Source: Alphaproteobacteria bacterium
GTDB taxonomy: Bacteria > Pseudomonadota > Alphaproteobacteria > Micavibrionales > Micavibrionaceae
Assembly: GCA_020442425.1 (NCBI GenBank)
Contig: JAGRKB010000009.1
Location: forward strand, 1 to 34,876
DNA: 34,876 nucleotides
Reading direction: 5' to 3'
The position numbers were made by a program, and so were the translations under genes. Numbering within the stretch: position 1 is the first letter of the stretch; every line of letters starts with the position of its first letter. Of the stretch, positions 1 to 34,876 are shown one piece after another. Under the pieces are notes generated by a model. That model was not told the DNA's origin. It did not search any database and saw only the letters and a list, made by a program, of their open reading frames with translations.

Positions 1-79
1 AGGGACAGGATTTGAACCTGTGTACTCGTAAGAGGCCAGATTTACAGTCTGGTGCCATTAACCACTCGGCCACCCTTCC
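1..79 (-). tRNA. tRNA-Tyr (GTA), 3' end cut by window edge
   Basis: Read on the minus strand, the sequence folds as a class II tRNA. It has a GGAAGGG 5' acceptor strand, a D arm, an anticodon stem CCAGA/TCTGG around loop CTGTAAA (anticodon GTA, tyrosine), a long variable arm, and a T arm ACAGG/CCTGT with TTCAAAT. The last acceptor bases, the discriminator base and any CCA lie beyond position 1. Confidence 0.95.
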
Positions 80-262
80 ATCGGTGTAACCTAAATTTCC
101 TTTGTCCAGCGGGCCTCGTCTTTTTGCGTTGTCCGCATTTGCGGACGAGGCCACCATCTATCAAAGGTGTATTCTTTTCCTTTAGGGTTGTGTGGCCTCG
201 TTTGTTTGATGTTCGCTTTCGCGAACTTGGGCCACCCTTCCACTATTAAGGGTATTTCGATT
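80..262 (-). repeat. Two degenerate ~80-bp tandem units carrying the tRNA-Tyr 5' end
   Basis: Just upstream of tRNA-Tyr (minus strand) are two related units, roughly 96-175 and 176-255. Each has an AAAGGAAA-like stretch, a CGAGGCC block, a short perfect hairpin (GTCCGC/GCGGAC at 131-146; GTTCGC/GCGAAC at 211-226) and then GGCCAC. The distal unit repeats the tRNA start GGAAGGGTGGCC exactly at 230-241. GGCCTCGTC/GACGAGGCC (112-152) and GTGGCC/GGCCAC (192-234) close each unit into a longer stem. They look like tRNA-leader duplications in which a small hairpin replaces the tRNA body. Function is unknown. Confidence 0.55.
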
Positions 263-356
263 TTCTGCTGTCTTTTTTTTTCAAAAAGGTCTACAGAATT
301 GCGAGAACAGAAGAAATGAAAATTTGGGCATAAAGTCAAGAGCAAAGTCGGAAAAA

Positions 357-1289
357 ATGAAAAATTCTTCAGGTAAAGGCAAAAAAAATTCAAAAAACGG
401 GTTTTTACCGGATCATTCTCGCAATGATCGGGGGGGAAGCTCTACGGGAAAGCGTGGGGCCGGTCGCCGTCCTCCGACCCGTCAGGGGAGTGGAAATGGT
501 CCAAAGCCTGATGCTTTCAAGAAACAGCGGCAGGATGGTCGTTCCCAAAACCCGAGGCTTCGGATCTCTCTTTATGGCGTGCATGCTGTTGAGGCGGCTT
601 TGGCTAATGATGCTCGTGTCATTCATCATATTTACGCGACTGAGTCCAGTGAGGACGAGGCTGTGTCTCTGGTCGAGAGGGCTTTGGCTGCAGGGCGTGA
701 TTTGCCGCCCGTGACCTTGATCGAGAAAGAGGCCTTTGATCGTGCTTTACCCAAAGGGACTGTTCATCAAGGGGTCGGGATTGATTGTGATCCTTTGGAC
801 GATGTATATCTGCCGGATGTGATAAATCGTGTTGCCGGCAAGGATAAGTCCGTCATTCTTGTGCTGGATCAGGTGACTGATCCTCATAATATGGGGGCCA
901 TAATCCGCTCGGCCTGTGCTTTTGGTGCGGATGCGATTATTGTCCAAAGCCGCAATGCTCCGGATGTCAATGGATTGATTGCCAAGATTGCTAGCGGTGC
1001 TGTCGAGCATATTTCGGTTGTTTACGAGACGAATTTGGCGCGAGCTATCGAGACTTTGCAAGGGCATGGGTATTTTGCTGTCGCCATGGATGAGCGCGGA
1101 GATTCTATTGTTGATGCGCCGTCTTACCAGAAAACCATATTGGTTTTAGGGGCGGAAGGCCCTGGGCTTCGCCCGCTTATTCGTGATAAATGCGATTTGT
1201 TGGTGAAGTTGCCGACCTATGGGGCTTTATCGAGTTTGAATGTCTCGAATGCGGCGGCGGTGGCGCTTTATGCTGTGTGTTCTCGATGA
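357..1289 (+). CDS. rlmB: SpoU-family rRNA 2'-O-methyltransferase (RlmB/TrmH-like)
   Basis: This SAM-dependent SPOUT enzyme probably methylates the 2'-OH of a guanosine in 23S rRNA. After a basic, low-complexity N-terminus of about 70 residues comes the RNA substrate-binding domain (starting LYGVHAVEAAL). The SpoU domain follows, with motif 1 around DPHNMGAIIRSACAFGA, motif 2 around LVLGAEGPGL and motif 3 LSSLNVSNAAAVALY, which form the knotted SAM site. The start is uncertain: ATG at 357 gives 310 residues, while an in-frame TTG at 324 adds 11, and neither has a strong Shine-Dalgarno. The basic tail is common in alphaproteobacterial members. The gene stands alone and ends at a terminator shared with the converging lipoprotein gene. 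Family assignment is firm; the exact target nucleotide is inferred. Confidence 0.9.
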   Translation: MKNSSGKGKKNSKNGFLPDHSRNDRGGSSTGKRGAGRRPPTRQGSGNGPKPDAFKKQRQDGRSQNPRLRISLYGVHAVEAALANDARVIHHIYATESSEDEAVSLVERALAAGRDLPPVTLIEKEAFDRALPKGTVHQGVGIDCDPLDDVYLPDVINRVAGKDKSVILVLDQVTDPHNMGAIIRSACAFGADAIIVQSRNAPDVNGLIAKIASGAVEHISVVYETNLARAIETLQGHGYFAVAMDERGDSIVDAPSYQKTILVLGAEGPGLRPLIRDKCDLLVKLPTYGALSSLNVSNAAAVALYAVCSR

Positions 1290-1292
1290 TGT

Positions 1293-1319
1293 AAAAAAGG
1301 AGCCTGATGGCTCCTTTTG
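1293..1319. terminator. Bidirectional intrinsic terminator
   Basis: The stem AAAAGGAGCC / GGCTCCTTTT with loop TGAT has A-tract and T-tract flanks. It lies between the converging rlmB and DUF3576 genes and can serve both. Confidence 0.85.
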
Positions 1320-1320
1320 A

Positions 1321-1845
1321 TTATCTCTCTTGAGTGATGCGCATTTCTCTGGCGCGGGTCAGGATTGCATCTTCCATTTTGCGGCCTGTGTCTGCGGCGA
1401 CAGGGGCATCGCTCCAAGAGGCTCCTGATTTGGTTTGACGGAAAATTTTGACGGACAGGGCATCGGCTTTCAACTCACGTCCCAGAATAAAAACATTCAG
1501 CTTTGTGCGTTCTGACGGTGTAGATGGGTCTGTATACCAATCTGTGATGATTGTTCCCCCAAATGGGTCGGCTGATGCCAAAGGCATGAACGAGACCGTG
1601 TCCAGAGCTGCGCGCCACAGATAACCGTTTACGGATACGCCGTTTTCACCGGGGCCAGTGGCTTTTTTCTCGCCAAAAATGCCCATGCCGCCGTCTCCGA
1701 AGATGCTCGGGGCTTCATCATAAATGTTGTTTGCGCCTGTGGCGGATCGTTCTGCTCCTGTCGGGTATTTGGCTTCTCCGCCGCTGCAAGCGCTGAGAAC
1801 CGCGATGGCGGGGATCAGAAAGGCAAGTATTGCAAGTCGAATCAT
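1321..1845 (-). CDS. DUF3576 family lipoprotein
   Basis: This is a 174-residue predicted lipoprotein. A hydrophobic signal peptide ends in the lipobox LSAC with the lipidated Cys at residue 20, followed by a short Gly/Ser-rich linker. The rest (from about VSVNGYLWRAALDTVSFMPL to the C-terminus, with DPFGGTIITDWY in the middle) matches the DUF3576 family, found mainly in alphaproteobacteria and of unknown function. It probably sits in the outer membrane facing the periplasm, since there is no Asp after the Cys to favour inner-membrane retention. It is monocistronic, divergent from accD and convergent with rlmB. Confidence 0.85.
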   Translation of the reverse strand: MIRLAILAFLIPAIAVLSACSGGEAKYPTGAERSATGANNIYDEAPSIFGDGGMGIFGEKKATGPGENGVSVNGYLWRAALDTVSFMPLASADPFGGTIITDWYTDPSTPSERTKLNVFILGRELKADALSVKIFRQTKSGASWSDAPVAADTGRKMEDAILTRAREMRITQER

Positions 1846-1982
1846 GTTCTATTCCTTGTTTTGTGCATTTGTACTGTGATGTAGCATGATGAGGGTGGAT
1901 TCTCAAGGTATAGTCATCTCTCTTAAAAGAATGCAAATTATTATAATATAATCAATGCATTAGCTGTTAAAATGGCTAGCAC

Positions 1983-2012
1983 TTGAGTTTGAGGCTGCTT
2001 TTCCGCTATAGT
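1983..2012 (+). promoter_or_regulatory. Candidate sigma-70 promoter for accD-folC
   Basis: TTGAGT and TATAGT are separated by 18 bp, about 50 bp before the accD start in the 218-bp divergent intergenic region. The call rests on consensus match only. Confidence 0.45.
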
Positions 2013-2063
2013 GCGCGTTTGACGCCACAATCGCCCTATTGGGCAATATAGTAAGGTATAAGA

Positions 2064-3137
2064 ATGAATTGGCTTTCGAATTTTATCCGTCCTAAAATCC
2101 GCTCCATTGTCGGGCAAAAGGATGTTCCTGAAAATCTATGGCAGAAATGCCCTTCATGCGAGGGGATGCTGTTTCACCGTGATTTGGCGGAGAATATGAA
2201 TGTCTGCACACATTGCGGATATCACATGAAAATTTCTATCCAAGAGCGTCTGGCTTTGATGTTTGATGAAGGCAAGTTTGAGCGCATTGCTGTTCCGAAT
2301 GTGCCACAAGATCCTTTGAAGTTCAGAGACAAGAAGAAATATGTTGATCGTTTGAAGGACGCGCAATCCAAAACCGGCGAGAAAGATGCCATTATCGTTG
2401 CTTTTGGTCATATCGGTGGCAATCCGACCGTGATTGCAGCCTTTAATTTTGCGTTTATGGGCGGTTCTATGGGAGCTGCTGTCGGTGAAGGTCTTGTTCG
2501 TGCGGCCGAGACGGCTGTTCAAAAAAATGCAGCCTTGATTGCGGTTCCTGCCTCTGGTGGTGCGCGGATGCAAGAAGGTATGATTTCCCTGATTCAGTTG
2601 CCGCGTACGGTTATTGCTGTTCAGATGGTGAAAGATGCAGGCTTGCCTTATATCGTTTTGTTGACTGATCCGACAACAGGGGGCGTTAGTGCTTCTTTTG
2701 CGATGTTGGGTGATCTTCATCTGGCGGAGCCTGGTTGTATGATCGGGTTTGCAGGAAAGCGTGTTATTGAGGAAACAATTCGCGAACAATTGCCATCCGG
2801 ATTTCAGACGGCGGAATATTGCCGCGACCACGGGATGGTTGATTTGGTTGTTTCCCGTCAGGATTTGCACGCAACTTTGTCAAGACTTCTCTCTTTGTTG
2901 ATGTGCCGTCAAATTGATGTTCCGACAGGATCAGGCCCAGGTCGAGGCAGCAGTAAAGCCGGAAAGAACGGCAGTTCGGATGTTTTGGCGGCTAAGGCTG
3001 TGTCTGCTGGTGTTGCGGGAGCACATGCTACGCTTAACCAATTGGGTCAGCAGGTTGAATTGGACATTGAGAGCCTAACTCCTGCCAACGAAGTCGGAGA
3101 CGTGTCACAAGACAAACGCCGTGTTGCCAGCGCCTAA
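2064..3137 (+). CDS. accD: Acetyl-CoA carboxylase carboxyltransferase subunit beta
   Basis: AccD pairs with AccA to transfer the carboxyl group from carboxybiotin to acetyl-CoA, giving malonyl-CoA, the committed step of fatty-acid synthesis. The N-terminal four-cysteine zinc ribbon is visible at C29, C32, C48 and C51. The crotonase-like carboxyltransferase core follows, with the conserved stretch SGGARMQEGM and the oxyanion/CoA-binding region around TTGGVSASFAMLGD. The C-terminal 80 residues or so are a longer, Ser/Gly/Ala-rich tail than in E. coli, as is usual in alphaproteobacteria. It overlaps the folC start by 17 bp, which suggests translational coupling. A promoter candidate lies about 50 bp upstream. 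The partner accA is not in the window. Confidence 0.96.
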   Translation: MNWLSNFIRPKIRSIVGQKDVPENLWQKCPSCEGMLFHRDLAENMNVCTHCGYHMKISIQERLALMFDEGKFERIAVPNVPQDPLKFRDKKKYVDRLKDAQSKTGEKDAIIVAFGHIGGNPTVIAAFNFAFMGGSMGAAVGEGLVRAAETAVQKNAALIAVPASGGARMQEGMISLIQLPRTVIAVQMVKDAGLPYIVLLTDPTTGGVSASFAMLGDLHLAEPGCMIGFAGKRVIEETIREQLPSGFQTAEYCRDHGMVDLVVSRQDLHATLSRLLSLLMCRQIDVPTGSGPGRGSSKAGKNGSSDVLAAKAVSAGVAGAHATLNQLGQQVELDIESLTPANEVGDVSQDKRRVASA

Positions 3138-4494
3138 TTCTTCTTTAGATCGTGTGTTGCCGGATCATTTTGATCCGGATCCTCGTTTGCAGGCTCTTTT
3201 AGAGAGGTTGACGGGGTACTATCCCCGCGGCATTGATCCGGGTTTGGGGCGTACCATACGTTTGCTCGATGATTTGGGAAACCCGCATTTGTCGCTGCCG
3301 CCTGTTATCCATGTGGCAGGGACGAACGGCAAGGGATCTATCATTGCTTATTTGCGGGCTATTCTTGAAAAGGCAGGGCTGACGTGCCACGTGATGACGT
3401 CCCCCCATCTTGTACGTTTTAATGAGCGGTTTATTGTCTCCGGTCAAGAGATGGCAACCGAGGGTATCATTCCTTTGTTTGATGAAGTTGAGGCGATCAA
3501 TAATGGTCAGGAAACGACGTCCTTTGAATTGATTACGGCAGCAGGGTTTCTGGAATTTTCCCGTAAGCCTGCTGATGTTGTTTTGCTTGAAGTTGGTATG
3601 GGTGGTCGATTTGATGCGACTAATGTGATTCCCCATCCGTTGTTGAGTATTATTAGCGTTATTTCGCGTGACCATACCAAATTTCTTGGTTCGAGTTTTC
3701 GTGACATTGCCTTCGAGAAAGGCGGTATCATAAAATCCGGTGTTCCTTGTGTGATTTCTCCTCAATTGCATTCAGAATGTTTCGAGGTGTTTGAGGGGAT
3801 AGCCGAAGATATTTCTGCTCCTATGTTTTCTTATGGGCAGGATTGGTCTTTTGATGTTTTGCAGCAGTCTTTTTTATTGCATGGGCAAGAAAATCTGTTT
3901 GAACTGCCGTTGCCGAATTTGGTTGGAGCGCATCAAATATCCAATGCGGCTGTGGCGGCTTATTCTGCTTTACACGTTGCTGAACGGTTTCGCTCACCAA
4001 TCACGTTGTCAGACATTGAATTTGGTCTGACGCATGCCAGATGGCCTGCGCGATTGCAGAAAATCGTTCGTGGGCCATTGATTGATCTTTTGCCCGAAGG
4101 CAGTGAGCTTTGGATTGATGGAGGACACAATGATAGTTGTGGGCAAGCTCTTTCCCGACAAGCTCAAGTTTGGAAGGATGATGATAGAAAAGATCTTCAT
4201 CTGGTTTTAGGAATGTTAAACACCAAAGATCCGATGGAATTTTTTGAGCCTCTTTCCTCTTATGCCAGTCATGTTTCTTGTATCACAATTCCTGACCAGC
4301 CTTTGAGTTTTTCCGCGGACGCGTTGGCGGATGTGTTGCAGAAAGGATGTAGAGACTGTTCCTCTGCTATTGATGTGGCATCCTCTCTGCGGGAGGCTGT
4401 GCAGATGTCTCTTGGATTGACACAAAAACCGGTGCGGATTTTGATTACCGGCTCTTTGTATCTTATGGGTGCGGTTCTGCAGGATCATTCCTGA
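3121..4494 (+). CDS. folC: Bifunctional dihydrofolate synthase / folylpolyglutamate synthase
   Basis: FolC adds glutamate to dihydropteroate and then extends folate polyglutamate tails, using ATP in the cytoplasm. The Mur-ligase-type P-loop HVAGTNGKGS is at residues 64-73, preceded by the family signature YYPRGIDPGLGR. The central region has EVGMGGRFDATN and the ligase motif SRDHTKFLG, and the C-terminal Rossmann-like domain includes LWIDGGHN and LVLGMLNTKDP. The 457-residue length is normal. The GTG start at 3121 lies inside the end of accD, so the first few residues are uncertain, but the reading frame is firm. accD followed by folC is a common alphaproteobacterial arrangement. Confidence 0.95.
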   Translation: MLPAPNSSLDRVLPDHFDPDPRLQALLERLTGYYPRGIDPGLGRTIRLLDDLGNPHLSLPPVIHVAGTNGKGSIIAYLRAILEKAGLTCHVMTSPHLVRFNERFIVSGQEMATEGIIPLFDEVEAINNGQETTSFELITAAGFLEFSRKPADVVLLEVGMGGRFDATNVIPHPLLSIISVISRDHTKFLGSSFRDIAFEKGGIIKSGVPCVISPQLHSECFEVFEGIAEDISAPMFSYGQDWSFDVLQQSFLLHGQENLFELPLPNLVGAHQISNAAVAAYSALHVAERFRSPITLSDIEFGLTHARWPARLQKIVRGPLIDLLPEGSELWIDGGHNDSCGQALSRQAQVWKDDDRKDLHLVLGMLNTKDPMEFFEPLSSYASHVSCITIPDQPLSFSADALADVLQKGCRDCSSAIDVASSLREAVQMSLGLTQKPVRILITGSLYLMGAVLQDHS

Positions 4495-4500
4495 TTCTGT

Positions 4501-4608
4501 CTATAGTCTTTCCAATTAACTCTGTCACATCGTCACTGCTCTCCTATCCTAGATTCACTAGGCGTCGTCCCTTGTTCCTTGTGACAAACTTAATTGGTTT
4601 GACTATAT
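4501..4608. repeat. Palindromic MITE-like element, copy 1
   Basis: This ~108-bp segment is nearly the same as one at 19308-19414. Its ends are imperfect inverted repeats of about 28 bp beginning CTATAGTC and containing CCAATTAA and TGTCAC. The centre is a small hairpin, CCTAG-attca-CTAGG, between CTCCTAT and CGTCGTC. There is no coding capacity. It separates folC from the next gene, and its right end (GTGACA, 16 bp, CTATAT) could act as an outward promoter for that gene, which is inference. Confidence 0.85.
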
Positions 4609-4655
4609 TAATGTCGATTAACGGTTTTTTTACCGCTAGGGCGTTTACTGGCGGT

Positions 4656-5240
4656 ATGAGCACGATGATTTCAGATCGGGATATAATACGTTTGCATCTT
4701 TCTTTGGAGGTGCCTCAAGCTGTTGCTTTGATGCTGGATCGTGCGACGGGCTTAACTGATGATGAGGCTTATGCTTTGGAGGTTTCTTTATCCGAGATGT
4801 CGCCTGAGAAATGTTTGTTGGCTGCGGCTTGTGTTGCACGTTATATGGCGATGGATATCAGTGTTGATGAAGCTTTGAAAGTTTCCCTTTCCTTGCAATC
4901 CGACAGTGCTTTTGATGATTATGCGCCGCGCTATCTGGCGGGATTGAAGAAAACTATGCGTCCAACGTGTTCGGGTTATGCTGTTTATATGCAAGAAGAT
5001 CTGGAAAGTTTTTCTGAACTGTTTTCAATGGCTGCTGATATTCCGGGATGTTCGCAGGCTTTGCGCGAGATTGCTTATATTTTTGGCGATCAGGTGGCTG
5101 CACACGGGGAAGCTATGGATTTTGAACATGATCTCTTTGAATATGACGAAGGATCAGATCAGGTTCTGAGCGCCGCCCCTGAGCTTTTGCAAGGTGAGAA
5201 TGTGATTGTTTTCCCCGTGCAGGTTCGTCGCTCTTTCTAG
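4656..5240 (+). CDS. Hypothetical protein, mostly alpha-helical
   Basis: No family is recognised. The product from the ATG at 4656 is 194 residues, acidic and soluble-looking. It is rich in predicted helices with Leu/Ala patterns (DRDIIRLHLSLEVPQAVALM, DEAYALEVSLSEM) and has several cysteines. An upstream in-frame ATG at 4611 and a TTG at 4572 would add a hydrophobic stretch, but the TTG lies inside the palindromic repeat and is an unlikely start. The gene follows that repeat and converges with the HIT gene 7 bp away. Codon use is like its neighbours. It is a real gene by length and composition; function is unknown. Confidence 0.65.
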   Translation: MSTMISDRDIIRLHLSLEVPQAVALMLDRATGLTDDEAYALEVSLSEMSPEKCLLAAACVARYMAMDISVDEALKVSLSLQSDSAFDDYAPRYLAGLKKTMRPTCSGYAVYMQEDLESFSELFSMAADIPGCSQALREIAYIFGDQVAAHGEAMDFEHDLFEYDEGSDQVLSAAPELLQGENVIVFPVQVRRSF

Positions 5241-5247
5241 ATTTTCT

Positions 5248-5619
5248 TTATTGCCCTACCAGAGCGCCCAGTTTTTTTCCTCCCAATAGATGAAGATGGA
5301 AATGTGGAACTTCTTGTCCGCCGTTTAGCCCTGTATTGGCAATAGATCTGAATCCTGATTGCGAGAGGTTTTGCTCTTCTGCAATTTGTGAGACAGCTTT
5401 AAAAAAACCGTCAATTTCTTCTTTGGAGGCGCGTTTGCCAAAATCTACGATGTTGAGATAGGCGCCTTTGGGGATGACCAGCAGGTGGGTTGGGGCTTTG
5501 GGTGTGATATCCTTAAAGCATAGTGTGAATTCATCTTCGTATATTTTGTCGCAGGGGATCTCACCACGGAGGATTTTTGCAAAAATATTGTTTTCGTCGT
5601 AGGTCGAGGGGGTAGACAT
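5248..5619 (-). CDS. HIT family nucleotide-binding protein (HinT-like)
   Basis: This small histidine-triad hydrolase acts on nucleoside phosphoramidates or AMP-linked substrates in the cytoplasm. At 123 residues it has the normal HinT length. The signature VPHFHLHLLGG places the triad at H106, H108 and H110, with H108 expected to be the nucleophile. N-terminal features typical of the family are NIFAKILRGEIPCDKIYEDE and the THLLVIPK strand. It is transcribed alone, leftward, with a possible TATAGT -10 box near 5670. It may be the HinT orthologue, but the physiological substrate is unknown. Confidence 0.93.
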   Translation of the reverse strand: MSTPSTYDENNIFAKILRGEIPCDKIYEDEFTLCFKDITPKAPTHLLVIPKGAYLNIVDFGKRASKEEIDGFFKAVSQIAEEQNLSQSGFRSIANTGLNGGQEVPHFHLHLLGGKKLGALVGQ

Positions 5620-5765
5620 TGCTTAAACACTCCTAATTTTGTTTCAAAAATCTGATCGGTTTTGTTGAATCTGACTATAGATTATTTACACACTTGCGAA
5701 AATAAAAAGAGTCACAATTCAAAAAATTATGTTTCGAAAAATAGCGATGTGAATAGCCCCGATTT

Positions 5766-5794
5766 TTGCAAATGCACAAAAAATGTGATATAAC
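5766..5794 (+). promoter_or_regulatory. Sigma-70-like promoter for the HicB-like gene
   Basis: TTGCAA and TATAAC are separated by exactly 17 bp. The implied transcription start near 5801 fits a start codon at 5838 and excludes in-frame starts within the promoter. Confidence 0.6.
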
Positions 5795-5837
5795 TGCTTA
5801 TATTCAAATGATAAAAAAATATCGGGAGAGATACCAA

Positions 5838-6215
5838 ATGCCGCAGAATGGCTACTGGATCGAGTGCGTCCCCATTAAACTTGCAACTGATACACTCGAT
5901 GAAAATTCGCAATTTGAGTGCCAGAATGGCGAACAAATCAAGCGCTCACTTACAAATGGAGATGGTGTGATAACAGAGGCTCAGTATCGAGCGGTTATCT
6001 CTTCATTTCCCGAGTTAGATGTGGTGGCACAATCCCCGGATCAAGCGATTGATAAGCTTAGGCACAAGCTTCGGGCCTTGAGTCGTTATTATCGGATGAC
6101 GGGTAAAAGTTTTCCGGAGCGGGATAATCCTGTTCGCCCTCCTAAAAATTTAAGGTCTGTTCAGGGGTGGATTTCTGTCTATGTACAGTTTAGCGAGCAA
6201 TGCGGCAATTGTTAG
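5838..6215 (+). CDS. HicB-like orphan protein (putative)
   Basis: The ATG at 5838 has a good Shine-Dalgarno (GGGAGAG, 7 bp away) and gives 125 residues. A longer reading from 5766 would begin inside the promoter. The middle reads like a HicB antitoxin fold: a strand ending in FPEL, a short turn, then the helix SPDQAIDKLRHKLRALSRYY, then Gly-x-Ser-x-Pro (GKSFPE), and a final strand GWISVYVQF. HicB proteins neutralise HicA RNases and often bind DNA through a C-terminal helix-turn-helix. Here no DNA-binding domain follows, and no HicA-like gene (about 60 residues with a double-stranded RNA-binding fold) is adjacent. The assignment is by pattern only and tentative. Confidence 0.5.
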   Translation: MPQNGYWIECVPIKLATDTLDENSQFECQNGEQIKRSLTNGDGVITEAQYRAVISSFPELDVVAQSPDQAIDKLRHKLRALSRYYRMTGKSFPERDNPVRPPKNLRSVQGWISVYVQFSEQCGNC

Positions 6216-6234
6216 TGCCGCATAGTTCGAGTTA

Positions 6235-6831
6235 TTATTCATCGTCTTCGATATTGATTAGATCGATATTTTCCAGCTCTTGTAGCTTTTTGTAATAGTA
6301 ACGACCGGCGACAAAGTCTCCGTTAACGACAGCATAGTTCGGATGTCTGCCGATCATAGTGTATCCGGCACTTTCGTAAAGCTGGATAGCAGCGTCCTGT
6401 GTTTCTCTCAGGTCAACATTGATGATAGCAAAACCTTTTTTGGTCATTGTTTTTTCAATGAAGTCGAGCAGGCGTCTTGAGAGTCCTTGTCCGCGTGCCC
6501 ATGGAGAAATAAACAATCCCGAAAGCTGTACGTTGTATGATTGGGCTTCGTTGCTTTTTGAGGGGATGATGACTTGTGCTGCGCCACAGATTGTATTGTC
6601 CAGACGCGCCACAAAAAGCTTTCTTGCGGGCATGGTCAATACACCTTGCCAGAATCGCTCCAACAGATTGCGGTTCGGTAAATGGATCCATCCGAATCCA
6701 CCACCGGCATTGATGGCCTCTTCTGTTGCATCACACAGATCATTGAGATCTCCGATGCTCAAAGGTTGTGTCACATGCTCGACTGAGGGTACGGGTTTGA
6801 GTGCCGTTTGTTGCAGATGCTCGGATGTCAT
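6235..6831 (-). CDS. GNAT family N-acetyltransferase
   Basis: This 198-residue protein transfers an acetyl group from acetyl-CoA to an unidentified amine. The GNAT core includes the strand QLSGLFISPWARGQG, whose R-G-Q-G-L loop binds the acetyl-CoA pyrophosphate. After it come the helix SRRLLDFIEK, the strand FAIINVDLRETQDAAIQLY and the closing AGYTMIGRHPNYA. The first 35 residues are polar and may be flexible. It is single, leftward, and ends with a very acidic tail (NIDLINIEDDE). Substrate is not predictable from sequence. Confidence 0.88.
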   Translation of the reverse strand: MTSEHLQQTALKPVPSVEHVTQPLSIGDLNDLCDATEEAINAGGGFGWIHLPNRNLLERFWQGVLTMPARKLFVARLDNTICGAAQVIIPSKSNEAQSYNVQLSGLFISPWARGQGLSRRLLDFIEKTMTKKGFAIINVDLRETQDAAIQLYESAGYTMIGRHPNYAVVNGDFVAGRYYYKKLQELENIDLINIEDDE

Positions 6832-6867
6832 GGAATCCCCTTTTTTATAAGTATAGATTTATTTCAT

Positions 6868-6908
6868 CATAGAAAAATAAATAAAAGGAAAATCTTTCAT
6901 AAGATTTT
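6868..6908 (-). terminator. Intrinsic terminator after terC
   Basis: Read leftward, the perfect 8-bp stem AAAATCTT / AAGATTTT is followed by a T-rich tract. It lies just beyond the terC stop codon. Confidence 0.7.
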
Positions 6909-6926
6909 ATGCTGCAGTGCGGGCTT

Positions 6927-7916
6927 CTAACGGGCTTGGTCTTTGGTTTTGCTTAAGGAGAATAGCACTCCTCCGATCAATACGGAGAGGGTGATTCCTA
7001 GAGAAATGGCGGGAGAAATGTGACCAATCATTCCGGTGTAGAAAACTTTTCCGCCGATAAAAATTAGTACGATGGCTAAGGCATATTTCATGTATTTGAA
7101 TCGTTCTATCATTGCGGCAACTGCGAAATACATGCTTCTGAGGCCAAGGATGGCAAAGATGTTGCTGGTATAAATAACAAAGGGTTCATTGGTGATAGCA
7201 AAAACTGCGGGGACACTGTCCAGGGCAAAGAGTACATCCATGAATTCTATACAGATTAATGCCATGAAGAGAGGGGTTGCAAAGGTAACTATTTTGCCTG
7301 TTGTGTGATCTGGAAGGCGTACAAAAAATTTGTGGCCATCGATTTCTTTTGTAAAGCGCAAATGTTTTTGAAAGAAACGGATCAGGAAGCTATCTTCGAT
7401 GTTGTCGTCGTCATCGTCTTTTATAAAAAGCATCTTTATGCCTGTTACCAACAAGAAGGCAGCGAAAATGTACAAGGCCCAGCTAAAGGATTGGACGATT
7501 ACGACACCTGCTGCGATCATAGCTCCGCGCATCACTAGAACGCCGACTATTCCCCAGAACAAGACGCGGTGTTGGTATTTTCTTGGGACATGGAAGAAGG
7601 TCAGGATGACCGACATCACAAAAAGATTGTCGAGAGATAGCGATAGTTCGATCATGTAAGCGGTGAAGTAATCCATTCCATGGTCTTCACCCATATTGTA
7701 CCACAGCCACGCCCCAAAGATTGAGGCGAGCACCATATAAAAAGCCGAATAGCCAAGGCTGGTTTTAGAGTCGATGACTTCGTCTTTACGATTGAGAAAT
7801 CCCAAATCGAAAATCATCAGGGCGATGATGACGATTAGAAAGAGTAACCATAAGCCAAGGGACTCTCCCATGAACTGCAGATCGAACAGTTGGTGTGCAA
7901 AATCAAAAAGGCTCAT
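6927..7916 (-). CDS. TerC family integral membrane protein
   Basis: This 329-residue inner-membrane protein belongs to the TerC/Alx family, linked to manganese export, metal loading of secreted proteins and tellurite resistance. About nine hydrophobic segments are visible. Family signatures include LMIFDLGFLNRK near the first acidic site, the ELSLSLDNLFVMSVI helix, and FALDSVPAVFAI near the second site. The Asp residues in these membrane motifs are thought to bind the metal. A charged cytoplasmic loop with a run of Asp (KDDDDDNIED) lies in the middle. The gene is last in the leftward run from leuS/lptE/holA and is followed by a terminator. Confidence 0.93.
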   Translation of the reverse strand: MSLFDFAHQLFDLQFMGESLGLWLLFLIVIIALMIFDLGFLNRKDEVIDSKTSLGYSAFYMVLASIFGAWLWYNMGEDHGMDYFTAYMIELSLSLDNLFVMSVILTFFHVPRKYQHRVLFWGIVGVLVMRGAMIAAGVVIVQSFSWALYIFAAFLLVTGIKMLFIKDDDDDNIEDSFLIRFFQKHLRFTKEIDGHKFFVRLPDHTTGKIVTFATPLFMALICIEFMDVLFALDSVPAVFAITNEPFVIYTSNIFAILGLRSMYFAVAAMIERFKYMKYALAIVLIFIGGKVFYTGMIGHISPAISLGITLSVLIGGVLFSLSKTKDQAR

Positions 7917-7963
7917 TGTTCTTATTTTTAGAAAAGACAGAATTTATATATGGTTATATACTC

Positions 7964-8422
7964 TTAGTCAGAAGTTCTGGCAAGCGTTTCCCGAATGTTA
8001 TCCGGTTCTTCATCCATTTTTTTAAAGACATAAAAATGGGCTAAGCAATAGCGACAAATTCCCGAGAGGGCTATGGAGAGGGCGAAAATGACAAAGCCGA
8101 ACCAGTTTGTTGTCCATTCTAATACAGAGAGGCTTGCGACGCGGATGATTGCTGCCAGAAGACTGGATTTTAGAAAGCGGTATAGGCTTTTCCAAGAGAA
8201 GTCCAATTCCCGCTCGGCGAAGGTAATATATAGATAGAGAAAATAGGCCATGACGGTTCCTGCGAGAAAACCGATTAAGCCACTGAGTGTGAGTGACCAG
8301 TCGAGTAGATAATGTATCAGGTTTGATGTCAGCAAGTCTGTTAACAGAGGGGCGGAGCCTACTCCAAAGAATTTTAGGGTCTTTTCTTTCAGATCAGACA
8401 AGGTATTGGAGAAATCTATCAT
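7964..8422 (-). CDS. Small multi-pass membrane protein, GtrA-like
   Basis: This 152-residue protein has about four hydrophobic segments (near 45-70, 85-105, 108-130). The pattern FLAGTVMAYFLYLYITF, then a Lys/Arg-containing loop, then ICRYCLAHFYVFKK at the end resembles the GtrA fold, whose last helix usually ends in a Phe-Asn/His-Phe-x-x-x-x-x-x-Phe motif. GtrA proteins are thought to flip polyprenyl-linked sugars. The gene starts 38 bp after holA and probably shares its transcript. The similarity is weak, so the function is a suggestion. Confidence 0.5.
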   Translation of the reverse strand: MIDFSNTLSDLKEKTLKFFGVGSAPLLTDLLTSNLIHYLLDWSLTLSGLIGFLAGTVMAYFLYLYITFAERELDFSWKSLYRFLKSSLLAAIIRVASLSVLEWTTNWFGFVIFALSIALSGICRYCLAHFYVFKKMDEEPDNIRETLARTSD

Positions 8423-8459
8423 CGTGTCACGAATTTTTTGTTAGTTGAAATGGTAGGTT

Positions 8460-9479
8460 TTACATTGATGCCAATTTTAAAATCGTTTCAGCGACCAATG
8501 TTTGAGATGGAGTTCCCGTTCTTTTTGTTTCTGCTTCGATTTCATTCAGGCGCGCTAGCATTTTTCTTAGAACAGTAGAAGGGAATTTGTTGACCTGTGA
8601 TTTAAACATGTCCTCAACTTTAAAAAAGATTGGAGGTTGTAGCCCCTTCATTGCAGCCTCTATGGGGAGAGATTGGTCATCCATTTTTGCTTTGACCTGA
8701 TGTAATCTGCGGACATGATTTTGCAGTGAGCGCAGGATAATAATCAATTCAGTGTCTTCTGCCAGTAGCTTGTTATATGTCGCAATGGCTTTTTGAGGGT
8801 TGCGACCCGTTGCAGCATAGAGCAAATCATTTATGTTTTGTGATCCTGAATCGCCGCATGCTTCTTGAGCCTCTGCAATTGTGATGGGTGTGGTGTCGTT
8901 GCCTTTATAGAGATCGAGTTTTTCAATTTCCATACGGGCCCTGCCGCGATCTCCTTTAAGCGCTATGCCGAGCCATGCAATCGCATCGTTTGCGGCGGCT
9001 CTGTTTTTTTCTGTGAGAAGTTCGCGCAGGAATCGTCCCATGTCGCGTTCGTCTTGGATGTAACACGGGATGGCAGTTGCGTTGTCTGCTTCCTCACAAA
9101 TTTTTCTCAAGGCATCGCGCGGGCGTAGGTCTCCCCCTTCTATAACGACAAGAGTTTCATCGTTCGGGTTACTTTTTAGCCAGTCTTTAAGGGCGACCGC
9201 GAATTTTGATCCTGGCGCTGTGATTCGAACCAGTCTCATTCCTCCCATTAGGGATTGAGCGTTCACTTCGTCAAAGAATCGCGCTTGATCGTCTTCGATA
9301 ATGTCACCGGTCAGGTGCGCGGCGTTAAAGGGGTCATTGAGATCGGCTACTACTTTTTTGCCCAAAATTTCTGCGCGCTCTTTGACTAGTCCTTGGTCTG
9401 GACCATAAACCAGAATAGCCCGCATCTTTGGGTCGGGGTTTTTCAGGAATGGGTCAATCTGGCGGAATGTGAGCTTCAT
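8460..9479 (-). CDS. holA: DNA polymerase III subunit delta
   Basis: HolA is the wrench subunit of the clamp loader; it opens the beta sliding clamp and works with DnaX and HolB. At 339 residues it has normal length. The N-terminal strand MRAILVYGPDQGLVKERAEIL lacks a true Walker A lysine, as expected for delta, which does not hydrolyse ATP. The central region with LVVIEGGDLRPRDALRK and the helical C-terminal collar domain ending ETKRTGTPSQTLVAETIL are typical. It starts 12 bp after lptE, in the widespread leuS-lptE-holA order. Confidence 0.95.
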   Translation of the reverse strand: MKLTFRQIDPFLKNPDPKMRAILVYGPDQGLVKERAEILGKKVVADLNDPFNAAHLTGDIIEDDQARFFDEVNAQSLMGGMRLVRITAPGSKFAVALKDWLKSNPNDETLVVIEGGDLRPRDALRKICEEADNATAIPCYIQDERDMGRFLRELLTEKNRAAANDAIAWLGIALKGDRGRARMEIEKLDLYKGNDTTPITIAEAQEACGDSGSQNINDLLYAATGRNPQKAIATYNKLLAEDTELIIILRSLQNHVRRLHQVKAKMDDQSLPIEAAMKGLQPPIFFKVEDMFKSQVNKFPSTVLRKMLARLNEIEAETKRTGTPSQTLVAETILKLASM

Positions 9480-9491
9480 ATTTTTATTATT

Positions 9492-9980
9492 TTATTGTCT
9501 GTTTAAGAACAGGTTTAACTGGGTTTCCGTTTGGCGCGCTAAATCACGTAATGCGTTTTCTCTGGCTGTGTTTTCTGCAACGCGGGTTGCAAATTCACTT
9601 TTGAGAACGTTATAGCTGGTAACTGCCTGTAAATCACGGAGCAGAACATCTTTTCCGGTATGGTCGGTTAAGATCATGCGTGTTTTCAGTCGGAGCTGGG
9701 CGCGAGTGGCCTCAGAAGATTTTGTAATCGCCAGCTCTTTATCTGATTCATGAATTTTTTCTATGGTCAGTCGATATTGGGTCTGGGATGGTTTTCCATC
9801 CGAATGAAGGCGGTCGATCAATTCGTTTCTTAGAAATTGTCCTTCGCGATCAGGAATAATGGCAATAGAGACGGGAGCAGAGGTCGATCCGGCGTCATTG
9901 CTGAATTTGCCGTGAACGGGGTGGAATCCGCACGCCGAAAGCGTGAGAGAAATCAGGAAAAGGGGTAAAAATTTGATCAT
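9492..9980 (-). CDS. lptE: LPS-assembly lipoprotein LptE
   Basis: LptE plugs the LptD barrel and helps insert lipopolysaccharide in the outer leaflet of the outer membrane. The 162-residue product has a short signal peptide with lipobox LSAC and the lipidated Cys at residue 17, directly followed by GFHPVHG, the hallmark start of alphaproteobacterial LptE. The rest shows alternating strands (VSIAIIPDREGQFLRNELID, ARAQLRLKTRMILTDHTGKD) and a C-terminal helix. It is followed closely by holA. Upstream, a separate small gene on the plus strand breaks the usual link with leuS. It implies that the organism makes LPS. Confidence 0.9.
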   Translation of the reverse strand: MIKFLPLFLISLTLSACGFHPVHGKFSNDAGSTSAPVSIAIIPDREGQFLRNELIDRLHSDGKPSQTQYRLTIEKIHESDKELAITKSSEATRAQLRLKTRMILTDHTGKDVLLRDLQAVTSYNVLKSEFATRVAENTARENALRDLARQTETQLNLFLNRQ

Positions 9981-10047
9981 GGGAGCAAGGTAGCGTATTT
10001 TTTGATTTGTTGAAAGTTAGTCCTGCAAATCAAATAAATAATTTATT

Positions 10048-10076
10048 TTGCATAATCCATCGCTTTGTGATATCCT
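10048..10076 (+). promoter_or_regulatory. Promoter of the 45-residue gene
   Basis: TTGCAT and TATCCT are separated by 17 bp, 44 bp before a start codon with a consensus ribosome-binding site. Confidence 0.55.
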
Positions 10077-10119
10077 CTGGAAATTAGTTATAACGGATTT
10101 GAGTTGTTTGAGGTGAAAT

Positions 10120-10257
10120 ATGAGTAACGGAATTAGCATGTTAAAATTAGAATTTGGCCAAAATGCTCGTCAAATGGGCGCTGGTGTTTTGAAAGATGCA
10201 AAAAAATATAATCAAGTAGATACTAATCAAGGTTTTGATTATCGACCAAGAAAGTAG
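10120..10257 (+). CDS. Small basic protein of 45 residues, unknown
   Basis: This short gene has every signal of a real one. A promoter lies at 10048-10076, a consensus Shine-Dalgarno GAGGTGA sits 4 bp before the ATG, and an intrinsic terminator begins 5 bp after the TAG stop. The product starts MSNGISMLKLEFGQNARQMG and ends NQGFDYRPRK. It is hydrophilic and basic, with one likely amphipathic helix (residues 7-30), no cysteine and no membrane segment. It lies between lptE and leuS on the opposite strand to both. No family is recognised. A peptide acting on RNA, membranes or a partner protein is possible but not shown. Confidence 0.7.
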   Translation: MSNGISMLKLEFGQNARQMGAGVLKDAKKYNQVDTNQGFDYRPRK

Positions 10258-10261
10258 CAAG

Positions 10262-10291
10262 AAAAAACGGCCGATAGGCCGTTTAATTTTT
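10262..10291. terminator. Bidirectional intrinsic terminator
   Basis: The stem AAACGGCC / GGCCGTTT with loop GATA has an A-tract on the left and a T-rich tract on the right. It serves the 45-residue gene rightward and leuS leftward, so leuS and lptE are probably transcribed separately. Confidence 0.85.
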
Positions 10292-10292
10292 G

Positions 10293-10347
10293 TGTGCGTT
10301 TATGTGCCTTATCTGTGCGTTTATGTGCCTTATCTATGTGCCTTATC
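10293..10347. repeat. 21-bp tandem repeat at the 3' end of leuS
   Basis: Two exact copies of a 21-bp unit (10293-10313 and 10314-10334) containing TATGTGCCTTATC are followed by a third partial copy of that 13-mer (10335-10347), which runs into the leuS stop codon. The likely origin is slippage at the gene end. Confidence 0.8.
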
Positions 10348-12892
10348 CCGCCACCACGTTGACGATGCGGTTTGGAACCACAATCACTTTTCGGATGGTT
10401 TTTCCTTCTAAGGCGTTTGCGACACTTTCTTCAGAAAGGGCTGCTTTTTCAGCTTCTTCTTTTGCTGTATCAGTCGGGAGTTGAATTGTGGCTTTCAGCT
10501 TGCCGTTAATCTGAATGGCTATGGTGACGGAGTCTGCTACCAAAAACTCAGGATTAACTGTCGGCCAAGCTGTTCTGACCAGCATTTCCTTATGGCCTAG
10601 TTCAGACCACAATTCTTCGGTCAGGTGTGGGGCCATCGGATTAAGTCCGCGGATCATGTATTCAACGGCTTCCTTATAAATGCCCGTGTCCCCTGCTTCA
10701 GGTTTGAAAGCTTCGATTGCGTTATAAAGCTCACGCAATTTGGCAACCGCTTTATTCATATGGAAGGCTTCGATGGACTGGCCGACTGCATGAATGGCTT
10801 GGTGCGCCATTTTTTGCAGTTGAAGAGCTGCTTCACTTGGAGTGCCTTGTGGGGCAGTCAGAATGGTGTCTTTTGCGTCCAGAATAAAGCTATGCAGACG
10901 GTTGATGAAACGCCATGATCCGCCGAGACCTGCCTCTGTCCATTCCAGATCACGATCGGGTGGAGAGTCAGAGAGGATAAACATCCGCGCAGCATCGGCG
11001 CCGTAGCTATCCAGAATGTCTTGCGGGTCAATCGTGTTGCGTTTTGACTTGGACATTTTTTCAACGCGGCCTGCCACGACAGGTTCGTGGTTTCCGGTTG
11101 TCATGACCCAATTGCCGTTTTCGTCTTTCATCACGTCTTTCGGGTACACCCATTTGCCGTCTTTGTCTTTATAGGTCATGTGGTTGATCATGCCTTGGGT
11201 ATAAAGACCTGCGAAGGGTTCGGGGGTATCCATGTATCCGCATTTCGAAAGGGCGCGGGTAAAGAAACGGGAATAAAGCAAGTGCAGAACAGCGTGTTCG
11301 ACACCGCCTATATATTGGTCAACAGGCAGCCAGTATGCTGCTTTGTCTTTTGCAAAGCCGATGCCGTCATTTTTCGGATCAGCATAGCGGGCAAAGTACC
11401 AGCTTGATTCAAAGAAGGTATCGAATGTGTCTGTTTCACGCTGAGCATCTTTTCCACATGTCGGGCATTTGACTTTCTTCCATGTCGGATGGTGGACAAG
11501 CGGGTTGCCCGGTTTATCAAATGTAACATCTGAGGGGAGCTCAACAGGTAATTGGTTTTCAGGGACAGGAACGGTACCGCAATCATCACAATAAATGATC
11601 GGGATCGGGCAACCCCAGTAACGTTGGCGGGAAATTCCCCAATCGCGCAGGCGGTATTGTGTAATACCTGTGCCGCGTCCGATCTCTTCCATTTTCTTTA
11701 TGGCGGCTGCTTTGGACTCTGTCGTGCTCATGCCGTTCATAAAGTCGGAATTGACCATGACGCCGTCATCGACGAATGGAAGTTCAACAGGTGATCCGTC
11801 TTTTGGTGCAACGACTTGAGTGATTTCCAATCCGTATTTGGTCGCAAAATCAAAGTCACGTTGATCGTGTGCGGGGCAGCCGAAAATGGCGCCTGTGCCG
11901 TAATCCATCAGAATAAAGTTTGCAAGATAGAGCGGCAATTTCTTACCTTCGACAAACGGATGGTCAACGAAATGGCCTGTGTTGTATCCGATTTTTTCTG
12001 CCTGTTCGATGGCGGCTTCGGACGTTCCCATCGCTTGGCATTTTTTCACGAAGTCATCGAACCCGTCTTGTCCTGTGCAGAGTTGTTGTGCGAGTGGGTG
12101 ATCGGCAGCCATGGCTGCAAAGGAGGCCCCATAGAGTGTATCGGGGCGTGTGGTGAAAACGTCCAATGTTTCGTTGCTGTCAATTACGTTGAAAGTAAAG
12201 CGGCAGCCTTGGGATTTTCCGATCCAGTTTTCCTGCATGATGCGGACTTTTTCAGGCCAGCGATCTAGTCCTTTAATTGCTTCCAGAAGTTCTTCAGCGT
12301 AGTCGGTGATTTTTAAAGACCATTGGTTGAGTTTTTTGCGCTCAACTGGTGCGTCTGTGCGCCAGCCTTTGCCGTCAATCACTTGTTCGTTGGCAAGAAC
12401 TGTGTGATCGACAGGGTCCCAGTTGACCATCATTTCCTTGCGGTATGCGAGGCCATTTTTCAGGAAATCCAAAAACATTTTCTGTTCGTGCTTGTAGTAC
12501 TCAGGCAAGCAGGTTGTGACTTCACGGTCCCAGTCAATGGAGAGGCCCATTTGTTTCAACTGGATTTTCATCGCAACGATGTTTTCCAGTGTCCAGTCTT
12601 TCGGGTGTGCACCGCGTTCCAGGGCTGCGTTTTCAGCAGGCAATCCGAATGCGTCCCAGCCCATCGGGTGCAGAACATTGTATCCTTGAGCGGTTCTGTA
12701 TCGTGCGACAACGTCCCCTAGGGAGTAGTTACGGACATGGCCCATGTGGATGCGGCCGGACGGATAGGGAAACATTTCGAGGACGTAATATTTCTTCTTT
12801 GAAGAATCTTCGGTGACGTGGAAAACGTTTTCATCGTCCCATTTTTTACGCCATTTTTCTTCCGTTTCACGAATATTGTACCGCTCAGCCAT
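10343..12892 (-). CDS. leuS: Leucyl-tRNA synthetase
   Basis: This class I synthetase charges tRNA-Leu in the cytoplasm and edits mischarged products. From the ATG at 12892 it is 849 residues, starting MAERYNIRETEEKW; this start has a GAGGA ribosome site and matches the family, whereas an in-frame ATG 21 codons earlier gives an unusual N-terminus. The class I HIGH motif is HMGH near residues 49-52, and KMSKS occurs as EKMSKSKRNTIDPQD near 620. Between them lies the CP1 editing domain (TTRPDTLYGASF, with the GTGAIFGCPAHDQRDFDFA region). The zinc-type cysteine pairs CDDCG and CPTCG are present. The C-terminal anticodon-binding and tail domains are complete. Confidence 0.97.
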   Translation of the reverse strand: MAERYNIRETEEKWRKKWDDENVFHVTEDSSKKKYYVLEMFPYPSGRIHMGHVRNYSLGDVVARYRTAQGYNVLHPMGWDAFGLPAENAALERGAHPKDWTLENIVAMKIQLKQMGLSIDWDREVTTCLPEYYKHEQKMFLDFLKNGLAYRKEMMVNWDPVDHTVLANEQVIDGKGWRTDAPVERKKLNQWSLKITDYAEELLEAIKGLDRWPEKVRIMQENWIGKSQGCRFTFNVIDSNETLDVFTTRPDTLYGASFAAMAADHPLAQQLCTGQDGFDDFVKKCQAMGTSEAAIEQAEKIGYNTGHFVDHPFVEGKKLPLYLANFILMDYGTGAIFGCPAHDQRDFDFATKYGLEITQVVAPKDGSPVELPFVDDGVMVNSDFMNGMSTTESKAAAIKKMEEIGRGTGITQYRLRDWGISRQRYWGCPIPIIYCDDCGTVPVPENQLPVELPSDVTFDKPGNPLVHHPTWKKVKCPTCGKDAQRETDTFDTFFESSWYFARYADPKNDGIGFAKDKAAYWLPVDQYIGGVEHAVLHLLYSRFFTRALSKCGYMDTPEPFAGLYTQGMINHMTYKDKDGKWVYPKDVMKDENGNWVMTTGNHEPVVAGRVEKMSKSKRNTIDPQDILDSYGADAARMFILSDSPPDRDLEWTEAGLGGSWRFINRLHSFILDAKDTILTAPQGTPSEAALQLQKMAHQAIHAVGQSIEAFHMNKAVAKLRELYNAIEAFKPEAGDTGIYKEAVEYMIRGLNPMAPHLTEELWSELGHKEMLVRTAWPTVNPEFLVADSVTIAIQINGKLKATIQLPTDTAKEEAEKAALSEESVANALEGKTIRKVIVVPNRIVNVVAG

Positions 12893-12970
12893 TTTATTGT
12901 CCTCATTTTGCTGTGAAGGACAATACAGGTAGCATAGAAAATCCCTGTTTTTCAATGGCTTTGGGTAAAA

Positions 12971-13558
12971 TTATTTCAGGTTCAGGCCTTTGTCTTTGAG
13001 TTCGTCAAGGATTGTGTAGTTATCCCGTATAAAGATCTCGTTATACGTTGATCCGAGAAGACCCTGGAATTGTGACGGGAACAAGCAGTTGTTGGCTTCC
13101 CCTTTTGACGGTTTCTGGAATTTATGGGTAAAGCGTACGAGAACCGAATTGAATTCAAAGTTTCCCGGATCAGAGAAGCTCGGACCATCGACACTTAGAT
13201 GAAGCGAAAGGCGGGATTTCTGATTGGTAAAATTGTAAGCCAGAGCGGCTCCACTATCAAAGCGGTCGCCGATATCGCAACCCAGAGCTTTGGATTCATT
13301 TTTTGATAACCCCAGCTTTATGATGTTCTTTTTCTTATTCAGCTCAGAGTTTTCCGGATAAAAATCATCAAGACTTCTGCCCCTTTCAACAGCCGCAATG
13401 GCAGGAAGCATATCATTTTTAAAGCCGCTGATGGCTTTGCCTTTTTCATGTTGAGAAAAGAGCGAAGCGGAGCTGTAAGTGCCGATACTGCATCCTCCTA
13501 ATCCTAAGGGTAGGATCAGAGTGCATAAGAATAGCGACAGCTTGAAGCACTTTGTCAT
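12971..13558 (-). CDS. Hypothetical lipoprotein
   Basis: This 195-residue predicted lipoprotein has signal peptide MTKCFKLSLFLCTLILPLGL and lipobox LGGC (Cys 23). The mature part has no recognised domain. It is mixed strand and helix, with two further cysteines in the mature chain (in LGCDIG and NNCLFP) that could pair in the periplasm. It lies 78 bp upstream of leuS in the same direction and may share its transcript. Its own upstream region is the AT-rich gap before the comM remnant. Confidence 0.75.
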   Translation of the reverse strand: MTKCFKLSLFLCTLILPLGLGGCSIGTYSSASLFSQHEKGKAISGFKNDMLPAIAAVERGRSLDDFYPENSELNKKKNIIKLGLSKNESKALGCDIGDRFDSGAALAYNFTNQKSRLSLHLSVDGPSFSDPGNFEFNSVLVRFTHKFQKPSKGEANNCLFPSQFQGLLGSTYNEIFIRDNYTILDELKDKGLNLK

Positions 13559-13734
13559 AATATAATCTTAACAAAATTATGCTCTCATCGCGATGAAAAT
13601 CTTTGCTGTGCCGCGGAAATCTGTGAAAAATTGAAGAAAATTTGAAATTTATGCGGCTCAAATTTGTGCGTAAATTTTCTCGGATGCTGCACAAACGTCT
13701 TGGTTGTGCCGTAAAATCCATGTACATCAAACAC

Positions 13735-13851
13735 ATGGTTGCACGAATTAGAACAGTTGCGTTTCGCGGGATAGATGTCCTTGATATTGATGTCGAGGTG
13801 CAGATAGCCTCGGGTCTCCCTGCGTTCACGATAGCCGGATACACTAAATGA
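13735..13851 (+). pseudogene. Duplicated 5' end of comM (remnant)
   Basis: The first 33 codons match the start of the intact comM at 14400 with no amino-acid change. All eight base differences are at synonymous third positions, at codons 12, 22, 24, 26, 28, 30, 31 and 33. At codon 34 the similarity fades, and after five more codons a TGA overlaps the ATG of the next gene (ATGA). There is no clear ribosome site before its ATG. The synonymous-only pattern means both copies diverged as working comM alleles, so this is better explained by recombination with a related comM than by a fresh local duplication. Confidence 0.85.
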
Positions 13852-14390
13852 TTTTGCTGAAGCGAATAATTATGAGCTCTCTTGCCTTGGCCATTTTGGG
13901 TATTGTAGCAATGATAGTTTTGGTTCTTTTGGAAATAAATCATTGGCATAGTAACTACATAGTGGCTGTAAAAGAACATATTCCGACCAAGATAAAAATA
14001 GACAAAATATTGGCTGATGACTATGAGGAAGCGCTGCCTGGCGGCTGGTGTCATGGGCTTGCTTTTAAAATAAGCAATTCATCACTTCTAGAAATCAATC
14101 GGCAAGGGTTAGATTTCTTTAAAGATATATCCCCTTCGGACGCTGTAAAAACTAAAGGAAGTGAAAGTTATTGGACGGAATGGAAAGAAAAAACCAATTA
14201 TTTCACAGATGATGGGGCGCAGATTCCCTCAGGTTGTTTAACTGAGTTTGAAAAGTTTAGGAAAAAGAATGGGTACGTTTTGAGGCGTGATACAAAAGTA
14301 TATTATACCTATGTCAAGCATAGGGGTTATTCTAACATCTCAGTGTATCCTGAGTGGGGAATAGTCGTTTATGGCAGCTGGGCAAATTGA
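13848..14390 (+). CDS. Unknown membrane-anchored protein inserted before comM
   Basis: This 180-residue protein has one N-terminal transmembrane segment (about residues 8-30) and a soluble domain of about 150 residues, presumably periplasmic. No family is recognised. Visible features are a polar domain rich in Lys, Tyr and Trp, two cysteines (GGWCHGLAF and PSGCLTEF), and a YYTYVKHRGYSNISVYPEWG stretch near the end that looks like beta strands. The ATG at 13848 overlaps the stop of the comM remnant (ATGA); an internal ATG at 13872 is also possible. Its DNA is visibly more AT-rich than comM, which fits acquisition. Its stop overlaps the comM Shine-Dalgarno (GAGGT at 14389), so it may be cotranslated with comM. 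Confidence 0.65.
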   Translation: MILLKRIIMSSLALAILGIVAMIVLVLLEINHWHSNYIVAVKEHIPTKIKIDKILADDYEEALPGGWCHGLAFKISNSSLLEINRQGLDFFKDISPSDAVKTKGSESYWTEWKEKTNYFTDDGAQIPSGCLTEFEKFRKKNGYVLRRDTKVYYTYVKHRGYSNISVYPEWGIVVYGSWAN

Positions 14391-14399
14391 GGTCAGATA

Positions 14400-15929
14400 A
14401 TGGTTGCACGAATTAGAACAGTTGCGTTTCGCGGAATAGATGTCCTTGATATTGATGTCGAGGTTCAGATTGCCTCCGGTCTGCCTGCCTTTACGATTGT
14501 GGGTCTTCCCGATAAGGCGGTGGGTGAGAGTAAAGAGCGCGTTCGCGCTGCGCTTCACGCGATGGGATTGGCTCTTCCCGCCAAGCGTATGACAGTGAAT
14601 CTTGCTCCTGCTGATGTGACTAAAGAAGGGTCGCATTACGATTTGCCGATTGCGCTGGGGTTGTTGGTTGCTATGGAGGTTTTGCCTCAAGATGCTGTCG
14701 AGAGCTTTTATGCGCTGGGGGAATTGGGACTTGATGGTTCGTTGCGTGAAGTGACTGGTGTTTTGCCTGCGGCCTTGCAAGCGCAAGCGAATGGTTGCGG
14801 ATTGATTTGCCCTGCTCCTTGTGGCGGGGAAGCCGCATGGGCCGGAGAAGTCGATATTCTTGCTCCACAAAATTTATTGCAGCTCATCAATCATTTTAAA
14901 GGGGTGCAGGTTATTGTTCGTCCTGAAGCGGATATGCGCAGCGCGGCGCTACAAACTGCTCGTGATATGGCAGATGTGAAGGGACAGGAAAGTGCAAAGC
15001 GTGCTTTGGAAATTACGGCTGCCGGAGGTCATAATCTGTTGATGATTGGGCCGCCAGGCTCGGGAAAATCTATGTTGGCCTCCTGTCTACCCGGTATTTT
15101 GCCGGAACTCTCCCCGCGTGAAGCGCTCGAGACTTCGATCATTCATTCTTTGGCGGGGACGTTGCCCGAGGGCGGTCTCATAAGGGCGCGCCCCTATCGT
15201 GATCCGCATCATTCGGCATCCCAGCCTGCGTTGATTGGTGGTGGGCATAAGGCCAAGCCCGGTGAAATTTCTTTGGCACATCACGGTGTGTTGTTTCTTG
15301 ATGAGTTGCCTGAATTTGCAAAAGCAACGCTTGAGTCTTTACGTCAACCGCTCGAGACAGGAGAGGCTCTGGTTGCGCGGGTGAATTATCATGTGACCTA
15401 TCCTGCACGGTTTCAATTGGTAGCGGCTATGAATCCTTGTCGATGTGGGTATTTTGGAACAGTCGGTGAAGAATGCACCAAAGCTCCGCGATGTGCCGAG
15501 GATTATCAGGGGAAGTTATCAGGCCCGCTTCTTGACCGAATTGATTTGCAGGTGGATGTCCCGCCGCTTTCAATTGAAGAGCTGTCGGCGCAGCCTAGGG
15601 GAGAAAGCTCTGCTGCTGTGGCGGCGCGTGTGGCTCAAGCTCGGACGCTTCAAGCTCAACGTTTTTCTGCGCTGGGGGCGGCAAGTTATGTTCGCGTGAA
15701 TGCTGATGCGCAAGGGTCTGTACTTGAAGAGATCGCCCAAATGGAGGAAGGGGCTGAAAAGCTCATGAAATCGGCTGCGGAGAAATTGAAACTTTCAGCG
15801 CGGAGTTGGTATAGGATGCTTCGTGTGGCTCGCACGATTGCCGATCTGGATGGTGCTCCTGATAAAATAGGGTCTGCGCATATTGCGGAGGCTCTCAGTT
15901 ATCGTCGTCTAAGACTGGCAGATTTATAG
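14400..15929 (+). CDS. comM: YifB/ComM family AAA+ ATPase (Mg-chelatase-like)
   Basis: ComM is a hexameric branch-migration helicase that helps integrate single-stranded DNA during natural transformation. The 509-residue product has the N-terminal Lon-like fold (MVARIRTVAFRGIDVLDIDV to about 170). The AAA+ domain carries Walker A GPPGSGKS at about 217-224 and Walker B VLFLDE at about 297-302, and the conserved MNPCRCGYFG zinc-type cysteine motif and C-terminal helical domain are present. It appears complete. Its first 33 codons are repeated upstream as a remnant, with an unknown gene between. It converges with the hydrolase gene, overlapping it by 6 bp. Confidence 0.95.
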   Translation: MVARIRTVAFRGIDVLDIDVEVQIASGLPAFTIVGLPDKAVGESKERVRAALHAMGLALPAKRMTVNLAPADVTKEGSHYDLPIALGLLVAMEVLPQDAVESFYALGELGLDGSLREVTGVLPAALQAQANGCGLICPAPCGGEAAWAGEVDILAPQNLLQLINHFKGVQVIVRPEADMRSAALQTARDMADVKGQESAKRALEITAAGGHNLLMIGPPGSGKSMLASCLPGILPELSPREALETSIIHSLAGTLPEGGLIRARPYRDPHHSASQPALIGGGHKAKPGEISLAHHGVLFLDELPEFAKATLESLRQPLETGEALVARVNYHVTYPARFQLVAAMNPCRCGYFGTVGEECTKAPRCAEDYQGKLSGPLLDRIDLQVDVPPLSIEELSAQPRGESSAAVAARVAQARTLQAQRFSALGAASYVRVNADAQGSVLEEIAQMEEGAEKLMKSAAEKLKLSARSWYRMLRVARTIADLDGAPDKIGSAHIAEALSYRRLRLADL

Positions 15930-16712
15930 CCCGTAAAGTTTTTTAATTTCTGTTTCAAGTAGTTTCAAATCGCTTTCGCGAGAGAGACGATGTTCTCCGT
16001 CCGCGATGTAGTGGATGATGCATTGGTCTTGTTTCAGGCGAGATTTAATCTTCTCGGCGATTTTCCAAGGAACTTCCGTATCGGCTTTGCCGTGAAGCAG
16101 AATGACGGGATTATCAAACGGAATTTGTTCCTCTAAAAGAATATGGTTCTTTCCGTCTTCAAATAGGGCGTAGGTCATAACGTCCGGTTCGTCTGAATAG
16201 GGGCTATCCTCAAGAAGTTTGCCGTCGCGTTTGCAGCGGTCACGTTGCTCGCCGGTCAATTCTTCTTCCCAGACCCATTTGGTGAAATCGGGTGCTGCGG
16301 CAATCCCTAGATAGGCTTTAACGCGTGTGGCACGTTTGGTTGCAACCAGAAGGCCTATCCAGCCTCCCATAGAAGAGCCGATCACGATGAGTGGGCCTTG
16401 CGTGATATTGTCGATCACGAATAGGGCGTCTTGTGTCCATTGCCCGATTGTGCCGTCTTCGAACTCTCCTTCCGAGCTTCCGTGTCCAGAATAATCGAGC
16501 CGCAGCATGGAAAGGTTATTCTTTTTTGCCCAGTCCCATAAAAACAAGGCTTTGGAGCCGCCCATATCTGAACGGTAGCCGGGAAGAAAAACCAGAGTTG
16601 GCTTGGCTTGATCTCCTTGAAAGTAGCGATAGGCTAGCTTTAATCCTTCGGGTGAAGTGATTTTTGAGGGGGAGGGTTCCGATTCTGTGATGGTTTGGGG
16701 CTTTGTCTCCAT
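15924..16712 (-). CDS. Alpha/beta hydrolase
   Basis: This 262-residue serine hydrolase has the nucleophile elbow GSSMGG with Ser114, a likely acid Asp211 in HGKADTEVPW and His241 in GEHRLS. The oxyanion region FLPGYRSDMGGSKA and the RLDYSGHGSS motif resemble the ABHD10/BEM46-type thioesterases common in alphaproteobacteria. A cap segment with WVWEEELTGEQRDRC follows. No signal peptide is seen, so it is probably cytoplasmic. It may cleave acyl thioesters, but the substrate cannot be inferred. Its start is 49 bp from the divergent glycosyltransferase gene. Confidence 0.9.
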   Translation of the reverse strand: METKPQTITESEPSPSKITSPEGLKLAYRYFQGDQAKPTLVFLPGYRSDMGGSKALFLWDWAKKNNLSMLRLDYSGHGSSEGEFEDGTIGQWTQDALFVIDNITQGPLIVIGSSMGGWIGLLVATKRATRVKAYLGIAAAPDFTKWVWEEELTGEQRDRCKRDGKLLEDSPYSDEPDVMTYALFEDGKNHILLEEQIPFDNPVILLHGKADTEVPWKIAEKIKSRLKQDQCIIHYIADGEHRLSRESDLKLLETEIKKLYGL

Positions 16713-16761
16713 GGTTAGAGATGCTATAAACCTCTACGAATAATTTCAAGAGGACTTTTTT

Positions 16762-17958
16762 GTGGCAGAACAATCATCATCGCCCAAGCAAAAAGGAAAA
16801 CGAAATAAAGAGCGCCCCGCAAAGAATAAATCTTTGACGGTTATGCAGGTTATCCCCAATTTGGGAGCAGGCGGCGCAGAGCAAACCACAGTCGATGTGA
16901 CTGCGGCTTTGGTGGCTGCCGGACATCGTGCGGTGGTTGTTGCTCATGGGGGGCATCGCGTGATTGAGATTCAGCGTGCTGGCGGCGTTTTTGTCCAGAT
17001 GCCGGTTCATTCGAAGAATCCTGTTACGATGTGGCTGAATGCCCAGCGTTTGCGACGGTTGGTCAAGAAATACAATGTTGATATTGTCCATGCCCGTTCC
17101 AGAGCTCCGGCATGGAGTTGTTATTGGGCTTGTCTTAAATCCCGCGCCCGCTTTCTAACAACATGTCATGCCCCATTTAAAGTCCAGAGTGATTTGAAGC
17201 GGAGCTATAATGCCGTGATCGGTAAGGGGGAGTTGGTGATCGCTAACTCGGAGTTCGTTGCTCATTATCTGGTTAAAGAGTATGAGGTTCCTCCTGAGAA
17301 AATCCGTGTTATTCCTCGAGGTATTCCGATAGAGAAGTTTAATCCGTCTGCCGTACGGGCTGATCGCATGTTAAAAATGAGCGAGGAATGGCGCATTCCT
17401 GAAGTTTCTACAGTTGTTTTGTTGCCCGGTCGCTTGACGCGTTGGAAGGGGCAAATGGTTATGATTGAAGCAATGGCTCGTTTGACACGCAGAGATGTTT
17501 ATTGCGTCCTGTTAGGGGACGATCAGGGGCGCGTTGATTATAGAATGGATCTCGAAGATTTAATTCATGCTCATGAGCTTGAGGATCGTGTACGTATTAT
17601 TGGTCATTGTGATGAAATGAATGTGGCCTATATGTTGGCTGATGTTGTTGTTTCGGCTTCTATCGAGCCGGAAGGGTTTGGGCGTATAGCTGTGGAGGCT
17701 CAGGCCATGGGTCGTCCGGTTATCGCTACCAATATCGGCGGGTCTAATGAAACCGTTATTCCGGGGCAAACAGGATGGCTTGTTTCGCCTCATGATCCTG
17801 ATATGTTGGCGAAGGGCATTGAATTTGCCCTGTCTTTGAGTGATGAAGACAAAAATAATCTGGCCGTCTCTGCAATGCATCATGCACGAGCCAACTTTTC
17901 TAAAGAGCAAATGACCCATGCGACTTTGCTTGTTTATGCAGAGCTTATGGAGCGTTAG
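16762..17958 (+). CDS. Glycosyltransferase family 4-like (GT-B)
   Basis: This 398-residue retaining-type glycosyltransferase starts at a GTG with an AGAGGAC ribosome site. After a basic, disordered N-terminus comes the Rossmann-like acceptor domain with VIPNLGAGGAEQTTVDVTAA. The donor domain follows, with LLPGRLTRWKGQ and the sugar-nucleotide signature EPEGFGRIAVEAQAMG (an E-x7-E motif). It probably adds a sugar to a lipid-linked or LPS-core acceptor at the inner membrane. It is followed 3 bp later by a heptosyltransferase-like gene, which points to LPS core or surface glycan assembly. Donor and acceptor are unknown. Confidence 0.9.
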   Translation: MAEQSSSPKQKGKRNKERPAKNKSLTVMQVIPNLGAGGAEQTTVDVTAALVAAGHRAVVVAHGGHRVIEIQRAGGVFVQMPVHSKNPVTMWLNAQRLRRLVKKYNVDIVHARSRAPAWSCYWACLKSRARFLTTCHAPFKVQSDLKRSYNAVIGKGELVIANSEFVAHYLVKEYEVPPEKIRVIPRGIPIEKFNPSAVRADRMLKMSEEWRIPEVSTVVLLPGRLTRWKGQMVMIEAMARLTRRDVYCVLLGDDQGRVDYRMDLEDLIHAHELEDRVRIIGHCDEMNVAYMLADVVVSASIEPEGFGRIAVEAQAMGRPVIATNIGGSNETVIPGQTGWLVSPHDPDMLAKGIEFALSLSDEDKNNLAVSAMHHARANFSKEQMTHATLLVYAELMER

Positions 17959-17961
17959 CTG

Positions 17962-18927
17962 ATGAAAAATATTCTTGTTATAAAACTGGGTGCTTTGGGA
18001 GATTTTATTTATTCCTTTGGTGCCATGGCGGCTATTCGACGTGCTCATCCTAATGATCATATTACGCTTTTGACGACCAAACCATTCGTAAAGATGGCGG
18101 AGGCTAGTCACTATTTTGATGCTGTTCATGTTGATGATAAGCCGAAAGCCTTGCAAATCGGGAAATGGTTTTCTTTGCGTTCGTGGTTAAATAGAGGAAA
18201 TTTTTTTCGAGTCTATGATCTTCAAAATAATGACAGGACTTCAATTTATCTGAAATTATTTTCTGATAAACCTGAGTGGGTTGGAGCAGCTAAAGGGGCG
18301 ACACATAGAAATGATTCCCCTGAACGTGTTACAGGGCATGCTTTTCATGGCCATGCACAAACACTTTCTTTGGCGGGCATAAATGACGTTGAGATTGATC
18401 CTTTGGAATGGATGAAGAGTGATATTTCTACCTATGGACTTCAGTCACCGTATGTGGTTTTGGTTGCGGGATCATCCCCGCAGCATCCCGAGAAACGTTG
18501 GCCGGTTGAATATTTTCGTACACTGGCTTCTAAATTATTGAGAAACGGATATCAGCCTGTCCTAATCGGAACAGCTGCTGAAGCAGAGGTCAATCAGACG
18601 ATAGCCCGTGGTCTTGAGGGAGTTGTAGATTTAACGGGTAAAACAGGATTATTCGACTTGCCCGCTTTGGCTCGCGGGGCTAGCGGAGCTATCGGGAATG
18701 ATACCGGCCCAATCCATATTATGTGTGTTACAGGCGTTCCTTCCGTAGTGCTTTTTTGTTCTCAAAAAAGCAATATCAAGAAACATGGCCCTCAGGGTGC
18801 TCGTGTGGTTGCGCTGGAAGAGAACGATTTAAGTCTCATCAAGCCTGAAACCGTTTTGGAGAAATTTTTTGCTTTTCAGGATGCAAAAGAGAGTGCATCA
18901 GCTTTAGCATATTCGCAGAACGCTTAG
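17962..18927 (+). CDS. Glycosyltransferase family 9 (heptosyltransferase-like)
   Basis: This 321-residue protein has the GT9 layout of WaaC/WaaF enzymes, which transfer ADP-heptose to the LPS inner core. The N-terminal MKNILVIKLGALGDFIYSFG is the family start. The donor-binding half shows VLVAGSSPQHPEKRWPVEYF and IGNDTGPIHIMCVTGVPSVV, the conserved GxDTGPxH-like motif. It lies 3 bp after the preceding glycosyltransferase, so the two form an operon. Whether heptose is the actual sugar is not shown; many alphaproteobacterial GT9 enzymes use other donors. Its end overlaps the converging ArsR gene by 4 bp. Confidence 0.9.
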   Translation: MKNILVIKLGALGDFIYSFGAMAAIRRAHPNDHITLLTTKPFVKMAEASHYFDAVHVDDKPKALQIGKWFSLRSWLNRGNFFRVYDLQNNDRTSIYLKLFSDKPEWVGAAKGATHRNDSPERVTGHAFHGHAQTLSLAGINDVEIDPLEWMKSDISTYGLQSPYVVLVAGSSPQHPEKRWPVEYFRTLASKLLRNGYQPVLIGTAAEAEVNQTIARGLEGVVDLTGKTGLFDLPALARGASGAIGNDTGPIHIMCVTGVPSVVLFCSQKSNIKKHGPQGARVVALEENDLSLIKPETVLEKFFAFQDAKESASALAYSQNA

Positions 18928-19265
18928 AAATTCACTGCCCTGCGTGATGGTGCGTTGCTTCCATTTTTGTCTTTGAAAATGTGGCTAAAGGTGTTCATGA
19001 GCTCCAGAATATCCGGATCTTTCACTGAATAAAATATCGTTTGAGCTGATCTTCGGGTTTTTACCAAACCTGATGCTCGTAACTTTGCCAGATGTTGTGA
19101 TAGTGCTGATTGAGAGAGGTTGACTTGCTTTTCCATCTCATTCACGCACATTTCTTGATGTAATAATTTGCAAAGAATTTGAAGCCTTTTTTCATTTGAA
19201 AGCGCTTTTAAAAATGTCACCGCCTTTTGGGCGTCAATTCCGTTGCAGTCGTTTTCCGTACGCAT
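18924..19265 (-). CDS. ArsR/SmtB family transcriptional regulator
   Basis: This 113-residue winged helix-turn-helix repressor has LSNEKRLQILCKLLHQEM (helix 2), then NEMEKQVNLSQSALSQHLAK (recognition helix region) and the wing VKTRRSAQTIFYSVKD. ArsR proteins release DNA when they bind metal or react with thiol or persulfide signals. Two cysteines (ILCKLL and EMCVNEM) lie near the position used by SqrR/BigR sulfide sensors, but the C-terminal partner cysteine of those proteins is absent. A signal is therefore not assigned. Its targets may include itself or the nearby SDR gene; no operator was identified. Confidence 0.9.
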   Translation of the reverse strand: MRTENDCNGIDAQKAVTFLKALSNEKRLQILCKLLHQEMCVNEMEKQVNLSQSALSQHLAKLRASGLVKTRRSAQTIFYSVKDPDILELMNTFSHIFKDKNGSNAPSRRAVNF

Positions 19266-19307
19266 TTTTTCTTACCTTGACTACAATATTTAAACAATTT
19301 CCAATTG

Positions 19308-19414
19308 TATACTCTTTCCAATTAACTCTGTCACATCGTCGCTGCGTTCCTATCCTAAGTTCACTAGGTGTCGTCCCTTGTTTCTTGTGACAAACTTAAT
19401 TGGTTTGACTATAG
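19308..19414. repeat. Palindromic MITE-like element, copy 2
   Basis: This is nearly identical to 4501-4608, with about ten single-base differences and essentially no indels. It keeps the inverted ends (left end degraded to TATACTC, right end GACTATAG), CCAATTAA, TGTCACATCGTC and the central TCCTAAGTTCACTAGG hairpin. It sits upstream of the ArsR gene and beyond the stop of the SDR gene. Confidence 0.85.
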
Positions 19415-19452
19415 TTTATGCTGGTACCCTTCGAGGGATTAGGCAAGGAAAA

Positions 19453-20247
19453 TCAGTGCGAATGCTTCTCAGGAAGCTGCGAGAAAATGTCGCGTTTAAT
19501 CCAAAATGGGAGGAAACTTACCAGTTTGATTGCTGCAACCATTAGTAATGGGAACTCAATTTTGTTTTTCTTTCTTGCGATTCCTTTCGCGATAATGTCT
19601 GCAGCTTTTTCTGCGCTCATAAGAAAGGGCATCGGGAATTTATTGGCTCGAGTGATCCCACTCTCTACAAAGCCCGGGCAGATAACTGACACATCGATGT
19701 TGTCGTGTTTTAGTTTCCCGATAAGGGCTTCTGCGTAGAATCTCACGGCGGCTTTGGATGATGAGTATGCTGCGGCTCCGGGGAGTGCTAGATAGCTTGC
19801 AACGGAACTCACAATAGCCAGATGGCCCGCTCTTCTTTTTTTCATGTAGGGGATAAAGGGGTGCAGTGTGTTCATCACTCCGATAACATTGGTGTTGATG
19901 ATTTCTACGTCGGATTCAAAATCGATAGGTTGGTCTGTCATGGAGAATGATGTCCCTCCTGATATGCCGGCGTTTGCTATTACCAGATCGATTGAATGGG
20001 ATTGCTCGATTTCGTCAATCCAGTTTTTCATGGATTGTCGGTCGGTTACATCAAGCGCTTTAGGGATAATCAAAATATTGCTTTGCTTCCCGAAATCTTG
20101 ACATTTTTGAGATACGATCGTTAGACGTTCTTCGTTTCTGCCAGTCAAGAACAAGGTTTTTATATTTAGCAAGTTCGCGTTCTTTGCGTAGTAATGGGCG
20201 AGGGCCTCCCCAATTCCGCTAGAAGCCCCTGTGATAAGAATGTTCAT
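19453..20247 (-). CDS. Short-chain dehydrogenase/reductase
   Basis: This 264-residue NAD(P)-dependent oxidoreductase has a Rossmann fold. The cofactor motif TGASSGIG is at residues 6-13, the stabilising NAG at 92-94, the catalytic Ser at 147-148 (IVSSVAS) and Tyr161-x3-Lys165 in YSSSK. The sequence VICPGFVESGIT after the active site is typical of classical SDRs. The C-terminal 35 residues include a hydrophobic stretch (FPLLMVAAIKLVSFLPFWI), suggesting association with the membrane as in SDRs acting on lipids. Substrate is unknown. It is divergent from gmk across 145 bp. Confidence 0.92.
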   Translation of the reverse strand: MNILITGASSGIGEALAHYYAKNANLLNIKTLFLTGRNEERLTIVSQKCQDFGKQSNILIIPKALDVTDRQSMKNWIDEIEQSHSIDLVIANAGISGGTSFSMTDQPIDFESDVEIINTNVIGVMNTLHPFIPYMKKRRAGHLAIVSSVASYLALPGAAAYSSSKAAVRFYAEALIGKLKHDNIDVSVICPGFVESGITRANKFPMPFLMSAEKAADIIAKGIARKKNKIEFPLLMVAAIKLVSFLPFWIKRDIFSQLPEKHSH

Positions 20248-20392
20248 GTATTTGATCCGTTCATGAGATATTGCTGCGACGTTTTGCCATTCCGGAGATG
20301 CGATTTGTTAAACAGTTGTTTATTTCCACAGGCTAGACTGTAAAAGGGGAATAGTCCATTGTGACTTTTAGCGAAATATGTAGAATGCGGTC

Positions 20393-21025
20393 ATGGTTTT
20401 ACCTTTAAAACGACGTGGTTTGCTGTTTATTCTCTCCTCTCCTTCAGGAGCGGGGAAGACGACTATTACCCGATCTTTGTTAGAAAGAGATCCCCAGCTT
20501 AGTATTTCTGTTTCTGTTACGACCCGTCCCCCGCGTCCCGGAGAGGTTGACGGGAAAGATTATCATTTCGTAACAAAGGAAAAATTTGACCAAATGGTCG
20601 AGAATCATCAGCTTTTGGAGCATGCTAAAGTTTTTAATAACTATTATGGAACGCCTCTTGTGCAAGTCGAAGAGGCATTAGCGAATAGTCAGGATATTAT
20701 CTTTGATATTGATTGGCAGGGGACTCAGCAGCTTAAACAAAAGCTGGTGAATGATTTAGTGACCGTCTTTATTCTTCCTCCGTCTCAAGGAGAGCTGGAG
20801 CGTCGGTTGCGCGCCAGACAACAAGATGAAGAGTCTGTTATCCAGATGCGCATGAAGAAAGCGTCTGATGAAATTTCACACTATTCTGAATATGATTATG
20901 TCATTGTAAATCATGATTTAGAGAAATCCATTTCCCAAGCGCGTTCGATTCTTGAGGCGGAGAGATGCAAGCGTAGGCGATTGACGGAGTTGCCTGATTT
21001 GGTGCGTGCTTTGATACAGGATTAA
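20393..21025 (+). CDS. gmk: Guanylate kinase
   Basis: Gmk phosphorylates GMP to GDP with ATP. The 210-residue length is standard. The P-loop SPSGAGKT is at residues 16-23, the GMP-binding signature is TTRPPRPGEVDGKDYHFV, and IIFDIDWQGTQQL and VFILPPSQGELERRL are family-typical. The lid region with arginines (RRLRARQQDEESVIQMRM) is intact. It stands alone, 182 bp before the secretion locus. That gap holds a TATAGT box near 21053 that could drive the downstream genes. Confidence 0.96.
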   Translation: MVLPLKRRGLLFILSSPSGAGKTTITRSLLERDPQLSISVSVTTRPPRPGEVDGKDYHFVTKEKFDQMVENHQLLEHAKVFNNYYGTPLVQVEEALANSQDIIFDIDWQGTQQLKQKLVNDLVTVFILPPSQGELERRLRARQQDEESVIQMRMKKASDEISHYSEYDYVIVNHDLEKSISQARSILEAERCKRRRLTELPDLVRALIQD

Positions 21026-21207
21026 GTGTTTCGCCTTCTCAATTTTCTGTTTTATAGTCATCTTTATTCTCGTTTTACAAACAGATGCGATTTTGATAAT
21101 TTACTCTTGAATGATTTGCTCGATTGTCCTGTTCTAACGGATTTCGAGTGAGTGATTTGCATTGGTACTCTCTCAAAATAATGCATTAACTTCCGGATTT
21201 TATACAC

Positions 21208-21981
21208 ATGACAAATCAACCTTCCAAGCCTGCGAGTCCTCGTAAAATGCGTCCGTCCTCGGCGCAAGCGGGAGGTGCTAAATCGGCGGCGAATAAACCT
21301 TCCCCAGTCCCCAAGGGTAAGGTTGATAGTAAGGAAGAAGCTCAAAAAGCCGAAGTGGAACTACTGAGAAGTGTTGGCTCTGTTATTATTCGAAACGAGT
21401 TTTATCGGGACGGGTATCGCAGTATTTTGAGAATTGCAGTTATTGAAGCCATTATCATTTTGGCTTTGATTGGCGCTATGTATTTTATTATCGAAGTGCA
21501 TCAGCCTGAAAATCGCTATTTTGCTACTACCGAGGATGGGCGGCTGATTCCGGCTACGGCTCTAAATGATCCCAACTTGAGTGTTCCGGCTTTGATGTCT
21601 TGGAGTGCTCAGGCTGCGACAGAGGTTATGACGTTTGGTTTCAACGATTACAAACGCCGTTTGCAAGATTCGTCCCGTAATTTTACACGGACAGGGTGGG
21701 CTAGCTTTTCAAAAGCATTGGAAAGATCCCGTATCATTGAGATGGTTGAAGATAACCAGCAAGTTGTGACAGCTACGCCGTCCAGCGCTCCGATTCTGAT
21801 TGATGAGGGGGTTAATGCCTATGGGGTTTATCAATGGGAAGTTGATGTTCCTTTGGATGTTACCTATCAGTCCGGATCTGCTGTTCGCTCTGATAAACTT
21901 AATGTGAAACTCATCGTTGTTCGTGTGCCTAAGCTTGAAAGCCCTAACGGGGTTGCTATCGAGCAGTGGTTGGCGCAATAA
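21208..21981 (+). CDS. DotI/IcmL-family type IVB secretion protein (DotJ position)
   Basis: DotI is a bitopic inner-membrane protein of the Dot/Icm secretion complex, structurally similar to VirB8. The 257-residue product has a Pro/Ser/Lys-rich cytoplasmic tail of about 50 residues, a transmembrane helix at about 74-96 and a periplasmic domain of about 155 residues with the family core SWSAQAATEVMTFGFNDYKR. It is the first gene of the locus, where Legionella has the truncated homologue icmM/dotJ, but here the periplasmic domain is complete. It is about half identical to the next gene, 17 bp downstream. It probably forms a hetero-oligomer with that paralogue, as DotI and DotJ do. Confidence 0.88.
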   Translation: MTNQPSKPASPRKMRPSSAQAGGAKSAANKPSPVPKGKVDSKEEAQKAEVELLRSVGSVIIRNEFYRDGYRSILRIAVIEAIIILALIGAMYFIIEVHQPENRYFATTEDGRLIPATALNDPNLSVPALMSWSAQAATEVMTFGFNDYKRRLQDSSRNFTRTGWASFSKALERSRIIEMVEDNQQVVTATPSSAPILIDEGVNAYGVYQWEVDVPLDVTYQSGSAVRSDKLNVKLIVVRVPKLESPNGVAIEQWLAQ

Positions 21982-21998
21982 ATTTTTGAGGAACTTTT

Positions 21999-22688
21999 AT
22001 GGAATCTCCTGCTGACAGCATAAACAAGACGGATCAAGTTTTGCCTGATGCTCAGGAAAAAGAAACTGAAATTCGTCAGCATATTAAGTCCGGTATCGGG
22101 AGAATGCATTTTTATCAGGGTAGTTACAGAACTATTCTGAAAATAGCCGTTGGCGAGGCAATGTTTATCTTGCTGCTGATGGCTGTGATGTTTTTTATCA
22201 TTAATACCCACCGCCCAGAAGATCGTTACTATATCCAGTCTACAGATGGTGAATTGATTGAAATGGAGCCTTTGTATGAGCCTAACTTGAGTGTTAAGGC
22301 TATTACCTCCTGGAGCGCGCAGGCGGCAACAGAAGTTATGACATTTGGCCTCAACGATTATCGGCGTCGTCTTCAAGAGGCATCGAGAAACTTTACTCCA
22401 CTGGGTTGGAAAAGCTTTAATGCCGCTTTGGAGCGTATGAAAGTCCTTGAGAATGTTGAGAAAAATCAGCAAGTTCGCAGTGCTGCACCTGCCGGACCTG
22501 CCATTCTTATCGGGCAAGGATATATCAAAGGGCGTTATGAATGGCTGGTTCAGGTTCCGTTGGTCATAACATATCAGGCGCAGGCGGCTGTCAGCTCTGA
22601 AAGGTTGTGGATTACAATGACGCTGGTTCTGGTTGATCAAGGCGATGGTACAAGTGCTGTCGGTATTGAGAAATGGATTTCGCAGTAG
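21999..22688 (+). CDS. dotI: Type IVB secretion protein DotI/IcmL
   Basis: This second DotI paralogue has 229 residues, close to the Legionella DotI size (about 212). Order: a polar N-terminus, a transmembrane helix at about 47-69 and a periplasmic VirB8-like domain with NLSVKAITSWSAQAATEVMT and LNDYRRRLQEASRNFTPLGW. It has a GAGGAA ribosome site. Compared with its neighbour it lacks the long Lys/Pro-rich tail and differs in the strand region before ITYQAQAAVS. It is followed by a 150-bp palindrome and then dotH, so it may end a first transcription unit. Confidence 0.9.
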   Translation: MESPADSINKTDQVLPDAQEKETEIRQHIKSGIGRMHFYQGSYRTILKIAVGEAMFILLLMAVMFFIINTHRPEDRYYIQSTDGELIEMEPLYEPNLSVKAITSWSAQAATEVMTFGLNDYRRRLQEASRNFTPLGWKSFNAALERMKVLENVEKNQQVRSAAPAGPAILIGQGYIKGRYEWLVQVPLVITYQAQAAVSSERLWITMTLVLVDQGDGTSAVGIEKWISQ

Positions 22689-22717
22689 CTATTTCCAGAG
22701 TTCTGTTTGTATCGGAT

Positions 22718-22867
22718 TATAGTCATTCTTCTTAAGAATAGGGCACATCTGCGAATGAAGCCGTTTTTTCAAAAACCTCCTCAAAGTACTGCTATGTACG
22801 TTGTCGTCGGCTTTTGAAAAAGCCGGTCATTCTCGATCGGCGTCCTATTCTTAATAAAAACGACTAT
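22718..22867. repeat. 150-bp nested palindrome inside the secretion locus
   Basis: The ends are inverted repeats (ATAGTCATTCTTCTTAAGAA against TTCTTAATAAAAACGACTAT, mismatches allowed). Inner arms pair GAATGA..TTTTTTCAAAA with TTTTGAAAAA..GGTCATTC, and the centre is AGTAC-tgcta-TGTAC. The whole segment can form one long hairpin or cruciform. The ATAGTC ends and the CTCCT..GTCGTC flanks of the central hairpin recall the elements at 4501 and 19308. It is noncoding. It may be a mobile palindrome, or a terminator or RNA-stability element between dotI and dotH. Confidence 0.75.
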
Positions 22868-22896
22868 GATTCCTTCTATTTTTGAATTTTTCATGG

Positions 22897-22925
22897 TTGA
22901 GGGGGCTGATTAAACTGGATATTCT
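22897..22925 (+). promoter_or_regulatory. Candidate promoter for dotH-dotG-dotF
   Basis: TTGAGG and TATTCT are separated by 17 bp, about 95 bp before the dotH ATG. The 326-bp gap between dotI and dotH holds this and the palindrome; nothing else was seen in it. Confidence 0.35.
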
Positions 22926-23020
22926 ATTTTACAAATGTATTATGGTGTTCGGCCATATGAGATTCTTCCTCTCTTTTGGTTGTGTAATGACCGTATGGGT
23001 GACCTAATTTCGGGGTGTTT

Positions 23021-24166
23021 ATGGAACATAATTTTGTTTTCTTGAATTCTAATCGCCAAGCTTTTTGTCGAGGTTTTCTGTTGGGTTGCCTTGGTTTTGC
23101 AACTTTTGTCTCTTTTCCCTTTGTATCAGGAGCTCAGGCTCAGGACGCAGGGCTTCAGTTGGATCAGGGTATTCCTCCTTCAATGCTGCAGGCTGCGAAT
23201 CAACCACCAGTTCTGGAAGGTGGTAATGCGGGTGATCCCCCAAGTCTGGCTGAAGTTTTAGGTATGGCGGATGAGTCAGGGGCACAAGACACAGATCTTT
23301 CTGGTGATAGTCTTGGTATGAACGATCTTCCGGTTGAGCCTGTTCGAACTCAAGAAGATGCCGCTCGTGAAGAACGCGGAGAGGCATTTCAGGGCGCAGT
23401 AGACAGTTTGATGCCTTTAAAGCCAGCAGAAATTCGTCGGATGCTTGAGCTTTATGATCAGACATCTCAAGCGGTTGAAACACCAATTTATCCAAATCCC
23501 GAGCCTGAATCTTCTTTCGTTCAAGCTTCTTTGGAGCCTGGGGCAAAGCCCGTAATGATTAAGACCGCTGTTGGTAATGTTACTACAATGAGTATTGTTG
23601 ATGCGACCGGGCAGCCTTGGCCAATTCAGGACATGACTTGGGCCGGAGATTTTCAGGTTGAGCAGCCTGAAGCCGGTACGCACATGGTCCGCATTACTCC
23701 ACAGTCCCATTTCGCTCAGGGAAATATTTCTATGCGGTTGGTTGGGTTAAATCCGCCAGTCATTTTTACCTTGAGAACAGAGCGTAAAACAGTCCATGTC
23801 CGTTTGGATGTTCAAATTCCTGAGGTCGGTCCTCAGGGCGTTCTTCCTCCTGTTGTTACACCTATTTCAATTAAAGCCGGAGACGAGGATCTTGCAAAAG
23901 TATTGATTGGCACTCCTTCTGCTGCCGGTATGACAAAGATGAGTGTTGAGGGTGTTGATGGACGTACTTCAGCGTTCTCGAAAGGTGGGCTGATGTATGT
24001 TCGCACGCCTTATACACTTTTATCTCCGGCTTGGACAAAATCTGTCCAATCTGCTGACGGGATGCATGTTTATGCTTTACAGACAACACCGGTTATCCTT
24101 CTTTCCGATAAGGGAAGAATGGTGCGTGCGTATCTTACTTCTACGGAGCTAGCAAATGGCCAATAA
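23021..24166 (+). CDS. dotH: Type IVB secretion protein DotH/IcmK
   Basis: DotH is a core outer-membrane/periplasmic component of the Dot/Icm machine. From the ATG at 23021 it is 381 residues (Legionella IcmK is about 360). It has a signal peptide ending near AQAQ (residue about 40), a Gln/Asp/Pro-rich linker (to about 130), and a helix with LMPLKPAEIRRMLELYDQTS, a strong IcmK-family signature. The beta-rich C-terminal half follows, containing MSIVDATGQPWPIQDMTW and GNISMRLVGLNPPVIFTL. The latter resembles VirB9/TraN-type beta domains. An in-frame GTG 6 bp upstream is not needed. It overlaps dotG by 11 bp. Confidence 0.93.
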   Translation: MEHNFVFLNSNRQAFCRGFLLGCLGFATFVSFPFVSGAQAQDAGLQLDQGIPPSMLQAANQPPVLEGGNAGDPPSLAEVLGMADESGAQDTDLSGDSLGMNDLPVEPVRTQEDAAREERGEAFQGAVDSLMPLKPAEIRRMLELYDQTSQAVETPIYPNPEPESSFVQASLEPGAKPVMIKTAVGNVTTMSIVDATGQPWPIQDMTWAGDFQVEQPEAGTHMVRITPQSHFAQGNISMRLVGLNPPVIFTLRTERKTVHVRLDVQIPEVGPQGVLPPVVTPISIKAGDEDLAKVLIGTPSAAGMTKMSVEGVDGRTSAFSKGGLMYVRTPYTLLSPAWTKSVQSADGMHVYALQTTPVILLSDKGRMVRAYLTSTELANGQ

Positions 24167-25673
24167 TGATTTAGAAAATGACGATTTCGAGCCTGACTTC
24201 GACCAAGCAGAGGATTTTGGCGAATTTGGTGGTGATGCTCAGAAGCCTACTATAGGAAATGCTCTTTCCGGATCTCCGATGTTAAAAGTTGCAATGATTG
24301 GGGCCGCAATTCTGGTTGTGGTCGTTGCAATCGCTTTGTTCGGTGGTGAAGAAAAAGAATTGCCTGGATCTCGTGTTGATGCCGGTGCTCCTGATTTAAA
24401 GCAAACTCCCGGTAAGGAAGAGTTGACACCAATGATGCGCGGCGCGATGGAAGAGCATAACCAGCAAGTTCTTGAAGAAGCGTTGAAACAAGGGACGAGT
24501 GCTATTCCTACTCCAATCGATCCGCCAAAAGTTTTGTTGGGTGTTCCCGAGGGAGAGGCCGCAACGGAAGATCCTCTCGTTCGTTGGAAAAGGCTTCAAG
24601 AAGAGCGTTTGAGATTGCAGCGTGAGCAAGAGCAGTTCTCTAATCAGGCTCAGACAGATCCGGAGCGTGACACGCGAGTTATGAACTTGCAGCAAGCTAT
24701 GATGAACCAAGTAACGAACATTATGGGTGAGCAAGAGAACGGCGAGATCATGAAGAATATCAAAGTGTATACTGTTGATGTTCGTTCTTCCGGCTCGCAA
24801 GGAGGGGGCTCTTCTCAAGTTTCAGGTTTGATGGGCGGACTTCAGGGGGCTTCAGCAACGGGTGCTGTCGATCCGCAAGGGCAAGCTGTTGCTCTTGATC
24901 CTGCTAAAGTGATCGTTCCTGCTGGTGAAATCGAGTATGCCCAACTTTTGATGGAAGCTAATTCCGATGTGCCTGGCCCTATTGTAGCTATGGTTGTTTC
25001 TGGCCCGTTTAATGGTTCTAAAGTTTTGGGTAGTTTTCAGCGCAAGGAAGAGTATTTGATTTTACAGTTCAATACTCTTGTTAGCAAAGCTGGGCATTCA
25101 ATCCCTATTAATGCCATTGCGGTTGATCCTGATACGACGCTGGGTGCGATGGCGACCGATGTTGATCATAGATATTGGCAGCGTGTTGTTTTGCCAGCTG
25201 CGGTTAGCTTTATAGAAGGTATGGGGAATGCTATTGCCGAGAGCGGTTCTACAACTGTAACTGTTGAGGGTGGCGATTCCACAGTTTCTCAAGAGAATAA
25301 TGATCTTGATACTGAGCAGGAATTGGCAACAGCGGCCTCTGAAGCTGCCGACAAAATCGGAGAGATTCTGGATGAAGAAGCTGATGTTGAAATTCTGGTG
25401 CGCGTGAAAGCCGGAACTCCTATGGGCTTACTTTTCACGAAAGGTGTCACAGATCAGGATGTTGAGTCTGCGGCTCTAGGTCGTGGGGCTGCTGCAAATA
25501 GTAATGCTGCTCAAGCTCAAAATCCGTACGCCGTGAATTCTAATTCTTCTAGCCCTATGGGATTTTTACAAAATTCTATGCAAGGGCAAATGCAATTACA
25601 GCAACAGGGAATTAACTTTCAAGCGGGAGTTCCCGGGGCTCAAGTCTCTTATAGTAACGGACTGTCCCAATAA
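24156..25673 (+). CDS. dotG: Type IVB secretion protein DotG/IcmE, compact form
   Basis: DotG spans from inner membrane to outer membrane and forms the central channel with a VirB10-like C-terminal domain. The 505-residue product has an acidic N-terminus, a transmembrane helix at about 43-63, a Pro/Glu linker, a coiled-coil stretch (about 140-200, LQEERLRLQREQEQFSNQAQ) and the VirB10-type domain (IVPAGEIEYAQLLMEANSDV to MGLLFTKGVTDQDVES). Legionella DotG is about 1050 residues because of a long degenerate pentapeptide-repeat region; this one has none and is close to plasmid R64 TraO in size. A Gln/Asn-rich tail follows the core domain. Confidence 0.93.
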   Translation: MANNDLENDDFEPDFDQAEDFGEFGGDAQKPTIGNALSGSPMLKVAMIGAAILVVVVAIALFGGEEKELPGSRVDAGAPDLKQTPGKEELTPMMRGAMEEHNQQVLEEALKQGTSAIPTPIDPPKVLLGVPEGEAATEDPLVRWKRLQEERLRLQREQEQFSNQAQTDPERDTRVMNLQQAMMNQVTNIMGEQENGEIMKNIKVYTVDVRSSGSQGGGSSQVSGLMGGLQGASATGAVDPQGQAVALDPAKVIVPAGEIEYAQLLMEANSDVPGPIVAMVVSGPFNGSKVLGSFQRKEEYLILQFNTLVSKAGHSIPINAIAVDPDTTLGAMATDVDHRYWQRVVLPAAVSFIEGMGNAIAESGSTTVTVEGGDSTVSQENNDLDTEQELATAASEAADKIGEILDEEADVEILVRVKAGTPMGLLFTKGVTDQDVESAALGRGAAANSNAAQAQNPYAVNSNSSSPMGFLQNSMQGQMQLQQQGINFQAGVPGAQVSYSNGLSQ

Positions 25674-25690
25674 TTTGAGGAGTGACATAT

Positions 25691-26935
25691 ATGTCTGATA
25701 AGAATTTGGAAGATCAATATGAGGATGAATTTTCATCTGATGATGCAGAATATTTTGATGAGGATTTGGGTGATGAATCTTCTTTTGATGGAATAGAGGA
25801 TGAGAATTGGGATGATCTTGAGGATCGAGAATCCTATCGTGATCCAGCTCCTCCTAAGAAGAAAAAAAGCTCTTTTTTGACAATTGTTATTGTTCTTGTT
25901 GTTGTTCTGGGTGGAGGGTTTCTTCTTCTCGGATTGATGGGGGGTGGGGCGCAGGAAGTGCCTGCTTCTGAAGAAGAGGTGGTCACTTCCGGAGTTATTG
26001 ATCAAGCCCCTGTAAATGTTGATTCAAATAATGTTGAAGATTTGCCCGCTCCACAAGAACAGGTTCTAACTGGCGCAGAATCTGGGACACAGGCAGATGC
26101 TACCGTTCAAAATGACCCACAGGATATTTCCCCTCTGGATTTGGGCGGAGATGTTGTTTCGTTGACACCGGAACCTGATGTTTCATCTACACAAGAGCTT
26201 CCGGCTTTACCGGAGCTTACAGAAGGCTTGATGACAGAGCCAGTTGAATTGGTAGCTGATGTTCCTTCTTTGGAGCCTGTTCCTGATACTGCTGAGGTGT
26301 TGTCTCAAAATGCTGGAGAAGTTGTTGTCCCTGATATTTCTCCGGAACCGAGATCTTCGGATTTCCCATCTGTTGATATGATTAAACGTCCGGAAGCTGT
26401 TGCCCAAGTTTCTGAAAGTGACGCTCCTGCTATTCCGGATCTAAATATTCCTGAAGTGACCGATTCTGCTCAAGCTGATGTTCAGCAGGCTCTACAAGAT
26501 AATGCTAGCTTGATGAATGATGAAATGAGAAAAGCAGTCGATCAAATTGCGAATTTGCAAGCCAGCGTTGAGGATTATCAAGAGCAGGAAGCTTCTTTGA
26601 AGCAGAAGATTTTTGAACTCGAGGCCAAGTTGGCGCGTGCGCAAGAGCGTGATGTGGCTACTACGCGTTCTGTTCAAGTTTCCCGATCCTCTAGAATAGA
26701 TGAACCTCGTGCCAATATATCTACGGTTTCTAGTGTTTCACGTCCTGTTAAGACTGTTTCTTGGGTCTTGAAGGGGGCTCAGTCCGGAAAAGCTTTGATT
26801 TCTAAAGAAGGTCAACGTGATATCATGTCTGTTTCTGTTGGTGAAACGGTTGCCGGACTGGGAACAATTCTCTCTATTGAGCAAGGCGCTCAGGGATGGG
26901 TTGTTCAGGGTACTAAAGGCAGTGTTCGGGAATAA
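25691..26935 (+). CDS. dotF: Type IVB secretion protein DotF/IcmG-like
   Basis: This inner-membrane component of the core complex starts at the ATG at 25691 with GAGGAG 9 bp upstream, giving 414 residues (Legionella DotF is about 270). The first 50 residues are about half Asp/Glu. A Lys run and a transmembrane helix at about 61-83 follow, then 170 residues of Pro/Glu/Val/Asp-rich, probably disordered linker. Next is a coiled coil (MNDEMRKAVDQIANLQASVE onward, about 275-320) and a C-terminal strand domain with SVSVGETVAGLGTILSIEQG, which resembles the secretin-type HR fold of PilP/IcmG. Position after dotG supports the call; overall similarity is low outside the end. Confidence 0.8.
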   Translation: MSDKNLEDQYEDEFSSDDAEYFDEDLGDESSFDGIEDENWDDLEDRESYRDPAPPKKKKSSFLTIVIVLVVVLGGGFLLLGLMGGGAQEVPASEEEVVTSGVIDQAPVNVDSNNVEDLPAPQEQVLTGAESGTQADATVQNDPQDISPLDLGGDVVSLTPEPDVSSTQELPALPELTEGLMTEPVELVADVPSLEPVPDTAEVLSQNAGEVVVPDISPEPRSSDFPSVDMIKRPEAVAQVSESDAPAIPDLNIPEVTDSAQADVQQALQDNASLMNDEMRKAVDQIANLQASVEDYQEQEASLKQKIFELEAKLARAQERDVATTRSVQVSRSSRIDEPRANISTVSSVSRPVKTVSWVLKGAQSGKALISKEGQRDIMSVSVGETVAGLGTILSIEQGAQGWVVQGTKGSVRE

Positions 26936-26963
26936 GCATTTATTGTCTAGGATTGATTCATTA

Positions 26964-26990
26964 AATCCCTGATATTATTCAGGGATTTTC
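26964..26990 (+). terminator. Intrinsic terminator after dotF
   Basis: The stem AATCCCTGA / TCAGGGATT is followed by TTCTCT, 29 bp after the dotF stop. It ends the dotH-G-F unit. Confidence 0.7.
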
Positions 26991-27032
26991 TCTATTTATG
27001 ACATTCTTAACTTTGTAATAAGTTATTTTAGG

Positions 27033-27150
27033 TATAGTGTTCTATGGGGAGTAACATAGTTAATTCTGCATTTTCATGGATTGGTGGGCAGAATCTTGTG
27101 TTTTTGTCAGTTTTATGGTTCAATAATAGGTATAGAACCGTATAAACGGT
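27033..27150 (+). promoter_or_regulatory. Structured leader and promoter region of dotE
   Basis: The 220-bp gap before dotE has a TATAGT box at 27033-27038 and three small inverted repeats: CTATG/CATAG (27042-27059), ATTCTGC/GCAGAAT (27063-27094) and ACCGT/ACGGT (27137-27150). The last ends about 12 bp before the start codon, near the GGGGTG ribosome site. Confidence 0.4.
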
Positions 27151-27162
27151 CGGGGTGTGTAT

Positions 27163-28434
27163 ATGAAAAAAATATTCTCTAGATTTAACAGCATGTTAAA
27201 CCGTAACACTGTCAGGTTCTTAGCCCTGTTGGTGGTTTTTTCTTCTGTTTCGATGTTTTCTACGCAGGCTCAAGCTCAGGGGCTTGGAAATGCTGTGAGC
27301 AATGCCTTAAGTGGTGTTGGAAATGCTGTGAGTAATGCGGCGAGTGGTATTGGAAATGCTGTGAGTGGTATTGGAAGTGCTGTGAGTAATGCTGTCTCTG
27401 GGGCTTTGAGTGCCCTGACATCTGCTGCTGCCGCTGCACTTTCAGGAGTTTTATCCGCTGTTAGCTCTATGGTCTCGACTGGCGTGCAAGCTTTTTTCGC
27501 GAACGTCAATACTTTTATTACCACTTCTATTAGTAATCTCTTCTCATGGCTTGGTGGGGCGCTGGGTTGTGGTGGTATGGTCAATGCCGGAGGAGGAACT
27601 GTCGGGGATGTTATCTGTAATGTTATTATTGCATCAGATAATTTGCCAGGCTTCGTTTCTGCTGTTGCCTATATGATGGGTATGATTATGGCAGTTAGCG
27701 CTCTTATCAAATTGAAAGATCATGTTGAAAGCCCTACTCAACATCCGATTTCCGCGTCTCTTAAACGCTTTGTAGCCGGTGGTGCTTTATTTATGCTTCC
27801 GATGGTTACTGAAGCCACAGAGACTCTTATTGCAGGTACAGGTATTAGTGGTGGTATGGGGACGGGATTGAACGGGAAAGCCTCGGGATTTGGTTTGGAT
27901 GCTATGATGGTTGCTTTGATGGTTGATATTTTCAAACCGGTGGGCGCATTATTGGGTGGTTTTGGCTATCTGGCTGGTATGGTTCTGACCGTTATCGGTA
28001 TTAGCCGCTTGCTCAAGACTGCTCAGGATGGGCCTTCAGGTCCAACAGGCTTGGGAACTATCATGACGTTTGTTTTGGCAGGTGTCTTGTTTACCATGGA
28101 TGAGTTGATGACTGCATTTACCGGATCTTTGTTTAATATGAATGTCATCGAAACTTCGGCAGTGTTGTCTGTGCCGATTGACGGCGGCGTTGTCGATGAT
28201 CACGTTCTTGCTGTAATCAGTTCTATTCTGCTGTTTATGATGCTTGTCGGGTGGATTAGCTTTATACGCGGGTTCTTTATTTTGCGCGATGTGGCTGAAG
28301 GAAAAGGTCAAGCATCATTGATGGCGGCAATTACTCATATCATGGGTGGAGCGATTGCTGTGAACTTGGGTCCATTTATGAATGCCGTACAAAGTACACT
28401 TGGTTTGACAAGTGTGGGGGTTATCTTTAGTTAG
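27163..28434 (+). CDS. dotE: DotE/IcmC-like membrane protein with three DotP-like units
   Basis: This inner-membrane protein of the type IVB system has 423 residues against about 190 in Legionella IcmC. It has a signal peptide to about residue 37, then a Gly/Ala/Ser/Asn repeat helix (about 40-105, units such as GVGNAVSNAAS). Three related two-helix units follow. Unit 1, at about 161-224, has LPGFVSAVAYMMGMI and VAGGALFMLP and is closest to DotP; unit 2, at about 260-322, has GYLAGMVLTVIGISRLL and FVLAGVLFTMDEL; unit 3, at about 349-411, has LVGWISFIRGFFILRD and MGGAIAVNLGPFMNAV. Identity rests on unit 1 similarity and on its place between dotF and dotP. Confidence 0.8.
   Translation: MKKIFSRFNSMLNRNTVRFLALLVVFSSVSMFSTQAQAQGLGNAVSNALSGVGNAVSNAASGIGNAVSGIGSAVSNAVSGALSALTSAAAAALSGVLSAVSSMVSTGVQAFFANVNTFITTSISNLFSWLGGALGCGGMVNAGGGTVGDVICNVIIASDNLPGFVSAVAYMMGMIMAVSALIKLKDHVESPTQHPISASLKRFVAGGALFMLPMVTEATETLIAGTGISGGMGTGLNGKASGFGLDAMMVALMVDIFKPVGALLGGFGYLAGMVLTVIGISRLLKTAQDGPSGPTGLGTIMTFVLAGVLFTMDELMTAFTGSLFNMNVIETSAVLSVPIDGGVVDDHVLAVISSILLFMMLVGWISFIRGFFILRDVAEGKGQASLMAAITHIMGGAIAVNLGPFMNAVQSTLGLTSVGVIFS
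27281..27465 (+). repeat. In-frame direct repeats in dotE (GNAVS units)
   Basis: Repeated DNA of the type GGAAATGCTGTGAG(C/T), three clear copies and several degenerate ones, encodes a run of Gly-x-Gly-Asn-Ala-Val-Ser-Asn-Ala units just after the signal peptide of dotE. Confidence 0.85.
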
Positions 28435-28488
28435 ATAATATTATATAATAAACTTTGATTATTTACTGAAGCATTAGAGGAGGAAACT

Positions 28489-28890
28489 ATGCTGAAACAA
28501 AAACTGAATAGACTTAGTGCAATGATTGGTGCCGCTTTTGTAATGGGAACCTTTATGAGTTCTGATGCGAGTGCAGCTCCAGCAAAGACTTTTAACGATG
28601 TTGCAAATAACATTATTGGCGGTATTTCAAGCTTACCGGGCTTTCTATCTGCTGTTTCCTATATGATGGGGATGTTGTTTGCTGTTCTTGGTATTTTGAA
28701 GATCAAAGATCACGTTGAAAACCCAACTCAGATTCACCTGAAAGACGGTGCTATCCGTTTGGCTGTTGGTGGCGGTCTGTTTATGATCCCAATTATTACC
28801 GAGTCCATGCAGACCTTGGTTGGTACGGGTACAATGACTAAAGCTGCTGAAGTTAGTAAAATCGGTACTGCTACTAATTTGGCGAAGTAA
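28489..28890 (+). CDS. dotP: DotP/IcmD-family protein, copy 1
   Basis: This small inner-membrane component of the Dot/Icm system has 133 residues, as in Legionella IcmD. It has a consensus ribosome site (GAGGAGG), a signal-like hydrophobic N-terminus ending near SAAP (residues 1-31), a first membrane helix SLPGFLSAVSYMMGMLFAVL, a conserved loop KIKDHVENPTQIHLKDG and a second helix LAVGGGLFMIPIITESMQTL. It is followed by its own terminator. It is the homologue of unit 1 of the preceding DotE. Confidence 0.9.
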   Translation: MLKQKLNRLSAMIGAAFVMGTFMSSDASAAPAKTFNDVANNIIGGISSLPGFLSAVSYMMGMLFAVLGILKIKDHVENPTQIHLKDGAIRLAVGGGLFMIPIITESMQTLVGTGTMTKAAEVSKIGTATNLAK

Positions 28891-28917
28891 TTTTACTTTC
28901 TATCATTATGAAATTTT

Positions 28918-28947
28918 AAACAGACCCTTTTGGGGTCTGTTTTTTTG
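28918..28947 (+). terminator. Intrinsic terminator after dotP copy 1
   Basis: The stem AAACAGACCC / GGGTCTGTTT is followed by a T-tract. The same hairpin is found after copy 2. Confidence 0.88.
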
Positions 28948-29045
28948 GGAAGTGATGGAAGTGCCTTGATTTTATTTCTGTCTTTTGACTTAGAAGTATT
29001 GTAGAATGGTATATGGTCATAATTGAAGCATTAGAGGAGGAAACT

Positions 29046-29447
29046 ATGCTGAAACAAAAACTGAATAGACTTAGTGCAATGATTGGTGCCGCTTTTGTAA
29101 TGGGAACTCTTATATGTTCTGATGCAAATGCTGCCCCAACGAAGACTTTTAACAACGTTGCTGATAATCTAATTAACGGTATTTCAAGCTTACCGGGTTT
29201 TCTATCGGCTGTTTCCTATATGATGGGGATGTTGTTTGCTGTTCTTGGTATTTTGAAGATCAAAGATCACGTTGAAAACCCAACTCAGATTCACCTGAAA
29301 GACGGTGCTATCCGCTTGGCTGTTGGAGGCGGTCTGTTTATGATCCCGATTATTACCGAGTCCATGCAGACCTTGGTTGGTGCGGGTACAATGACTAAAG
29401 CTGCTGAAGTTAGTAAAATCGGTACTGCTACTAATTTGGCGAAGTAA
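29046..29447 (+). CDS. dotP: DotP/IcmD-family protein, copy 2
   Basis: This 133-residue paralogue aligns without gaps to copy 1 and differs at ten positions, nine of them between residues 22 and 44, i.e. around the signal peptide end and the start of the mature chain. Both membrane helices and the KIKDHVENPTQ loop are identical. The ATG at 29046 has the same GAGGAGG site as copy 1; an in-frame ATG at 29013 lies upstream of that site and is not the start. It has its own terminator. The two copies may assemble together or be expressed differently. Confidence 0.9.
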   Translation: MLKQKLNRLSAMIGAAFVMGTLICSDANAAPTKTFNNVADNLINGISSLPGFLSAVSYMMGMLFAVLGILKIKDHVENPTQIHLKDGAIRLAVGGGLFMIPIITESMQTLVGAGTMTKAAEVSKIGTATNLAK

Positions 29448-29474
29448 TTTTACTTTCTATCATTATGAAATTTC

Positions 29475-29502
29475 AAACAGACCCTTTTGGGGTCTGTTTT
29501 TT
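29475..29502 (+). terminator. Intrinsic terminator after dotP copy 2
   Basis: It has the same stem as after copy 1 (AAACAGACCC / GGGTCTGTTT with a T-tract). dotN then needs read-through or its own promoter. Confidence 0.88.
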
Positions 29503-29584
29503 AGTTTTGTGAAATTCTTTTGTTTTATTGGTTGATCGGTTATGATAAGCCACTCAATTGATGCAATTCTGAAAGTGGGTGCTT

Positions 29585-30286
29585 ATGAATAACTTGCCTT
29601 TGGCTTTGGGCATTTCTCGCCCAGATGGAAAAACCAAGCGGATTAAATTACCGCAGGGAAGTCCTAAGATTATTACTCCGGAAATTAAAAAGGCTGTCTT
29701 TGAGAGGGACGGGTATTCTTGCCAGTGTTGTGGATTTCAGGCTCAAAAGTATCAGGAAGTTCATTTTCTGGATCAAAATCCCCAGAATGTCACAATGGAC
29801 AATATGGCAACAGTTTGTATCTTTTGCCATCAGTGCTTTAATTTGGATTTAGTTTGTGAGATGCGTTCCGGCGTATTGATCTGGCTTCCGGAGATTTCAC
29901 AAGTTGATTTGCACCATATCATGCGTTCTGTCTATGTTGCCCGTATTTCACAGGGCCCAATGGCAGAAGCTGCTCGTGCTACGCTGGATGCGCTTATGGC
30001 TCGTCGTGAAGAAGCTAGAAATCGTATAGATACGGATGATCCTTTTGTTCTGGCCACTGTTCTTAAAGACTTTCTGACATCACGCTATTATGCCGATAGG
30101 GAAAATAGGCTGGACGGTGTTCGATTGATGCCACTTGATCGTCGTCTTATTCGCGAAGCTGATCTTGAGTTTAACCAGTTTCCTCAAATCCTAGCTTATT
30201 GGCGCTCCAAAGAGGGGCCATTCGGGGGGCGGGCACCTACATTGTGGCTTAATCTTTATAAGGATGCTCTTCAAAAGGCAAGTTAG
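29585..30286 (+). CDS. dotN: Type IVB secretion protein DotN/IcmJ
   Basis: DotN is a zinc-binding cytoplasmic protein that belongs to the DotL-DotM coupling complex in Legionella and helps recruit substrates. From the ATG at 29585 it is 233 residues (Legionella about 208); a GTG 6 bp earlier is possible. The zinc site is visible as C46-x-x-C49 (with C48 between) in GYSCQCCGF and C78-x-x-C81 with C84 in VCIFCHQC, in an HNH-like arrangement; HNH catalytic residues are not evident. The C-terminal half is helical and ends in FGGRAPTLWLNLYKDAL, a family-type ending. The gap to dotO is 81 bp. Confidence 0.9.
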   Translation: MNNLPLALGISRPDGKTKRIKLPQGSPKIITPEIKKAVFERDGYSCQCCGFQAQKYQEVHFLDQNPQNVTMDNMATVCIFCHQCFNLDLVCEMRSGVLIWLPEISQVDLHHIMRSVYVARISQGPMAEAARATLDALMARREEARNRIDTDDPFVLATVLKDFLTSRYYADRENRLDGVRLMPLDRRLIREADLEFNQFPQILAYWRSKEGPFGGRAPTLWLNLYKDALQKAS

Positions 30287-30367
30287 TCGCTCTCTAACTC
30301 GAATTCTGTATTTTCAATGTGTGTTTTTCTGGTTAAACTGACCAGGATCTAACTCTGTGATTCTCTG

Positions 30368-33367
30368 ATGAAATTTATCGAAAAAGTCCTTGCCCCGTTC
30401 CAAATCGCTCTTCGACAATCTATCGAGAGTTTTATTCGTATTGAGACGGCTGAAAACGAGTATACGCTGGCTTCAAGCGATGGATCGCTTGTCAGTTATT
30501 TCAAAGTGGATGGGTCACGTCAGATCATCGGGGAGGAAGAGTATAATTTTCTTGTTGATGCTGCGACTGTTAAGCTGGGTTCCAAGTTCGACCGACAAGG
30601 TCATGCAATGCAAATTTACTTTACGCGTGATCCTAACCGTGTTCGTTCGCATTTGTCAGGACAGATGGAGGCCTCTAATGTTACGGCGGACAACATCGGC
30701 TTGGAAGTCCATGACTTGCTGGATGAACGCTTAAAGAACTTATCCAGCATTTTGAGTTTTGAAGAATGCTATTTTGTTCTTTGGACACGTGCTTCCGTTA
30801 TGAGTAAAAGCGAGAATCAGAGGGCTCGTGAAGATAAGCAAGCACAGATCAAGAACTGGGTGAATGCTCCTTATGGGCAGAATCCTTTGGCAGCAATTGA
30901 TTCTCTGCGCACGCGCCATAAAAGTTATGTGACCTCCATTGAGCAGGCTTTGAATGAATTGGGTATTCGTGCCGAGTTGATGGAAGTCCATGATGCTTTA
31001 GGCGCTATACGGAATAATATGTTTCCGAGTAAGGCTCATAATGAATGGAGAGCCTGCTTGCCGGGAGATCCTATTCCTCCGCGGGCACCGACATCGCGTA
31101 TTGATCTTTCCGATATTATATGGCCGCCACTCCGAACGCAGTTATCTGTCGGAGATGCGCGTTTGACCGGAGGGCCTGTCGTTCAAATTGATGATTTGAA
31201 TTGGGCTGGAGCGGATATGACTTTGGGGCCAATGGAGGCAACACCATTTCCGGCTCTTTTGAACAGGCTTTATGATGCAAAAGTTCCATTCCGTATCTCT
31301 TTTCTGATTGAGGGAGGTGGGGCTGAGTCTTCCCAGTTTCGCTCATTTGTTGCCACTCTTATGAGTGTTACCAACTCTTTAAATAAACAGATCAAATATT
31401 CTCTGGAAGGATTGAATGTTATGGCTCGTAGCGAGCCAGTGGTTAAGTTGCGTGTTTCTTTTGCGACATGGGCTCCCAAATCTTCCCCTAACCTTATTCT
31501 GGATCGATTGTCTATTCTGATGCAATCCATTGAGAGTTGGGGATATGCTCAGGTGAGTGATGTGTCCGGTGACCCTCTTGATTGCATTATGTCTTCGGCC
31601 ATGGGAATTCATTGTGCCGGAACGGCTCCTGCTGCTATTGCTCCGATGCGCGAAGTCATGAAATTGGTTCCGTGGCAGAGGCCATCTTCTCCTTTTTCCC
31701 ATGGTGCGATTATGCTTCGTACCCCTGACGGAAAATCATGGCCCTATCAGACCGGAACCAACCTAACAACAACTTGGTTTGACTTGATCTTTGCACAGCC
31801 GGGTGCTGGTAAATCTGTTTTGATGAACACTCTCAACCTTGGGACCATTCTGTCTCCGGGGCTTAGTAAGTTGCCGTTCGTTGCCGTTATCGATATTGGC
31901 CCCTCTTCTTCGGGGCTTGTCTCTCTGGTTAAAGAATCTTTGCCTATTATGCGCCAAAATGAAGCGGCTTACTATCGTCTTCAGATGTCCAGACAATTTG
32001 CGATTAATCCTTTTGATACGCAGCTTGGGTGCCGTCAGCCATTGATGGATGAACGCAGTTATCTGGTTGAATTGCTTGTTCTTCTCTCGACGCCTCCTGG
32101 ACATGACAAGCCATATGACGGTATTCAGCAGCTGGCAGGGCTAGTCGTTGATGAAATGTTCCGTTGGCGGGATGATTCTTCGGCTAATGCTGAGCCTCGT
32201 CCGTTCTTGCCGCGTCTTGATGCTGATATTGATGAACTTATTCAAAAGCACAATATTCATTTGCCCACGGATCCTTATTGGTGGGATGTAGTTGATCGTT
32301 TGTTTGAGCTGGGCTTGGTTGAAGAGGCTATGGTCGCCCAGCGCTATGCAGTTCCAACTCTGGGGGATGCTATTACAGCTTCCCGTCGTCCCCAAATTCG
32401 AACTTTGTTGGAAGAAACATCTGTTGGTTTTAGTACAGAATCGGTTATTAATGCTTTTGAACGTATGATTACTTCAGCTATACGCGAATATCCTATTTTG
32501 TCTTCTGTTACCCAGTTTGAAATTTCGGGAGCGCGTGTTTGCTCTCTTGATTTGATGGATGTGTCTCCACAAGGTGATGATACGGCGGATCGCCAAACCT
32601 CTATCATGTATATGTTGGCGCGTCATGCTCTGGTTAGGAACTGGTGGGTTGGCCCTGAATCTTTACAGTTTATTCCAGAGAAATACAGATATTATCATGA
32701 GTCCAAGTTGCAGGATTTGGCCGAGACACCAAAGCGACTTTGTTATGACGAGTTTCATAGAACCAGTTCTTCATCGTCTGTACGTTCGCAGGTAATTCGG
32801 GACGTACGGGAAGGTCGTAAACGCGGCGTTCAAATTGTTTTGGCTTCCCAGCTTTTGGACGATTTTGATGATGATATGGTTGATTTGGCCACAGGTGTCT
32901 GGGTTCTGGGTACTGCTGTTTCTGATAAGGCTGTTGATAATGTTCGTGATCGTTTCGGCTTATCGTCCACAGCTCGGAATATCATTCGCTATAAGCTGAC
33001 GGGTCCTCGAGCTGGTGGAGCTCCGGCTTTGCTAATTTTGGGTACGAATGAAGGGCGCTATGAACAGCATCTTATCAATACTTTGGGGCCAATTGAGTTG
33101 TGGGCTTTTGCGACGTCCGTAGAAGATGTCTTAGTTCGTAATCAGCTTTACTCTAAATATGGGGCTGGGCGTGCACGCCAAATTTTGGCGGCTGCCTTTC
33201 CAAGCGGAAGTGCTCGTAACGAGATCAAACGCCGTATTTTGATGAAATCCAAAGAAGGAGGCGATTCGCGGTCTGCAGCTTTGACGGCTGTGATTGATGA
33301 AATTGTTGAAGAGTTATCTGCTTCCCAGACAAAGAAAAATTTACCCGATGAAAATGAGGGAGAATAG
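30368..33367 (+). CDS. dotO: Type IVB secretion ATPase DotO/IcmB (VirB4-like)
   Basis: DotO is the large cytoplasmic ATPase at the base of the Dot/Icm apparatus. Its 999 residues match the Legionella length (about 1009). The N-terminal half (to about 470) is the membrane-complex-binding domain. The RecA-like half has Walker A QPGAGKSVLMNTLNLG at about 475-490 and Walker B LCYDEFHRTS at about 790, with VLASQLLDDFDDDMVDLATG following, typical of VirB4/TraU proteins. The C-terminus is a polar helical tail (KSKEGGDSRSAALTAVIDEI). The next gene starts 2 bp after its stop, so both are probably cotranslated. Confidence 0.95.
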   Translation: MKFIEKVLAPFQIALRQSIESFIRIETAENEYTLASSDGSLVSYFKVDGSRQIIGEEEYNFLVDAATVKLGSKFDRQGHAMQIYFTRDPNRVRSHLSGQMEASNVTADNIGLEVHDLLDERLKNLSSILSFEECYFVLWTRASVMSKSENQRAREDKQAQIKNWVNAPYGQNPLAAIDSLRTRHKSYVTSIEQALNELGIRAELMEVHDALGAIRNNMFPSKAHNEWRACLPGDPIPPRAPTSRIDLSDIIWPPLRTQLSVGDARLTGGPVVQIDDLNWAGADMTLGPMEATPFPALLNRLYDAKVPFRISFLIEGGGAESSQFRSFVATLMSVTNSLNKQIKYSLEGLNVMARSEPVVKLRVSFATWAPKSSPNLILDRLSILMQSIESWGYAQVSDVSGDPLDCIMSSAMGIHCAGTAPAAIAPMREVMKLVPWQRPSSPFSHGAIMLRTPDGKSWPYQTGTNLTTTWFDLIFAQPGAGKSVLMNTLNLGTILSPGLSKLPFVAVIDIGPSSSGLVSLVKESLPIMRQNEAAYYRLQMSRQFAINPFDTQLGCRQPLMDERSYLVELLVLLSTPPGHDKPYDGIQQLAGLVVDEMFRWRDDSSANAEPRPFLPRLDADIDELIQKHNIHLPTDPYWWDVVDRLFELGLVEEAMVAQRYAVPTLGDAITASRRPQIRTLLEETSVGFSTESVINAFERMITSAIREYPILSSVTQFEISGARVCSLDLMDVSPQGDDTADRQTSIMYMLARHALVRNWWVGPESLQFIPEKYRYYHESKLQDLAETPKRLCYDEFHRTSSSSSVRSQVIRDVREGRKRGVQIVLASQLLDDFDDDMVDLATGVWVLGTAVSDKAVDNVRDRFGLSSTARNIIRYKLTGPRAGGAPALLILGTNEGRYEQHLINTLGPIELWAFATSVEDVLVRNQLYSKYGAGRARQILAAAFPSGSARNEIKRRILMKSKEGGDSRSAALTAVIDEIVEELSASQTKKNLPDENEGE

Positions 33368-33369
33368 TT

Positions 33370-33873
33370 ATGGCTGTCAAAAATAGTTTTGATCAGTCTG
33401 CTAAGCCTGCACCAAAGAAGAAAAAAGATGTCAGAATATTCTGGATTGCAGGTATTGGGATCGCCTTATTGGGGCTCCTTGTTTTTTTATACAAACCTCA
33501 AGCTACAATTCACTATGGCGTTTGTAAGGTTTATCTTGAACTGAATGAGCCGTATCCTGAGAAAATAAAATATCTCTCTTTGGAAGATTTTGGGGATTCT
33601 ATCAGAATAATTTATCGTAAGATTGATCCGTTTGGAACGGTTTCTGTTAATATTGCTTCTTGTACCTATTTAATTGAGGATGGAGTGGTTACTCCATATC
33701 TTACAGCTGTTGATATAAACGGTAAAAACAAGTCCTACGAGATGGAAAAACAAGAGCGTATTGAGGCTTTTAACAAGTCTGTTCCGACAATTGAGGCTTA
33801 TCCTCCGGATTTAACCATCCCGTATTTCCCCTTGGAAGATATTTCCGAATACAGAAACCTTTATAATGAGTAA
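33370..33873 (+). CDS. Unknown bitopic membrane protein at the end of the secretion locus
   Basis: This 167-residue protein has a Lys-rich cytoplasmic tail (KPAPKKKKDVR), one transmembrane helix (about 25-45, IFWIAGIGIALLGLLVFLY) and a 120-residue periplasmic domain with alternating strands. The domain has two cysteines (HYGVCKVYLELNEPYPEKIK and NIASCTYLI) that could form a disulfide. No family is recognised; it is not clearly any named Dot/Icm protein. Tight spacing to dotO (2 bp) and a matching DNA style argue for a role in the secretion complex, for example a VirB8- or IcmT-like assembly factor, but this is inference. A separate infC promoter lies just downstream. Confidence 0.7.
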   Translation: MAVKNSFDQSAKPAPKKKKDVRIFWIAGIGIALLGLLVFLYKPQATIHYGVCKVYLELNEPYPEKIKYLSLEDFGDSIRIIYRKIDPFGTVSVNIASCTYLIEDGVVTPYLTAVDINGKNKSYEMEKQERIEAFNKSVPTIEAYPPDLTIPYFPLEDISEYRNLYNE

Positions 33874-33893
33874 GCCGGAACCATTGATGTGTC

Positions 33894-33922
33894 TTGCATT
33901 TTTATTCAAAGACCATTATGAA
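33894..33922 (+). promoter_or_regulatory. Candidate infC promoter
   Basis: TTGCAT and TATGAA are separated by 17 bp, 52 bp before the proposed AUC start of infC. Confidence 0.45.
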
Positions 33923-33973
33923 TGTTCCATATTATATGAGTATTTATGGATACATAACAAATAGGAGTTAACC

Positions 33974-34528
33974 ATCAAGAAGCCATATTCTGGTCCAAAT
34001 CGTGGAAATCGTGATGCTGATGGACCGCGTGTGAATGAAGATATCCGTTTAGAGCGTTTGCGTCTTGTTGACGAGAATGGAGAAATGATCGGCGTTGTTA
34101 CTGCGCGCGAGGCTATGCGTCGCGCGGAGGAAGCTGGTCTTGATCTTGTAGAAATTTCCCCTAATGCCGATCCGCCTGTTTGCAAAATCCTCGATTACGG
34201 TAAATATAAATTTGAGCAGCAGAAAAAGGCTTCAGAAGCTCGTAAAAAACAAAAAACCGTTGATGTGAAGGAAATTCAGCTTCGTCCTATGATTGGCGAT
34301 CATGATTATGATGTGAAGTTGAAAAATGCTCGTCGCTTTTTGGAAGACGGGGACAAGGTTAAGGTTGTTTTGCGCTATAGGGGCCGTGAATTGTCCCATA
34401 CAGAGATAGGAATGGAGCTTTTGACCCGTATGATTGGAGATTTGGGCGAGACTGCTAAAGTTGATTTTGCACCAAAAATGGAAGGTCGTCAGGTTATGAT
34501 GGTACTGTCTCCTGGAAACGCGAAGTAG
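33974..34528 (+). CDS. infC: Translation initiation factor IF-3, proposed AUC start
   Basis: IF-3 binds the 30S subunit, keeps it apart from 50S and checks the start codon. The N-terminal domain has [20 protein letters not shown] and [20 protein letters not shown], followed by the Lys-rich linker and the C-terminal domain with [19 protein letters not shown] and [11 protein letters not shown]. The first standard start in frame is GTG at 34031 (in PRVNEDIR), which would drop the usual basic leader. The frame is open back to a TAG at 33962, and AGGAG sits 6 bp before ATC at 33974, giving 184 residues with the normal N-terminus. A rare AUU/AUC/AUA start is the known basis of infC autoregulation in other bacteria. 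rpmI and rplT do not follow. Confidence 0.9.
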
Positions 34529-34555
34529 GCGAATTTTTTTGTATAGATAGCATGT

Positions 34556-34582
34556 AAAAAACCCGCCATTGGCGGGTTTTTT
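34556..34582. terminator. Bidirectional intrinsic terminator
   Basis: The stem AACCCGCC / GGCGGGTT with loop ATT has A6 and T6 flanks. It lies between the converging infC and H1-like genes. Confidence 0.9.
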
Positions 34583-34603
34583 AGTGATTTTTCAATCAAA
34601 TAA

Positions 34604-34876
34604 TTATTCTGCAGCCACTGGAGCGATAACAGCTGTTACTGGAGCTGCTGCTGCTTTTTTCTTGGCTGCTGGCTTTTTCTTAGCAACTGTTTTCTTGGCT
34701 GCTGGCTTTTTAGCTGCTGTTTTTTTCACTGCAGGTTTTTTCGCTGCTGGCTTTTTGGCTGCTGCTTTTTTTACTGCTGGTTTTTTGGCCACTGCTTTTT
34801 TCGCTGCTGGCTTTTTAGCCGCAGGTTTTTTAGCTGCTGCTTTTTTCACTGCAGGTTTTTTAGCTGCTGGCTTTTT
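34604..34876 (-). CDS. Lys/Ala-rich histone H1-like protein, C-terminal part
   Basis: The frame is open to the window edge, so the gene start is outside. The visible 90 residues are repeats of Ala-Ala-Lys-Lys-Pro with Ala/Val/Thr substitutions, ending in a neutral APVTAVIAPVAAE tail. This composition matches the C-terminal domain of histone H1 and bacterial H1-like nucleoid proteins (Hc1, AlgP and similar), which bind and compact DNA through lysine charge. The DNA is itself a run of imperfect repeats, prone to slippage and copy-number variation. A GTG at 34849 is in frame but is unlikely to be the true start. Confidence 0.75.
   Translation of the reverse strand, partial: KKPAAKKPAVKKAAAKKPAAKKPAAKKAVAKKPAVKKAAAKKPAAKKPAVKKTAAKKPAAKKTVAKKKPAAKKKAAAAPVTAVIAPVAAE

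Follow-up and report, generated by a model that had tools for sequence, protein, structure and literature searches.

A candidate orphan small gene in a lineage-specific segment between leuS and lptE of an alphaproteobacterial genome

The window analysed in this work, a whole stretch of 34,876 nucleotides, contains between leuS and lptE a 45-codon open frame (P0001) with a ribosome site ahead of it and a hairpin behind it, located in a segment specific to this lineage and lacking relatives in what was searched. With a probability of about 0.6, we consider P0001 to be a translated, recently gained, species- or lineage-restricted orphan small gene, which is convergent with leuS and shares its terminator; this reading ranks as the most likely, followed by that of a chance frame. 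We infer transcription, translation and recent gain of the frame, in a scheme in which a leuS-lptE spacer of about 60 bp would have given way in this lineage to a segment of roughly 340 bp with a higher A+T content than the genome. The new segment would carry the 45-codon frame, oriented towards leuS and provided with a strong ribosome site, and transcription of P0001 would stop at a bidirectional terminator, by which leuS transcription is terminated as well. The features of the region are as follows:

9492-9980, minus strand: lptE, divergent neighbour of P0001, with a Pfam LptE match above cut-off
10004-10342, no strand: segment confined to this genome, of about 340 bp where the closest relatives have about 60 bp, its edges being approximate
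10048-10076, plus strand: promoter proposed in the preliminary description, TTGCAT-17-TATCCT, with 7/12 consensus matches, not above chance
10065-10094, plus strand: alternative promoter-like pair TTGTGA-18-TATAAC, with 9/12 matches, which chance also reaches
10110-10116, plus strand: ribosome site GAGGTGA, a 7-base match to the presumed anti-SD complement
10120-10257, plus strand: 45-codon frame P0001, ATG to TAG, best of the six frames in amino-acid likeness
10265-10284, no strand: hairpin of a bidirectional intrinsic terminator, with a T-run on both sides, longer on the minus strand (leuS side)
10293-10347, no strand: 21-bp tandem repeat, two full copies and a partial one of 13 bp, immediately at the stop codon of leuS
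10343-12898, minus strand: presumed leuS, convergent neighbour of P0001, with its ATG at 12898

Results

Frame and ribosome site

The preliminary description had reported a complete gene in perfect order, including a promoter with a 17-bp spacer, a GAGGTGA ribosome site, a 45-codon frame and a terminator. Both the frame and the ribosome site were read as described: the ATG frame at 10120-10257 on the plus strand specifies a product of 45 aa, MSNGISMLKLEFGQNARQMGAGVLKDAKKYNQVDTNQGFDYRPRK, and GAGGTGA is found at 10110-10116 with its GAGG core 6 bases from the ATG, as scored against a sequence that we take to be the anti-SD complement. A start codon, a good ribosome site and an open frame, the combination sought for a translated small protein gene, were accordingly found together at this locus. 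The length of the frame is by itself at chance level: when the 362-bp stretch 9981-10342 was dinucleotide-shuffled 5000 times, 2505 of the shuffles contained a frame of at least 45 codons (ATG-started in 1419). Conversely, an ATG frame together with a ribosome site this good (7 matching bases) was obtained in 3 of 5000 shuffles. In a survey of the intergenic ATG frames of 25-90 codons within 172 kb of this genome (n=230), six reached a ribosome score of at least 6, and two of them a score of 7, P0001 being among the latter; the other frame scoring 7 presumably corresponds to a Flp-type pilin, one of the six resembles what we take to be ribosomal protein L35, and three of the five frames other than P0001 resemble chance.

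Amino-acid likeness was highest for the P0001 frame (0.04, with -0.07 to -0.28 in the other five frames) and was equalled in 4 of 3000 stop-free shuffles. The codon score of P0001 was reached by 3 of 2000 shuffles; however, the same value, -0.074, was obtained for the +1 frame, leaving the two frames unseparated, and just 36 of 348 pieces of real genes scored below it. Three-base periodicity was not significant, a value as high arising in 858 of 5000 shuffles. The ribosome site and the protein-like composition of the right frame make a small protein gene likelier, whereas the lack of conservation, a promoter at chance level, and weak periodicity and codon score count against it.

Promoter and upstream region

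The claimed promoter could not be told apart from chance. Scoring was based on a sigma-70 type consensus, and the 139-bp upstream region holds five 17-spacer sites of the 7/12 type of TTGCAT-17-TATCCT, as compared with a shuffle mean of 4.4; the best site with a spacer of 16-18 in the same region has 9/12 matches, a value reached by 344 of 1000 shuffles. Likewise, the promoter scan listed none for the P0001 gene, and this sigma-70 type scan yielded no promoter of its own above chance. A 29-bp palindrome at 10024-10052 was considered as an operator and rejected, since 19 of 500 shuffles contain one as good and the genome has a single occurrence of it. On the minus strand, which is that of lptE, 9981-10119 folds with a z of -2.3 (1 of 200 shuffles as good, several folds having been tried), and this region upstream of lptE could be a structured leader.

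Terminator and RNA fold

The hairpin at 10265-10284 has 8 pairs and is terminator-like on either strand, and the surrounding 10255-10295 has a folding energy of -17.7 kcal/mol (mean of the shuffles, -5.4), which none of 200 shuffles equalled. The terminator of the preliminary description is thus present as an 8-pair hairpin with a T-rich tail, but it is bidirectional and serves leuS as well. In three congeners (G010, G005 and G002), leuS is followed by a different terminator-like hairpin, as judged by eye. Since the hairpin faces leuS and these congeners also have a leuS terminator at this place, it does not constitute independent evidence for P0001. Altogether, the claim of a complete gene in perfect order was upheld insofar as a small protein gene is favoured, but not as to the promoter, which is at chance level, nor to a terminator of its own, which is shared with leuS. 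The refuting outcome named in the preliminary description, a broken frame beside a retained promoter and terminator, was not encountered.

The RNA fold of 10077-10291 was unremarkable (z -1.15, equalled by 23 of 200 shuffles). Rfam gave no match at gathering score at the P0001 locus, and one sub-threshold match on the P0001 strand corresponded to isrF (E 0.017, 16.4 bits, the cut-off being 40); neither a known RNA family nor an unusually stable fold, by which a small RNA gene would be recognised, was found at this locus.

The leuS-lptE junction

The 362-bp stretch between leuS and lptE (9981-10342) has 35% G+C, as compared with 46% for the genome as sampled over 138 kb. The segment is absent from G010, the closest relative (LeuS 97% identical), which has about 60 bp in its place; the leuS-lptE gap there is about 80 bases, including a block, AATACGCTAC, located ahead of lptE and common to this genome, G010, G005 and G002. 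In this genome, about 340 bp extend from the leuS stop to that block. A comparison of the segment DNA with 11 genomes of the genus yielded, apart from the segment itself, 7 matches, none longer than 50 bases, and six of these (all but L046) fall in or beside unrelated genes. The 19-base core of the 21-bp repeat unit was found nowhere else in the genome, and a pattern scan of viral contigs with the repeat returned 14 pattern matches.

The junction could be read in 8 of 10 congeners, the contigs of G001 and G007 ending inside leuS. In five of the eight (G010, G005, G002, G006 and G008) lptE adjoins leuS; in G004 the two are separated by a pair of larger genes, and G003 and G009 have lptE on another contig, away from leuS. 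The earlier statement that the small gene splits a normally linked leuS-lptE pair is consequently valid against five of the eight readable loci of the genus, but not against G004, G003 and G009. Among the 30 best family loci, our own included, at least 13 show an LptE-like start no further than 1.5 kb from leuS, a lower bound given by a regular-expression motif search. These varied arrangements indicate that the junction is tolerant of change, and the insertion is unremarkable for its place. In 28 of the other 29 family loci, the 700 bp following leuS hold no convergent small frame with a ribosome score of at least 6, these 29 being the best-matching loci among the 98 of 104 genomes with a match; the remaining locus has a 29-codon convergent frame 520 bp away.

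Two further observations concern these congeners. The genes interposed in G004 are located at 285-3811 of L036 (reverse-complement orientation), one of them being sensor-like by eye. Furthermore, G004 and G006 have a second LeuRS-like gene (L017, L018), 43% identical to the LeuS of the window over the matched part.

Search for relatives

P0001 is present as a single copy in its own genome, as determined by peptide search. At the E limits used, and with the caveat that distant relatives of a short peptide can escape sequence search, no match was obtained in any of the nested genome sets: 10 of 10 congeners, 103 of 103 other genomes of the family (own genome alone of 104) and 141 of 141 others of the order (own genome alone of 142) were negative. 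With this absence in close relatives, P0001 would qualify as a taxonomically restricted gene. Pfam, PHROGs, NCBIfam, PADLOC and the PDB held no match, the comparison of the protein with plasmids gave none, and that with phages gave 14 records, all at E 1 or worse.

Several weak matches were set aside. In a class sample of 385, one genome (G358) was matched besides our own at E 0.0082, inside a 317-codon stop-to-stop frame, and this was taken as chance; four others in a relatives search of 95 genomes (E 0.17-0.67), weaker than the G358 match, were presumed to be chance too. A degenerate peptide pattern matched genome contigs once, within a 130-codon stop-to-stop frame in a Desulfuromonadales record, and viral contigs twice, within 16-codon frames; these were all taken as chance.

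The peptide

The description of the product as basic was borne out, with 8 K+R against 4 D+E, a pI of 9.87 and a GRAVY of -0.94. AlphaFold2 without alignment predicted, at low confidence, one helix at residues 7-34 (mean pLDDT 66, pTM 0.23). The product of P0001 would be a short, soluble, basic and largely helical, or helix-prone, peptide without a membrane segment. Small hydrophobic (type I-like) toxins have a membrane-spanning hydrophobic segment, and such an identity was rejected on account of the GRAVY value and of a top 18-residue mean hydrophobicity of 0.42 among the windows printed. No link of P0001 with toxins, defence families or regulators emerged, and its likeliest role is that of a dispensable accessory peptide, which we favour over a conserved core function.

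Discussion

The reading of P0001 as a translated orphan small gene has its main competitor, a less probable one that we nonetheless take seriously, in a chance frame within untranslated AT-rich spacer DNA, with the hairpin serving as terminator of leuS only. A frame of this length is commonplace in shuffled DNA, the promoter is at chance level and relatives were not found; moreover, the terminator-like hairpins that follow leuS in G010, G005 and G002 imply that the hairpin needs no small gene. What such a frame would leave to coincidence is the joint presence of frame and ribosome site, seen in so few shuffles, and a protein-like composition confined to the P0001 frame. That same ribosome site would require another explanation if the locus encoded a small non-coding RNA, about 200 nt long, with its end at the hairpin and the frame contained in it incidentally. 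We regard this as quite improbable: the stretch is bounded by a terminator, has space for a promoter and gave the isrF match, but it folds no more stably than its shuffles and has no Rfam match at gathering score.

Lineage specificity and AT-richness of the segment would also be expected from remains of a phage gene or mobile element left at a tolerant junction, and the same junction houses two other genes in congener G004. This is the least probable of the readings, given that the protein had no match in PHROGs or plasmids and none better than E 1 in phages, that DNA matches are short and weak, that no insertion-sequence ends were seen by eye, and that the two viral-contig matches to the peptide pattern lie in 16-codon frames. 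Returning to the orphan small gene, we give little credence to a more specific version in which P0001 is newly born, a frame in the lineage-specific segment having gained a strong ribosome site and being translated into a functional helical basic peptide; such a gene would have been caught while the unoccupied junction persists in a relative with a 97% identical LeuS.

P0001 is a known kind of thing, comparable with the genes of two studies in bacteria. Taxonomically restricted (orphan) bacterial genes were ranked by Wilson et al. (2007; PMC1824705); like those genes, P0001 is species-restricted, has no homologue and is of uncertain expression when judged from sequence, but unlike them it is a single frame below the usual length cut-offs. 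In Escherichia coli O157:H7 Sakai, intergenic small genes were detected by ribosome profiling, 210 of 465 having no annotated homologues (PMC5597208). P0001 resembles those described there in being an intergenic frame of at least 30 codons that homology does not recognise; they have ribosome footprints, whereas P0001 is known here from sequence alone. If translated, P0001 would be one more unannotated orphan small gene, and would allow a clean comparison with the short, empty junction of near relatives, its origin being traceable given more sequenced strains of the species. As it stands it is ordinary, since bacterial genomes commonly contain such orphan candidates and no particular function is indicated.

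Other features of the window

Type IVB (Dot/Icm-like) secretion genes occupy 21208-33367, with Pfam matches to DotI/IcmL (21999-22685), DotH/IcmK (23015-24163) and a TrbI-like protein (24156-25670); 21208-21981 resembles a putative second copy of DotI. Within this cluster, the adjacent and nearly identical genes at 28489-28890 and 29013-29447 (133 and 144 aa) look like a recent tandem duplication. Finally, a 15/30-bp repeat array at 34650-34876 reaches the contig end.

What the first reader, a model, noticed from the sequence alone, without database searches (positions are those of the whole stretch)
21208..33873. Complete Legionella-order Dot/Icm block in an alphaproteobacterial-type chromosome
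Eleven consecutive rightward genes keep the order icmM-L-K-E-G-C-D-J-B and end in an unknown gene, between housekeeping genes gmk and infC. Codon use looks like the neighbours, so the block seems long resident rather than newly arrived. DotA, B, C, D, L, M and IcmF are absent here and must be elsewhere if the system works. It implies protein delivery to another cell, host or prey.
Basis: partly seen in the sequence, partly recalled or inferred. Interest (0 to 1): 0.8.

Follow-up and report, generated by a model that had tools for sequence, protein, structure and literature searches.

The report
Dot/Icm-type secretion system in Micavibrio-like bacteria
A predatory lineage of bacteria (Micavibrio and relatives) carries, in nearly every genome sampled, a near-complete relative of the protein-injection machine that Legionella uses on its hosts, although the genome paper of the best-known species reported that it had no such machine.

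Summary
Window 21208-33873, between gmk and infC, carries DotI, DotI, DotH, DotG, DotF, IcmC, IcmD, IcmD, DotN, DotO and an unknown gene, in Legionella order. The first gene is a second full-length DotI, not icmM/DotJ. IcmC and IcmD are assigned by position, DotF only weakly. The missing parts are elsewhere in the same genome: DotD-DotC-DotB-IcmT, DotM-orf187-DotL, and three tandem DotA genes. DotH occurs in 132 of 142 genomes of the order and DotA in 135; all 142 have one or the other. A genome of exactly the published size of Micavibrio aeruginosavorus ARL-13, a cultured epibiotic predator, has all these parts, yet its 2011 paper reported no evidence of a type IV secretion system. DotO phylogeny follows the lineages, so the system is old and inherited. 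MOBP relaxase is absent from 16 of 28 good genomes, both Micavibrio strains included, so conjugation is not the shared function. IcmW was not detected, so this is not simply a Legionella effector system. Best reading: a resident type IVB system that delivers proteins into neighbouring cells, most likely prey. The delivery step is inferred.

The parts
20393..21025 (+). gmk (guanylate kinase), left flank
   Evidence: Pfam PF00625 186 bits
21208..21981 (+).
   Evidence: PF11393 197 bits; NF038072 190 bits, over cut-off 175; DotJ model only 27 bits
21999..22688 (+). DotI/IcmL copy 2, 50% identical to copy 1
   Evidence: PF11393 160 bits
23015..24166 (+). DotH/IcmK, outer-membrane core protein (start codon uncertain)
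   Evidence: PF12293 232 bits; L. pneumophila DotH 6x62, E 1e-37
24156..25673 (+). DotG/IcmE, short form (505 aa) with VirB10-like C-terminal domain
   Evidence: NF033900 185 bits against TraO 76 bits; L. pneumophila DotG residues 749-1046, E 1e-25
25682..26935 (+). DotF/IcmG, weak assignment
   Evidence: NF038218 E 2.9e-8; position; no support from comparison with TraP
27157..28434 (+). IcmC/DotE-like membrane protein, positional assignment
   Evidence: position and motif shared with IcmD (48% identity); no family hit; TraQ comparison negative
28489..28890 (+). IcmD/DotP-like copy 1, positional assignment
   Evidence: position; weak DUF6750 hit; TraR comparison negative
29013..29447 (+). IcmD/DotP-like copy 2, tandem duplicate (start probably 29046)
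   Evidence: 92.5% identical to copy 1
29579..30286 (+). DotN/IcmJ, zinc-binding coupling-complex subunit
   Evidence: NF038221 98 bits; L. pneumophila DotN 5x1h, E 1.5e-18; two CxxC motifs
30368..33367 (+). DotO/IcmB, VirB4-type ATPase
   Evidence: Walker A AQPGAGKS; homologues on 3768 plasmids; tree
33370..33873 (+). orf167, unknown membrane-anchored protein following DotO in most loci read
   Evidence: homologues in 24 other loci incl. ARL-13; model pLDDT 68, no significant fold match
34031..34528 (+). infC, right flank
   Evidence: PF00707 and PF05198

Best explanation
This is the largest of at least four loci of a resident type IVB secretion system, conserved across the Micavibrio order of Alphaproteobacteria. 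DotC, DotD, DotH and DotG form the core channel; DotI, DotF, IcmC, IcmD, IcmT and several tandem DotA proteins the inner-membrane part; DotB and DotO the motor; DotL-DotM-DotN the substrate receptor. It most likely moves proteins across the envelope into a touching cell, in the predatory members the prey. The parts and their conservation are shown; assembly, substrates and target are inferred.
For: Profile and structure-database hits for most core subunits. DotD-C-B-IcmT, DotM-DotL and three DotA in the same genome. DotH in 132 of 142 genomes of the order, one copy each; DotA in 135; DotC in 26 and DotL in 30 of 30 sampled genomes of the order. All these parts in the genome whose size equals M. 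aeruginosavorus ARL-13. DotO tree follows lineages. MOBP relaxase absent from 16 of 28 good genomes. ARL-13 lives by attaching to prey and feeding on it (PMC3189940).
Against: No substrate was identified. IcmW was not detected in 14 genomes of the order, although the same model found it in another alphaproteobacterium. DotL's best NCBIfam hit is IncI TrbC. DotN also occurs on large plasmids, some typed as conjugative. The window's own organism is known only from a fragmented assembly and its lifestyle is unknown.
Confidence: 0.6

Rival explanations
1. A conjugation machine of the MPF_I (IncI) kind that became fixed in the chromosome and still moves DNA.
For: DotL resembles TrbC; a VirB1/TrbN-like transglycosylase and a DsbC-like protein lie beside DotD; IncI-type thin-pilus genes lie beside the system in G140.
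Against: No MOBP relaxase in 16 of 28 good genomes, including both complete M. aeruginosavorus-sized genomes; where present it is scattered and often multi-copy. No relaxase seen in the dot loci read. DotN and a Dot/Icm-like DotB (421 against 241 bits). Vertical inheritance. Other relaxase families were not tested.
Confidence: 0.17
2. An injection system aimed at eukaryotes such as protists rather than bacterial prey.
For: The closest studied systems (Legionella, Coxiella, Piscirickettsia) act on eukaryotic cells (PMC11338181).
Against: ARL-13, which has the same parts, feeds on bacteria (PMC3189940). IcmW was not detected. Host association of the other genomes is unknown.
Confidence: 0.13
3. 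An exporter or surface-structure builder (for example for adhesion or envelope function) that does not reach a second cell.
For: A pseudopilin-like protein follows DotL (orf250); a TcpQ-domain protein follows IcmT in ARL-13.
Against: A full coupling complex DotL-DotM-DotN is kept, which in Legionella recruits translocated proteins (established knowledge).
Confidence: 0.1

Closest known systems
Legionella pneumophila Dot/Icm type IVB system
   Same: Gene order M/I-L-K-E-G-C-D-J-B; DotA, B, C, D, F (weak), G, H, I, L, M, N, O and IcmT homologues; strong match to DotL and DotB structures.
   Different: Two full-length DotI in place of DotI plus short DotJ; several tandem DotA; DotG lacks the long N-terminal part; IcmW not detected; IcmS, IcmQ, IcmR, IcmF, DotU, DotK, IcmV not tested.
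IncI1 conjugation system (ColIb-P9/R64 Tra/Trb, MPF_I)
   Same: Same core gene order TraM-N-O-P-Q-R-U, TrbA/TrbC, TraH-I-J; DotL close to TrbC; thin-pilus genes next to the system in some families of the order.
   Different: DotN present; DotB on the Dot/Icm side; no conserved MOBP relaxase; chromosomal and vertically inherited; three DotA.
Type IVB systems on alphaproteobacterial plasmids (Methylorubrum extorquens AM1 megaplasmid, Bosea, Rhizobium, Roseomonas)
   Same: DotO 37-43% identical; DotN on several of the same records.
   Different: Plasmid-borne; in Bosea and AM1 DotN is far from DotO; they branch outside the order in the DotO tree.
Piscirickettsia salmonis plasmid Dot/Icm locus
   Same: DotD-C-B-IcmT-DotL-DotM-DotN-DotO-DotA in one locus.
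   Different: Has IcmW; one DotA in the locus read; intracellular fish pathogen.

Membership tests
Type IVB secretion system (broad) | Core complex DotC, DotD, DotG, DotH | tested here: met
Type IVB secretion system (broad) | ATPases DotB and DotO, coupling protein DotL | tested here: met
Type IVB secretion system (broad) | DotA and IcmT | tested here: met
   DotA in three tandem copies; IcmT 77.8 bits over cut-off 40
Dot/Icm effector-translocation system (Legionella type) | Coupling complex subunits DotM and DotN | tested here: met
   DotN alone is not decisive, since it also occurs on plasmids
Dot/Icm effector-translocation system (Legionella type) | Adaptor IcmW (with IcmS) | tested here: not met
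   NF038222: no match within E 1 in own genome or ARL-13, only chance-level ones in four others of the 14 genomes of the order; found in G358. IcmS not tested; strong divergence cannot be excluded.
Dot/Icm effector-translocation system (Legionella type) | IcmF/DotU, IcmQ | not tested
Dot/Icm effector-translocation system (Legionella type) | Protein translocation into a second cell | not testable with these tools
   needs an experiment
IncI/MPF_I conjugation system | Cognate MOBP relaxase conserved with the machine | tested here: not met
   PF03432 in 12 of 28 good genomes, none in G046 or G047; own genome below cut-off
IncI/MPF_I conjugation system | Type IVB thin pilus (PilN family secretin) | tested here: inconclusive
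   PilN-like secretin at 178 bits or more in G008, G073, G118, G119, G121, G140; only distant secretins in own genome and ARL-13

The most novel reading that the evidence does not exclude
The system is the main predation apparatus of epibiotic alphaproteobacterial predators: a Dot/Icm machine turned against bacteria, with a mixed channel made of several different DotA proteins.
Probability: 0.4. Interest if true: 0.9.

Novelty: new variant of a known kind. Interest (0 to 1): 0.77.

Why it matters
How epibiotic predators such as Micavibrio drain their prey without entering it is open, and the ARL-13 genome paper found no type III or IV system to explain it. An order-wide type IVB system in a cultured predator gives a direct candidate and a simple knock-out test. 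It would also extend Dot/Icm machines from eukaryotic hosts to bacterial prey, and it bears on how conjugation and effector systems of this class diverged.

Tried and rejected
IcmM/DotJ identity for the first gene: rejected by scores. IcmC, IcmD and DotF against IncI TraQ, TraR, TraP, and orf167 against TraV, by profile comparison: nothing. Structure of orf167: moderate model, no significant fold match. DotO against solved structures: no hit. Thin pilus as part of the system everywhere: rejected, it is confined to some families. The C67 TraG-like hit is a short fragment in a separate element with a weak relaxase, not linked to the dot genes. Literature for Micavibrio with Dot/Icm or type IVB in the open library: none found, but most subscription papers are not held and a slash in 'Dot/Icm' limited one search. 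Automated secretion-system surveys may list this system; I could not check.

Full report
The observation. Between gmk (20393-21025) and infC (34031-34528) lie eleven rightward ORFs, 21208-33873. Profiles give DotI, DotI, DotH, DotG and DotN firmly and DotF weakly. DotO matches no close profile, but its homologues, tree and Walker A motif identify it. IcmC and the two IcmD genes are assigned by position only. The order is that of the Legionella icm block. One correction: the first gene is a full-length DotI, not the short DotJ/IcmM. In related loci there is often only one DotI and one IcmD, so both duplications look local; the two IcmD copies are 92.5% identical.

The rest of the machine. The genome (G000, 2.22 Mb, 117 contigs, 99.9% complete) holds the missing parts on other contigs. 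Contig C60 carries DotD-DotC-DotB-IcmT, preceded by a DsbC-like protein, orf336 and a lytic transglycosylase. C85 carries DotM-orf187-DotL-orf250. C6 carries three tandem DotA genes, 37-39% identical to each other. Sequence matches to solved Legionella proteins are strong: DotL 484 bits over residues 3-668, DotB E 1e-113, DotH 1e-37, DotM 6e-29, DotG 1e-25, DotN 1.5e-18.

Whose system it is. Close relatives are MAGs named Micavibrio or Alphaproteobacteria. Within the order, DotH is found in 132 of 142 genomes (93 of 98 good ones) and DotA in 135; comparing the two lists, every genome has at least one. DotC is found in 26 and DotL in all of 30 sampled genomes of the order. Outside the order, 9 of at most 237 sampled alphaproteobacteria have DotH. 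G064 and G106, both nearly complete, lack DotH and DotC but keep DotA and DotL, so loss or an assembly gap is possible there.

The cultured predator. G046 (2,458,610 bases) is probably strain EPB, by memory only. G047 carries DotI, DotH, DotG, DotF, IcmC, IcmD, DotN, DotO and orf167 in one block, DotD-C-B-IcmT about 8 kb away, DotM-orf187-DotL-orf250 and three DotA. A protein near its DotI hits IncI TraW weakly (E 1.8e-5). The ARL-13 paper states that there is no evidence for a type III or IV system (PMC3189940).

Origin. In the DotO tree the order is one group with two other alphaproteobacterial systems, read from whole genomes, as nearest neighbours, and families f1 and f6 group by lineage. 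Some long branches (IncI, Vibrio, Cupriavidus) make the deeper order unsure, and Legionella itself could not be included. The site between gmk and infC is shared by close relatives; in others the block sits near flagellar flgK/flgL-like genes (the flagellar reading is from the sequences by eye). This is vertical inheritance, not recent arrival.

DotA. Among seventeen genomes of the order put in a DotA tree, the eleven of family f1 have three copies in a row (four in one), those of f2, f5 and f7 have one, and one of f6 has three from a separate amplification. The tree suggests an early duplication in f1 with later independent ones, at moderate support. Repeated return to three copies suggests that different DotA proteins act together; this is inference.

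Function. Conjugation as the shared function is unlikely: MOBP relaxase is missing in 16 of 28 good genomes searched (one of the 28 lies outside the order), including G046 and G047, and is scattered in the others. A plain Legionella-type effector system is not shown either: IcmW was not detected in 14 genomes of the order, while the same model found it in another alphaproteobacterium. DotN is not decisive because it also occurs on plasmids. In G140 IncI-type thin-pilus genes (TcpQ/PilL-like, PilN, PilO, PilP, PilQ, PilR, prepilin) lie next to the dot genes, but such a secretin was not found in most genomes sampled. The best reading is a protein-delivery machine, in predatory members aimed at prey. 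The parts, conservation and inheritance are shown. Assembly, substrates and target are inferred.

Novelty. Type IVB systems are known in gammaproteobacterial intracellular lineages (PMC11338181), on IncI plasmids and on alphaproteobacterial plasmids. I found no report of one in Micavibrio in the open library searched, which does not hold most subscription papers. I rate it a new variant of a known kind.

Noticed in passing
L068:962-11568 (G140:C1): IncI-type thin-pilus genes (TcpQ/PilL-like, PilN, PilO, PilP, PilQ, PilR, prepilin) directly after icmT, with the dotI-dotO block next along.
   Followed up: partly
L019:9450-9926 and 14553-16676 (G000:C67): A short TraG/TraD C-terminal fragment and a weak relaxase-like ORF, apparently a decayed mobile element separate from the dot genes.
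   Followed up: partly
L018:9165-9917 and 12179-12742 (G000:C85): orf250 (pseudopilin-like by eye) after DotL and orf187 between DotM and DotL are conserved in ARL-13, G140 and G121; their role is unknown.
   Followed up: partly
G064, G106: Nearly complete genomes with DotA and DotL but no DotH or DotC match: partial loss or assembly gap.
   Followed up: no
G112:C191:3481-4191, G038:C38:24623-25375: DotH open frames each with one internal TAG; not examined further.
   Followed up: no
L004, L006: The taxonomy shown for Micavibrio MAGs places them in Pseudobdellovibrionaceae (Bdellovibrionota), while DotO groups them with alphaproteobacteria.
   Followed up: no
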